From: Deltaproteobacteria bacterium
Lineage (GTDB): Bacteria; Desulfobacterota; Binatia; DP-6
Direction of reading: 5' to 3'
Length of the DNA: 44,876 nt
Assembly (NCBI GenBank): GCA_005879585.1
Contig: VBKG01000318.1
Coordinates: 1 to 44,876 of the forward strand
Part shown: in pieces, positions 1 to 44,876 of the stretch
Numbering within the stretch: position 1 is the first letter of the stretch
Layout: the number at the start of each line of letters is the position of its first letter
The notes under the pieces: generated by a model
What the model saw: only the letters and a program-made list of their open reading frames with translations
The model's database searches: none
Told to the model about the DNA's origin: nothing
Position numbers and translations under genes: made by a program

Positions 1-154
1 GCGTGTCGAGGCCCGGCGCGCGTGCGCTGGACCGCCCGGTGTGCCGCAACCGAGGTGCGGAACACGGCGGTGCGAGCGGAATCAGTCGCCGACCAACCTG
101 CGCACCGTTTGCTCCCTCCATTCATCTGGCGTATGGAGCCCCGTCCCCTGCAGC

Positions 155-1012
155 ATGGTGCTCGTGCGGCGACATCGACGCGCGGTCGAGCTCGCGCTGC
201 TCGCGCTCGTGGCCTACCTCGGCGCGCTCGGCGTGAGCACCGGCGTGCGCGGTGCGCTCGAGACGGCACCGACCGACGTGCCGGACGCGAACATCGCAAC
301 GGATCCGGCGCCGCGGCCGCTCGAGCCGCTCGCGAGCTATGCGGTGATCGCGGAGCGGGATCTCTTCAACGCGTCCCATCGGACACCGTCGCGGCACAGC
401 GTCGGGTCCGGCCGGCTGCGCCTGTGGGGCGTCGGCTTTCGCGGCGGGGAGGCGCGCGCGGTGATCGAGGACACGGCGAGCCACCGGCAGGAGCTCTACC
501 GGGTGGGCGATTCGGTCGGGGACGCGCGCCTCGCCGCCATCGACTGGGACCACGTGACGCTCGCGCGCCCGCGCGGCCAGGAGACGCTCGAGCTCGCGAC
601 GCCCGAGGGCGGCGCGCCGGCGCGGACCGACGCCGCCACGCCCGACAGCGTGCCGGCGCCTGCGGCGGACGAGCGCATCCGGCGGACGGCGGAGAACGCC
701 TTCATCGTCGACCGGCGCGAGATCACCGGCGCCGCCGACAACATGAGCGGGCTCCTGACCCAGCTCCGCGCGGTCGCCGAGGTCACGGAGGGACGGCCCG
801 CCGGGTTCCGGCTCTTCGAGATCGCGGGCGGCAGCCTCTTCTCGCGGCTCGGGCTCCTTGACGGCGACGTCGTGCAGCGGGTGAACGGCACTGCGATCGG
901 CGATCCCGCCGCCCTTCTCGGCTTCCTCCAGCGGCTCAAGACCGAGCCGCGCGTGGCCCTCGACATCGTGCGGGGCGGCGTGCCGCGCACGCTCGTCTAC
1001 GACCTCCGATGA
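155..1012 (+). CDS. gspC: Type II secretion protein GspC
   Basis: GspC is the inner-membrane clamp protein that links the inner-membrane platform to the secretin in type II secretion. The product from the ATG at 155 (285 residues) has a short basic N-terminus (VRRHRR) and one membrane helix (ELALLALVAYLGALGV). The periplasmic homology region follows (ERDLFNASHR, then LRLWGVGFRGGEARAVIED), and the C-terminus is PDZ-like (LFSRLGLLDGDVVQRVNG, about residues 225-280). An in-frame start at 41 exists, but the extra 38 residues look non-coding. The stop overlaps the gspD start as ATGA. Identification rests on this architecture and on its position directly before gspD. The 154 bases upstream show no gene I can support. 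Confidence 0.88.
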   Translation: MVLVRRHRRAVELALLALVAYLGALGVSTGVRGALETAPTDVPDANIATDPAPRPLEPLASYAVIAERDLFNASHRTPSRHSVGSGRLRLWGVGFRGGEARAVIEDTASHRQELYRVGDSVGDARLAAIDWDHVTLARPRGQETLELATPEGGAPARTDAATPDSVPAPAADERIRRTAENAFIVDRREITGAADNMSGLLTQLRAVAEVTEGRPAGFRLFEIAGGSLFSRLGLLDGDVVQRVNGTAIGDPAALLGFLQRLKTEPRVALDIVRGGVPRTLVYDLR

Positions 1013-3006
1013 GACGGACCCTCGCGGGCCTCCTCGTCCTCCTCGCCTGTGCCGCGCGCGCGGCCGACGAGGCCACCATCGCGCTCAACTTCCAGGACGT
1101 CGAGCTGCCCGTGCTCGCCAAGTTCGTGAGCGAGGTCACCGGACGGAACTTCATCATCGACGACCGCGTGCGCGGCAAGGTGACCATCCTCTCGCCCACG
1201 CGCATCACCGCCGACGAGGCGTACGTCGTCTTCCAGTCCGTCCTGCAGGTGAAGGGCTTCACCACGGTGCCGAGCGGGACGTTCGTGAAGATCGTGCCGG
1301 CGCGCGACGCGCTCGCCGCGGGCTCGCACGCCACCGACGAGGTGGTGACCCGCATCCTGCCGCTCCACCACGCCGACGCGGCGGCCGTCGTTCCCGTGCT
1401 GCAGCCGCTCGTCTCCAAGGACGGCCTGCTGACGGCCTACCCGGCGACGAACACGCTCGTGGTCGTCGACGCCGCGGCCAACGTCGAGCGCGTCGCAGGC
1501 CTGCTGCACGACCTCGACGCGCCGTCGAGCGAGCGCACCGTCGAGAGCGTCGCGCTGCGCTTCGCGCCGGCGGACGAGCTCGCCCAGCGCGTGCGCGAAG
1601 CCTTCGCCGGCGACGCCGCCGGCGCGCGCGGCCTCCGCGCCATCGCCGACGCCCGGACGAACACGCTCGTGCTCGTCGGCAGCGCCGACGACGTCCGCCG
1701 GGCGCGCGCCATCGCCGCGCGGCTCGACACCCCCGCGCCGGCGGGGTCGACGCGCGTCAATGTCTATCCGCTCCGCTACGCCGACGCACCGAGCCTGGTC
1801 CGCGTGCTCTCGCAGCTCGTGGGCGGCCCGGCGCCACCGCCGCAGGAGCCGCGGCCGCACGGCAGCTCGCTCGCGCGCGGCCGCGCGCGCCTGACCGAGA
1901 CGGCCGTCGGCTACGACGGCGGTATGGGCGCACCGCCCTCTCCCGCCGCGCCGCCGCCGCAGCCCGAGCCCGCCTCCGCCGGCGCGGCCGCCGCCATTCC
2001 GCTCGAAGCGCCCGTCCGCATCACCGCGGACCCCGCGACCAACACGCTCGTCGTGAGCGCCACGCCCGAGGACTGGACGACGCTCCGCGGCGTCATCGAG
2101 AAGCTCGACGTCCGCCGGCGCCAGGTCTTCGTCGAGGCGATCATCCTCGAGGCGACGATCGACAAGCTCCGCTCGCTCGGCGTCGAGTTCCAGGGCGGCG
2201 CGGAGCTCGACGGGCACCGCGGGCTCGCGCAGGCGAACCTGTCGCTGCCCGCGGGCGGTGCGCTCGCCGATCCGACGTCGATCCCGGGACTCATACTGGC
2301 CGCGGCGAGCAACAAGATGGTCAAGCTGCCGGACGGCCGTGAAGTGCCGGCGCACACCGTGCTGCTGACGGCCCTCGAGACCGACTCCGACCTGAACGTG
2401 CTCTCCGCGCCGAACATGGTCACCACCGACAACGAGGAGGCGGAGATCGTCGTCGGCCGTAACGTGCCGTTCGTCGCGAGTCGCGCCACCAGCGCCACGA
2501 ACCTCCAGAACCTGTTCACCACGATCGAGCGGCACGACGTCGGCATCATGCTCCGCATGACGCCGCAGATCACCGCCGACGACTTCGTGCACCTCACGCT
2601 GTTCGAGGAGGTCTCGGACATCGACCCGACGTCGGTCGGCGACCCGACCCAGGTGGGGCCGACGACGACGGTGCGCACCGCGAGCACGGCCGTCGCGGCG
2701 CGGAACGGGCAGACCGTCGTGATCGGCGGGCTCCTGTCGGACACCCTCCGCCAGGATGAGCGGGCGGTGCCCTACCTCAACAAGATCCCGGTGCTCGGCG
2801 CGCTGTTCCGCCGGCGCGACGGTCGCCGCATGAAGACGAACCTGCTCGTCTTCCTGACCCCCCACGTGATCGCCTCCGACGAGCAGATGGCCGACACGTC
2901 GGCCGAGCAGCGCGACCGCATGCGGGCGGCGATGCCGAAGGCGCTCCGCGACCGTCCGCCGCTCACCGGCCCGTCGTGGCAGCCGCGCGGACGGGAGCCA
3001 CGGTGA
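1009..3006 (+). CDS. gspD: Type II secretion secretin GspD
   Basis: GspD is the outer-membrane multimeric channel of type II secretion. The 665-residue product begins with a Sec signal peptide (about residues 1-19, cleavage after ARA). The N0 domain follows (ALNFQDVELPVLAKFVSEVT, then NFIIDDRVRGKVTI), then N1-N3 ring domains with the repeated TNTLVV signature near residues 148, 222 and 345. The secretin domain covers about residues 375-625 and includes the LSAPNMVTTDNEEA segment and the family signature VPYLNKIPVLGALFRRR. A low-complexity Pro/Gly/Ala loop lies inside N3 (about 280-330), as in many secretins. Start and stop overlap gspC and gspE by 4 bases each, so the genes are probably translationally coupled. 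No pilotin gene is visible nearby. Confidence 0.97.
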   Translation: MRRTLAGLLVLLACAARAADEATIALNFQDVELPVLAKFVSEVTGRNFIIDDRVRGKVTILSPTRITADEAYVVFQSVLQVKGFTTVPSGTFVKIVPARDALAAGSHATDEVVTRILPLHHADAAAVVPVLQPLVSKDGLLTAYPATNTLVVVDAAANVERVAGLLHDLDAPSSERTVESVALRFAPADELAQRVREAFAGDAAGARGLRAIADARTNTLVLVGSADDVRRARAIAARLDTPAPAGSTRVNVYPLRYADAPSLVRVLSQLVGGPAPPPQEPRPHGSSLARGRARLTETAVGYDGGMGAPPSPAAPPPQPEPASAGAAAAIPLEAPVRITADPATNTLVVSATPEDWTTLRGVIEKLDVRRRQVFVEAIILEATIDKLRSLGVEFQGGAELDGHRGLAQANLSLPAGGALADPTSIPGLILAAASNKMVKLPDGREVPAHTVLLTALETDSDLNVLSAPNMVTTDNEEAEIVVGRNVPFVASRATSATNLQNLFTTIERHDVGIMLRMTPQITADDFVHLTLFEEVSDIDPTSVGDPTQVGPTTTVRTASTAVAARNGQTVVIGGLLSDTLRQDERAVPYLNKIPVLGALFRRRDGRRMKTNLLVFLTPHVIASDEQMADTSAEQRDRMRAAMPKALRDRPPLTGPSWQPRGREPR

Positions 3007-4619
3007 CCGCCCTCGAGGACGAGGCCGCTGCACGGCTCGCGATTCCGGTCGAGGTGCTCGAGCGCGCCCGCGCGCGCTGCCGGGAGGGCGGCACGCTCGC
3101 CGACGCGCTCGCGGCGCTCGGGGCGGCCGAGACCGCGGCCTTCACGCGGGCGCTCGCCGATGCCGCCGCCCTGCCGTACGCGCCCGTCCCCGCTGCGCTG
3201 CCGGCCGCCGAACTGATCGACGCGCTGCCCTTGCCCTACGCGCGCCGTCATGTCGTCCTGCCGCTCGCTCGCAATGCCGACGGCGTCGAGGTCGCGATCG
3301 GTGACCCCGGGGCGCTGGCCCCGCTCGACGACCTTCGGCTCCTCTACGGCGGCCGCATCGTGCCCGTCGTCGTCCCGCCGCCGGCGCTGCGCGATGCGAT
3401 CACCCGGGCGTACAACGCCGCCGCGCGCTCGGCTGCCGACACGATGGAGGCGATCGAGGAGGAGCGGCTGGAGCTCGCCGATGCGTCGGAGGACGCGCTC
3501 GCCGAGCCGCTCGATCTCCTCGAGGCCGGCGACGAGGCGCCCGTCATCCGCCTCGTGAACGCGCTCTTCTGCCAGGGGCTCAAGGACGGCGCGAGCGACA
3601 TCCACCTCGAGCCGTACGAGCGGACCGTCACGGTCCGCTTCCGCGTCGACGGGATCCTGCACGACGTGCTCGCACCACCCATCCGGCTCCACCCGCGCCT
3701 CGTCTCGCGCCTGAAAGTGATGGCGCGGCTCGACATCGCGGAGCGACGGCTCCCGCAGGACGGTCGCATCCGCGTCCATGTCTCGGGCCGCGACGTCGAC
3801 GTCCGCGTATCCATCGTGCCGACGGCGTTCGGCGAGCGCGCGGTGCTGCGCCTCCTCGATCGCGCGGCGGCGCCGCTCGAGCTCGAGCGCCTCGGGCTCG
3901 CACCCGCGCTCGCGGCGGCGGTGGACGGGATCCTCCGCCAGAGCCACGGGCTCCTCCTCGTCAGCGGTCCGACCGGCAGCGGCAAGACAACGACGCTCTA
4001 CGCGGCGCTCCGCCGCCTGGCGAACGGCGAGCGGAACATCCTCACGATCGAGGATCCGATCGAGTACCAGCTCGGCGGCATCGGACAGATGCAGGTGAAG
4101 CCGGCGATCGGCCTCGACTTCGCGAGCGGGCTCCGCGCGATCCTGCGCCAGGATCCGGACGTCGTCCTGGTGGGGGAGATCCGCGACCGGGAGACCGTCG
4201 AGATCGCGCTGCGGGCTGCCCTGACCGGGCACCTCGTCTTCTCGACCCTCCACACCAACGACGCGGCCGGCGCCGTGACGCGGCTCCTCGACATGGAGGT
4301 CGAGCCGTTCCTCATCTCCTCCTCCGTGCTCGCCGTGCTCGCGCAGCGGCTCGTGCGCGTACGGTGCACGGGCTGCGAGGCGACGGGCTGCGCCCGATGC
4401 CTCGGCACCGGCTACCGGGGCCGAACGGCGATCCACGAGCTCCTCGTCGTCGACGACGCGGTCCGCGCCCTCGTCATGGCGCGTACCGACGCCGCGACCA
4501 TCCGCCGCCACGCGGTCGCCGCCGGCATGACGACGCTCCGCGACGACGGCCTCGCGAAGGTGGGCGCCGGCGTCACGACCGAGGCCGAGGTGCTGCGCGT
4601 CACGCAGGACGAGCGCTGA
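3003..4619 (+). CDS. gspE: Type II secretion ATPase GspE
   Basis: GspE is the cytoplasmic hexameric ATPase that powers pseudopilus assembly. I chose the GTG at 3003 (538 residues) because it overlaps the gspD stop as GTGA, the pattern used across this operon. The N-terminal MshEN-like domain spans about residues 1-130. The catalytic domain shows the Walker A motif GPTGSGKTTT (about 322), the Asp box LTIEDPIEY, Walker B LRQDPDVVLVGEIRDRET and the His box TGHLVFSTLHTNDA. The zinc-binding tetracysteine is unusually compact: C455, C458, C463 and C466 lie in a 12-residue stretch before GTGYRGR, whereas most family members have a longer loop between the two CxxC pairs. All nucleotide-binding residues look intact. 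Confidence 0.96.
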   Translation: MTALEDEAAARLAIPVEVLERARARCREGGTLADALAALGAAETAAFTRALADAAALPYAPVPAALPAAELIDALPLPYARRHVVLPLARNADGVEVAIGDPGALAPLDDLRLLYGGRIVPVVVPPPALRDAITRAYNAAARSAADTMEAIEEERLELADASEDALAEPLDLLEAGDEAPVIRLVNALFCQGLKDGASDIHLEPYERTVTVRFRVDGILHDVLAPPIRLHPRLVSRLKVMARLDIAERRLPQDGRIRVHVSGRDVDVRVSIVPTAFGERAVLRLLDRAAAPLELERLGLAPALAAAVDGILRQSHGLLLVSGPTGSGKTTTLYAALRRLANGERNILTIEDPIEYQLGGIGQMQVKPAIGLDFASGLRAILRQDPDVVLVGEIRDRETVEIALRAALTGHLVFSTLHTNDAAGAVTRLLDMEVEPFLISSSVLAVLAQRLVRVRCTGCEATGCARCLGTGYRGRTAIHELLVVDDAVRALVMARTDAATIRRHAVAAGMTTLRDDGLAKVGAGVTTEAEVLRVTQDER

Positions 4620-5809
4620 TGCCGGTATTCGCGTATCGCGCGCTCCGGGCGAGCGGTCGCGCCGAAAGCGGCGTCATCGACGCGGCGAGCGTGCGCGGCG
4701 CCTGGCAGGCGCTGCGCGCCCGCGGCGTCTTCCCGACCGACCTCGCTCCCGAAGCGATGCGGCGAGCCGGGCGGCGGGTCGCACCGGCCGATCTCGCGGT
4801 CGCAACCCGGCAGCTCGCGACACTCGTCGCCGCGGGACTCCCGGTGGCGGACGCGCTCGAGGCGGTGGCGGAGCAGGCGGGGGACGCGTCGTTGGGCCGC
4901 GCGCTCACGCTCGCACGCGGCCGGCTCGGCGATGGCGAGCCGCTCGCCCGGGCGCTCGCCGCGAGTCCGCGCGTGTTCTCCGCTCTCTACTGCGACGTGG
5001 TCCGGGCAGGCGAGGCGAGCGGCGCGCTCGCGACGGTGCTCGAGCGGCTGGCCGACCACACGGAAGCGACGGCCGCCCTGCGCGCGCGCGTGCAGGCGGC
5101 GCTCACCTATCCGGCCATCATGACGGCGGCCACGGGCCTCGTGCTCGCGTTCCTCCTCGTCTGGGTCGTACCGCAGGTGGCGCAGCTCTTCGCCGACACC
5201 GGCACGCCGCTGCCGCTCGCGACGCGCGTGCTCCTCGGCATCGTGACCGTCGTTCGCGCGACATGGTGGGTCCTCCTGCTGCTGGCGGTCGCCGCCGCAG
5301 TGGCCGGGCGTCGCGTCCTCGCCTCGCCGGCGGGGCGGGCTCGCCTCGACGCGATGCTGCTCCGCCTGCCGCTCGCCGGGCGGCTCGTGGTGCGCGCCGC
5401 CGTCGCCCGCTTCGCGCACACGCTCGCGACGCTCGTCGCGAGCGGCGTGCCGGTCGAGGCGGCGCTCGACGTCGGCACCACCGTCCTCGGGAACCGCGCG
5501 CTCATCAAAGCGGCGGACGCCGCACGCGCGGCGGTACGCCAGGGAGAAGGGCTCGCCCCCGCGCTCGCGCGCACGGGCATCTTTCCGTCTCTCCTCGTCC
5601 GGCTGGCAGCGGTCGGCGAGCGGGGCGGGAGCCTCGCCCCGTCGCTCGAGCGCGCTGCACGCAGCTACGAGGCGGAGGTGGATGCCGCCGTGTCGGCCGC
5701 CACGGCGCTGCTCGAGCCGATCCTGATCGTCGTCATGGGCGCCGTCGTGCTGCTTCTCGTCGTCGCGGTGCTCGTGCCGATCTTCACGCTGAACCAGGTC
5801 GTGCGATGA
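4619..5809 (+). CDS. gspF: Type II secretion inner-membrane platform protein GspF
   Basis: GspF is the polytopic platform protein that couples the GspE motor to pseudopilin insertion. The 396-residue product starts MPVFAYRALRASGR, typical of the family, at an ATG overlapping the gspE stop by one base (TGATG). It contains two copies of the cytoplasmic GspF domain (about residues 65-185 and 268-390), each containing a LATLVAxGxPVxxAL-type motif. Three membrane segments are visible: LVLAFLLVWVVPQVAQL, then WVLLLLAVAAAVAG, and the C-terminal ILIVVMGAVVLLLVVAVLVP. Length and domain pairing match the family. It overlaps gspG by 4 bases. Confidence 0.96.
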   Translation: MPVFAYRALRASGRAESGVIDAASVRGAWQALRARGVFPTDLAPEAMRRAGRRVAPADLAVATRQLATLVAAGLPVADALEAVAEQAGDASLGRALTLARGRLGDGEPLARALAASPRVFSALYCDVVRAGEASGALATVLERLADHTEATAALRARVQAALTYPAIMTAATGLVLAFLLVWVVPQVAQLFADTGTPLPLATRVLLGIVTVVRATWWVLLLLAVAAAVAGRRVLASPAGRARLDAMLLRLPLAGRLVVRAAVARFAHTLATLVASGVPVEAALDVGTTVLGNRALIKAADAARAAVRQGEGLAPALARTGIFPSLLVRLAAVGERGGSLAPSLERAARSYEAEVDAAVSAATALLEPILIVVMGAVVLLLVVAVLVPIFTLNQVVR

Positions 5810-6219
5810 GGCGACGCGAGGGATTCACGCTGCTCGAGGTCATGGTCGTCGTCTTCATCCTCGGCTTGCTCGCGACGATCGTCGCGCCGAAGATCATGGG
5901 CCGCACCGACGACGCCCGCCACACGAAGGCCGTCGCCGACATGAAGGGCATCGAGCAGGCGCTGAACCTCTACCGGCTCGACAACAGCGGCTACCCGACG
6001 ACCGACCAGGGACTCCAGGCGCTGGTGTCGCGGCCCGCAACATCGCCCGTGCCGCGCCAGTGGAATCCGAACGGCTACCTCGAACGCGTGCCGCTCGACC
6101 CGTGGGGCCGGCCGTACGTGTACCTGAGCGACGGCGCCCGCTTCACGCTCAAATCCTACGGCGCCGACGGCGTGGAAGGCGGCGAGGGCAAATTTGCCGA
6201 CATCGACAGCCGGGACTGA
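5806..6219 (+). CDS. gspG: Major pseudopilin GspG
   Basis: GspG is the main subunit of the type II secretion pseudopilus, processed by the prepilin peptidase and assembled in the inner membrane. The 137-residue product has a five-residue basic leader (MRRRE), the processing motif GFTLLEVMVVV with Glu at mature position 5, and one hydrophobic helix. The GspG-specific globular region follows: DNSGYPTTDQGLQALV, then PLDPWGRPYVYLS and a C-terminal Asp/Gly-rich loop near residues 115-125 that corresponds to the calcium site of the family. The start overlaps the gspF stop as ATGA. No prepilin peptidase gene is present in the window, so processing must rely on one encoded elsewhere. Confidence 0.97.
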   Translation: MRRREGFTLLEVMVVVFILGLLATIVAPKIMGRTDDARHTKAVADMKGIEQALNLYRLDNSGYPTTDQGLQALVSRPATSPVPRQWNPNGYLERVPLDPWGRPYVYLSDGARFTLKSYGADGVEGGEGKFADIDSRD

Positions 6220-6718
6220 GGCCGGACGCCGCCCTCGAGGCTTCACCCTCCTCGAGCTCGTGGTGGCGCTCGCCGTGATCGCGCTCAGTGCCGGCCTGGT
6301 ATTGCCGCGGCTCGACGACATCACCGGACGGCGGCTCGACGCCGCCGCTCGCCGTTTGGCGGACAGCCTCGCTTACGCACGCGACCGCGCGATCCTCGGC
6401 GGGCGGCCGATGCGGCTCGTCGTCGACCTCGATCGCGGGCGCTGGGAGCTCGGCACGCCGGCGCACGATGCAACGACCATCACGCCCGATGCCTCACCAC
6501 TCGGCCGCGCGAGCGTGCTGCCCGCCGGCCTCCGCATCGTCGCGGTGACCGCCGGCGGCGCGCCACCGGCGACCCGCGGCCTCGCCGCCCTCGACCTCGA
6601 GCCCGACGGCGACGCGTTTCCCGGCCGCATCGACCTCGACGATCGCTCGGGCCGCCGCGCGAGCGTCGTCGTGCCGGCCGCGGGAGGGCGGCCGTTCGTC
6701 CACGGGTCCGACGGATGA
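6194..6718 (+). CDS. gspH: Minor pseudopilin GspH
   Basis: GspH is a minor pseudopilin near the pseudopilus tip. The 174-residue product has the prepilin motif RGFTLLELVVALAVIAL with Glu5, a membrane helix to about residue 40, then a GspH-type globular domain (LADSLAYARDRAILGGRPMRL and a beta-rich tail). The start is probably the TTG at 6194, lying 26 bases inside gspG behind a GAGGG stretch; no ATG or GTG lies closer to the leader. The leader of about 16 residues is somewhat long but normal for minor pseudopilins. Its stop sits inside ATGA at 6715-6718, which is probably the old start of the next gene (see gspJ). Confidence 0.85.
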   Translation: MPTSTAGTEAGRRPRGFTLLELVVALAVIALSAGLVLPRLDDITGRRLDAAARRLADSLAYARDRAILGGRPMRLVVDLDRGRWELGTPAHDATTITPDASPLGRASVLPAGLRIVAVTAGGAPPATRGLAALDLEPDGDAFPGRIDLDDRSGRRASVVVPAAGGRPFVHGSDG

Positions 6719-6737
6719 CCTCGGCGCGGGCCGAAGC

Positions 6738-7190
6738 TTGCTCGTCCGTCTCGCCGCCGAGCTCGAAGCGGCCCGCCGCCCGGGTCCGGGCGAGCGCTTC
6801 GTCCTCGAACCGCCGGCCGACGGTGCGCCGCCGTGGTCGTCGCTCAGCTTCCCGACGGCGGCGCGCGGGCCGGCTGCGGGCTCGACGCCCGCGGGCGACA
6901 CGAGCGTCGTCTCGTACCGCGTGGACGCGGTTGCCGGACGGCCAGGCGTGGGCACGCTCGTGCGTCGTGAGGCCCTCGCACCGGTTCCGGCATCGGAGCC
7001 GCCCGCGGTTCCCATGCTCGCGGGAGTCCGCGCGCTCCGCATGCGCTGCCTCGACGGCGGCGGCTGGCATAGCGTCTGGCAGGGCGACGAGCTGCCGCGC
7101 GCCGTCGAGATCGCGATCGGTCAGGACGACGGCCATGGCGGCACGGAGGAGCTGACGACCGCGGTCGCGCTCCAGGCGGCGTCGCCGTAG
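6738..7190 (+). CDS. gspJ: GspJ-like minor pseudopilin lacking its N-terminus
   Basis: The body of this frame looks like the globular domain of GspJ, a minor pseudopilin: LVRLAAELEAAR, then TSVVSYRVDA, a LVRREAL strand, PMLAGVRALRMRCLDGGGW and PRAVEIAIG. The prepilin leader, Glu5 and hydrophobic helix that must precede this are absent. The only in-frame start is a TTG at 6738, at roughly residue 40-45 of a normal GspJ. An ATG at 6715 overlaps the gspH stop exactly as other starts in this operon do, but it reads in another frame and soon becomes non-coding. I infer that a deletion of a non-multiple of three removed the leader and helix. If the sequence is real, the product should not be processed or assembled. 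Confidence 0.62.
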   Translation: MLVRLAAELEAARRPGPGERFVLEPPADGAPPWSSLSFPTAARGPAAGSTPAGDTSVVSYRVDAVAGRPGVGTLVRREALAPVPASEPPAVPMLAGVRALRMRCLDGGGWHSVWQGDELPRAVEIAIGQDDGHGGTEELTTAVALQAASP

Positions 7191-7199
7191 CGGAAACCC

Positions 7200-8590
7200 A
7201 TGCGCATCCTCGCGATCGAGATCGGTGACGGCGAGCTCCGCGCGGCGCGCGCGCTGCGGACGTTCGGTTCGGCGCGGCTCGCCGGCGTCGAGCGGATCCC
7301 GTTCGCCGACGCGTCGGAGCTGCGCGCCGCGCTCGAGCGCCTCGCCGCGTGGCACCCGCAGGTAGTCGTCGCGCTCGCCCCCGCGGCGCTCGTGACGCAC
7401 CGGATCCTCACGCTTCCCTTCGGCAGTCGACGGCGGGTCGCGGCCACGCTGCCGCTCGAGCTCCTGGGCCAGCTGCCCGCCGCGCCGGAGGACCCAGTGA
7501 TCGCGTTCGAGCCGCTCGCCCACACCGAGGCCGGGACGGTCGTCCTGGCCGCGGCAGCACGGCGGGCGGACCTGGAAGCGTCGATCGAGCCGCTCGTCGC
7601 GGCGGGGCTCCCGCCGGCGCGCGTCGAGCTCGCGCCGATCGCCGTCTGGAGTCTGATGCCCGACGCCGCCGGTGACGCGGCAATCGTCGTCGCGGACGGC
7701 GAGCGGAGCGCGCTCTCGGTCCGGCGGGGCGGCCGGATCGTGGGGCTCCGTGCGCTCGGGACACCGGCCACCGAGCCGGTCGCTCTCGCCGCCGAGGTGC
7801 GCTGGGTGCTCGCCGCGCTCGGCGGCGCGCCGCCGACGATCGTCGCGACCGTGCGCTCGGGACACCGGCCACCGAGCCGGTCGCTCTCGCCGCCGAGGTG
7901 CGCTGGGTGCTCGCCGCGCTCGGCGGCGCGCCGCCGACGATCGTCGCGACCGGGGCCGACCGCGCACGCATCGCCGCGGCGCTCGACGCTCGACCGCTCG
8001 CCGATGTCGACGACGCGTGCGCCGCCGTGGCGGGTGCGGCGACCGGTGGGCGTCACGGCGTCGCATTCGACCTCGGCCTCCGGCCGTCGGGTACGTCGCT
8101 CCGCCGCGTGGCGGCGCTCGCTGCCGTCGCCGTGGTGCTCGCGTGCCTCGACCTCGGCCTCGCGCGCTACGATCTCGCGCGTCGCGACGTCGCGCTCGTC
8201 ACCGCGATCGAGCGCACGGCGGCCGAGGCGATGCCCGGCACCCGGTTGGTCGCGCCGCGCGCGCAGCTCGAGGCGGCCGTCGGCGGTGCGGTGCGGCAAC
8301 GGACGCGCCTCGGGGGTGGGACGACCGTGCTCGAGATCCTGCGCGAGGTCTCGACCCGCGTGCCGCCGAGCGTGAGCCTGGACCTCGACCAGCTCACGAT
8401 CGAGGGCGAACGGCTCGACCTCCGCGGGCACGCCGCGAGCTTCGACACGGTGGACGCGCTCCGCCGCGCCCTCGCGAGCGCACCGTTCCTGAGCGACGTG
8501 ACCGCCGACGAGACCCGCGCGACGGTCGACGGCCGCGGCGTCGAGTTCCGGCTGCATGCAGCGCGCCGCCCGAGCGGAGCGAGCTCGTGA
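7200..8590 (+). pseudogene. gspL: GspL, frameshifted by a 101-bp tandem duplication
   Basis: GspL is the inner-membrane assembly protein whose cytoplasmic domain recruits GspE. The first part (7200 to about 7850) encodes the actin-like cytoplasmic domain (MRILAIEIGDGELRAAR, then VVVALAPAALVTHRILTLPF). The second part, in another frame from about 7898 to 8590, encodes the rest of it, a membrane helix (VAALAAVAVVLACLDLGLA) and a periplasmic ferredoxin-like domain. The frames are separated by a perfect 101-bp tandem duplication. Removing one copy restores a single frame of 429 codons ending at the same stop, which overlaps gspM as GTGA. Without repair the frame reads into unrelated sequence to 8375 and lacks the membrane anchor. 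Confidence 0.85.
7748..7952 (+). repeat. Perfect 101-bp tandem duplication inside gspL
   Basis: Positions 7748-7851 and 7849-7952 are identical over 104 bases at an offset of 101. The 3-base overlap CCG is the microhomology at the junction. Flanking bases differ on both sides (T against A on the left, T against G on the right), so the boundaries are sharp. The unit length is not a multiple of three and therefore breaks gspL. Confidence 0.95.
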
Positions 8591-9102
8591 GCGACCGGGT
8601 GCTCGCGTGGCTCGGCGGGCGCTCGGCGCGCGAGCGACTCTTCCTCGTCGTCGCCGCCGCGACGGCGGTCGTGATCGGCCTCGCGCTCGGCGCGCTCGCG
8701 GTACGCGACGACCTCGCCGCCCTTCACCGCCGCGTCGCGGCGCACGAGCGGGATCTCGCCGTCGTCCGGGTTCTCGCCCAGCGGTTGACCGCCGGCCGCC
8801 CGGCGGGCGCCGCGTCAGACGACACGTCGCTGCTCGCCGAGGTGCAGCAAGCGGCCGAGGGGGTCGTCGGCCACGAGCGGCTCGCGAGCCTCACGCCGGC
8901 CGCGGGTCCGGTGGAGGACGGCCTCGCCGAGGACCGCGTCGCGCTCCGCCTGAGCGATGCGGCGTTACCGGAGCTGGTGGGTCTGCTGCACGCGCTCGAG
9001 AGCGCGGCGCACGTCGTCCGCCTGGACCTCCGCAAGCACCCGGACGATCCGGCACGCTTCGACGCCACGCTCGAGGTGGCGCGCCTGCGGGCGGCCTCGT
9101 GA
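8587..9102 (+). CDS. gspM: Type II secretion protein GspM
   Basis: GspM is a bitopic inner-membrane protein that pairs with GspL in the assembly platform. From the GTG at 8587, overlapping the gspL stop as GTGA, the product is 171 residues. It has a short cytoplasmic N-terminus containing RSARERLFLVVAAATAVVIG (one membrane helix, about residues 15-36), a coiled-coil-prone stretch (LAALHRRVAAHERDLAVVRVL) and a ferredoxin-like periplasmic domain (LPELVGLLHALESAAHVVRLDLRKHP). The sequence is divergent; the call rests on topology, length and position between gspL and gspN. Confidence 0.85.
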   Translation: MSDRVLAWLGGRSARERLFLVVAAATAVVIGLALGALAVRDDLAALHRRVAAHERDLAVVRVLAQRLTAGRPAGAASDDTSLLAEVQQAAEGVVGHERLASLTPAAGPVEDGLAEDRVALRLSDAALPELVGLLHALESAAHVVRLDLRKHPDDPARFDATLEVARLRAAS

Positions 9103-9941
9103 GACGGACGATTCTCGGCGGCGCGCCGATCGCGGCCGGTCTCGTCGCCCTCTTCCTCTTCCTCCTCTTCCCCATCGACACGGTCGTCCGCGCGCTGCTC
9201 GCGCGCGCCACGCCCGCCGGCTGGCCCGCGATCGTCTTCCAGCGAGCGGCGCTCCGTCCGACGGGTCTGCTACTGGAGGACGTGACGCTCCACGGCCGCG
9301 ACGGCGCCGCGCTCGTGGCCGCCGAACGGGTCTTCTTGCGTCCGTCGCTCCGCGGGCTCTGGCGCGACGGCACCGGGCTCCCGTGGCACGTCGAGGCGCT
9401 CGTCTGCGGCGGCACCGGCGTCGCGACGGTGACCGGCGACGGCGCGCCGGCGGCCCTCAGCTTCACGTGGCAGGACGTGGACCTCGGCGGCTGTCCGCCG
9501 CTCGCGCTCGCCGCCGGCGCGCTCGCCGGCCGCGCGACGATGACGGCGCGCGTCCGGCTCGGCCCGCCGGCCGGTGAGGGAACGGTCGAGGTGCACGCCG
9601 GCGAATGGCGGAGCAGCGCAGGACCGCTGGTCGCCGTCGGCACGCTGCACGCCGAGCGCGCCTCCTTCGGCTGGCGCCTCGTCGGCGACCGCGTGGCGCT
9701 CACCTCGTTCGAGCTCCACGGTCCCGACGTGTCGGCCGAGGGCGAGGGCACGGTGCGGCTCGCCGCACCGCTCGAGGCGAGCGGCCTCGAGCTGCGGCTG
9801 GCAGTCGCGGCGGCTCCGGAGGCACCGGACCGCGTGCGCGCGCTGCTCGGTCTGCTGCCGGCGCCCGCCGGTGACGCGGCCGGCCCGCGCCGGCTGTTCG
9901 TCGCCGGCACCGTCGCCAGCCCTCGGTTGCTCGCCCCGTGA
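9099..9941 (+). CDS. gspN: Type II secretion protein GspN
   Basis: GspN is an accessory type II secretion protein, anchored in the inner membrane with a mostly beta periplasmic domain. From the GTG at 9099, which overlaps the gspM stop as GTGA, the product is 280 residues. It has an N-terminal helix (GLVALFLFLLFPIDTVVRALL, about residues 13-35), then LRPTGLLLEDVTLHG and repeated beta segments that resemble AsmA-like bridge proteins, as reported for this family. It lacks any catalytic motif. Its place after gspM supports the call. The GspN family is present only in some type II systems, including many deltaproteobacterial ones. Confidence 0.8.
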   Translation: MRRTILGGAPIAAGLVALFLFLLFPIDTVVRALLARATPAGWPAIVFQRAALRPTGLLLEDVTLHGRDGAALVAAERVFLRPSLRGLWRDGTGLPWHVEALVCGGTGVATVTGDGAPAALSFTWQDVDLGGCPPLALAAGALAGRATMTARVRLGPPAGEGTVEVHAGEWRSSAGPLVAVGTLHAERASFGWRLVGDRVALTSFELHGPDVSAEGEGTVRLAAPLEASGLELRLAVAAAPEAPDRVRALLGLLPAPAGDAAGPRRLFVAGTVASPRLLAP

Positions 9942-9960
9942 GCGCGAGCGAAGGATATTG

Positions 9961-10314
9961 ATGAGCGCGCGACGGCCGCGCGGCATGACGCTCCTCGAGG
10001 TGGTGGTAGCGCTCTTCGTGCTGGCCGTCGGGGTGACCGCACTCCAGCGTCTGCTCGCGGCCAGCGTGCACGGCATCGCCACCGACGTGCGCCTGACCGA
10101 GGCGACGTTGCTCGCCCGGGGTCTCCTCGCCGACGCCGAGGTGCACCCGCCCGACCCGGGACACGTCGAGGGCGACCGGCCCCGCGCGCTGCACTACACG
10201 CGCGACACGACGTCCACCGCCCATCCGGCGCTGCGCGAGGTTCGCGTGCGCGTGTCCTGGGAGCCGGCAGAGGCCTGCGAGCTCGTGGAGATGGTTCGTG
10301 TCCCGGCGCCGTGA
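9961..10314 (+). CDS. gspI: Minor pseudopilin GspI
   Basis: GspI is a minor pseudopilin of the tip complex with GspJ and GspK. The 117-residue product begins MSARRPRGMTLLEVVVALFV: a basic leader, then the processing site G/MTLLE with Glu5 and a membrane helix, followed by a small globular domain ending VRVRVSWEPAEACELVEMVRV, typical of GspI. A clear ribosome binding site AAGGA lies at 9951-9955, five bases before the ATG. The gene sits after gspN instead of next to gspH/gspJ, so the tip-complex genes are split by gspL-M-N. It overlaps gspK by 17 bases. Confidence 0.88.
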   Translation: MSARRPRGMTLLEVVVALFVLAVGVTALQRLLAASVHGIATDVRLTEATLLARGLLADAEVHPPDPGHVEGDRPRALHYTRDTTSTAHPALREVRVRVSWEPAEACELVEMVRVPAP

Positions 10315-11194
10315 ACGCGGCGTCGCGCTGCTCGGCGCCGTCGTCGGCCTCGCGGTCCTCGGCATCGTGACGCTCGGCCTCGCGCACACTGCCGCGGTCG
10401 ACCAGCACCTCGCGCGGAACGCGCTCGCGGCGCTCCAGGCCGACGCCCTCGCGCGCTCGGGGGTCGCGGCGGCGGCGGTGTTCCTCACCGAGCGCGATCC
10501 CGACGCCGTCGACTGGGCGCGTGCACCCTGGGCGGAGGGCTCGGGACGCCAGCCGCTCGGCGCGGGCACGGTCGAGGTGATGGTCGAGGACGAGGCGCGC
10601 CGTCTCGCGCTCGGCGTCCCCGAGCTCGCCGATCGGCTGCCGCGGCTCCTCGCCGTCCTCGGTCTCGACGCCGCGCTCGCCGACGCGCTGGCCGACTGGA
10701 CGGATGCGGACGACACCCCGCGTCCGCTCGGCGCCGAGCGTGCGTACTATCTCGGTCTCACCCCGCCGTACGCACCCCGGAACGCGCCGCTCGGGAGCGT
10801 CGGCGAGCTCGCCCTCGTGCGCGGCTTCACGCGACCGGTCGTCGAGCGCCTGCGACCGTACGTCACCGTCGCGCCGGAGGCTCGCGTGAACCCGAACACC
10901 GCGTCGCGCGAGGTGCTGCTCGCCGTCGTCGACGACGCGGCGGCCGTCGAGCGGCTGCTCGCCGCCCGCGCGCGGGCCGCGATCGACCCCGAGAAGGACC
11001 TTCCGGCCATCCTGCCCGGCGCCACACCCGACGCGATCGACGCGCTCCGCGCGCGGCTGACCGCGCGCGGCACCTCCTACACCGTGCGCGCCGTCTCCGC
11101 GGTCGGCGACCTCACACGTGCCGCCGAGGCGACGTTGTTCGCGCCCCCGGGCGTCGCCGCCGAAGTCACCGCCTGGCGTCCGTTCCGCCCGTAG
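10298..11194 (+). CDS. gspK: Minor pseudopilin GspK
   Basis: GspK caps the pseudopilus tip. The 298-residue product from the GTG at 10298 has a short basic leader (SRRRERG), the hydrophobic segment VALLGAVVGLAVLGIVTLGL with Gly instead of Glu at mature position 5 (characteristic of GspK), and the large alpha domain inserted in a pseudopilin fold. It includes LADALADWTDADDTPRPLGA, then YYLGLTPPYAPRNAPLGSVG and the helix-hairpin-like VNPNTASREVLLAV. Length matches the family. It is the last gene of the operon. The next gene starts only 8 bases later but encodes an unrelated transporter. Confidence 0.93.
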   Translation: MSRRRERGVALLGAVVGLAVLGIVTLGLAHTAAVDQHLARNALAALQADALARSGVAAAAVFLTERDPDAVDWARAPWAEGSGRQPLGAGTVEVMVEDEARRLALGVPELADRLPRLLAVLGLDAALADALADWTDADDTPRPLGAERAYYLGLTPPYAPRNAPLGSVGELALVRGFTRPVVERLRPYVTVAPEARVNPNTASREVLLAVVDDAAAVERLLAARARAAIDPEKDLPAILPGATPDAIDALRARLTARGTSYTVRAVSAVGDLTRAAEATLFAPPGVAAEVTAWRPFRP

Positions 11195-11202
11195 CGTTTC
11201 TC

Positions 11203-12444
11203 ATGCCGACCGCCGCCGTTCCCCCGGACGCCGCGGCTCCCGCCGCGCGCGCCCTCGGTGATGCGCACCGAATCGTCCTCATACGCGGCCTCCGCGGCTT
11301 CGTGGACGGCTTCGTGAGCGTGCTTCTCGCGGGCTACCTGAGCCGGCTCGGGTTCACGCCGGTCCGGATCGGCGCGATCGTGACCGGAACGCTCCTCGGC
11401 TCGGCCGCGCTCACGATGGCCCTCGGGCTCGGCGGCCATCGGATGGAGCGACGGCCCGTGCTCGTCGGCGCGTCGCTGGTCATGCTCGCGACCGGGATCG
11501 GATTCGCCGGACTGACGGCGTTCTGGCCGCTCCTGGTCGTGGCCGTCCTCGGTACGCTGAACCCGTCGGCGGGCGACGTGAGCGTCTTTCTGCCGACGGA
11601 GCAGGCCGCGCTCGCGCAGACGACTCCGGCCGGGGAACGCACCCGCCTCTTCGCGCGGTACAACGTCGCCGGCAACTTCGCCGGCGCGCTCGGCGCGCTC
11701 GTGAGCGGCCTGCCGGCGGCGCTCGCACACGCGCGGGGATCGGACGTCGCGGCCGCCGAACGGTGCGGGTTCCTGCTGTACGCGCTGGTCGGCGTCGTGA
11801 GCGCCGCGGTGTACCTCGGGCTCGGCCGGTCGGTCGAGCCGCCGCGAAGGGCGGACGGCGCACCCCTGGCACGGTCACGCTCGATCGTCGTCCATCTGGC
11901 CGCGCTGTTCAGCCTCGACTCGTTCGGTGGCGGCTTCGTCGTGCAGTCATTGCTCGTGCTGTGGCTCTACCGGCGCTTTCAGCTCTCGGTCGAGGTGGCG
12001 GGCGCGATCTTCTTCGCCGCCGGCGTCGCCGGCGCGCTCTCGCAGCTGGTCTCGCCGGAGCTGGCGCGACGCATCGGCCTCGTGCGCACGATGGTCTACA
12101 CGCACGTTCCGGCCAACGTCTTCCTCATCCTGGCGGGATTGGTCCCGAGCGCGCCGCTCGCCGTCACCTTCCTCCTCCTCCGCGCGGCGGTGTCGCAGAT
12201 GGACGTGCCCGCGCGTCAGGCGTACGTCATGGCCGTCGTGCCGCCGGAGGAACGTGCCGCTGCCGCGAGCGTCACGAACGTGCCGCGGAGCCTCGCCGCG
12301 GCCGTTCCGCCGCTCATCACGGGCGCGATGCTGAGCCGTTCGGCGTTCGGTTGGCCTCTCGTCTGCGGCGGCATCCTGAAGCTCGTCTACGACCTGCTCC
12401 TGCTGGCGCAGTTCAGGAGCGTCCAGCCTGCGGCGGAGGACTGA
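11203..12444 (+). CDS. MFS transporter
   Basis: This is a 413-residue membrane protein with about 11-12 hydrophobic segments and the major facilitator layout. There are two six-helix halves separated by a charged loop around residues 205-222 (GRSVEPPRRADGAPLARSRS). The segment GAIVTGTLLGSAALTMALGLGGHRMERRPVL resembles the loop 2-3 signature, and AAASVTNVPRSLAAAVPPLITG the equivalent in the second half. The substrate cannot be told from sequence. The start follows gspK by 8 bases, so it may be read from the secretion operon, though a functional link is not implied. It converges on the next gene with a 20-base gap. Confidence 0.85.
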   Translation: MPTAAVPPDAAAPAARALGDAHRIVLIRGLRGFVDGFVSVLLAGYLSRLGFTPVRIGAIVTGTLLGSAALTMALGLGGHRMERRPVLVGASLVMLATGIGFAGLTAFWPLLVVAVLGTLNPSAGDVSVFLPTEQAALAQTTPAGERTRLFARYNVAGNFAGALGALVSGLPAALAHARGSDVAAAERCGFLLYALVGVVSAAVYLGLGRSVEPPRRADGAPLARSRSIVVHLAALFSLDSFGGGFVVQSLLVLWLYRRFQLSVEVAGAIFFAAGVAGALSQLVSPELARRIGLVRTMVYTHVPANVFLILAGLVPSAPLAVTFLLLRAAVSQMDVPARQAYVMAVVPPEERAAAASVTNVPRSLAAAVPPLITGAMLSRSAFGWPLVCGGILKLVYDLLLLAQFRSVQPAAED

Positions 12445-12464
12445 TGGCCGCGGAGCTGGTGGTA

Positions 12465-13511
12465 TCAATGGCGATGCCGGTGGTGAACGTCCGAGACGTG
12501 CGGGTGAGCGTGTTCTGCGGGAACGTGCCGATGAAGATGAGCGTGGGGTTCGAGAACGGGCTCCGGGTGCTCGTGCTGATGATGCTCGTCGTGGAAGTGC
12601 GCGTGCTCGTGCTCGAGCGCCTCGTGTACGTGCCGATGGCCGTGCGTCTCGGTCACGAGGAGGAAGACGCCGAGCACCATGAGGCCCGCGGCTACCGCAT
12701 GGGACGGACCCAAGCGCTCACCTAGCAGTGGAACCGCCAGAACGGCGCCGACGAACGGTGCCGTCGTAAAGAATGCAGCTTGCCGCGCGGCCCCGAGAAT
12801 TCGCATCGCACGGACCGCGAGAACGATGCTGAACCCGTAGCTGACAAATCCGACTGCGAGAGCAGCCAAGACGACGGCCAGCGCCGGGAGCATCGATCCC
12901 GTGGCGAGCGCGAGCCCGAGCATGAACGTACCTGCGACGAGGCCCTTCGTCCGCGCAATCGCAACTGGGTCGCGCACCGATAATCGCTGCGTCAGGTTGT
13001 TGTCGACTGCCCAACCGAGGCAGGCGAATACGACGGCAGCGGCGCCACGCCAGTCCCCATGCACGTCGTCCGGCGCGTACGTCAGGGTGGCGGCACCGAG
13101 GGCGGTCAGAACGGCGCCGGCGGCGGCGCGACGGCCGAGGTGCTCGCGGAACAACATGACGGCGAGGAGAATCGTGAGCGGGGTCTCGAGGTTCAGGAGG
13201 AGCGAGCCGACGACGGCCGAAACACGCGCGAGACCGAACAGCATGAATACCGGGGCGGCGACTCCGCCCGTGGCGATGACGAAGAAGAGAAGCAGGAAGT
13301 CGACGCCGCGGAGTCGCGCCTCGCGCGGCGCCGCGTGCGGAGCCTCCCGAGCCGCGACCAATGTCGCCGCGGCGAGCCCGAGACCGGCACCGAGGTACAG
13401 CAACGCGGCGAGCAGGAGCGGGCCCGTCGCCGGGAGCAAGAGCTTGGAGACTGGAGCGCTCAGGCCGAACAGGACGGCGGCCGCGAGAGCGGACGAAATG
13501 CCGGCCGACAT
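12465..13511 (-). CDS. EamA/DMT-family transporter with histidine-rich C-terminus
   Basis: This is a drug/metabolite-family permease with ten predicted helices in two EamA halves: LNLETPLTILLAVMLFREHLG and AAFFTTAPFVGAVLAVPLLGERLG are the paired signatures ending in the conserved Glu. I prefer the ATG at 13511 (MSAGISSALAAAVLFG) to an in-frame ATG at 13532, because helix 1 begins at once. After the last helix comes a tail of about 60 residues with 23 histidines, in strings such as HEHAHFHDEHHQHEH and HAHLHRHVP. Such tails bind divalent metals in known metal transporters and chaperones, which suggests a nickel, cobalt or zinc connection, but the substrate is unproven. Codon use is slightly less GC-biased than in neighbours. 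Confidence 0.85.
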   Translation of the reverse strand: MSAGISSALAAAVLFGLSAPVSKLLLPATGPLLLAALLYLGAGLGLAAATLVAAREAPHAAPREARLRGVDFLLLFFVIATGGVAAPVFMLFGLARVSAVVGSLLLNLETPLTILLAVMLFREHLGRRAAAGAVLTALGAATLTYAPDDVHGDWRGAAAVVFACLGWAVDNNLTQRLSVRDPVAIARTKGLVAGTFMLGLALATGSMLPALAVVLAALAVGFVSYGFSIVLAVRAMRILGAARQAAFFTTAPFVGAVLAVPLLGERLGPSHAVAAGLMVLGVFLLVTETHGHRHVHEALEHEHAHFHDEHHQHEHPEPVLEPHAHLHRHVPAEHAHPHVSDVHHRHRH

Positions 13512-13550
13512 GGGAGGCGGCGCCCTGCCCACCTCGCGGACGGCCGACTG

Positions 13551-14801
13551 CTACGCCCCGATCCGCGCGCGGATCTGCCGCAGCAACGCGGCGTTGTCGG
13601 AGTGACCGGTCATGCGCGCGGTGACACGACCACGAACCGGGCGGCCGAGCAGGTAGAAGTCGCCGAAGATGTCGAGGATCTTGTGGCGTACGAACTCGTC
13701 GGAGAAGCGTAGTGGCGCGTTCACCACGCCGTCGGGGCCGACCAGGATGCAGTTGTTCAGGCGGCCGCCGCTCGCGAGCCCCATCTGCTCGAGGGTCTCG
13801 ATCTCCTTGACGAAGCCGAAGGTACGGGCCGGGGCGATCTCACGCCGGAAGGCGTCGACGCCGGTGAAGCGGAACTCGTACGCCTGCCGGCCGATCGGCG
13901 GCGGATAGTCGAGCGTGTAGTGCACCTCGAACGCGTCGGCCGGCTCGATCATGATGCCCTTCTCGGTGCCCGACTCCGCGCCGAGCGCGTACGTGCGGTC
14001 GATGACCAGCTCCTCGACCGTCGCCGGCTGCTCGACGACGCCGCCCTCCTCGAGCAGCGCGCAGAGCTCGAGCGCCGAGCCGTCGAGGATCGGCACCTCG
14101 CCCTGCATCTTCACGAGCATGTTCGTGATGCCGTAGGCATGCAGCGTCGCCATCAGGTGCTCGACCGTCTTCGCCACCATACCGCCGCGGGCGAGGGTGG
14201 TCGCGTAGTCGGTCGAATCCACGTGGTCGATGACCGCGGGAACCGTCTCGCCCGACGAGATGCTGCCGAAGAGAATGCCGCTGCCGGGCGGCAGCGGCTG
14301 GAGGATGAGCCCCGTGCGAACGCCCGTGTGGAGCCCCTGCCCGTTCACGACGACGCCGCGCGCGATGGTCCGCTGTGGCAGCACGCGCGCCGGGGCGACG
14401 GCCGCCGGCGCCGTCGTGCCGTCGCGGTCGACCGAGACGTTGCCGTCGAGCGCGCGACCCACCACCTGGAGCAGCGCGTCGAGCTGGAAGGGCTTCTCGA
14501 GGAAGTCGCACGCGCCGAGGCGAATCACGCGCATCGCCGTCTCGATCGTGCCGTGGCCCGAGATGACGATGATCGGCAACCGCGGCGCGCGGGACCGCAT
14601 GCGCTCGACGAGCTCGATTCCGTCGACCTCCGGCATCCACACGTCGACGATCGCCAGGCGGGGCTCGACGTGCTGGAGCAGCTCGAGCGCGCGGCGGCCG
14701 TCGGCAGCCTCGACGACGTCGAACCCCTCGTCGGAGAGGACGCCGCGCAACGTGCAGCGGATCTTCTCCTCGTCGTCCACCACCAGGATCGTCTCAGGCA
14801 T
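13551..14801 (-). CDS. lpxC: Response-regulator receiver domain fused to LpxC deacetylase
   Basis: The 416-residue protein has two complete domains. Residues 1-118 are a receiver domain: acidic pair D9/D10, phospho-acceptor D53 (IVDVWMPEVDG), S81 and K103 (FLEKPFQ). A linker of about 25 residues rich in Ala/Pro/Thr follows. Residues 143-416 are LpxC, the zinc deacetylase of UDP-3-O-acyl-GlcNAc and committed step of lipid A synthesis. They carry HVDSTDYATTL, catalytic E214 with zinc ligand H215 (KTVEHLMATL), zinc ligands H373 and D377 (RHKILDIFGDF) and general acid H400 (GHSDNAALL). All key residues of both domains are present. The start has AGAGGA five bases upstream. The gene lies 14 bases after a histidine kinase gene, in the place where a DNA-binding NtrX-type regulator would be expected. 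Confidence 0.95.
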   Translation of the reverse strand: MPETILVVDDEEKIRCTLRGVLSDEGFDVVEAADGRRALELLQHVEPRLAIVDVWMPEVDGIELVERMRSRAPRLPIIVISGHGTIETAMRVIRLGACDFLEKPFQLDALLQVVGRALDGNVSVDRDGTTAPAAVAPARVLPQRTIARGVVVNGQGLHTGVRTGLILQPLPPGSGILFGSISSGETVPAVIDHVDSTDYATTLARGGMVAKTVEHLMATLHAYGITNMLVKMQGEVPILDGSALELCALLEEGGVVEQPATVEELVIDRTYALGAESGTEKGIMIEPADAFEVHYTLDYPPPIGRQAYEFRFTGVDAFRREIAPARTFGFVKEIETLEQMGLASGGRLNNCILVGPDGVVNAPLRFSDEFVRHKILDIFGDFYLLGRPVRGRVTARMTGHSDNAALLRQIRARIGA

Positions 14802-14815
14802 CGGTCCTCTCTTCC

Positions 14816-17143
14816 TCAGGCGCCGTAGGCGCCGAGCCGGGCGCGGGCGGCGAGCTGGCTCGGCTGCTGCCGCACGGGGAACTCCATGATGAAGCGGCTG
14901 CCGCGCGGCAGGTTGTCGCGCGCCCGGATGAAGCCGTTGTGATCAGCGACGATCGCCGACACGATGGCGAGCCCGAGGCCCGTGCCGTCGGGCTTGGTGG
15001 AAAAGTAGGGCTCGAAGAGCCGGGCCTTCACCTCGGCCGTCATGCCGTCGCCGTTGTCGGCGATCTCGAGCCGCACGATGCCGAGCCGCGAGACGTCGGT
15101 GGTCTTGAGCTCGACGCGGCCGCGCTCGCCGGGCGCGACCTGCCGCCGCGCCGCGCACGCCGCCACGGCATTGTGGAGGATGTTGATGACCGCGCGCTTC
15201 ACGCCCTCGCGATCGAGCTCAAGCTCGGGGAGGTCGGGCTCCGGGACGAAGACGAAGTCGATCTCGCGGTGGCCTTCGCGGAAGAGGACGAGTGCCTCCT
15301 CGACGACCGCGTTGAGGTCCTGCGGCGTGTGCTGGCCGGCCGGCATCCGGGCGAAGGTGGAGAACTCGTTCACGAGCGCCTTCAGCTCCTCCACCTGCTG
15401 GATGATCGTGCGGGTGCACTCGTCGAACACGGTGCCGCCGTCGTGGAGCTGGCCGGCGTAGCGGCGGCGGAGCCGCTGGGCGGAGAGCTGGATGGGCGTC
15501 AGGGGGTTCTTGATCTCGTGGGCAATGCGCCGCGCCACCTCGCGCCACGCTTCCATGCGTTGGACGCGGAGGAGGTGCGTCACTTCCTCGAGGAAGACTA
15601 CGAGGCCCTGCGGGCTGCCGGTATCGTCGAGCAGCCGGGTGCCGGTGAGGAGCAGCGCCACGTCGTGACCGTCGCGCTGGAGCCGCATCTGCCGCTCGAC
15701 GGTGGCCGCGCCTCCGGATGGGCCGTCGAGGCGCGCCGGTGGCCCGAACGTGATCGCGTACGGCGGCCCGTCGTTGCCGTTGTTCGCGAGCAGGCTCGCG
15801 CTCAGCTGGCGGATCTCGGCATAGGGCTCGCCGGCGAGCACCTCGTCGAGCGGCCGCCAGATGCACGCGGCGGCGCGCACGTCGAGGAGCGTCTCGGCGG
15901 CGCGGTTGAGCGTCGTGATGCGGCCCTCGGCATCGGTCGAGATGACGCCGGCGGTGATGTTGGCGAGCAGGATCTCGAGGTAGCGGCGGCGGGAGTCGAG
16001 CTCGGTGCGACTGGTCTTCAGCTCCGCGGTCATGCGGTTGAACGCGGAGACGAGCGTGCCGATCTCGTCGTGCCCCTCACCCGGGATGCGCTGGTCGAGG
16101 TCGCCCTGCGCGACGGCGCGCGTCCCTTCGACCAGCCGCTGGATGGGCACCGTGATGCGGCGAGCGATGTAGAAGCCGACCCAGGTGGCCGCGAACAGCA
16201 CGACCACCGTGGCGAGGCCGAGCGTGATCGTGTACGCGGTCTTGATCGGCTGCCGCTGCACCTTCAAGCGAACGTACTCGTCGAACGCACGGCTGATGTC
16301 CTCGCGGCGCTTCGCGACGCTGTTCGGGACGTAGGTGTCGACCACGACGACCGCCACCGGGCGGTCGTCCACCACGACGGGAGCGGCGGCACGGATCATG
16401 TCCGCCTCGCCGACGGTGTCCACGACCGTGGCTTCCGGTCCTTGTGCCACGCGACGCACGAGGTCCGACCACGGCGCGAGCCCGATGCCCGTGGGCAGCT
16501 CGCCGCGCCGGCTGCGCGCGATCGCCTGGCCGTGCGCGAACACCTCGACGACGTCGAGCTGGTATTCGGCGCGGCGCTGATCGAGGAACCGCTTGAGCGC
16601 CTCGCGCCGCTCGGGCGCCAGCAGGCCTTCGGCGCGCAGCCGTCCGGCAAGGCCGCGCGCGAACCCGAGCGCGGTCTCGCCGAGTCCGCGGTAGTACGTC
16701 TGCGCGACCTCCCGCGAGCCGGCGAGCGAGTTCTCCACCTGCTCGTTGAACCACCGCTCGATCGAGTTGCCGACGAACACCAGCGCCACGAGGAAGAGCA
16801 GCGTCGCGGGCAGCAACGCGACCCCGACGAACGCGCCGACGAGGCGGGTGCGCAGGTGCGCGCCGATGATGCGGCGCCGGCGCTCGAAGATCAGCTTCAC
16901 GATGTTCCGGCCGACCAGGAACACGAGCAGGATCAGCAGGATCAGGTTCAGGTTGATGAGCACGACGAGCACCGCATTGGTGCCCACGGAGCCCGTGCCG
17001 GGGGACTGCGGGAGATGGAACTCGAAGACGGCGAAGAGCACGACCGCCACCGCGGTCGCGATGATGATCAACCCTTCCAGACGGCGCCGGCGAGACTCGG
17101 GCGCGGCCGCCTGCGCAGGCGGCGAGTCGGACGGGCCGGGCAT
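14816..17143 (-). CDS. NtrY-like membrane sensor histidine kinase
   Basis: This is a 775-residue kinase with the NtrY layout. Three N-terminal helices (about residues 23-40, 56-78 and 101-124) precede an extracytoplasmic sensor region (about 125-305), a fourth helix (TLGLATVVVLFAATWVGFYI) and a HAMP domain (RRITVPIQRLVEG...DEIGTLVSAFN). A PAS domain follows (ILLANITAGVISTDAEGRI). The phospho-acceptor H-box is RRIAHEIKNPLTPIQLSAQR with H542, then a HATPase domain with N box NILHNAVAAC, G1 DNGDGM, F box FEPYFSTK and G2 GTGLGLAIV. The ATG at 17143 (MPGPSDSPP) is chosen because upstream codons look non-coding. It is co-directional with and immediately upstream of the receiver-LpxC gene, its likely partner. 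Confidence 0.94.
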   Translation of the reverse strand: MPGPSDSPPAQAAAPESRRRRLEGLIIIATAVAVVLFAVFEFHLPQSPGTGSVGTNAVLVVLINLNLILLILLVFLVGRNIVKLIFERRRRIIGAHLRTRLVGAFVGVALLPATLLFLVALVFVGNSIERWFNEQVENSLAGSREVAQTYYRGLGETALGFARGLAGRLRAEGLLAPERREALKRFLDQRRAEYQLDVVEVFAHGQAIARSRRGELPTGIGLAPWSDLVRRVAQGPEATVVDTVGEADMIRAAAPVVVDDRPVAVVVVDTYVPNSVAKRREDISRAFDEYVRLKVQRQPIKTAYTITLGLATVVVLFAATWVGFYIARRITVPIQRLVEGTRAVAQGDLDQRIPGEGHDEIGTLVSAFNRMTAELKTSRTELDSRRRYLEILLANITAGVISTDAEGRITTLNRAAETLLDVRAAACIWRPLDEVLAGEPYAEIRQLSASLLANNGNDGPPYAITFGPPARLDGPSGGAATVERQMRLQRDGHDVALLLTGTRLLDDTGSPQGLVVFLEEVTHLLRVQRMEAWREVARRIAHEIKNPLTPIQLSAQRLRRRYAGQLHDGGTVFDECTRTIIQQVEELKALVNEFSTFARMPAGQHTPQDLNAVVEEALVLFREGHREIDFVFVPEPDLPELELDREGVKRAVINILHNAVAACAARRQVAPGERGRVELKTTDVSRLGIVRLEIADNGDGMTAEVKARLFEPYFSTKPDGTGLGLAIVSAIVADHNGFIRARDNLPRGSRFIMEFPVRQQPSQLAARARLGAYGA

Positions 17144-17205
17144 GAGTTCGCGCGATGATAGGGACAAGGGAAGGCGAAGGCAAGACCGCCCCGCCGGGTC
17201 CAACA

Positions 17206-17277
17206 CGTCAAAAAAGCTCGGGAAAATGCGTGAAATCCGGCCTGCGGCGAGCGGGGGCGCGCGGCTTCGCGCCGGCC
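17206..17277 (-). terminator. Possible stem-loop terminator between DUF2905 gene and kinase gene
   Basis: On the minus strand, just after the DUF2905 stop, a GC-rich region can fold with arms GGC-CGGCG and CGCCG-(CAG)-GCC. It is followed by ATTTC, a TTTT run and, further on, TTTTTT at 17211-17216. The stem is imperfect and the T run is distant, so this is a weak candidate. Confidence 0.28.
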
Positions 17278-17475
17278 TCAGCGGCGAAAGAACAGGTTCA
17301 GGACGAGCGTGAGGACGGCGCTCACGACGATGCAGGTGACGAGCGGGAAATAGAAGGTGAACGTGCCGCGCCGGATGAGGATGTCTCCGGGGATGCGCGG
17401 CACGAACACGAGCACGACGCCGAGCAGGACGGCGGCCACGCCGACCAGGATCAGGACCCGCCCGAGATCGTGCAT
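17278..17475 (-). CDS. DUF2905 family small membrane protein
   Basis: The product is 65 residues (MHDLGRVLILVGVAAVLLGV...), with two membrane helices separated by the family signature PGDILIRRGTFTFYFPL. The function of the family is unknown. A start four codons earlier (ATG at 17487, MLRI) is possible. That one would overlap the start codon of the divergent methyltransferase, so I favour the inner ATG. It is read away from the methyltransferase and towards the kinase operon, 134 bases before the kinase start. Confidence 0.85.
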   Translation of the reverse strand: MHDLGRVLILVGVAAVLLGVVLVFVPRIPGDILIRRGTFTFYFPLVTCIVVSAVLTLVLNLFFRR

Positions 17476-17485
17476 AATGCGGAGC

Positions 17486-18292
17486 ATGCCCGACGACCGG
17501 GACGGCGAAAAGCACCGGGAGACGGTACGCGCGTCGTTCGACAAGCAGGCGGTCGAGTTCTCCGAGAGCCCCGTCATGACCGACCGGGCGGCCCTCGAGC
17601 GCCTCGTCGGCTGGGCGGCGGTGAGCGGCGGCGAGCGCGTGCTCGACGTCGCCTGCGGGCCGGGGCTCGTCGCCGCCGCGTTCGCGCCCCACGTCGCGCA
17701 GGTGGTCGGCGTCGACCTGACGCCGGCGATGCTCGCCCGCGCGACGGCGATCGTCCGCGAGCGGGGCATCGCCAATGCCGCGTTCGCGCAGGCGGACGTC
17801 GAACGCCTGCCGTTCCCCGATCGCTGCTTCGACCGCGTCGTCTCGCGTCGGGCGTTCCACCATTTCCCCGACCCGGCGCCGGTGCTCGCCGAGATGGCCC
17901 GCGTCTGCGCGGCCGGCGGCGCGATCGTGATCGAGGACCAGGCACCGCCGCCGGATCCTGCCGCCGCCAACGTGATGACGACGATCGACCGGCTCCGCGA
18001 CCCGTCTCACACGCGGGCGGTCGACCCGGAATCGTGGGCCGCGCTCTGCGCGGCGAGCGGCCTGACGCTCGAGCGCGTGTGGCTCTCCGCGCTCGAGCTC
18101 GAGGTCGAAGAGTGGATCACGCGGGCGCACCCGGCGCCGGCGGACGGGGCCCGGGCGCGCGAGATGCTCGAAGCGGCGGCGCGCGGAGAGTTCCCGGGGC
18201 TGCACGCCTGGCATGCGGATGGCGCGCTCCGCTTCACCGTCGGGCTGCAGCTCGTGCGCGCGGTCAAAGGCGCGTCGCGCCCGACGGCCTGA
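17486..18292 (+). CDS. Class I SAM-dependent methyltransferase (Methyltransf_11 type)
   Basis: This is a 268-residue cytoplasmic methyltransferase. SAM-binding motif I is RVLDVACGPGLVAAAFA, followed by the acidic loop VVGVDLTPAMLARA, motif II DVERLPFPDRCFDRVVS and FHHFPDPAPVLAEMARV, the pattern of UbiE/COQ5-like small-molecule methyltransferases. The substrate is unknown. The C-terminal part (WITRAHPAPADGARAREML) is family-variable. The ATG at 17486 is chosen; another in-frame ATG lies at 17477. The gene is divergent from DUF2905 with about ten bases between start codons, so its promoter must overlap that gene. A CATAAT sequence at 17472-17477 lies at the junction but its role is not established. 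Confidence 0.9.
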   Translation: MPDDRDGEKHRETVRASFDKQAVEFSESPVMTDRAALERLVGWAAVSGGERVLDVACGPGLVAAAFAPHVAQVVGVDLTPAMLARATAIVRERGIANAAFAQADVERLPFPDRCFDRVVSRRAFHHFPDPAPVLAEMARVCAAGGAIVIEDQAPPPDPAAANVMTTIDRLRDPSHTRAVDPESWAALCAASGLTLERVWLSALELEVEEWITRAHPAPADGARAREMLEAAARGEFPGLHAWHADGALRFTVGLQLVRAVKGASRPTA

Positions 18293-18305
18293 CCGGCGGC
18301 GGCGC

Positions 18306-18320
18306 GCACCTCGCAGGTGC
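18306..18320 (+). terminator. Short perfect hairpin after the methyltransferase gene
   Basis: GCACCT-CGC-AGGTGC forms a six-base-pair stem with a three-base loop, 14 bases after the methyltransferase stop. It lacks a following T run (CTTATCC), so it may be a weak or Rho-assisted terminator or only an incidental palindrome. Confidence 0.3.
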
Positions 18321-18356
18321 CTTATCCGAACTCGCGGCGCCAGCTGCATCTTCCAC

Positions 18357-18385
18357 TTGACAACCGGAACATTCACCATGTTAAG
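18357..18385 (+). promoter_or_regulatory. Candidate sigma-70 type promoter for the giant secreted protein
   Basis: A perfect -35 hexamer TTGACA at 18357-18362 is followed at 16-17 bases by TGTTAAG, a poor -10 match. The surrounding DNA is noticeably less GC-rich than the coding regions. Two consecutive hairpins lie between it and the chosen start: CGCACA/TGTGCG (18447-18469) and CATGGG/CCCATG (18471-18489). Confidence 0.35.
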
Positions 18386-18520
18386 AGGCACGCGCTTCAC
18401 CGCGTTGATCGTATCGAAGAGTTTAGAAAGCACGGGAACACGGCGTCGCACATGCTCTACCGCTGTGCGTCATGGGGGACAGACCCATGGAGTCAGACGG
18501 TTTACGGCGGCGAGCGGAAG

Positions 18521-21500
18521 GTGCTGACGCGTTCGAGGGAGGCCCTCGCGAAGATCCCCGTCCTCGCCTCGATCGTCCTGGCGTTGACGATCGGGACGGC
18601 TCCCCGCGCCGTCGCCGCCGATTGCTCTCTCACGCCGATCGCGATCGGACAGTCGGCTCGAGGGCGGCTCACCGCGGGCGACTGCGTGTCGTCGGTGTTC
18701 AGAGCGGGCGGCACGCACTTCGCGGATCGCTGGAGCTTCGACGGGACCGTGGGTCAGCAGGTCGCCATCCTCATCAGTTCCGGCGACTACACCCCCTCCG
18801 TCGCGCTGATCCGCGCATCCGACGGCGTCACGCTCCAGTCGGTCAACGGCTCGGGGACCGCCGCTCGCCTGCCGGGGGGGGCGGGATTCTTCACGCTCTC
18901 GGCGACGGGCACCTACTTCATCGAGGTCTCGTCGACCAGCGTGCAGGACACGGGTGCCTACGCGGTGAGCCTGGCGGGTTCCGCCGTCGCCTTCCCGGCC
19001 GCGGGAGTGGTCAGGAGCGGCGGCATGGGCCTCGCCGGTGTCACCGTGACGTTCTCCGACGTGCTCGGCACGGGCGCCGTCCCGCCCCCGGTGCAAACCG
19101 ACTCATCGGGCGTGTGGTCCCAGACGGGGTTCGAAATCGGCACCACGTACCGGGCGACGCCCAGCCTCGGCAGCTTCATCTTCGCGCCCCCGTCGCGCGA
19201 CTTCACCACGACGCTCGAGCTCGACTTCACCGGTACCTTCATCGCGTGCAACACGTTCACCGGGGCGCCGATCGCGGTCGGGCAGGCGCCGATCCCGGGA
19301 GCACTCACCGTCGGCGATTGCGTGTCTCCCGTGTTCACGTCCGGCGGAGCGCACTTCGCCGACCGGTACACCTTCGACGGCACCGGCGGCCAGCAGGTGG
19401 TCATCCTCGCGACGTCGGGAGACTTCACCCCCGCGGTGACACTGGCTCGCGCCAGTGACGGCCAGACGCTGGCGTCCGTTTCCGGCTCCGGCACGTCGGC
19501 ACGCCTGGGGTTCTTCACGTTGCCGAGCACGGGGACCTACGTGATCGAGGTCGCCTCGAGCGGGCCACTCCAGACCGGCGTCTACCACGTCGGCCTGGCG
19601 GATGCCGCCTCACCGTATTTCGTCTCCGGCATCGTGAGGAGCGGAGGAATGGGTCTCGGCGGGGTTATCATCACGTTCTCCCGCGTCCTCGGAACCGGCA
19701 GGATTCCCCCTCCGGTACGGACCGACGACTCGGGGTTCTGGTCGGCGATGGGGTTCGACGTCGGGACCACGTACCGCGCGACACCCGCCCTCGGCACCTT
19801 CATCTTCGAGCCGCCGTCCCGTGACTTCACGGCGACCGGCGAGCTCGATTTCACCGCGACCTTCGTCGGCTGCGACACCTTCACCGCCGTGCCGATCGCC
19901 ATCGGCCAGAGCGTCCCCGGCGACCTCTCGGTGAGCGACTGCGTCTCGCCGGTCTTCGGCAGCGGCGGCGGGCACTTCGCCGATCGCTACGCCTTCGACG
20001 GCACCGAGGGCCAGCAGGTTGCCGTCCTGGCGACCTCGGGCGACTTCACACCGGCGATCGCGCTGATCCGTGTGAGCGACCGGCAGATCGTACACTCCGT
20101 GTCGGGCTCCGGCACCTCGGCACGCCTTCCCGCGTCGAGCTTCTTCACGCTGCCGAGCACGGGTGCGTACGTGATCGAGGTATCCTCCACGTCGTCGCTG
20201 AAGACCGGCGCGTACCACGTCGCGCTGGCGGACGCACCGGACCCGTACCCGGTGCAGGGGATCGTGACGGGCGGCGGAATGAGGCTCGCCGGCGTCACGA
20301 TGACCTTCTCGCTCGTCCTCGGGTCGGGCCCCGTGCCGCCGCCCGTGCAGACGGACGTGGACGGCTCCTGGTCGCAGACGGGGTTCGGCGTCGGGGCGAC
20401 GTACCGCGTGACGCCGAGCCTCGGCACGTTCGCCTTCGCGCCGCCGTCGCGCGACTTCACGACGATGACGGAGCTCGACTTCACCGGCACCTTCGTCGCC
20501 TGCAGCATGCCGGGGGGCCTCCCGATCACCTTCGGTCAGGTGCTCCAGGGCGCACTCACCGCCGGCGACTGCGTCTCCACCGTCTTCACGGGGGGCGGCG
20601 AGCACTTCGCGGACCGCTACACGTTCAGCGGCACGCAGGGCCAGCAGGTGATTATCCTGGCCACCTCCGGGGATTTCGCGCCGGCGATCACGCTGATCGA
20701 GGGGAGCGACGCGCGGACCCTGACGTTCGCCGTCGGCTCCGGCACCTCGGCCCGCGTGCCCCCGTCGAGCCCGAACGTCACGCTGCCCAGCACCGGCACC
20801 TACGTCATCGAGATCGCCTCCGCGTCGGCCCTGGACACGGGCGGCTACCGCGTCGGTCTGGCGGACGCGGCCGGTCCCTCGTTCCCCGCGGCGGGAGTCG
20901 TAAAGATCGGCGGAGGACCGCTCCCCGGTGTCACGATGACCTTCTCGCGCGTCGTCGGCACGGGCGCGCTGCCGCCGCCGGTCCAGACGGATGCGTCCGG
21001 CTTGTGGACCCAGAGCGGCTTCGAGACGGGCACCACGTATCGCGTGACACCGAGCCTCGGACCGCTCACCTTCACCCCCGCGTCGCGCGACTTCCCCGAC
21101 ATCGCGGAGCTGGACTTCACCGCGGCCACGAGCGCCGCGGCATGCCCGCCATTCGCAATCCCGATCTCGCCGGGGCAGACGATGACCGGCGAGCTGACGC
21201 TCGACGACTGCGCCGGGGTTCCGAGCTTCGGCGCCAACCGCTTCACCGACGATTACTCTTTCACCGGCACCGCCGGCCAGCAGGTCGCAGTCCTCGTCAC
21301 GTCGAACGCGTTCACGCCAGCGGTCGCCATGATCCGGGCATCGACGGGAACCGTGCAGCTGTTGACGTTCGGAAGCGGCACGTCCGCTCGTCTCCTGTCG
21401 GGAACGGCGTTCTTCACCCTCCCGGCGACCGACACGTACATCATCGAGGTCACCTCGGCCTCGGTGAACCGGATCGGGCGGTATGTCGTGAGCCTGGCCG

Positions 21501-24500
21501 ACGCCAACACGACGGTCCGGTTCCCTGTCGCGGGCGTGGTGACGGCAGGCGGCATGGGGCTCGGCGGCGCCATGATCACGTTCTCCCGCGTGCTCGGCTC
21601 CGGTGCGCTGCCGTCTCCCGTAAAGACGAATGACTCGGGTGTCTGGTTCCAGACCGGCTTCGAGCCCGGCACCACGTATACCGCCACGGCGACTCTCGGC
21701 ACGTACGCCTTCAACCCGCCCTCCCGTGACTTCACGACGACCCTGGAGCTCGACTTCGCCGCGACGTTCATCGAGTGCAATGCCCTCGCGCCGTTGGCGA
21801 TCGCGCCTGGCCAGACGGAGCGCGGCACGCTCACGACGGGCGACTGCACGTCGCCGGTGTTCGGTACCAACCACTTCGCCGATCGTTATTCGTTCACCGG
21901 CACGGGTGGGCAGCAGGTGGCGATCCTGGTCACGTCGCGGGAGTTCACGCCAGCGGTCGCGCTCATCTGCAACAACCAGGTGCTGTCGCAGCCGTTCGGG
22001 TCCGGGACGTCGGTCCGGCTGCCCGCGTCCGGATTCTTGACGTTGACGAACAGCGGCCCCTGCATGATCGAGGTGTCGTCGAACGCCATCTTCGACACCG
22101 GTGGGTACACCGTCAGCCTCGCGGACGCGCCGAACCCCTATCCGGTCGCCGGCATCGTCACGAGCATGGGCACGCCGCTCGCGGGCGTCACCATGACGTT
22201 CTCCCGCGTGCTCGGCCAGGGGGCACTGCCGTCGCCGGTGCAGACCGACGCCGGAGGATTCTGGTCGCAGAACGGCTTCCAGCCCGGGACGACGTACCGC
22301 GTCACGCCGAGCCTTCCCACGTACACGTTCAATCCGCCGTCGCGCGACTTCACCACTCCCGCAGAGCTCGACTTCGCGGCGACGTTCATCGAATGCAGCG
22401 GGCTGTCACCATTTCCCATCTCGCCGGGACAGACGGTCGCCGGCAGCCTCGCGACGGGCGGCTGCACGTCGCCGGTGTTCGGCAGCAACCGCTTCGCCGA
22501 TCGGTACTCCTTCAGCGGGACGGGCGGCGAGCAGGTGACGATGCTCGTGACGTCCCGGAAGTTCACCCCCGCCGTCGCGCTCATCTGTAATGATCAGGTG
22601 CTGTCGCAGCCGTTCGGGTCCGGAACATCCGTCCGCCTGCCGAGCTCCGGCTTCTTCATGCTGCCGAACACCGGGCCGTGCCTGGTCGAGGTGTCGTCGA
22701 ACGGCACGTTCGATACCGGCGACTACGACGTGAGCTTCGCCGACGCCTCGTTGCCGTATCCCGTCGCCGGCATCCTGACGGCCACCGGCGCGCCGCTGCC
22801 GGGCGTCACGGTGACGTTCTCGCGTGTGCTGGGTACGGGAGCGCTGCCGGCGCCGGTGCAGACCGATGCCATGGGGTTCTGGTCGCAGACGGGCTTCGTG
22901 CCAGGGACCACGTACCGCGTCACGCCGAGCCTCGGCACGTACACGTTCACACCGCCGTCGCGTGACTTCACGACGATCGGCGAGCTCGACTTCACGGCGA
23001 CGTTCGTCGAGTGCAACGTCCTCGCACCGGTACCGATCGCGCCCGGGCAGACCGTCGGCGGCGCGCTCACGACCGACGACTGCACGTCGCCCGTGTTCGG
23101 CAGCAACCGGTTCGCGGACCGCTATTCCTTCGATGGCACGCAGGGGCAGCAGGTGGCGATCCTCGTCAACTCCACCGAGGTCACCCCCGCGGTGGCGCTC
23201 GTCTGCAACAACCAGGTGTTGTCGCAGCCGTTCGGGTCCGGGACGTCGGTACGCCTGCCGGCTGTCGGGTTCCTCACGTTGCCGGCCACCGGCCCGTGCC
23301 TGATCGAGGTGTCGTCGAGCGCCACGTTCGACACCGGTGCGTATCACCTGAGCCTTGCCTACGCGTCCCTGCCGTATCCCGTCGCCGGCATCGTCACCGG
23401 CCTCGGCATGGGCCTTCCCGGCGTCACGATGACCTTCGACTGCGTAGGTGGCAGTGGGGTGGTGCCGCTTCCCGTACAGACGGATGGGGGCGGGTTCTGG
23501 GCCCAGACCGGGTTCGAGGTCGGCCCGACGTGCACCGTGACGCCGAGCCTGGCGGGCTTCACCTTCACGCCCGTCTCGCGCACCTTCACCACCCTCACCG
23601 CCCTCAACTTCAGCGGCCTGTTCTCCGGCGTCACCATGACGACCACCACGACCACAACGACCACGACGACCACGACGACGGGGCCATGCACCGTGAACCT
23701 CGGCATCGGGGACGGAGTGAGTCCGCCGTCGACGGAGTTCTGCGTCGACCTGAACCTGACGAACGGCCGGGCAATTCGGGCGGTTCAGACAGCGGTGATC
23801 GACGTGCCCGATGAGTTCCAGCTCTCGCGCTGCCAGTGCGCGTCGCGCACCGCCGCGTTCTCGTGTCAGTGCAATGAAATCCCGGCCACCAATCGCATCA
23901 ACGTCGTTATCCTCGATGCCGGGGGCGGCTGCATCGCCTCCGGAAGCGGGCCGATCGCGCGCATCTGCCTGACCGACCGCGCGCCGTTGTGCCCGCTCAG
24001 CAACAGCGTTCAGCTGAACATCGACCCCAGCCCCGTCGTTGCGGACTGCAGCAACAACCAGCCGTGCGACGTCTCGCGGTCGAGCGGAGCCGTCCGGTGT
24101 TGTGGCAGTGGACTGCTCGGCGACTGCAACGGCGACGGCCACCTCGACCTCCTCGACATCCTCACCAAGATCGACATCGTGCTCGGCCGCGTGACGCCGA
24201 CGCCGGCGCAGGTGTGCATCTGTGACGACACCTGCGACTCGAGAATCGACGTTTTCGACGTTCTCCGGGAGATCGACGCGCTGCTCGGCCGCATCCCGAC
24301 GCCGCTCGCCTGCCCGACGCCCACGCCATCGGTCACCGCGCAAGTGCTGCCCGCAGGAGCGCACGGCGCGGGAACGTCGGAGCCTACATCCCACGCCGCT
24401 TCGGCGAAGCGTCGCGGGAGTGCCATCCTTTTGCAGAATCGGGACGAAGCCGTACGAGGTCTCGAGCTGACGCTATCGCCGGTGCATGGTCCGGTAGACA

Positions 24501-24706
24501 TCCTCGGCGTGCGGTCCACGCGGCGAACGCGACGCTTCATGACGGCATTCCACCAGGCCTCGGCGACGGCACCGGCGAAGATCCTGGTGCTGTCGCTCCG
24601 AGGCGAAGCCATTCAGCCGGGTCATGGCCCCGTCGTGAGGGTGCAGACGCGACACGACGCCGGCCACGGACATTGGAAGGTCACCGAAGCACGGATCGTC
24701 AAATAG
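18521..24706 (+). CDS. Giant secreted protein: eight tandem units, cohesin-like and dockerin-like domains
   Basis: The product is about 2061 residues from the GTG at 18521. A Sec signal peptide is clear (VLTRSREALAKIPVLAS, cleavage near AVA-AD). Residues ~34-1705 are eight tandem units. Each has a pre-peptidase C-terminal-like beta domain (FADRYSFTGTGGQQVAILV ... Y.V.LAD) joined to a carboxypeptidase-regulatory/Cna-B-like domain (GVTMTFSRVLGTGALPPPVQ ... PPSRDFTT.ELDFTATF). A Thr-only linker follows (14 Thr). Then come a Cys-rich cohesin-like domain (~1722-1857), a dockerin-like pair (GDCNGDGHLDLLDILTKID and CDSRIDVFDVLREIDALLGR) and a C-terminal domain again resembling cohesin. No enzyme motif was seen. 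I infer a surface or extracellular adhesive or scaffold role. An upstream in-frame ATG at 18452 lies in predicted leader hairpins and was not chosen. Confidence 0.85.
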   Translation: MLTRSREALAKIPVLASIVLALTIGTAPRAVAADCSLTPIAIGQSARGRLTAGDCVSSVFRAGGTHFADRWSFDGTVGQQVAILISSGDYTPSVALIRASDGVTLQSVNGSGTAARLPGGAGFFTLSATGTYFIEVSSTSVQDTGAYAVSLAGSAVAFPAAGVVRSGGMGLAGVTVTFSDVLGTGAVPPPVQTDSSGVWSQTGFEIGTTYRATPSLGSFIFAPPSRDFTTTLELDFTGTFIACNTFTGAPIAVGQAPIPGALTVGDCVSPVFTSGGAHFADRYTFDGTGGQQVVILATSGDFTPAVTLARASDGQTLASVSGSGTSARLGFFTLPSTGTYVIEVASSGPLQTGVYHVGLADAASPYFVSGIVRSGGMGLGGVIITFSRVLGTGRIPPPVRTDDSGFWSAMGFDVGTTYRATPALGTFIFEPPSRDFTATGELDFTATFVGCDTFTAVPIAIGQSVPGDLSVSDCVSPVFGSGGGHFADRYAFDGTEGQQVAVLATSGDFTPAIALIRVSDRQIVHSVSGSGTSARLPASSFFTLPSTGAYVIEVSSTSSLKTGAYHVALADAPDPYPVQGIVTGGGMRLAGVTMTFSLVLGSGPVPPPVQTDVDGSWSQTGFGVGATYRVTPSLGTFAFAPPSRDFTTMTELDFTGTFVACSMPGGLPITFGQVLQGALTAGDCVSTVFTGGGEHFADRYTFSGTQGQQVIILATSGDFAPAITLIEGSDARTLTFAVGSGTSARVPPSSPNVTLPSTGTYVIEIASASALDTGGYRVGLADAAGPSFPAAGVVKIGGGPLPGVTMTFSRVVGTGALPPPVQTDASGLWTQSGFETGTTYRVTPSLGPLTFTPASRDFPDIAELDFTAATSAAACPPFAIPISPGQTMTGELTLDDCAGVPSFGANRFTDDYSFTGTAGQQVAVLVTSNAFTPAVAMIRASTGTVQLLTFGSGTSARLLSGTAFFTLPATDTYIIEVTSASVNRIGRYVVSLADANTTVRFPVAGVVTAGGMGLGGAMITFSRVLGSGALPSPVKTNDSGVWFQTGFEPGTTYTATATLGTYAFNPPSRDFTTTLELDFAATFIECNALAPLAIAPGQTERGTLTTGDCTSPVFGTNHFADRYSFTGTGGQQVAILVTSREFTPAVALICNNQVLSQPFGSGTSVRLPASGFLTLTNSGPCMIEVSSNAIFDTGGYTVSLADAPNPYPVAGIVTSMGTPLAGVTMTFSRVLGQGALPSPVQTDAGGFWSQNGFQPGTTYRVTPSLPTYTFNPPSRDFTTPAELDFAATFIECSGLSPFPISPGQTVAGSLATGGCTSPVFGSNRFADRYSFSGTGGEQVTMLVTSRKFTPAVALICNDQVLSQPFGSGTSVRLPSSGFFMLPNTGPCLVEVSSNGTFDTGDYDVSFADASLPYPVAGILTATGAPLPGVTVTFSRVLGTGALPAPVQTDAMGFWSQTGFVPGTTYRVTPSLGTYTFTPPSRDFTTIGELDFTATFVECNVLAPVPIAPGQTVGGALTTDDCTSPVFGSNRFADRYSFDGTQGQQVAILVNSTEVTPAVALVCNNQVLSQPFGSGTSVRLPAVGFLTLPATGPCLIEVSSSATFDTGAYHLSLAYASLPYPVAGIVTGLGMGLPGVTMTFDCVGGSGVVPLPVQTDGGGFWAQTGFEVGPTCTVTPSLAGFTFTPVSRTFTTLTALNFSGLFSGVTMTTTTTTTTTTTTTTGPCTVNLGIGDGVSPPSTEFCVDLNLTNGRAIRAVQTAVIDVPDEFQLSRCQCASRTAAFSCQCNEIPATNRINVVILDAGGGCIASGSGPIARICLTDRAPLCPLSNSVQLNIDPSPVVADCSNNQPCDVSRSSGAVRCCGSGLLGDCNGDGHLDLLDILTKIDIVLGRVTPTPAQVCICDDTCDSRIDVFDVLREIDALLGRIPTPLACPTPTPSVTAQVLPAGAHGAGTSEPTSHAASAKRRGSAILLQNRDEAVRGLELTLSPVHGPVDILGVRSTRRTRRFMTAFHQASATAPAKILVLSLRGEAIQPGHGPVVRVQTRHDAGHGHWKVTEARIVK
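18620..23635 (+). repeat. Eight tandem ~0.62-kb repeats within the giant gene
   Basis: Units begin near 18622, 19252, 19871, 20503, 21140, 21778, 22393 and 23014, spaced 615-638 bases. They are diverged, not identical, so the array is old. Units 6-8 are most alike and form a subfamily in which two positions are both Cys (ALICNN/ALVCNN and GPC.IEV) where units 1-5 have other residues, except that unit 5 has Arg and Thr as in 1-4. Confidence 0.88.
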
Positions 24707-24784
24707 CAGTGGCCCGCCAGCGCCACGCGGACGCCCAGCTGGCATCGAGGGAGTACCAGACAGATGACCGACCGCCCTAGGAAC

Positions 24785-25813
24785 TCACAGCAGCTTCTGC
24801 TGCGCCGGCACGGGCGTCCCCGCCCGTCGGCCGAAGTGCGCGTAGGCGAGGGCCGTCGCCACCCTGCCCTTCGGCGTCCGCGCGAGGAATCCTTCCTGGA
24901 TCAGGAAGGGCTCGTAGACGTCCTCGATCGTGTCGCGCTCTTCGCCGACCGCGGCGGCGAGCGTGTCGATGCCCACGGGTCCGCCGGCGAACTTGTCGAC
25001 GATGGTGAGAAGCAGCGCGCGATCCATCTTGTCGAAGCCGGCCTCGTCGACGTCGAGGAGAGCGAGCGCGTCGCGCGCGACGGCGCGCGTGATCCGCCCC
25101 TCGGCGCGCACCTCGGCGAAGTCGCGCACGCGGCGCAGCAGCCGATTCGCGATCCGCGGGGTGCCGCGCGCGCGGCCGGCGAGCTCGGCGGCGCCGTCGT
25201 CGTCGAGGGCCACGCCCAGGATCGTCGCCGAGCGGCGGAGGATGCGCTGGAGGTCCTCGCGGCCGTAGAAGTCGAGCCGGAAGGTCGCGCCGAAGCGGTC
25301 GCGGAGCGCCGACGTGAGCAGCCCCGCGCGCGTGGTCGCGCCGACCAGGCAGAACGGCTTCAGCGGCAGTTTGATCAAGCGCGCCGTCGGTCCCTGCCCG
25401 ACCACGAGGTCGAGCTGGAAGTCCTCCATCGCCGGGTACAGCGTCTCCTCGACGACGTGATTCAGCCGGTGGATCTCGTCGATGAAGAAGACGTGCCCGC
25501 GCTCCAGGTTGGTGAGGATGGCGGCGAGGTCGCCCGGCCGCTCGAGAACGGGACCGGCGGTCGGACGGATCGCGACGTCGAGCTCGTTGGCGATGACGTG
25601 CGCGAGCGACGTCTTCCCGAGACCGGGCGGCCCGTAGAGGAGGACGTGGTCGAGGACGTCGCCGCGCGAGCGCGCGGCAGCGATCTGCACGCGCAGGTTC
25701 TCGCGGATCGACTCCTGGCCGATGTAGTCGTCGAGGGTGCGCGGGCGGAGCGGCGTCTCGACGACGAGCTCGTCGTCGAGCGGCTCCGGGGCGACGGGGC
25801 TCGGCCAGCGCAT
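24785..25813 (-). CDS. ruvB: Holliday junction branch-migration ATPase RuvB
   Basis: RuvB is the hexameric AAA+ motor that drives branch migration with RuvA. The 342-residue product carries [12 protein letters not shown] near the N-terminus, Walker [10 protein letters not shown], Walker [11 protein letters not shown], sensor I GATTRAG, the arginine-finger region LRDRFG, sensor [18 protein letters not shown], and the C-terminal winged helix ([18 protein letters not shown]). All key residues are present and the length is typical. It is the last gene of the yebC-ruvC-ruvA-ruvB group, 78 bases after ruvA, and converges on the giant secreted-protein gene. Confidence 0.98.
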
Positions 25814-25891
25814 TTTAGATTCCGGGGGCCCGTGCGGTGCTCGCGCGCTGCCGCGCGCTCCGCGCCCATAAGATCCACCAGATACATCGAT

Positions 25892-26479
25892 TCATGCGCT
25901 GAGGCCCTGGAGCGCGCCCCGGATGACCTCCTCGAGGGCGGCGCCGGCACGGTTCACCTTCTCGACGGCGCGCTCGGCCTCGGGGCGCTTGTAGCCGAGG
26001 TTCACGAGCGCCGAGACCGCCTCGTCGACGACGCCGTCCGTCTGCGCCCGCGGGCGCGCGGCCGCGCTGGCGGCCAGCGCCGCCGCGGGCTCCCGACACT
26101 CGACGACGATCCGCTCGGCGTACTTCTTGCCGACGCCGGCGATCGTCTGCAGGCGCGCGGCGTCGCCGGCGGCGATCGTCGATGCGAGATCCGCGAGCGG
26201 CATCCCGGACAGGACGACGAGCGCGGTGCGCGGGCCGAGGCCCTTCACCTTGCGCAGCAGGTGGAAGAGAGCCCGCTCGCGGTCGGAGAGAAACCCGATC
26301 AGCTCGATCGCGTCCTCGCGGACCTCGGTGTGGATGAGGAGCCGCACCGGCACGCCGGCGGGCGGCAGGTCGGTGAACGTCTGGAGCGAGACGTGGACGG
26401 CGTAGCCGACACCGCCGACGTCGATGACGAGCCGCTCGGGGGATTTCTCGGCGAGCGTGCCGGCGAGGGCGGCGATCAA
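25892..26479 (-). CDS. ruvA: Holliday junction DNA-binding protein RuvA
   Basis: RuvA binds four-way junctions and loads RuvB. From the TTG at 26479 the product is 195 residues and starts MIAALAGTLAEKSPERLVID, matching the family N-terminus. The TTG overlaps the ruvC stop (TTGA) and has GGAGG upstream (GGAGGGTGGTC-TTG). A longer in-frame extension reaching 27022 is antisense-like and was rejected. The OB fold is followed by two helix-hairpin-helix motifs (KVKGLGPRTAL and IAGVGKKYAERI), a Ala-rich linker and the C-terminal RuvB-binding UBA-like domain (EAVSALVNLGYKRPEAERAV). Confidence 0.95.
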   Translation of the reverse strand: MIAALAGTLAEKSPERLVIDVGGVGYAVHVSLQTFTDLPPAGVPVRLLIHTEVREDAIELIGFLSDRERALFHLLRKVKGLGPRTALVVLSGMPLADLASTIAAGDAARLQTIAGVGKKYAERIVVECREPAAALAASAAARPRAQTDGVVDEAVSALVNLGYKRPEAERAVEKVNRAGAALEEVIRGALQGLSA

Positions 26480-27174
26480 GACCACCCTCCGCGGCTGCGC
26501 CGCTCCGGGACGTCCCTTCCGCCGCTGTCGCGTCCCGGGACACACGAGGCGTCCGGCCCGCATTTGCGCCGCTCCGGAGGCGTTTCTTCCGGAGCGGCGG
26601 CGTTTCGCTCGACACGAACGGCCTGCCCCACGCTTGCGCCGCTCCGGGGCGTCCGCCCGCGCCCGGGGACGCGCTCGCGCGCGAGGGCGGTCGCGATGCG
26701 GCGGGCGAGCGGCGCGCGGTCGAGGTGGCAGAGGGCGACGGCGAGCGCGTCGGCCGCGTCGAAGGAGAGACGCGGCGCGACGCCGAGGCGTGCCACGACG
26801 GCGCGCCGGATGGCGGACTTGTCGGCAGCGCCGTGGCCGACGGTGGCGAGCTTCACCTCCGCGGGCGTGTACTCGTGGAGCGCGCTCTCGGCCGTCGCCA
26901 CCGCGGCGAGGACGGCGCCGCGCGCCTCGCCGAGGCGCAGCGCGCTTTGCGGATTGCGCGCGACGAACGCCCGTTCGACGGCGACGGCGGCCGGCGTCCA
27001 TCTGCCCATGAGGCGTACACACTCCGCATGGAGGCGCGCCAATCGGACCGCGGCCGTCGCGCGCGACCCGAGCGCGATCGTCCCGCTCGCCACATGGCGC
27101 AGCCCGAGGCCACGCTCCTCCACGACCCCCCAGCCCGTCAGCCGGCTACCGGGATCGATGCCGAGCACCCGCAA
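26476..27174 (-). CDS. ruvC: Holliday junction resolvase RuvC with repeat-derived C-terminal extension
   Basis: RuvC is the nuclease that cleaves junctions processed by RuvAB. It shows the catalytic D7 (LGIDPGSRLTGWGVVE), the second acidic residue in AAVAVERAFVARNPQSA, and the C-terminal pair in LSFDAADALAVALCH. The TTG start at 27174 is preceded by GGAGG. The conserved protein ends near residue 170. A further ~60 residues, rich in Arg, Pro and Gly, are encoded by a repeated 69-70-base motif (PERRKCG, PERRSRG). This tail is probably not part of the original enzyme and may have come from insertion of a short repeat. The total length of 232 residues is well above the usual ~160-180. Confidence 0.93.
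   Translation of the reverse strand: MRVLGIDPGSRLTGWGVVEERGLGLRHVASGTIALGSRATAAVRLARLHAECVRLMGRWTPAAVAVERAFVARNPQSALRLGEARGAVLAAVATAESALHEYTPAEVKLATVGHGAADKSAIRRAVVARLGVAPRLSFDAADALAVALCHLDRAPLARRIATALARERVPGRGRTPRSGASVGQAVRVERNAAAPEETPPERRKCGPDASCVPGRDSGGRDVPERRSRGGWS
26496..26647 (-). repeat. Short repeats at the 3' end of ruvC
   Basis: The minus-strand motif CCGGAGCGGCGCA occurs at 26647-26635, 26577-26565 and 26508-26496, spaced 70 and 69 bases, with similar but imperfect sequence between. An inverted partial copy lies at 26586-26601. The repeats stop just before the ruvA ribosome binding site. Confidence 0.75.
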
Positions 27175-27192
27175 CCACCCCTCCGCTCCTCA

Positions 27193-27945
27193 TCACGCCG
27201 CCGACAGCCGCTCGAGCTCCTCCGCCGCGATGTCCATGTTCGAGGACACCGACTGGACGTCCTCGTGGTCCTCGAGCGCCTCGAGGAGCCGCACCATCTG
27301 CTCGGCCGTCTTGCCCGAGATCGCGACCGTCGATTGCGGCATCATCGTGACCTCGGCCGACGCGAGCGGCACCGACGTCGTCTCGAGCGCGGTCTTGACC
27401 GCGTCGAACCGATCGGGCGCCGTGACGATCTCGAGGATGTCTCCCGACTCCCGAACGTCGTCCGCACCCGCCTCGAGCGCGACCTCCATGACACGGTCCT
27501 CGTCGAGGTTCCGCCGCTCGACCGTGACGAGGCCGCACTTCTGGAACATCCACCCGACCGAGCCGGAGGCGCCGAGGTTGCCGCCATACTTCTGGATCAG
27601 GCTGCGGACGTCGGCGACGGTGCGGTTCCGGTTATCCGTCAGTGCGTGGACCAGGATCGCGACGCCGCCCGGGCCGTATCCCTCGTAGGTCACCTCGTCG
27701 TACGTGACGCCTTCGAGATCGCCCGTGCCCTTCTTGATGGCGCGGTCGATGTTGTCGGTCGGCATGCTGTTCTGGCGCGCCGTCAGCACCGCGGTCCTGA
27801 GACGCGGATTGGCGTTGATGTCGCCGCCGCCGAGACGCGCGGCAACGGTGATCTCCTTGATCAGCTTGGTGAACAGCTTGCCGCGCCGGGCATCCTTCAG
27901 AGCCTTCTTGTGCTTGATCGAGCTCCACTTCGAATGACCGGACAT
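27193..27945 (-). CDS. yebC: YebC/PmpR family protein
   Basis: The 250-residue product starts MSGHSKWSSIKHKKALKDA, the invariant family N-terminus, and continues with NPRLRTAVLTARQNSMP, then YEGYGPGGVAILVHALTDN and NRTVADVRSLIQKYGGNLG. Family members act as transcriptional regulators or as translation factors at proline-rich stretches; which role applies here cannot be told. Position immediately before ruvC is the widespread arrangement. It is the first gene of a four-gene minus-strand group and diverges from the rlpA-like gene. Confidence 0.97.
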   Translation of the reverse strand: MSGHSKWSSIKHKKALKDARRGKLFTKLIKEITVAARLGGGDINANPRLRTAVLTARQNSMPTDNIDRAIKKGTGDLEGVTYDEVTYEGYGPGGVAILVHALTDNRNRTVADVRSLIQKYGGNLGASGSVGWMFQKCGLVTVERRNLDEDRVMEVALEAGADDVRESGDILEIVTAPDRFDAVKTALETTSVPLASAEVTMMPQSTVAISGKTAEQMVRLLEALEDHEDVQSVSSNMDIAAEELERLSAA

Positions 27946-28050
27946 CGGGACCTGCGGCGTGGTTACCACAAGCCTCCCGTCGAGTAAACGTAAAAACCCC
28001 GTGCGAAAACTTGAGCGGCCGCACGGCGCCCGCCATAATGCGCGCCGGGG

Positions 28051-28725
28051 ATGGGGCGGTCGTGGTGGGGCGCGGTGCTCGTCGTCTACCTGCTCGCAGG
28101 CTGTGCGCCCATGCGCACCAGTCCGCCCGCGCCACCGCCGGTGATCGACGGCGTCCAGCTCGGCGTCGCCTCGTGGTACGGTCCCGGCTTTCACGGCAAC
28201 CGCACCGCCAACGGAGAGATCTATGACCAGTACGAGCTGACGGCTGCCCATCGCACGCTGCCGCTCGGAACACGCGTCATGGTCACCAACCTCTCCAACG
28301 GTCGCGCGGTGGAGGTCCGGATCAACGACCGCGGGCCGTTCGTCGGCGGCCGCGCCATCGACCTGTCGTATGCGGCGGCGTGCGTGCTCCACATAGTCGG
28401 TCCCGGCACGGCGCGCGTCCGGATCGAGGTGCTCCCGCCGGCGACGCAGGTGGCCGAGCGCACCGGCGCGCCGCCACAGCCACCGCCTGTCCGCTATCTC
28501 GTGCAGGTCGCCTCGCTCGCCGACCCCGCCCGGGCGCAGCATCTCCGTCGCGTGCTCGGCACGCGCTTCCCCGACGCTCACGTGGCACTCCTCGACACCG
28601 ATGCCACCCGGTACTACCGGGTGCTGATGGGCCCCTACGCGCTGCGCGCCGCCGCCGCCGCGCGTAGCGAGATGATGACGCGGCTCGGCTACCCCGTCGT
28701 GATCATGGAAGACTGGCGGCCGTGA
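28051..28725 (+). CDS. rlpA: RlpA-like lipoprotein with SPOR domain
   Basis: RlpA proteins are outer-membrane lipoproteins that cleave glycan strands lacking stem peptides at division sites in some species. The 224-residue product has a lipoprotein signal (LLAGC, Cys18) and a double-psi beta-barrel with GVASWYGPGFHGNRTANGE and the acidic residues corresponding to the proposed catalytic Glu (GEIYD) and Asp (INDRGPF). A C-terminal SPOR domain (about 146-222, VRYLVQVASLADPARAQ ... YYRVLMGPYAL) would bind denuded peptidoglycan. It overlaps the next gene as GTGA. Confidence 0.95.
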   Translation: MGRSWWGAVLVVYLLAGCAPMRTSPPAPPPVIDGVQLGVASWYGPGFHGNRTANGEIYDQYELTAAHRTLPLGTRVMVTNLSNGRAVEVRINDRGPFVGGRAIDLSYAAACVLHIVGPGTARVRIEVLPPATQVAERTGAPPQPPPVRYLVQVASLADPARAQHLRRVLGTRFPDAHVALLDTDATRYYRVLMGPYALRAAAAARSEMMTRLGYPVVIMEDWRP

Positions 28726-29972
28726 GCCGCCGCGCCGTGTTCCTCGCCGTCGCGCTGGCCGCCGGCTGCGTCCGCGGCCGGATCGTGCACGACGGACGGG
28801 TGAACGCGGACGCCCTCGCGACCGTCGTCCGCGACCTGCCGGCGCTCCGCGGCCAGGACTTCGGCCGCCCGGTCCCCGCCGTCGCCCTCCCGCCCGCCGA
28901 CGTCGCCGCGTGGGTCCGTCGCGACATCGATCTGTCCTATCCGGGAGACGACCTCGAGCGCGTCTCGGCCGTCTACCAGCGGCTCGGCCTGTTGCCCGCC
29001 GGCACCGCATTGCGCGCCGCGCTCGAGGATCTCTACCGGGGACAGATCGCCGCCTTCTACGACCCGCGGTCGAAGCAGCTCGTGCTCGCGACCGAGGCGC
29101 TCGGGACGGGCGGGCCCGCAGTCCGACTCCTGTCGCTGCTCTCCGGCCATGACCTCGTCGGCGAGCTGCTCGTCGCGCACGAGCTGACGCACGCACTGCA
29201 GGACCAGCACTGGGGGCTGCCGACGGAACCCGAGCCTTTGGCGAACTCGTACAGCGACCGGATTCTGGCCCGTCGCGCGCTCCTCGAAGGCGACGCGACG
29301 CTGGCCGGCTTCGCCTACGTGCAGCGCGGGACGCCGTCGCGCGCCACCATCGACCGGATCGAGCGGCAGCTGCACGCGATCGCGCCCACGCTGGCCGCCG
29401 AGTACCCGCGGGTGCCCGAGATCGTGCGCGCGTCGCTCGCGTTCCAGTACGACGCCGGGACGGCGTTCGCCGGCTGGGCGCTCGCGGAAGGCGGCTGGAC
29501 CGCGGTGGACCGCGCCGAGGCCGATCCGCCCGAATCGACCGAGCAGGTCCTGCACCCCGCGCGCTACTTCGGAGTGCGCGATCGGCCGTTCGAGATCGCC
29601 CTTCACGGCACGGAGGAGATGGAGGCCGCGGGATGGCGTCGCGTGCTCGAAGATACGCTCGGCGAGCTCTCGATTCGCATCCTCGCCCGTCGCGCGCGCA
29701 CCGAGGATGCCGCCGCGGCGGTGGCCGACGGCTGGGGCGGTGATCGGCTGCGCGCGCTCGCGCGGGGCGACGAGCTCGTCCTCGTGTGGGCCACCGCCTG
29801 GGACGGCCCCGGCGACGCGATCGAGTTCCTCGACGCGATGCGCGAGGCCGTGCCTGACGCCCGCGTCGAACGTCGGGGCGAGCGCGTGCTCGTGCTCGTG
29901 GGCCCTTCGTCGCTGCTCGACGGGCTCTCTGCACGCATCTGGGGACGGACCACGGCGCGCCGCACCGGTTGA
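28722..29972 (+). CDS. Lipoprotein with HExxH metallopeptidase-like motif
   Basis: This is a 416-residue protein of no family I can name with certainty. The N-terminus is a lipoprotein signal (LAVALAAGC, Cys16), so it is probably membrane-attached outside the cytoplasm. Residues 150-164 contain LVAHELTHALQDQHW, a zinc-metallopeptidase HExxH motif (H153, E154, H157). A downstream Glu in ARRALLEGDATLAG (E189) is well placed as the third ligand of a gluzincin-like site. The C-terminal part (about 300-415) is alpha/beta with ELVLVWATAWDGPGDAIEF. The GTG start overlaps rlpA, so the two lipoproteins are probably co-translated, suggesting a shared envelope role. Peptidase activity is inferred, not shown. 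Confidence 0.75.
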   Translation: MSRRAVFLAVALAAGCVRGRIVHDGRVNADALATVVRDLPALRGQDFGRPVPAVALPPADVAAWVRRDIDLSYPGDDLERVSAVYQRLGLLPAGTALRAALEDLYRGQIAAFYDPRSKQLVLATEALGTGGPAVRLLSLLSGHDLVGELLVAHELTHALQDQHWGLPTEPEPLANSYSDRILARRALLEGDATLAGFAYVQRGTPSRATIDRIERQLHAIAPTLAAEYPRVPEIVRASLAFQYDAGTAFAGWALAEGGWTAVDRAEADPPESTEQVLHPARYFGVRDRPFEIALHGTEEMEAAGWRRVLEDTLGELSIRILARRARTEDAAAAVADGWGGDRLRALARGDELVLVWATAWDGPGDAIEFLDAMREAVPDARVERRGERVLVLVGPSSLLDGLSARIWGRTTARRTG

Positions 29973-30016
29973 CCAGAGGTATTGCCAACGCGGTCAGCGC
30001 TCCATATGACGCGCGC

Positions 30017-31147
30017 ATGGCGAGGGTCTCCCTGCTCGGCGTCGAGGGCGCGTTGCGACCGCCCGGGCACGTTGCGCGCGAGTTGCGCGAGGATCGGGTC
30101 GCCGACGTCGCGGTGCTCGAGGATCATCTGTTCGGCACCATCCCGGCGTACGCGCGCCTTCTCTGCCGCCAGCTCGCGCTCGTGCGGCGTCCGTGGTTGG
30201 TCCAGGCGGACGCCGCCATGCTCGACCGCTCGCTTCTGCGTCTCGCGGCGCAGAGCGGCTGTCGCGGCTTCGTCCTCGGTCCGGACCCCGACCCGATGCG
30301 ACGCACCGGCGACGGCGTCTTCGACGGCGGGTCGCTGCGCACCGCGGCCGCCGACCTGCGCCGCATCCGCCGCGCTGGGCTCCTCACCATCGTTCACCTG
30401 ACCCTCGGCCGTCCCGGTGACGACGCGGGTGTCTTCGGGCGCGCCGTCTGGCTCTGCAAGGCGGGACGGGTCGCGTTCCCGCGGCTCGCGGGACCGCCGG
30501 CGCCTGTCATCCTCGCGCCGGCACAGCTCAACGCCGACGACGTACAGAGCGGTCTCGAATGGGCCCGACGCGAGCTGCACACCCATCGTGCCATCTGGCG
30601 CCGCACGGCGCAGCTGAACGGCGCGGGCACGGCGGCGCTGGTTGCAAACTACCGCGCCCGTCGCGCGATCGTCGCCGCGCCGCGCGTCGAGGCGACGGCG
30701 GCGATGCGGCTGGCCCGCGCGCTCGCGCGACCGATTCGCATCCGCGAGCGCGTGGCGTTCGTGTCGATCCTCGTCGGCGCCCGCGGGGACCAGATGCGGC
30801 ACGCGTGGCTGCGCGTTCGCACCATGCGGGACGAGACGCTCGCCGCCCTCGTGATCCGCCTCGAGGGCACCCTCGACGCCCGGGCCGCCCGCATGCTGGT
30901 CGCGAGGGTCCGCCGCGCGATCGGCCGCACGCAGGAGCGCATCGTCGTCGACCTCGGCGGCCTCGAGCGCGTGTCATCGACCGTGCTCACGCGCTTCCTC
31001 GAGGAGCACGCCGGGCACCTCGAGGCGCTCCGCGGCCGCCTCGCGTTCCGCAACCTCCGACCGGCGCTCGACGCGGTACGGCGCAATCTGCATGGCATGC
31101 TGCCGAATGCGGCGATCCTCGAGCATGCGCTCGAAGAGGCGAGCTGA
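30017..31147 (+). CDS. Radical-SAM-like barrel remnant fused to a STAS domain
   Basis: The C-terminal ~100 residues are a STAS domain (ALVIRLEGTLDARAARMLVA ... ERIVVDLGGLERVSSTVLTR), the fold of anti-sigma-factor antagonists; the switch Ser is kept in VSS. The N-terminal ~260 residues resemble the later strands of B12-binding/radical SAM enzymes of the type with a DUF4070 tail: RRPWLVQADAAMLDRSLLRL, then AAQSGCRGFVLGPDPDP and VILAPAQLNADDVQSGLEWA with HTHRAIWRR. The CxxxCxxC cluster motif expected upstream is missing, so it should not be an active radical SAM enzyme. A TTG at 29969, overlapping the previous stop as TTGA, would add 16 residues; neither start has a clear ribosome binding site. 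Confidence 0.75.
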   Translation: MARVSLLGVEGALRPPGHVARELREDRVADVAVLEDHLFGTIPAYARLLCRQLALVRRPWLVQADAAMLDRSLLRLAAQSGCRGFVLGPDPDPMRRTGDGVFDGGSLRTAAADLRRIRRAGLLTIVHLTLGRPGDDAGVFGRAVWLCKAGRVAFPRLAGPPAPVILAPAQLNADDVQSGLEWARRELHTHRAIWRRTAQLNGAGTAALVANYRARRAIVAAPRVEATAAMRLARALARPIRIRERVAFVSILVGARGDQMRHAWLRVRTMRDETLAALVIRLEGTLDARAARMLVARVRRAIGRTQERIVVDLGGLERVSSTVLTRFLEEHAGHLEALRGRLAFRNLRPALDAVRRNLHGMLPNAAILEHALEEAS

Positions 31148-31151
31148 GACG

Positions 31152-33377
31152 CTACCCGGCAACCCCCTCCGCGACGAGCGCGGCGATTCGCTCCGCGTCG
31201 TAGCCGAGTTCCGCAAGCACACTGTCCCGGTCGGCACCGAGCAGCGGCGCAGGACGGCCGAGCGTCGCGGGCGTCGCGTCCAGGTGAATGAATGGACCGA
31301 CGACGTCGAGCCGCCCGAGGGTCGGATGCGCGAGCTCGCCGAGACAACCGCTCGCGCGCAGCCAGGGATGGTTCCATATCTCGGCCGCCTCGAGCGCCGG
31401 CGCCGCCGGCACGCCGGCGGCGGCCAGCCGCGCGAGGGCATCGGTGCGCGCCCATGCCGCGAACGTCTGCGTGAGCGCGGCAGCAGCGGCGCCGTCGGCT
31501 GGATCGGTAGCCGTGAGGCCGATGCCGGCCAGCGCCCCGAGCGCCGCCGCCTCGACATCGGACGGCGCCGCAACACAGATCCATCCGTCCCGGCACGCGT
31601 ACAGCCGGCGGCTTGCCGCGGGGCCGAGGTAGTCGCGGCCACCCACGGCGTCCGGTGGGCGCCCGTCGAACAAAATCATCTGCGCCGCCTGGTCCACGAA
31701 CGCGGTACGAAAGAGGCTCACGTCGACGTGCTGGCCGCGGCCAGTCCGCTCGCGGGCGACGAGCGCGGCAACGGTGGCGAGCGCACCGAGGGCGCCTGCG
31801 CAGTAGTCGTTGTAGGCGATCATGTGCAGCACCGGGGCGTCGTCGCCGCCCTGCGCCGCCGCGAAGCCGGACCGCGCCTGGAAGATGGGGTCGAAGCCGG
31901 GCAACGCAGCAAGGGGGCCGGACGAGCCGTAGCCGGTGATCGACACGTGCACCAGCCGCGCGTTCAGGCGCGCCAGGTGATCCCAGCCGATCCCGAGCCG
32001 GTCCATGACACCCGGGCGGAAGTTCTCGACGACGACGTCGGCGCGGCGGACGAGGTCGAGGAATACCTCGTGGCCCGCTGCGCGCTTCAGGTCGAGCACC
32101 AGCGAGCGCTTGCCGCGGTTCCAGCCGACGAAGCCGAAGAGCTGGAAGCGGAACGGATCGCCGCCCGGCGCCTCGACCTTGACGACGTCGGCACCCAGCT
32201 CGGCGAGCAGCAGCGGACAGAACGGACCCGCGATGAAATTGCTGAGGTCGAGGACACGGATCCCCTCGAGGCAGGCGCGCGGTCCGTCGCGGGACGGAGC
32301 GTGCGACGCGCGCGCCGACCCCGCCGCCTCGGCCAGGACCGCCGCCGTATCGGCGCCCGGGATCGACGCCGGGCGCGGCCGCGGCGCGGGTGTGTCGGAG
32401 AAGACCGCGGGCGCGGGCGGCTGCCACGTCGTCCCGAGCACGGGATCGTCGACGGGAACGGCGAGGCCCAGCGCGCGCGCTTCCGGATCACACAGAAAGT
32501 CGGCGCGTGTGCCGACGCCCCCGCATGGTACGTCGGCCGCGCGCAACGCCGTGACCCACGCGGCCGTCGGGCGTGTGGCGAAGATCGGCTCGAGCTCGCC
32601 GCGGACGAGCGCGCGCACGTCGGCGCCGTAGAACGTCATCGGATCGCCCTGGAGTCGCGGATGCGCGAGCAGGTCCACGCGGTCGAGCGCGGTGAGGAGC
32701 TTCGTCCAGAACGCCTGCGTGAGGGCGCCGACGAAGAGCCAGCCGTCGGCCGTCGGATAGAGCCCGTAGCTCGGATAGACGCCGCGTGGATCGCCGCCCG
32801 CGGAGAGCGACCCGCGGTGGCCGGCGCCGGAGACGAACGTGCCGCTGTTGAGCGCGAGCGCGGCGGCGAGGCCGCTCACCTCGACCGCCTGGCCGGGCGC
32901 ACCGCGCCGGCGGGCCAGGATCGCGGCGCTCACGCCGAGCGCGGCCAGGATGCCGGTCATGTAGCCGATCATCGGCGTGACGAGCCAGACGGGCCGGCCC
33001 GACCACGACCACTGCAGCGCCTGCGCGCCCCCCGCCGCCGCGAGCAGCGCCTCGTCCGGCGGCAGGCCGACAGCCGCCCGTCCCCATGCAGACACCCGGC
33101 AGCGGACGAGTTCCGCATCCGGCGGCGGCATGGACTCGTCCGTCAGCACCCCGTCGACCCGCACGAGGAGCGCGCGCTCGGCCCCCGCGTCGAGTGATAC
33201 GGACCGCTTGCCGCGCGCGAGGACGTGGTCACCCGCGGTCGCGCGGGCCGCACTCGCGGCCTCCACCTTCACGACCTCGGCGCCGAGCTCGCTCAGGAGG
33301 AACCCTGCATACGTCGCGGCGAGCGAGCGGGCGCGTTCGAGGATGCGGAAACCAGCCAGCGGCGGCAGCTCGGGCAC
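31152..33377 (-). CDS. Tandem two-domain class III (CaiB/BaiF) CoA-transferase
   Basis: Family III CoA-transferases move CoA between carboxylic acids. Normal subunits have ~400 residues; this 741-residue protein contains two. The C-terminal copy (~368-741) is complete, with EGIRVLDLSNFIAGPFCPLL, then ELGADVVKVEAPGGDPFR and the catalytic Asp D552 in GQHVDVSLF. The N-terminal copy (~1-330) is diverged and has Glu at the equivalent site (E166, GQAVEVSG). It also lacks part of the GDP-R/G loop, so it may be structural. Physiological dimers of the family are interlaced, so fusion of active and degenerate copies would give a pseudo-heterodimer. Substrates are unknown. The gene ends 4 bases from the convergent STAS gene. 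Confidence 0.9.
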   Translation of the reverse strand: MPELPPLAGFRILERARSLAATYAGFLLSELGAEVVKVEAASAARATAGDHVLARGKRSVSLDAGAERALLVRVDGVLTDESMPPPDAELVRCRVSAWGRAAVGLPPDEALLAAAGGAQALQWSWSGRPVWLVTPMIGYMTGILAALGVSAAILARRRGAPGQAVEVSGLAAALALNSGTFVSGAGHRGSLSAGGDPRGVYPSYGLYPTADGWLFVGALTQAFWTKLLTALDRVDLLAHPRLQGDPMTFYGADVRALVRGELEPIFATRPTAAWVTALRAADVPCGGVGTRADFLCDPEARALGLAVPVDDPVLGTTWQPPAPAVFSDTPAPRPRPASIPGADTAAVLAEAAGSARASHAPSRDGPRACLEGIRVLDLSNFIAGPFCPLLLAELGADVVKVEAPGGDPFRFQLFGFVGWNRGKRSLVLDLKRAAGHEVFLDLVRRADVVVENFRPGVMDRLGIGWDHLARLNARLVHVSITGYGSSGPLAALPGFDPIFQARSGFAAAQGGDDAPVLHMIAYNDYCAGALGALATVAALVARERTGRGQHVDVSLFRTAFVDQAAQMILFDGRPPDAVGGRDYLGPAASRRLYACRDGWICVAAPSDVEAAALGALAGIGLTATDPADGAAAAALTQTFAAWARTDALARLAAAGVPAAPALEAAEIWNHPWLRASGCLGELAHPTLGRLDVVGPFIHLDATPATLGRPAPLLGADRDSVLAELGYDAERIAALVAEGVAG

Positions 33378-33449
33378 GGCACGGGAAGAAACCGCGCGAC
33401 CACGAAGGTGTCAACGCGGTCGATCAGCGCCGCGCGGCCCGCTACTCTC

Positions 33450-33935
33450 TCATTGCTTCGCCGCCCAGTCAGCGACGACGGACGCCGCGCGGCGTGCGTC
33501 CTCGTCGTCGAGCGCGCGCGATTGGTGCGTCAGCTCGAGCGTCACGCCGTTCGGATCGCCGAAGTAGATCGACAGCCAGGTGTCGTCGTGGTTGACCGGC
33601 CCGGTGACGTGCACGCCGTGGTGGGCGAGACGCTCCTGCCACGCGGCCAGTGTCTCCTTGGAGTCGACGCTCAGCGCCAGGTGGCGGATCCAGCGTGGGA
33701 GCCCGTCGCTCGCAGGTCGCTTCAGGCCTTCGGCCTCGAAGAACGCGATGATCTCGCCGCTCTCCATCGCGAAGAACGTATGGAGGAACCGCTGGCGCTC
33801 GGGCTCGCTCACGCCCTCGAGCGCCGCCACCAACCGGAAGCCCATGACCTCGGTATAAAACCGGATCGTCGCGGCGGTATCGAAGGTCGGGTACGCGACG
33901 TGGTTCAGCCGGATCGCGATGCGGGGCGTTGCCAT
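33450..33935 (-). CDS. VOC superfamily (glyoxalase/dioxygenase-like) protein
   Basis: This is a 161-residue protein with two beta-alpha-beta-beta-beta modules. Predicted metal ligands follow the usual pattern: H12 (LNHVAYPTFD), E61 (ESGEIIAFF), H85 (IRHLALSV) and E134 (GVTLELTH). The WLSIYFGDPNGVTLEL segment is a strong VOC signature. It could be a lyase, isomerase or dioxygenase; the reaction cannot be assigned. It lies 13 bases after the deacetylase gene and before the CoA-transferase on the same strand, so the three may form an operon. Confidence 0.9.
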   Translation of the reverse strand: MATPRIAIRLNHVAYPTFDTAATIRFYTEVMGFRLVAALEGVSEPERQRFLHTFFAMESGEIIAFFEAEGLKRPASDGLPRWIRHLALSVDSKETLAAWQERLAHHGVHVTGPVNHDDTWLSIYFGDPNGVTLELTHQSRALDDEDARRAASVVADWAAKQ

Positions 33936-33948
33936 GGGGTCCTCCTCT

Positions 33949-34989
33949 TCAGCCGTCGAGCAGCTCGCGGGCGATCTCGCCCGCGGTCTTGATGCGCAGC
34001 CGGGGATCGGCGCACGCGGCGGCGACGACGGCGTCGAGCGCGGCGAGCCGTTCGTCGTCGACGCCGGTCACGAAGGCGTGGCACACGAGCACGAAGAGCC
34101 CACCGCGCTCGGCGACGCGCGCGAGGGCGGCGAGCCAGATGTCGCGCACGTCGGACGGACGAGCGGGTTCGGGACGGAGATAGTGGAAGCCGTCCACGCC
34201 GCTCCACCTGAACGGGATCTGCGCGAGACCGGAGCCGAGCACCTGTGGGCACATTCCGTCGCCGAGGCTCGCATCGTAGCGGTAGCCGAGCCGCCCGAGC
34301 ACCGTTTCGGTGTGCGGCGTCCGGCTGCCGCCGGGCGCCCGGAAGCCGAGCGGCCGGACGCCGGCGGCCTCCGCCAGCGCCGCCGTGGCCCGCTCGGCGA
34401 GCGCCTCCTCGGTCGCGGGGTCGAGCTCCTGCCACACCTCGTGGGTCCAGCCGTGCATGCCGAGCTCGTGGCCGTGCCGCACGACGTCGGCGACCGCGGC
34501 GGGATGGTGGATGCCGTTCCAGCCTTCGACGAAGAAGGTGGCGCGGACGTCGTGGGCGGCGAGTAGCCGGTAGAGGTTCGGGTAGCCGTGGCTGAGCGAG
34601 GGATCGGTGGTGTCCTCGCGCGGGACCTGTCGAAGGCCGGCGCCGACCTCGGCGGCCTCCGCCATCGCCGCCGTGGCCCGCTCGGCGAGCGCCTCCTCGG
34701 TCGCGGGGTCGAGCTCCTGCCACACCTCGTGGGTCCAGCCGTGCATGCCGAGCTCGTGGCCGTGCCGCACGACGTCGGCGACCGCGGCGGGATGGTGGAT
34801 GCCGTTCCAGCCTTCGACGAAGAAGGTGGCGCGGACGTCGTGGGCGGCGAGTAGCCGGTAGAGGTTCGGGTAGCCGTGGCTGAGCGAGGGATCGGTGGTG
34901 TCCTCGCGCGGGACCTGTCGAAGGCCGGCGCCGACCTCGGCGGCCTCCGCCATGTTGTCGAAGGTGAAGACCGCGGCGGGCGGCATCAT
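33949..34989 (-). CDS. NodB-type polysaccharide deacetylase with internal 96-residue duplication
   Basis: Members of this metal-dependent family remove acyl groups from amino sugars or act on related amides. Visible motifs are motif 1 FTFDN (residues 8-12), motif 2 MHGWTHE, motif 3 RAPGGSRTP and a C-terminal LVCHAF. A block of 96 residues, from MAEAAEVGAG to AERATAA and including motif 2, occurs twice in a row with identical sequence; a single-copy protein would be 250 residues, normal for the family. The second copy lacks a motif 1 before it, so the barrel is probably distorted. The reading frame stays open because the unit is 288 bases. Position before a VOC gene and a CoA-transferase gene suggests small-molecule rather than cell-wall substrates, but this is a guess. 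Confidence 0.88.
   Translation of the reverse strand: MMPPAAVFTFDNMAEAAEVGAGLRQVPREDTTDPSLSHGYPNLYRLLAAHDVRATFFVEGWNGIHHPAAVADVVRHGHELGMHGWTHEVWQELDPATEEALAERATAAMAEAAEVGAGLRQVPREDTTDPSLSHGYPNLYRLLAAHDVRATFFVEGWNGIHHPAAVADVVRHGHELGMHGWTHEVWQELDPATEEALAERATAALAEAAGVRPLGFRAPGGSRTPHTETVLGRLGYRYDASLGDGMCPQVLGSGLAQIPFRWSGVDGFHYLRPEPARPSDVRDIWLAALARVAERGGLFVLVCHAFVTGVDDERLAALDAVVAAACADPRLRIKTAGEIARELLDG
34378..34953 (-). repeat. Perfect 288-bp tandem duplication in the deacetylase gene
   Basis: 34378-34665 and 34666-34953 appear identical. A 15-base sequence CGGCGGCCTCCGCCA lies just left of the first copy (34362-34376) and at the right end of each copy, so the duplication probably arose by recombination or slippage between short direct repeats. 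Confidence 0.93.
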
Positions 34990-35076
34990 CGTCCCTGGCG
35001 GTGGAAAGTGCCGAAGCCGCCCGGGTCACGTCAAGCCGCCCGCCCGGTGGGAACGCGATCGGCCGGCTAGGAAGCC

Positions 35077-35189
35077 GACCCGAGATACATCTCGGGTCGG
35101 GACCGGACAGGGAATTGTACCGTTCGATGGCCTGCGCGAGCGGCGTGTCGCGGCCGGCAAAGCCGGCGCGACAAACGAGATACGCACGA
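35077..35189 (+). repeat. REP-like palindromic element, left copy
   Basis: It begins with the near-perfect palindrome GACCCGAGAT-AC-ATCTCGGGTC (35077-35098). After a variable stretch comes a second hairpin at 35147-35172: 5' arm GTCGCG-(G)-CCGGC, loop AAA, 3' arm GCCGG-CGCGAC. A conserved tail TACGCACGA follows (35181-35189). Confidence 0.8.
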
Positions 35190-35341
35190 CACCCCGAGGC
35201 GTCTGTGGCGATGGGAGGTCGGTGCGGCGCGACCCCCAGCGCGACGAGCCGCCTGCAACCGGCGCCAGCTCTTCGCGCTTGCTGTCGCGACGGCGTAAAG
35301 GCGGGCCTGAACTGTGGTGCAGTGACAGGAAAGGGATCGAC

Positions 35342-35458
35342 CTCTCGCGCGTACCGCGCATGCCGCGCTGGCTTCGCCAGCCGCGGCACCCCGGTCGCGC
35401 GTGGTACTACCCCTTCACTCTCGCGTCTGGCTCCGACCCGAGACATGAGTCTCGGGTC
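35342..35458 (-). repeat. REP-like palindromic element, right copy (inverted)
   Basis: On the minus strand it begins with GACCCGAGA-CTCATG-TCTCGGGTC (35458-35435). The second hairpin is at 35387-35362: GCCGCG-(G)-CTGGC, loop GAA, GCCAG-CGCGGC, and then TACGCGCGA. Two stem pairs differ from the left copy (T-A to C-G and C-G to T-A) and both changes keep pairing. Confidence 0.8.
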
Positions 35459-35533
35459 GATCCGACCTCCCGGCGCCCACGAACACGCGATGCGCGCCCG
35501 CGTTGCGCGCACGGCGGACACCGGGGCGGACGC

Positions 35534-38500
35534 TCAGCGACGCACGTCGGGATGGCGCCGAAGCCAGTCGCCGACCGCGGTGTCCCAGACGCTCCGGTCG
35601 GTGGTGACCGTGAAGCACGGGGGCAGCGCGCTCGGGAAGGGCCCGGTGCCGAGCCACACCATCACGTTGTTCGCGCAGCCCTGGAGCTCACCCGGCGGGA
35701 TGCCCATGCGGTCCCCGCCGACCTGGCCGACACGCTCCGCCATGAAGACGTTGCCGTAGAGCGCGAGCTTGGGAGACAGGCTGTTCACCGGGTCGCCCCA
35801 GAGATGCCACTTGAAGAAACCGTCGTGTCCGAGGTTGTCGGCGCTCGCCGCCCGAGGTGCCGGCATCGGCTGGAGGCGCACGAGAGAGTTCTGAATCGTC
35901 CAGAGCTTCGTCGCTCCGTTGGAGCCGGCGGTCATGATGGTCGGCGACGGGCGGGCGCTGAAGGCGTTGTAGCAGCCGTCGAAGAGCGAGTCGTCGACCA
36001 GCCCGTCCTGCAGGTGGTCGTCCTCGACGCAGTTGTCGCGGATGTAGCTGAGCCAGACGCCCTTCACGGTGAACGCGCCGCCGTTCTGCGGGCGGATGGC
36101 GTCCGTCACGTTGTCGATCCGCATCCCCTCGACTGTGAACTGCGCGTTCGAGAACGCGATGCCGGCGTTGTTGCTCGTGTGCATCGCGTCCCAGCTCTCG
36201 AGCCGGTCATACTGGCCGAGCACCGCGCCACCCGCGAACACGACGCCGGATCCTCCGCCGAGGTTCAGCGGGTACGAGTTGGTGTCGGACCCGAGGAAGG
36301 TCGCCGCGCGAGCGTCCACCCGCAATCCCGCCGTCAGCGTGCCGTTCTGGTACGAGTCGACGAAAGTGCCGGCGAGCGTCAACCGCGGCGGGCCGAGCGT
36401 AACGATCAGCTGCGGCTTCCCGACCGACGCCTCACGGCTTCGATAGGCGACGGAGTCGTTCGACGGCGACACGAGTGCCAGGTTCACCGTCCCGTCGCCG
36501 CGAACGGCGGAGGTGACGTCGAACTCGACCACCTGGTTCGGGCTGACGGCGCCGGCGGTCGCGAGAACCGGGCCGACGACGAGCGGCCGCGTGCGGTAGG
36601 TCGTCGCCTCGGACCAGGGGCCGTCGACGGCCTCGATGGCTCCCCCGCTGACGCTGCCGTCGGCGCGGCCGGAGCCGACCGTCAGCCGGAGCCGCGCCTG
36701 CTCGACGCTCGCCGTGCCGATGCCGCTCACGGCGAAGCGGAGGAACGTCTCCTGGAGCGGCGCGGCGCGCGCGAGCAGCTTCGCGCCGGTGCCGAAGGAC
36801 CGCCCCGCGCTCTTCGGGTCGACGTACGTGTCGGCGGTCGCGGTGAAGGCAAGGGTCGTCGGGGGTACCACCGTCGCCGTGACCGTCGCCCCGCCGCGGA
36901 GGCCGCCGGCGTCCGTCACCGTGGCGGTGATGTGATGCGTCCCGGCCCGGAGCACGCGGGTGAAGCCGCCGCCCGTACCGAGCGGGCCGTCGAGGTCGGA
37001 CGTCCACTGGAGGTTGCCGGTGAGCGTACCGTCCTCGAGGTCGGCCGCGGTGCCCGTGAACGTGACCGGCCGGCCGGCGACGAACGCCCAGCCGTCGAGC
37101 GGACTGCGGATCACGACGAGCGGCGGCGCGTTCACCGTGGACAGCGGCCGGACAGCGACGCCGACCGCCGCGGCGCCGCTCAGGCCGCCGCCGTCGGTGA
37201 CCGACGCCGTGATCGTGTGCATGCCCTCGGTCAGGATCGTGGTGAGCTGTCCGCCCGTCCCGAGGAACCCCTCGAGGCTCGACGTCCACGTGAGTTGCGC
37301 GCTCAGGTCGCCGTCGGCGGCGTCGCTCGCGGTGGCGGCGAGCGTCACCGGGGTGCCGGCGGGGAGCGAGGCACCGCGCGGCGGCGCCGTGATCGTCACC
37401 GTCGGTGGCTGGTTCGGCGCCTGCACCGACACGGTCACCTGCGCCTGGCCCCGGAGCCCACTCGAATCCGTCGCGGCGGCCGTGAGCACGTGCGTGCCGG
37501 GACGGAGCGCCGCCGTGACGACGGCCGGCCCCGACCCGAGCGGGCCGTCGAGGCTCGAGGTCCACAGCAGCGACGCGCTCAGGTTCCCGTTCTCGAGGTC
37601 GGTGGCCGTGCCGTTCAGCGTGATCGGGTCGCCGGCAGCGAACGTGGCCCGATCGACGGGCGACGTGATCGCGACGGCCGGCGCGTTGCCCGCGAGCGTG
37701 ACGATCAGCCTGGGCGGCGCTCCACCCTCCTTCGACCGATAGTCGGCGCTGTCGCTCGATCCGTTCGTCAGCGCAAAGGCGTACGTCCCGTCTCCGCTCA
37801 CCACCGGCGTGACGTCGAATTCGACCGTCTGCCCGGGGGCGACCGCCCCGAGCGTACCGAGCGCGGGCCCGTCGATCGCCGGCCGCGTGCTGAACGTGAT
37901 GGCATTCTCCTGCCACCCCGTGTCGGAGATCGCGTGCAGCGCACCGCCGCTGTCGCTCGCGGCGCCCACGGCGCCGTCGACCTGCAGGCGGAGGATCGCG
38001 CGGACGACGGCCGTCCCCACGCCGGTCGGGGCGAAGCGGAGGTAGGTCGCGCGGAACACGTTCGCGTCGGCGCGGAGGAGCGCGTTGGTCCCGAAGTTGG
38101 TCGCGGGAGCCGCCGCGTCGACGTACGCGTCCGCGGTCGCCGTGAACTCGCGTGTCAGCGGTGCCGTCACCGTGACGTTCACCTGCGCGCCGCCCTGGAG
38201 CCCCGCGGTGTCGGTTGCGACGGCGCTGATCCGGTGCGTCCCGACGGTCAGCGGGCGCGCGAACGTGCCGCCGGTGCCGAGCACGCCGTCGAGGTCGGAC
38301 GTCCAGACGAGCTGTCCGGTGAGCACGCCTTCCTCGAGGTCACTGGCCGACCCGGCGAAGGTGACGGGCTGCCCGGCCGCGAACAGACGGCCGTCGACAG
38401 GAGCGCTGATGGCGACGAGCGGCGGCGTGTCGCCCGCGGGCGGTCGCCGGACCGTCACCGCGACGGATGCGCGACCCGTCGCGCCGGCGCTGTCGGTGAC

Positions 38501-39265
38501 GCTGGCGACGAGCGTGTGGATCCCGGCCGCAAGCGTCGTCGTGACGAGCGACCCGGCGCCGAGGTCGCCCTGAAGGCTCGACGTCCAGCCGACGAGGGCG
38601 GAGAGATCGCCGTCGGTCGGGTCGGTCGCCGTCGCCTGCAGCGTCACCGGATCGCCGAGGAAGAAAACGGCGCCATCGGCGGGATTCAGGATGGTGACCG
38701 TCGGCGCGGCCGGTGCGGCGACCGTCAGCACGAGCGACGGCTTCTGACCGCTCGCCGCTGCCGACGACACGAACGAGACCGCGTCGGACGAGGGGCTGTC
38801 GATGGCGAGGTCATAGACCCCGTCGCCCGTGATCGCGCCGCTCACATCGAAGTCGGCGATCGCGCCGAGCGGCACCGGTCCCACCGTCGCGAGGGCGGGA
38901 CCGTCGATGGCGGGCCGGCTGTTCCAGGTGAGCGTCGCCTCGTCCCAGTCGTGACCGCCGAGCAGATGGACGCTGCCCGCGGTCACGGCGCTCGGTCCGC
39001 TGACCTGGAGGCGCAGCCGCGCTTGCCCGATGGCCCGGCCGTTCACGCCGCTCACGGCGAAGCGAAGGTAGGTCGCGCGCGCGGGAACGGCATCGGCCCG
39101 CAGCCGGGCGTCAGAGTTGAAGTTGACGGTCGGGCTCGAGCTGTCGACGTACGTGTCGGCGATCGGCGCGAATACGAGCGTCTCCGTCGGCGACGTCTGC
39201 GCGGCGCTCGGACCCGCCAGGAGCGCCATGACGGCAAGAGCAACGACGGTGCGCGCGATGCCCAT
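35534..39265 (-). CDS. Large secreted DNRLRE / Ig-like / beta-helix protein
   Basis: The product is 1243 residues from the ATG at 39265, with a Sec signal peptide (MGIARTVVALAVMALLAG, cleavage near SAAQ). In-frame TTG at 39301 would only add a basic extension. Domain order is DNRLRE (ADTYVDSSSPTVNFNSDARL), two Ig-like repeats, DNRLRE, three Ig-like repeats, DNRLRE (ADTYVDPKSAGRSFGTG) and a C-terminal right-handed beta-helix-like region. The Ig-like repeats share the pattern PLDG..F..G.PVTF.G.A.D...G.L......WTS.LDG.LG, and end in GTH.I.A.VTD. The helix-like region contains AGIAFSNAQFTVEGMRIDN, with Asn/Asp-rich turns. This suggests an extracellular carbohydrate-binding or structural protein; catalytic residues could not be identified. 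The protein has no transpeptidase or autotransporter signature, so type II secretion is a plausible exit route. Confidence 0.82.
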   Translation of the reverse strand: MGIARTVVALAVMALLAGPSAAQTSPTETLVFAPIADTYVDSSSPTVNFNSDARLRADAVPARATYLRFAVSGVNGRAIGQARLRLQVSGPSAVTAGSVHLLGGHDWDEATLTWNSRPAIDGPALATVGPVPLGAIADFDVSGAITGDGVYDLAIDSPSSDAVSFVSSAAASGQKPSLVLTVAAPAAPTVTILNPADGAVFFLGDPVTLQATATDPTDGDLSALVGWTSSLQGDLGAGSLVTTTLAAGIHTLVASVTDSAGATGRASVAVTVRRPPAGDTPPLVAISAPVDGRLFAAGQPVTFAGSASDLEEGVLTGQLVWTSDLDGVLGTGGTFARPLTVGTHRISAVATDTAGLQGGAQVNVTVTAPLTREFTATADAYVDAAAPATNFGTNALLRADANVFRATYLRFAPTGVGTAVVRAILRLQVDGAVGAASDSGGALHAISDTGWQENAITFSTRPAIDGPALGTLGAVAPGQTVEFDVTPVVSGDGTYAFALTNGSSDSADYRSKEGGAPPRLIVTLAGNAPAVAITSPVDRATFAAGDPITLNGTATDLENGNLSASLLWTSSLDGPLGSGPAVVTAALRPGTHVLTAAATDSSGLRGQAQVTVSVQAPNQPPTVTITAPPRGASLPAGTPVTLAATASDAADGDLSAQLTWTSSLEGFLGTGGQLTTILTEGMHTITASVTDGGGLSGAAAVGVAVRPLSTVNAPPLVVIRSPLDGWAFVAGRPVTFTGTAADLEDGTLTGNLQWTSDLDGPLGTGGGFTRVLRAGTHHITATVTDAGGLRGGATVTATVVPPTTLAFTATADTYVDPKSAGRSFGTGAKLLARAAPLQETFLRFAVSGIGTASVEQARLRLTVGSGRADGSVSGGAIEAVDGPWSEATTYRTRPLVVGPVLATAGAVSPNQVVEFDVTSAVRGDGTVNLALVSPSNDSVAYRSREASVGKPQLIVTLGPPRLTLAGTFVDSYQNGTLTAGLRVDARAATFLGSDTNSYPLNLGGGSGVVFAGGAVLGQYDRLESWDAMHTSNNAGIAFSNAQFTVEGMRIDNVTDAIRPQNGGAFTVKGVWLSYIRDNCVEDDHLQDGLVDDSLFDGCYNAFSARPSPTIMTAGSNGATKLWTIQNSLVRLQPMPAPRAASADNLGHDGFFKWHLWGDPVNSLSPKLALYGNVFMAERVGQVGGDRMGIPPGELQGCANNVMVWLGTGPFPSALPPCFTVTTDRSVWDTAVGDWLRRHPDVRR

Positions 39266-39375
39266 CCATCTGCCATGGTGGCGACGAGGATGCCGGGACA
39301 AAAGGCCACAGCGGGTAGCTGATTGAGACGAATTCGGGGGAGCGCAGCGGCTGCGTCGCGCGCACGCGCGGACGC

Positions 39376-39708
39376 TCAGGCTCCACGCGCCGTCGCGTCC
39401 GCGAGCCAGCCGAGATACGGCGCCGAGCCCATGCGGATCGGGACCGCGATCACCTCCGGCACGTCGTAGGAGTGCAGCGTCCGAACGCGCTCCTCGACCC
39501 GCACGAAGTCCGCGGCGCGGGCCTTGGCGAGGAGCAGGTGCTCACTCGCGTCGTCGACGGCGCCCTGCCAGCGGAAGAGCGAGCGGATGGGCCCGATCAC
39601 GTTGCCGCAGGCGATCAGCCGCTCCTCGACGAGGGTGCGCGCGATCTGCGCGGCCTCCGCGGCCGTGGCGGTGGTGACGAGAATCACGATGAACTCTTCG
39701 TCCGTCAT
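39376..39708 (-). CDS. cutA: CutA1 divalent-ion tolerance protein
   Basis: CutA1 is a small trimeric protein linked to copper tolerance. The 110-residue product shows VTTATAAEAAQIARTLVEERLIACGNVI, then WQGAVDDASEHLLLAKA and the C-terminal HSYDVPEVIAVPI and YLGWL, all family hallmarks. The ATG overlaps the stop of the upstream HAD gene as ATGA, so it is the last gene of the glutaredoxin-plsX-HAD-cutA group. Confidence 0.96.
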   Translation of the reverse strand: MTDEEFIVILVTTATAAEAAQIARTLVEERLIACGNVIGPIRSLFRWQGAVDDASEHLLLAKARAADFVRVEERVRTLHSYDVPEVIAVPIRMGSAPYLGWLADATARGA

Positions 39709-40781
39709 GTGGGCCTCCCTTCGACCGACGGCTCGCGGCCAGTCGGGCGGAGCCGGTCGAGGATCGCGTCGTAGTCGAGCGCGGCGCGGCGCGGAGCGGG
39801 TGCCGCCGCGCGACGCGCGCGACGGCGACCGCGGTAGCGGCGGAAGGCGTCGACCATGCGCCGCCAGCGCGAGCGGGCCGGCGTGTCCGTCGGCAGGACG
39901 CCGGCGACGCGCAGCGCCGCACCGATCCGCTCGGCGGCGGCCAGCGACACGACCGTGCGGCGGACGAGATCGCCGAGCGAGTTCTCGAGCCGTCGCCCCG
40001 TGTATCCCGACCGGTCGAGGAGCGTACGCGCCACCGCGGCGACGTCCTCGACGTCGAGGTGCCCGTCGGCGGCGAGCACGACGGCGGTCTGGAAGTAGTT
40101 GAACGTCGGCACGACGCGCGCGCCGAACAGCCGGAACGTGCCCGTCGGCGTACGCCGCTCGAGGTTGATGAAGATGCGCTCGACGGCGTCCTGCCTGCCC
40201 GCCGTTGCGACGAGAGCGACCACCTGGTCGATGAGCCGGGCGTCGACCCCGATCCGGCGCAGGATCGGCACCAGCCGGTCGACGTCGAGGCGCCCGGCGA
40301 GCACGTCGGCGTAGAGGGAATAGATGAGGGAATCCGACTCCCAGTCGTCGCCGAAGAGCAGCTCGCGCGCCCCGGCGGGGGCGTCGACGCGGCCGCGGAG
40401 CAGCTCCACGAGCTTGAACCCGACGTGCTCGCGCAGGTTCCGGAGCTTTCCGCGCTTCAGATGCGCGAGCTGGTCCTTGAACACGATGCCGTCGTACGGG
40501 ATGCCGTCGAGCACGAGCTTCTCGCGAATGGCCTTGCCGATCTGCGGCGGGCTCGCGGAAATGAAGTAGACGAGCGCAGTGCGGCCGTGGCGGACCGCCG
40601 CCTTCTTGATCGCCTTGATCAGCTCGGCGACGCCGGGCACGTCCACCTTGTCCTCGGCGCGCTCGAAGGCCGTCCGCAGCAGCTGGCGGAGCGAGTCGAA
40701 CTCACTCTGCAGATAGGTCTTGTCGAGGTCCCAGCGACAGACGAGCGGTCGCGGCGCGCTCGGGACGCGGAGCCGGCTCAT
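39705..40781 (-). CDS. App1-like HAD phosphatase (DUF2183)
   Basis: The 358-residue product has a complete set of HAD phosphatase motifs: DLDKT (D18, D20), the Ser of YFISASPP, the Lys of VFKDQLAHLK and the acidic FGDDWESDSLIY. This matches DUF2183, the catalytic domain of the yeast phosphatidate phosphatase App1. The C-terminal third is basic (RRRARRAAAPAPRR), which could contact membranes or acidic lipids. The start is an ATG overlapping the plsX stop as ATGA, and its own stop overlaps cutA the same way. Being coupled to plsX, which feeds phosphatidate synthesis, it is reasonable to infer a phospholipid-related substrate. This has not been shown for bacterial members. Confidence 0.82.
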   Translation of the reverse strand: MSRLRVPSAPRPLVCRWDLDKTYLQSEFDSLRQLLRTAFERAEDKVDVPGVAELIKAIKKAAVRHGRTALVYFISASPPQIGKAIREKLVLDGIPYDGIVFKDQLAHLKRGKLRNLREHVGFKLVELLRGRVDAPAGARELLFGDDWESDSLIYSLYADVLAGRLDVDRLVPILRRIGVDARLIDQVVALVATAGRQDAVERIFINLERRTPTGTFRLFGARVVPTFNYFQTAVVLAADGHLDVEDVAAVARTLLDRSGYTGRRLENSLGDLVRRTVVSLAAAERIGAALRVAGVLPTDTPARSRWRRMVDAFRRYRGRRRARRAAAPAPRRAALDYDAILDRLRPTGREPSVEGRPT

Positions 40782-41794
40782 CGCAGGGACGCAACCGCCT
40801 CGGCGATCTCCGCCGGCACGCGGTCCCGTACCGCCTTCGCGGCCACCTTGACCGCATTGGCGACGGCACGCGCGTTCGACCGGCCGTGACACTTGATGAA
40901 GAGGTTCTCGAAGCCGAGGATCGGCGCCCCCCCATACTGCGTGTAGTCCGTGAGCTCCCGCAGACGCTCGATGCCGCGGGCGAGGAGCGCGAGACCGATG
41001 CGCCACGTGAGCCGCCGCCTCGCCGCGGCGCTCGCGACGTCGGTGAACACCTCGGCGATCCCCTCGACGAGCTTCAGCACCACGTTGCCGAGGAGACCTT
41101 CGCAGACGATCACGTCCGCACCTCCGCGCGCGAGGTCGTTGCCCTCGACGTTGCCGACGAAGTTGAGCGCCGGCATCCGGCGGAGCCGGCGGTGCGCCGC
41201 GACGAGCGTCTCGCCGCCCTTCGACGCTTCCACGCCCATGTTGAGCAGCGCGACGCGCGGGCTCGGCACCTTGGAGATGCGCCGGGCGTACGCGCTGCCC
41301 ATGAGGGCGAACTGCACGAGCTCCTCCGCCTCGCAACGGATGGTCGCGCCGACGTCGAGCACGAGGGCGAGCGGATCCTGACCCGTGTATTCGGTGTGCC
41401 GCGGGTAGACGCTCGCCAGCGCGGCGCGACGGATGCCCTTCAGCAGCCGGAAGTCGCGGGCGCAGGCGAGCACGCACGCACCGGTGTTGCCCGCCGAAAC
41501 CATGGCGTTGGCGCGCCCCTCGGCCACCGCGCGCGTCGCGACCAGCAGCGAGGCGTCGCGCCGATTCTTCACCGCCTCGTGCGGATCCTCGTCCATGCCG
41601 ATCGCGTCGCGGCAGTCGACGATCGAGATGTGCTCGGGGTTGTAGGGGACGGTCTCGAGCACCTCCTGGATGCGCCGCTCGTCGCCCACGAGGAGACAAT
41701 CGATGTCGGTCTCGAGCGACGCGCGCGCCACACCCTTGACGATTTCGCCGGGCGCGTGGTCGCCGCCCATGGCGTCGATCGCGATGATGGGCAT
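40778..41794 (-). CDS. plsX: Phosphate acyltransferase PlsX
   Basis: PlsX converts acyl-ACP to acyl-phosphate, the donor for PlsY in phosphatidate synthesis. The 338-residue product starts MPIIAIDAMGGDHAPGEIVKG, the family signature. It continues with MVSAGNTGACVLAC, then LALVLDVGATIRCEAEELVQ and the C-terminal YGGAPILGFENLFIKCHGRS. It lies 3 bases after the glutaredoxin-like gene and overlaps the HAD phosphatase gene. In many bacteria plsX follows rpmF and precedes fabH; here neither is present. Confidence 0.97.
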   Translation of the reverse strand: MPIIAIDAMGGDHAPGEIVKGVARASLETDIDCLLVGDERRIQEVLETVPYNPEHISIVDCRDAIGMDEDPHEAVKNRRDASLLVATRAVAEGRANAMVSAGNTGACVLACARDFRLLKGIRRAALASVYPRHTEYTGQDPLALVLDVGATIRCEAEELVQFALMGSAYARRISKVPSPRVALLNMGVEASKGGETLVAAHRRLRRMPALNFVGNVEGNDLARGGADVIVCEGLLGNVVLKLVEGIAEVFTDVASAAARRRLTWRIGLALLARGIERLRELTDYTQYGGAPILGFENLFIKCHGRSNARAVANAVKVAAKAVRDRVPAEIAEAVASLR

Positions 41795-41797
41795 CCG

Positions 41798-42043
41798 CTA
41801 CGCGAGCTCCCGGCGCAGGCGCGCGCGGAGCGCTGCCGCGTCGACCCGGTACTTGAACGCCTTCCGGCCGTTCACGAAGAGAACGGGCACCTCGTCGCCG
41901 TACGCCGTCGCGAGCGCCGCGTCGCCGTCGACGTCGACCTCGTCCACCTCGAGCGGCAGCTCGCGCTCGACGGCGGCGACGACCGCCCGCATCTCCTCGC
42001 AGAGGTGGCAGCCGTGCCGGCTGTAGAGGGTGACCCGGAGCAT
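41798..42043 (-). CDS. Glutaredoxin-like protein
   Basis: This is an 81-residue thioredoxin-fold protein with the redox motif CHLC (VTLYSRHGCHLCEEMRAVV), the cis-Pro segment DEVPVLFVNGRKAF and a C-terminal helix. It matches the glutaredoxin/DUF836 group of small thiol-disulfide proteins, whose targets are mostly unknown. It is the first gene of the minus-strand group with plsX and diverges from rplU. Confidence 0.88.
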   Translation of the reverse strand: MLRVTLYSRHGCHLCEEMRAVVAAVERELPLEVDEVDVDGDAALATAYGDEVPVLFVNGRKAFKYRVDAAALRARLRRELA

Positions 42044-42061
42044 CGGCTCTGCCGGGAGCGG

Positions 42062-42090
42062 TTGACTCCCAGAAGACCCTCAAGTACAGA
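42062..42090 (+). promoter_or_regulatory. Candidate promoter of rplU-rpmA
   Basis: TTGACT (five of six to the -35 consensus) and TACAGA (three of six to -10) are separated by 17 bases, 42 bases upstream of the rplU start. Between them and the gene lies an inverted repeat CGGCGC ... GCGCCG (about 42100-42123) that could form a leader hairpin. Confidence 0.45.
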
Positions 42091-42132
42091 CGATGGCTCG
42101 GCGCGGCAAGACCTTGGCGCCGCTTTCCTTCT

Positions 42133-42444
42133 ATGACCTACGCCGTCATTCGCACCGGGGGGAAGCAATATCGGGTGGCCCCCGGTGACGTGCTGCGCCT
42201 CGAGCGGCTCCCCGGTGAAGTGGGCACGACCGTGGATTTCCCGGAAGTGCTCCTCGCCTCCGGAGATGGAGCCGTTCGCATCGGGACGCCGCTGGTCGAG
42301 GGCGCCCTCGTGCGGGCCGAGATCGTCGGGCAAGGGCGGGCGCGGAAGATTCTCGTCTTCAAGAAGAAGCGGCGAAAGAACTACCGCCGTCGCCGTGGCC
42401 ACCGGCAGGCGATCACGACGGTGCGGGTGACGGAGGTCAACTGA
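42133..42444 (+). CDS. rplU: 50S ribosomal protein L21
   Basis: L21 binds 23S rRNA in the large subunit. The 103-residue product starts [19 protein letters not shown] and ends with [16 protein letters not shown] and TTVRVTEV, as expected. The ATG at 42133 has no evident Shine-Dalgarno sequence (preceding bases GCTTTCCTTCT), unlike rpmA. Its stop overlaps the rpmA start as TGATG. Confidence 0.98.
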
Positions 42445-42713
42445 TGGCGCACAAGAAGGGCCAGGGCAGCACCCGGAACGGCCGTGACAGCGGGGGGCAA
42501 CGGCGCGGCGTGAAGCTCTTCGCCGGTCAGAACGTGCGCGTGGGAAACATCCTCGTCCGGCAGTGCGGCACGCGGGTGCATCCGGGACCGAACGTCGGCA
42601 TGGGGCGCGACTACACGCTCTTCGCGCTGGTCGACGGCGTCGTGCAGTACGAACGGCTCGGCAAGGACCGCCGGCGGGTGCGTATCGTTCCCGCGCCAAC
42701 GCCGCAGGCGTAA
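42444..42713 (+). CDS. rpmA: 50S ribosomal protein L27
   Basis: L27 reaches the peptidyl-transferase centre with its N-terminus. The 89-residue product starts [20 protein letters not shown] and contains [25 protein letters not shown] lies about 8 bases before the ATG, inside the end of rplU. The obg GTPase gene that often follows is not here; the next gene is convergent. Confidence 0.98.
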
Positions 42714-42725
42714 CGCGCTCGGTCT

Positions 42726-43454
42726 TCACTCGGCGTCGTGAAAGATGATGCCGAGGCTGAGACGCTCGCCGGCGTGCACACGGCTCACGCCGTGGCGCAC
42801 GGTGACGCGGAACCACCCGCGCGCTCCCCGCACGGGCCGGTGGCGGTTCGGGAAGATGACCGCCTCGCCGCGGGCCAGGACGATCACCGCCCCGCGCGAC
42901 TGCGCCCGCGGCCGCTGCTCGACGAGCAGCAGCTCGCCGCCGGTGTAGTCGACGCCGGCGCGGCTCAGGACGCACGTCACCTGGAGCGGAAACGCCAGCG
43001 CGCCGTAGAGGTCCTGATGGAGGCAGTTGTAGCCGCCCGCCGTGTAGTGAAGGAGGAGCGGCGTCGGACGGTCCTGCCCGTGCGCGGCGCAGCGCGCGAG
43101 GTAGGCGTCGAGGTCCGGCGGATACCGCTCGGGCTGTCCGAGCGCCGTCATCCAGCGGTTGGCAACGGGCGCGAGGCGCGCGTAGAGCGCCCCGCGCAGC
43201 GCCGCCACCGGCTCGGGTAGCGGCGCGGCGAAGTACTTGTACTCGCCGACACCGAAGCGATAGCGCGCCATGTCGATGCGGCTGCGAAACCTGCGGTCGT
43301 CGGAGAACAGCCGCGCCAGCGCCGCGCACTCGTCGGACTGGAGCAGCGGGGGGGTCGTCGCGTAGCCCTGCTCATCGAGGGCCGTCTCGATCGCAGCCCA
43401 GTCGAGACGTGCGATCCGCGCGGGGATCGATGAGATGGCAAACGTCCTTCTCAC
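42726..43454 (-). CDS. 2OG-Fe(II) oxygenase family protein
   Basis: The 242-residue product contains an iron-binding HxD (H146, D148 in NCLHQDLYG), the distal His H221 (RVTVRHGVSRV) and a following Arg R231 (ERLSLGIIFHD) suitable for 2-oxoglutarate binding, all in a double-stranded beta-helix context (TCVLSRAGVDYTGGELLLVE). The order matches prolyl-hydroxylase-like enzymes. The substrate is unknown. The gene is convergent with rpmA (12 bases apart). Confidence 0.87.
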   Translation of the reverse strand: MRRTFAISSIPARIARLDWAAIETALDEQGYATTPPLLQSDECAALARLFSDDRRFRSRIDMARYRFGVGEYKYFAAPLPEPVAALRGALYARLAPVANRWMTALGQPERYPPDLDAYLARCAAHGQDRPTPLLLHYTAGGYNCLHQDLYGALAFPLQVTCVLSRAGVDYTGGELLLVEQRPRAQSRGAVIVLARGEAVIFPNRHRPVRGARGWFRVTVRHGVSRVHAGERLSLGIIFHDAE

Positions 43455-43571
43455 AACTTCCGGAACGGCATTCCTCGCCTTCTGACGCAGACGGTGTCTA
43501 CACGCAGCCGAAAGTGGTGTTCCTCAACGGCGAAACGGCCGCCGAGGCGCTGCCCGCGAAAACGTCGCCGC

Positions 43572-44285
43572 TCAGAAGTGGACGGCGACGTCGAACAGGG
43601 TGGTGACGTAGTCGAAACCCCCGAAAACCGTGAGCGCGTTCTGGTAGCGCAGGTCGAGCCCGAGTGACAGCCAGCGGGTGACCGCCACATCGACGCCGCC
43701 GCCGGCATTGATGCCGACGCCGTCGTTTACCTGGTCCATCAGATTCTGCGTAAGACACGGCGTCGACGACTCGGGCCCTCCGCAGAGAGGTCCACGGAGG
43801 TGGATCGTGCCGCGATACCATCCGATCTGACACCCGAGCCAGGGTCGAACGGTCGATGTGGAAGAACGCAGGTAGAACCGGCCCCCCACGCTGAATGAAA
43901 AAATGTCTAGCGCAGACTTCGTGACGGGTACTGAGAATGTCGTGCGGAGCCTCGGGTTGGGAATGACCAAGTTCTCGACGTCGTAGCCGGGCAAACTCTG
44001 CTGGAAGTCGCCGTGGACTTCGAGGCAGTCGCTCAATGCGTAGCCTAAGCCCACCGCGTAGGATCCACCGTGTTTGAAATCGGTTGGAAGCACGGTAGCT
44101 CCCTTGAAATCGCCCGCAACCTGATCTTCCTTGCTAAGGCGTGGTCTTACCTCGGAAGGAACTGCAAGCGCCCCTCCAGCAAAGTCCAGGCGCCATCGTG
44201 TATCCGCCGCCACAGACACCCGGGAAAATATCGCGGCGATCGCGAGCGCGCACAGCTCTACGTGTTTACGAGGCCGTCCCTTCAA
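43572..44285 (-). CDS. Outer-membrane beta-barrel protein
   Basis: From a TTG at 44285 the product is 237 residues with a signal peptide (HVELCALAIAAIFSRVSVAAD). Many amphipathic strands follow (YAVGLGYALSDCLEVHGDF, FSFSVGGRFYLRSS, LSLGLDLRYQN) and the terminal Phe is typical of barrel proteins inserted by the Bam machinery. Longer in-frame starts up to 44444 give an implausible basic extension. One external loop carries three Cys (LCGGPESSTPCL with an upstream CQIGW). Base composition is lower in GC than in neighbours, which could point to recent transfer. Function beyond a small (about 8-strand) barrel is not assignable. Confidence 0.75.
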   Translation of the reverse strand: MKGRPRKHVELCALAIAAIFSRVSVAADTRWRLDFAGGALAVPSEVRPRLSKEDQVAGDFKGATVLPTDFKHGGSYAVGLGYALSDCLEVHGDFQQSLPGYDVENLVIPNPRLRTTFSVPVTKSALDIFSFSVGGRFYLRSSTSTVRPWLGCQIGWYRGTIHLRGPLCGGPESSTPCLTQNLMDQVNDGVGINAGGGVDVAVTRWLSLGLDLRYQNALTVFGGFDYVTTLFDVAVHF

Positions 44286-44497
44286 AACTTTCGGGATCCG
44301 GCGGGATCGAGCACCGAGTGCGGCAGATCGCGTTCGGTCGTCGGTAGGATGATGGCGCTGCTGCACGCGCGCGGTCAGTTGCACGAACCCGGCAAACGGG
44401 GTTGGGGTGTTGCCGGAAATAGAGCCACTCACGGTGCCGGTCAAGCCGCGCAGACCGCGCCGCCGGTCGTCGAGCCTCGGCGTTTGAGACGCGCCCC

Positions 44498-44876
44498 GTG
44501 AACCAACGCCACGTTGTCGTCGTCGGCGCCGGGCCCGCTGGCGCCTCCCTCTCCTACCTGCTCGCCCGGCGCGGCATCGGCGTCACGCTCCTCGAGCGTC
44601 ACACCGACTTTGCGCGCGAGTGCCGCGGGGAAGCGCTCATGCCGAGCGGCGTCGACGCATTCGCGCAGATGGGGCTCGGCGCCCGGCTCGACGGCCTCCC
44701 GCAGACGCACGTCCGCCGGCTCGAGGTGTACCGCGGCGCGCGGTGCCTCTTTCGGCTCTCACTCGCCGACCTCGGCGTCGAGGGCCCGCGCACCGTCTCG
44801 CAGCCCGCGCTCCTCGAGATGCTCGTCGAGGAGGCGGGACGCTTCCCATCGTTCCGCCTCGAGCGCGGCACGACCG
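44498..44876 (+). CDS. FAD-dependent oxidoreductase, N-terminal part (cut by window end)
   Basis: From the GTG at 44498 the frame stays open to the end of the window (126 codons). The N-terminus is a dinucleotide-binding fold: VVVVGAGPAGASLSYLLARR with the acidic LLERH at the end of strand 2, then FARECRGEALMPSGVDAF, which resembles the FAD-contacting region of aromatic-ring monooxygenases and geranylgeranyl reductase-like enzymes. The rest is missing, so the subgroup cannot be assigned. It diverges from the beta-barrel gene, with 212 bases between the starts. Confidence 0.85.
   Translation, partial: MNQRHVVVVGAGPAGASLSYLLARRGIGVTLLERHTDFARECRGEALMPSGVDAFAQMGLGARLDGLPQTHVRRLEVYRGARCLFRLSLADLGVEGPRTVSQPALLEMLVEEAGRFPSFRLERGTT

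Follow-up and report, generated by a model that had tools for sequence, protein, structure and literature searches.

The window analysed here (the whole stretch of 44,876 nt, contig VBKG01000318.1, from a genome of the class Binatia) carries on its minus strand, at positions 13551–14801, an open reading frame encoding a 416-aa protein composed of a receiver domain and an LpxC deacetylase. The original prediction had recognized this frame, which proved to be a real ORF with an ATG start codon, although its strand had to be corrected to minus. Pfam searches detected the receiver (Response_reg, PF00072; 104.7 bits, E 3.8e-30) at residues 5–114 (positions 14460–14789, minus) and LpxC (PF03331; 268.9 bits against a cut-off of 27, E 6.8e-80) at residues 143–410 (13572–14375, minus), which confirmed that two complete domains share one frame. 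The LpxC equivalog model of NCBIfam, TIGR00325, was also matched above its cut-off (232.2 versus 187.25 bits).

The functionally important residues had been named correctly. Across 31 homologues of the class, D9, D10, D53 and K103 of the receiver were invariant and S81 nearly so, and the full zinc and catalytic set (zinc ligands H215, H373 and D377; catalytic residues E214 and H400) was invariant. Judging from its conservation in the fused homologues, D53 (codon at 14643–14645, minus) is the predicted phospho-acceptor. When all distinct fused proteins were considered, D10 and D53 were present in 70 of 71 short forms and in 14 of 14 long forms (described below), K103 was found in every short and long protein, and the phospho-pocket was intact in 84 of 85; the five LpxC residues showed no variation among 71 short, 15 long and 65 unfused proteins. 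The phospho-pocket and the zinc residues are co-conserved over homologues sharing 48–92% identity, and within the class the zinc ligands are no more strictly kept than the acidic pocket, D53 and K103. The LpxC domain ends in a short C-terminal tail (mostly 14–21 residues after H400 in the class). On these sequence criteria, family and residues make the product an LpxC, and its receiver makes it a response regulator.

The two domains are separated by a linker (residues 119–139, positions 14385–14447, minus), delimited by column statistics and pLDDT, which is poorly conserved and varies from 21 to 35 aa across the class. An AlphaFold2 model of the fusion had a mean pLDDT of 90.8, and comparison with solved LpxC structures gave target-normalised TM values of about 0.82–0.94 (0.84–0.94 for those of P. 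aeruginosa and A. aeolicus). Both domains are well predicted, but their mutual arrangement is not predicted with confidence, since pTM was 0.72 and the linker pLDDT fell below 50 at residues 121–126.

The predicted partner of the fusion, a 775-aa sensor histidine kinase of the NtrY type, is encoded at 14816–17143 on the same strand, with 14 nt between its stop codon and the start of the fusion gene downstream. Pfam models identified NtrY_N (31.4 bits, cut-off 23.2), HAMP, PAS, HisKA and HATPase_c domains. The N-terminal part is predicted to form long helices and a domain most similar to extracytoplasmic PAS/Cache sensors, with modest fold matches to CitA, DctB and WalK (pLDDT 82). This kinase is the only NtrY_N match of its genome, as is the corresponding protein in nine class genomes. 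In all 31 class loci compared, an NtrY-type kinase gene was located immediately upstream of the fused gene, and the receiver adjoining NtrY was always the one carried by LpxC; where the kinase lies directly upstream, the two genes are separated by −26 to 148 nt. Promoter and terminator scans produced a weak match before the kinase gene (17155–17183) and nothing reliable between the kinase and the fusion.

In the class comparison, no operon conservation was found beyond the kinase and the fusion themselves. The upstream genes ruvC–ruvA–ruvB and yebC, common to many class genomes, are housekeeping genes. Between the kinase gene and ruvB (24785–25813, minus) lies an ORF of 2129 aa (18317–24706, plus) with repeated modules, a run of threonines and a stretch resembling a dockerin (GDCNGDGHLDLLDILTKID); this ORF looks inserted, because the ruv genes are placed close upstream of the kinase in many relatives of the class. 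On the other side, a gene for an EamA-type transporter (12465–13532, minus) begins 18 nt past the end of the fusion. Its product has a very histidine-rich C-terminal tail (HGHRHVHEALEHEHAHFHDEHHQHEH...), perhaps metal-binding, and the gene is not generally retained beside the fusion in the class. ORFs at 7200–11194 (plus) resemble type II secretion genes (GspL/PilM-like and GspK-like, as judged by eye from the translation).

Copy number and distribution of the fusion

A second, stand-alone lpxC, which the original prediction had proposed looking for, is absent from the source genome (99.2% complete), in which the fusion is the only PF03331 match. Exactly one LpxC was likewise encoded in 55 of 58 relatives. 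Since the source genome also retains LpxB and has no other LpxC, the fusion is predicted to be an active deacetylase.

Mapping of the architecture revealed that it is class-wide in these uncultured bacteria. The model of the fused protein matched in 140 of 148 class genomes; seven of these matches were partial, apparently at contig ends, which leaves about 133 full-length fusions. One of the 148 genomes encodes an additional stand-alone LpxC. In the eight genomes without a match to the fused model there may be either an assembly gap or a true loss of LpxC; LpxB was kept in all six of them that were searched.

Beyond the class, REC–LpxC proteins were detected in about 41 of some 285 genomes of the phylum sample, and 14 contained longer frames that end in LpxC (11 of the 14 were read). 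The carriers include Acidobacteriota (Thermoanaerobaculales, Holophagae, Terriglobia), Nitrospirota (a Thermodesulfovibrionia), Nitrospinota, Desulfomonile and Desulfopila. Two genomes, G258 (locus L159) and G300 (L158), possess a stand-alone lpxC plus a long-branched REC–LpxC paralogue, and in G258 NtrY adjoins the stand-alone gene.

Outside the class, NtrY is absent from the neighbourhood of several fused genes. Four genomes in which the fused gene lacks an adjacent kinase (G058, G064, G067 and G156) each encode exactly one NtrY_N protein elsewhere, and no receiver gene was found in the few kb read around it. This fits, without proving it, the LpxC-borne receiver being the partner of these orphan kinases.

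Relationship of the fusion to NtrX

The best response-regulator match of the fusion was NtrX (NF051870), with 126.9 bits against a cut-off of 600, and it covered the receiver only. All 65 fused receivers scored best against an NtrX, and in a tree of receivers (based on few columns) the fused and NtrX domains together formed one side of a branch separating them from NtrC-type receivers (SH-aLRT 99). Because the AAA+ and HTH domains are absent from the 416-aa protein, it is classed as NtrX-like in its receiver but not as an NtrX.

The long forms consist of a receiver, a sigma-54-type AAA+ domain, an AAA lid and, in some cases, a degenerate Fis-like HTH (judged by eye from the alignment), followed by LpxC. 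The GAFTGA motif, which is required for contact with sigma-54, was missing in 15 of 15 of these proteins, and for this reason they are unlikely to activate transcription. At locus L145 (genome G158, positions 5818–8061) a long form is present in two frames (7711–8061 and 5818–7707), split between the receiver and the AAA domain, which reflects a frameshift or a sequencing error.

In a tree of 99 LpxC domains a single branch divided the fused from the unfused proteins (SH-aLRT 100), with the long forms interspersed among the short ones and with no bare LpxC inside the fused clade among the sampled members. This split fits a single origin of the fused LpxCs. As the tree is unrooted and its unfused set was picked by similarity, we base the direction of change on domain make-up. 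An unfused lpxC–ntrY–ntrX row occurs in Acidobacteriota, deltaproteobacterial, Rokubacterial, Magnetococcales and Desulfobacteraceae genomes, and an NtrY-like kinase was encoded near lpxC in 15 of 66 unfused loci.

Taken together, the NtrX-like receivers, the long forms and the unfused rows suggest that an NtrX encoded near lpxC was probably joined to LpxC and then shed its DNA-related parts. The steps would have run from an lpxC–ntrY–ntrX neighbourhood, through an NtrX–LpxC protein with a decayed sigma-54 module, to the loss of AAA+ and HTH. We infer this order; what is observed is the fusion, its single copy, the kinase gene beside it and a receiver resembling that of NtrX. The series of NtrX beside lpxC, NtrX–LpxC without the sigma-54 contact motif, and REC–LpxC has the look of a regulator of transcription turning into the regulatory domain of an enzyme.

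Proposed control of LpxC and alternative explanations

LpxC catalyses the committed step of lipid A synthesis, of which it is the control point, and is also a drug target; it is known to be controlled through proteolysis and transcription. We consider it likely that the fusion is a response regulator of NtrX descent with LpxC as its output, and that it pairs with the NtrY-type kinase encoded beside it in a two-component system which acts on an enzyme instead of DNA and is switched via D53. If so, a two-component signal, and not gene expression, probably exerts direct control over outer-membrane synthesis throughout the class. The kinase would sense an envelope signal through its Cache/PAS-like extracytoplasmic domain and, judging from the intact receiver pocket and from the pairing of the two genes, would phosphorylate D53; the phosphorylated receiver would then alter the amount of active LpxC in the cell. 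The likeliest routes are dimerisation of the receiver, its docking on LpxC, or its docking on a turnover factor of the LapB/FtsH type. The variable and probably flexible linker hints at dimerisation or docking in preference to a rigid allosteric lever. The sign of the effect could be either; our guess is that phosphorylation lowers lipid A synthesis, because NtrYX represses lpxC in alphaproteobacteria.

The receiver may instead govern how stable LpxC is or where it is located, for example through LapB/FtsH turnover or membrane recruitment, and not its catalysis, replacing the C-terminal degron. We regard this as a real, if tentative, possibility, and it is a sub-form of the proposed two-component switch, because LpxC would still be controlled by the kinase. 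It agrees with the short tail past H400 and with the variable linker, which speaks against a rigid lever, and the source genome, like four of five other class genomes tested, encodes a LapB-type Zn ribbon. A Zn ribbon alone is, however, no proof of LapB, and some LpxC lineages, betaproteobacteria among them, also lack a C-terminal degron, with no receiver reported in the betaproteobacterial enzyme (PMC12444477). Given the Zn ribbon, LapB-linked control of LpxC may act as well as, or instead of, the phosphorylation switch.

It is also conceivable that the real output of the kinase is another regulator, and that the LpxC receiver does no more than compete for phosphate or position LpxC at the membrane. 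These genomes encode many NtrC-type regulators, so NtrY could target one of them too. Nevertheless, no NtrX above the curated cut-off was found in nine class genomes (the model may be biased towards alphaproteobacteria), and the invariable position of the LpxC-borne receiver beside NtrY in the 31 loci also makes a phosphate sink or localiser improbable. That the receiver is a non-signalling relic or structural appendage left from the NtrX fusion seems very improbable: the loss of AAA+ and HTH indicates that the NtrX part does decay, and the linker is poorly conserved, but conservation of the pocket, D53 and K103 as strict as that of the zinc ligands is not expected of a relic, no sampled member of the fused clade consists of LpxC alone, and the partner kinase is retained, as the only NtrY. 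Finally, an assembly join or a wrongly predicted frame uniting two genes, the objection foreseen in the original prediction, can be dismissed along with chance, since the same in-frame fusion recurs in about 133 independent class genomes and in other phyla, single-contig genomes (e.g. G022) included.

Comparison with known systems and biological meaning

The fusion shares with LpxC (UDP-3-O-acyl-N-acetylglucosamine deacetylase) the full catalytic domain, its zinc and catalytic residues, the fold and a TIGR00325 score above the cut-off, and differs in its N-terminal receiver, its short C-terminal tail and its placement in a separate LpxC clade. With NtrYX it has in common a kinase containing NtrY_N, HAMP, PAS, HisKA and HATPase domains and a receiver closest to NtrX; in contrast, AAA+ and HTH are lacking and the enzyme LpxC itself serves as the output. 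Response regulators with enzymatic outputs, i.e. a receiver and an enzyme in one chain, are already known (CheB, GGDEF, EAL, HD-GYP and PP2C). Their outputs are signalling enzymes, whereas the enzyme fused here belongs to biosynthesis, at the committed step of an essential pathway. In E. coli, LpxC is likewise the controlled point and a LapB-type Zn ribbon is present in our genome as well, but the known LapB/FtsH proteolysis scheme has no phosphorylation input on LpxC.

The nearest precedent for REC–LpxC is DVU2934 of Desulfovibrio vulgaris, a response regulator for which lpxC is the only target reported; in S. fumaroxidans the operon orthologous to that of DVU2934 is immediately preceded by lpxC (PMC3333781). 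DVU2934 acts at the lpxC promoter, whereas in the fusion the receiver is carried by LpxC. A link between NtrYX and lpxC has been described elsewhere: in an R. sphaeroides ntrYX mutant lpxC mRNA was 8.8-fold up and LPS was doubled, an effect that the authors call indirect (PMC7240162), and according to a review NtrYX inhibits lpxC transcription in R. sphaeroides and Caulobacter (PMC12444477).

No description of REC–LpxC was found in the open-access literature searched, which agrees with the earlier statement that no characterised example was known; in a 2025 review on lipid A regulation the words "receiver" and "fused" are both absent. As far as we could find, LpxC as the output of a response regulator is apparently undescribed.

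The occurrence of the lpxC–ntrY–ntrX row in several phyla indicates that the NtrYX–lpxC link may be old. We are inclined to think that control of the commitment to lipid A is an old task of NtrY/NtrX, and that one large lineage fused the regulator to its target enzyme and lost the DNA-related parts, leaving a kinase that would switch LpxC by phosphorylation. REC–LpxC may therefore bear on why NtrYX mutants elsewhere alter lpxC and LPS, and a receiver placed on the sole LpxC of a whole class provides a two-gene system in which direct, reversible kinase control of outer-membrane synthesis could be tested.

What the first reader, a model, noticed from the sequence alone, without database searches (positions are those of the whole stretch)
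13551..17143. NtrY-like kinase paired with an enzyme output instead of a DNA-binding regulator
Seen: the kinase gene (H542, HAMP, PAS, HATPase) is 14 bases upstream of the receiver-LpxC gene on the same strand, and no NtrX-type AAA+/HTH regulator is nearby. Known: NtrY normally partners NtrX. Inference: the transcriptional regulator has been replaced by LpxC as output, and the sensor region (residues ~125-305) may read an envelope signal.
Basis: partly seen in the sequence, partly recalled or inferred. Interest (0 to 1): 0.75.

Follow-up and report, generated by a model that had tools for sequence, protein, structure and literature searches.

The report
Sensor kinase wired to LpxC enzyme
In a large group of mostly uncultured bacteria, a membrane sensor that elsewhere switches genes on and off appears to have been rewired to control directly the enzyme that starts outer-membrane lipid A (LPS) synthesis, and half-converted intermediates still show how the gene switch became an enzyme controller.

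Summary
In detail: a 775-aa NtrY-type kinase (H542) ends 14 bases before a 416-aa receiver–LpxC protein, which is the genome's only LpxC; no NtrX is in the window. The kinase is the genome's only NtrY-type kinase, and no NtrX ortholog was found (best paralog 515 bits; true NtrX about 680–790). All 11 class-mates sampled share the arrangement. The fused LpxC domains form one clade (SH-aLRT 100), and their receivers are NtrX-type. Many relatives keep the presumed ancestral order lpxC–ntrY–ntrX. Others carry receiver–AAA–LpxC proteins in which the σ54-contact loop and Walker-B glutamate are lost in every copy: apparent intermediates. NtrX was found in 35/36 sampled genomes with only unfused LpxC, but in 1/54 where a fusion is the sole LpxC. 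The kinase is not always adjacent: 47 of 63 receiver–LpxC loci lack it nearby, but most of those genomes tested have one NtrY elsewhere, usually without NtrX. Phospho-acceptor and LpxC catalytic residues are invariant. I infer direct phospho-control of LpxC by NtrY; phosphotransfer, its sign and the sensed signal are untested. I found no published description.

The parts
14816..17143 (-). NtrY-type membrane sensor histidine kinase, 775 aa
   Evidence: Pfam NtrY_N, HAMP, PAS, HisKA, HATPase_c; only NtrY_N kinase in the genome and only match to the NtrY sensor profile
16256..16744 (-). predicted extracytoplasmic CACHE/PAS-like sensor domain (residues about 134-296)
   Evidence: AlphaFold model, mean pLDDT 78.7; weak-to-moderate Foldseek matches to CitA, DcuS, DctB and WalK sensor domains
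16016..16168 (-). HAMP domain (residues 326-376)
15590..15970 (-). cytoplasmic PAS domain (residues 392-518)
15335..15547 (-). HisKA dimerisation/phospho-acceptor domain with H542 in HEIKNP
14870..15214 (-). HATPase_c catalytic domain
14802..14815 (-). 14-base gap between kinase stop and REC-LpxC start, operon-like
13551..14801 (-). REC-LpxC fusion protein, 416 aa, the only LpxC of the genome
   Evidence: AlphaFold mean pLDDT 84.9, pTM 0.81
14460..14789 (-). NtrX-type receiver domain (residues 5-114); D9, D10, phospho-acceptor D53, S81, K103
   Evidence: invariance; NtrX-type
14385..14441 (-). flexible linker (about residues 121-139)
   Evidence: pLDDT below 50 for 121-137; linker lengths 17-65 aa over the family
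13572..14375 (-). LpxC deacetylase domain (residues 143-410) with all catalytic residues

Best explanation
The two genes form a two-component system whose response regulator is the lipid A enzyme itself. An NtrY-type membrane kinase senses something through an extracytoplasmic CACHE/PAS-like domain, autophosphorylates at H542 and phosphorylates D53 of an NtrX-type receiver fused to LpxC; its HExxN motif suggests it can also dephosphorylate it. [quoted passage not shown] Evolutionarily, an ancestral lpxC-ntrY-ntrX cluster gave an NtrX-LpxC fusion; its AAA+/HTH part decayed and in most lineages was deleted, leaving REC-LpxC. Shown: domains, adjacency, single-copy status, NtrX-type receiver, intermediates with lost sigma54 motifs, NtrX absence, residue conservation. 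Inferred: phosphotransfer, control of LpxC by the receiver, its sign (unknown), the nature of the signal, and the order of the evolutionary steps.
For: Adjacent, same-strand, operon-like pair in all 12 sampled genomes of the window's class. Single LpxC, single NtrY, no NtrX ortholog in this genome. Fused LpxC domains are one clade with SH-aLRT 100 and no unfused member. Receivers prefer an NtrX profile in 74/74; D+2 tryptophan and GH motif as in NtrX, not paralogs; Brucella NtrX is the best PDB receiver match. Receiver-AAA-LpxC proteins, mostly beside ntrY, have lost GAFTGA and the Walker-B glutamate in all copies. NtrX in 1/54 sole-fusion genomes versus 35/36 unfused-only genomes; within family f32 4/4 fused lack it and 6/6 unfused have it, within f53 1/1 and 5/5. 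Receiver active site and LpxC catalytic residues invariant. LpxC is transcriptionally linked to two-component systems elsewhere: NtrYX mutants of R. sphaeroides have 8.8-fold more lpxC mRNA (PMC7240162), and D. vulgaris regulator DVU2934 has lpxC as its single target (PMC3333781).
Against: No phosphotransfer or enzyme data. 47/63 receiver-LpxC loci have no NtrY within about 6 kb. A partial Mantel test finds kinase-receiver correlation beyond LpxC only for adjacent pairs (0.48), not for separated ones (0.06). G285 has only a fused LpxC yet keeps NtrX. Genomes with both LpxC forms often keep NtrX (8/10), so there the kinase may serve NtrX. The genome has many other NtrC-family regulators that could be partners. 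The NtrX/fusion counts are not phylogenetically independent beyond a few within-family switches.
Confidence: 0.78

Rival explanations
1. The receiver controls LpxC abundance or location rather than catalysis: phosphorylation exposes or hides a protease or membrane docking site, the way other bacteria control LpxC by FtsH/LapB.
For: LpxC is mainly controlled by proteolysis in E. coli (PMC12444477). Fused LpxC ends soon after the catalytic domain (median 4 aa, against 32 in unfused LpxC), so a C-terminal degron of the E. coli type is not expected, and a receiver could have taken over that role.
Against: No degron or adaptor was identified; direct gating explains the data equally well.
Confidence: 0.3
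2. The receiver is a retained but idle scaffold: the fusion was fixed by chance and the phosphate is no longer read by LpxC.
For: The AAA domain in the intermediates is clearly decaying, so passive remnants do occur in this family.
Against: D9, D10, D53 and K103 are invariant in 74/74 fused receivers while the attached AAA motifs are lost; an idle receiver should have decayed too.
Confidence: 0.1
3. The kinase's real output is another NtrC-family regulator encoded elsewhere and the neighbour LpxC takes phosphate from other kinases or acetyl phosphate.
For: The genome has at least 16 full-length NtrC-family regulators; separated kinase and REC-LpxC in many genomes.
Against: None of those regulators scores as NtrX; NtrY otherwise sits next to NtrX, whose receiver type is exactly the one fused to LpxC.
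Confidence: 0.12

Closest known systems
NtrYX two-component system (Alphaproteobacteria and others)
   Same: Same kinase architecture and homologous sensor region along its whole length; same receiver type; NtrYX affects lpxC transcript and LPS level in R. sphaeroides (PMC7240162) and C. crescentus (cited in PMC12444477).
   Different: No NtrX here; the AAA+/HTH output is replaced by LpxC, so control would be post-translational. In R. sphaeroides no NtrX site was found at lpxC, so that effect is considered indirect.
DVU2934 and its operon kinase in Desulfovibrio vulgaris
   Same: A two-component response regulator in this phylum whose only mapped target is lpxC; its operon lies directly downstream of lpxC in Syntrophobacter fumaroxidans (PMC3333781).
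   Different: A separate DNA-binding regulator acting on transcription; whether it is an NtrX ortholog was not tested here.
Response regulators with enzymatic outputs (CheB, PleD, RpfG types)
   Same: A receiver fused to an enzyme instead of a DNA-binding domain (from general knowledge).
   Different: Those outputs modify receptors or make or break signalling nucleotides; here the output is a committed biosynthetic enzyme that is probably essential.
Stand-alone LpxC controlled by FtsH-LapB-YejM (E. coli)
   Same: Same enzyme, same catalytic residues; both are solutions to setting LPS synthesis after translation (PMC12444477).
   Different: Fused receiver, sensor kinase, no C-terminal tail of the kind that carries the E. 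coli degron.

Membership tests
NtrY sensor kinase | NtrY_N region, HAMP, PAS, HisKA, HATPase in this order | tested here: met
   NtrY_N 32.6 bits against cut-off 23.2
NtrY sensor kinase | sensor homologous over its length to kinases that sit beside NtrX | tested here: met
   alignment A1, 31-41% identity to NtrX-partnered kinases; sequence-profile search
NtrY sensor kinase | cognate NtrX encoded next to it | tested here: not met
   no NtrX in the window or genome
NtrX response regulator | NtrX-type receiver | tested here: met
NtrX response regulator | sigma54 AAA+ domain and Fis-type HTH | tested here: not met
   REC is followed by a short linker and LpxC
LpxC deacetylase | fold and model score above curated cut-off | tested here: met
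   Pfam 268.9 bits, TIGR00325 232 bits against 187; Foldseek to P. aeruginosa LpxC E 2e-30
LpxC deacetylase | zinc ligands and catalytic residues (E. coli E78, H79, H238, D242, H265) | tested here: met
   all present and invariant in 75/75 fused proteins
LpxC deacetylase | deacetylase activity | not testable with these tools
   inferred: it is the only LpxC and LpxB is present
Two-component pair (kinase and cognate receiver) | phospho-acceptor His and Asp with acidic pocket, Ser/Thr and Lys | tested here: met
   H542 in HEIKNP; D9, D10, D53, S81, K103
Two-component pair (kinase and cognate receiver) | kinase and receiver coevolve beyond background | tested here: inconclusive
   partial Mantel 0.48 for adjacent pairs, 0.06 for separated ones
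Two-component pair (kinase and cognate receiver) | phosphotransfer with kinetic preference | not testable with these tools
   needs purified proteins

The most novel reading that the evidence does not exclude
A direct LPS homeostat made by converting a transcription factor into an enzyme regulator: NtrY reads an envelope or LPS-supply signal outside the membrane and sets LpxC flux by phosphorylating it, in one membrane-to-enzyme step that has replaced the whole NtrX regulon link to lipid A, with surviving intermediates (NtrX-LpxC fusions with dead AAA domains).
Probability: 0.5. Interest if true: 0.88.

Novelty: new variant of a known kind. Interest (0 to 1): 0.78.

Why it matters
[quoted passage not shown] known controls are proteolysis and transcription. 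A kinase that acts on LpxC itself would be a new control principle for LPS synthesis and makes the question 'what signal sets LPS supply' directly testable, because the sensor, the switch and the enzyme are two genes. The series unfused lpxC-ntrY-ntrX, NtrX-LpxC with a dead AAA domain, REC-LpxC is an unusually complete record of a regulator fusing to an enzyme and losing its DNA-binding function.

Tried and rejected
Chance neighbourhood: rejected, 15 further loci with the same order. 'The kinase always precedes REC-LpxC': rejected, 47 of 63 receiver-LpxC loci lack it within about 6 kb. A hidden NtrX elsewhere in the genome: not found; the best candidates score 382 bits with the NCBI NtrX model, against 500-526 for Desulfobacterota NtrX, and 515 with my NtrX profile against about 680-790 for orthologs. 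A spare, unfused LpxC in this genome: not found. Full tree of REC-AAA proteins: the fusion forms one clade and a 94/99 branch separates the paralogs from NtrX plus fusions, but two paralog rows were misread frames, NtrX itself is unresolved, and the AU test did not finish; I rely on profile scores instead. AAA part of the intermediates: 12 of 14 prefer the NtrX profile, by small margins because it is degenerate. The LpxC tree (quick method) puts REC-AAA-LpxC inside REC-LpxC, so repeated AAA loss is needed if NtrX-LpxC came first; AAA gain is not excluded by the tree alone. Coevolution by partial Mantel: only adjacent pairs. Papers: searches with LpxC plus response regulator, receiver domain, output domain, NtrY, Geobacter and Desulfobacterota found no account of the fusion; subscription journals are mostly not held.
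Full report
WHAT IS THERE. The window (G000, contig C138; a 5.28-Mb assembly of 625 contigs, 99% complete) encodes on the minus strand a 775-aa kinase (14816-17143) and, after 14 bases, a 416-aa protein (13551-14801). Pfam finds NtrY_N, HAMP, PAS, HisKA and HATPase_c in the first, Response_reg (5-114) and LpxC (143-410) in the second. The phospho-acceptor histidine is H542. The receiver's best NCBIfam receiver-type match is NtrX (127 bits, next 98).

SINGLE COPIES. In the whole genome there is one LpxC, one NtrY_N kinase, one match to the NtrY sensor profile A1 and an LpxB, so lipid A synthesis is expected to depend on the fusion. With the NCBI NtrX model the best regulator of this genome scores 382 bits, whereas true NtrX proteins of the phylum, beside NtrY, score 500-526. 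With my NtrX profile A2 the best score is 515 bits; orthologs in this phylum score about 680-790 and everything else 569 or less. So no NtrX was found in this genome.

HOW WIDESPREAD. A sample of 297 genomes of the phylum was searched (the phylum includes Desulfomonile and RBG_13_52_11, judged by matching contig lengths, so it is the Desulfobacterota group in the GTDB sense). All 12 genomes of the window's class carry full-length REC-LpxC, each with the kinase directly upstream. Across all fetched loci, 63 are REC-LpxC (16 with the kinase upstream), 15 are receiver-AAA-LpxC (9 with the kinase upstream) plus one with the receiver in a separate frame, and 16 are unfused lpxC followed by ntrY on the same strand (13 with ntrX also seen); a few loci are the same genome fetched twice. 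Fusions also occur in Acidobacteriota, Nitrospirota and Desulfobulbales.

ONE ORIGIN, NTRX PARENTAGE. A tree of 154 LpxC domains puts all 75 fused ones in one clade with SH-aLRT 100 and no unfused member (quick method). All 74 fused receivers score higher with an NtrX receiver profile than with a profile of NtrC-family paralogs (by 16-48 bits); all 17 paralogs go the other way. Two signatures agree: Trp two residues after the phospho-acceptor (74/74 fused, 16/17 NtrX, 0/17 paralogs) and GH at 82-83 (74/74 fused, 16/17 NtrX). The best receiver matches in the PDB are chains named nitrogen assimilation regulatory protein and Fis-family regulator (5m7n, 4d6x; I know these as Brucella NtrX).

THE INTERMEDIATES. 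Two named loci (L010, L014) and 14 others encode receiver, sigma54-type AAA, AAA lid and LpxC in one protein. Most also keep an HTH-like stretch. In all 16 aligned proteins the GAFTGA loop that touches sigma54 is gone and the glutamate of Walker B is replaced, while Walker A is kept. Nine of the full ones sit directly after ntrY. They look like NtrX fused to LpxC with the activator dead. The window's protein is the same without the AAA part. The likely start is the conserved cluster lpxC-ntrY-ntrX.

NTRX GOES WHEN THE FUSION TAKES OVER. In 54 sampled genomes where a fusion is the sole LpxC, NtrX was found in one (G285). In 36 genomes with only unfused LpxC it was found in 35 (not G225). Within family f32 the four fused genomes lack NtrX and the six unfused ones have it; within f53 the fused genome lacks it and five unfused ones have it. 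A plain Fisher test gives p about 1e-22, but relatedness inflates this; the within-family switches are the fairer evidence. Ten genomes carry both a fused and an unfused LpxC, and eight of them keep NtrX; in G304 the lpxC-ntrY-ntrX cluster is intact beside a separate REC-LpxC.

THE KINASE IS NOT ALWAYS NEXT DOOR. 47 REC-LpxC loci have no NtrY within about 6 kb. In the phylum sample 77 of 79 genomes tested have an NtrY by profile, nearly all exactly one, and where it lies apart from the fusion it has no NtrX beside it in 31 of 32 loci (some cut short by contig ends), while in unfused genomes NtrX follows it in 7 of 8, the eighth being cut. So the kinase is retained without its classical partner.

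STATE OF THE PARTS. D9, D10, D53 and K103 are invariant in 74/74 fused receivers, and position 81 is Ser/Thr in 73 of 74. The LpxC residues E78, H79, H238, K239, D242, D246 and H265 (E. coli numbers) are invariant in 75/75. Fused LpxC ends a median of 4 aa after the matched domain, unfused LpxC 32. The AlphaFold model of the fusion is good (mean pLDDT 84.9, pTM 0.81) with a loose linker at 121-137, and its LpxC part matches solved LpxC. The sensor model (mean pLDDT 78.7, pTM 0.58) has an extracytoplasmic PAS/CACHE-like domain with weak-to-moderate matches to CitA, DcuS, DctB and WalK. The ligand cannot be told.

MECHANISM. Most likely NtrY phosphorylates, and by its HExxN motif may dephosphorylate, the receiver of REC-LpxC, and this sets LpxC activity or amount. 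The sign is open. A precedent for the logic exists at the level of transcription: loss of NtrYX in R. sphaeroides raises lpxC mRNA 8.8-fold and LPS, with no NtrX site found at lpxC (PMC7240162); a review reports NtrYX inhibition of lpxC transcription also in C. crescentus (PMC12444477); and in D. vulgaris the regulator DVU2934 has lpxC as its single mapped target, with lpxC directly upstream of the orthologous operon in S. fumaroxidans (PMC3333781). The fusion would shorten such a circuit to one post-translational step. A simple coevolution test supports pairing for adjacent genes only (partial Mantel 0.48 given LpxC) and says nothing for separated ones (0.06).

KNOWN OR NEW. Receivers with enzyme outputs are a known kind; a receiver on a committed lipid A enzyme, with NtrY as kinase, was not found in the open literature searched. 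I therefore call it a new variant of a known kind.

Noticed in passing
window 17278-17475 (-): A 65-aa DUF2905 membrane protein is encoded directly upstream of the kinase on the same strand.
   Followed up: partly
L013, L015, L016, L175, L176 (REC-LpxC genes): A divergent second type of REC-LpxC with an insert and changes at the acyl/substrate positions (E. coli T191S, F192Y, F194T in five proteins); its genomes also carry an unfused LpxC.
   Followed up: partly
L019 3069-3443 (same locus as L192): A stand-alone receiver gene lies just upstream of an unfused lpxC that is followed by ntrY and ntrX.
   Followed up: no
L079 107-2926: A large protein ending in a receiver domain lies about 100 bases upstream of an unfused lpxC.
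   Followed up: no
G302 contig C194, G303 contig C436 (genomes of L007, L008): A partial LpxC match (profile 1-182, 90-97 bits) remains besides the fusion; in G303 it lies on the contig of NtrY and NtrX.
   Followed up: no
L185 (G225) and L210 (G285): Exceptions: G225 has unfused lpxC and ntrY but no NtrX found; G285 has only a fused LpxC yet keeps NtrX beside NtrY.
   Followed up: partly
window 1009-11194 (+): Type II secretion genes, with GspD, GspE, GspF and GspG recognised by Pfam.
   Followed up: no
window 18317-24706 (+): A very long secreted-looking repeat protein with a pre-peptidase C-terminal (PPC) domain, next to the kinase on the other strand.
   Followed up: no
window 12465-13532 (-): An EamA-family transporter with a histidine-rich tail starts 18 bases after REC-LpxC on the same strand and may be in the same operon.
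   Followed up: no
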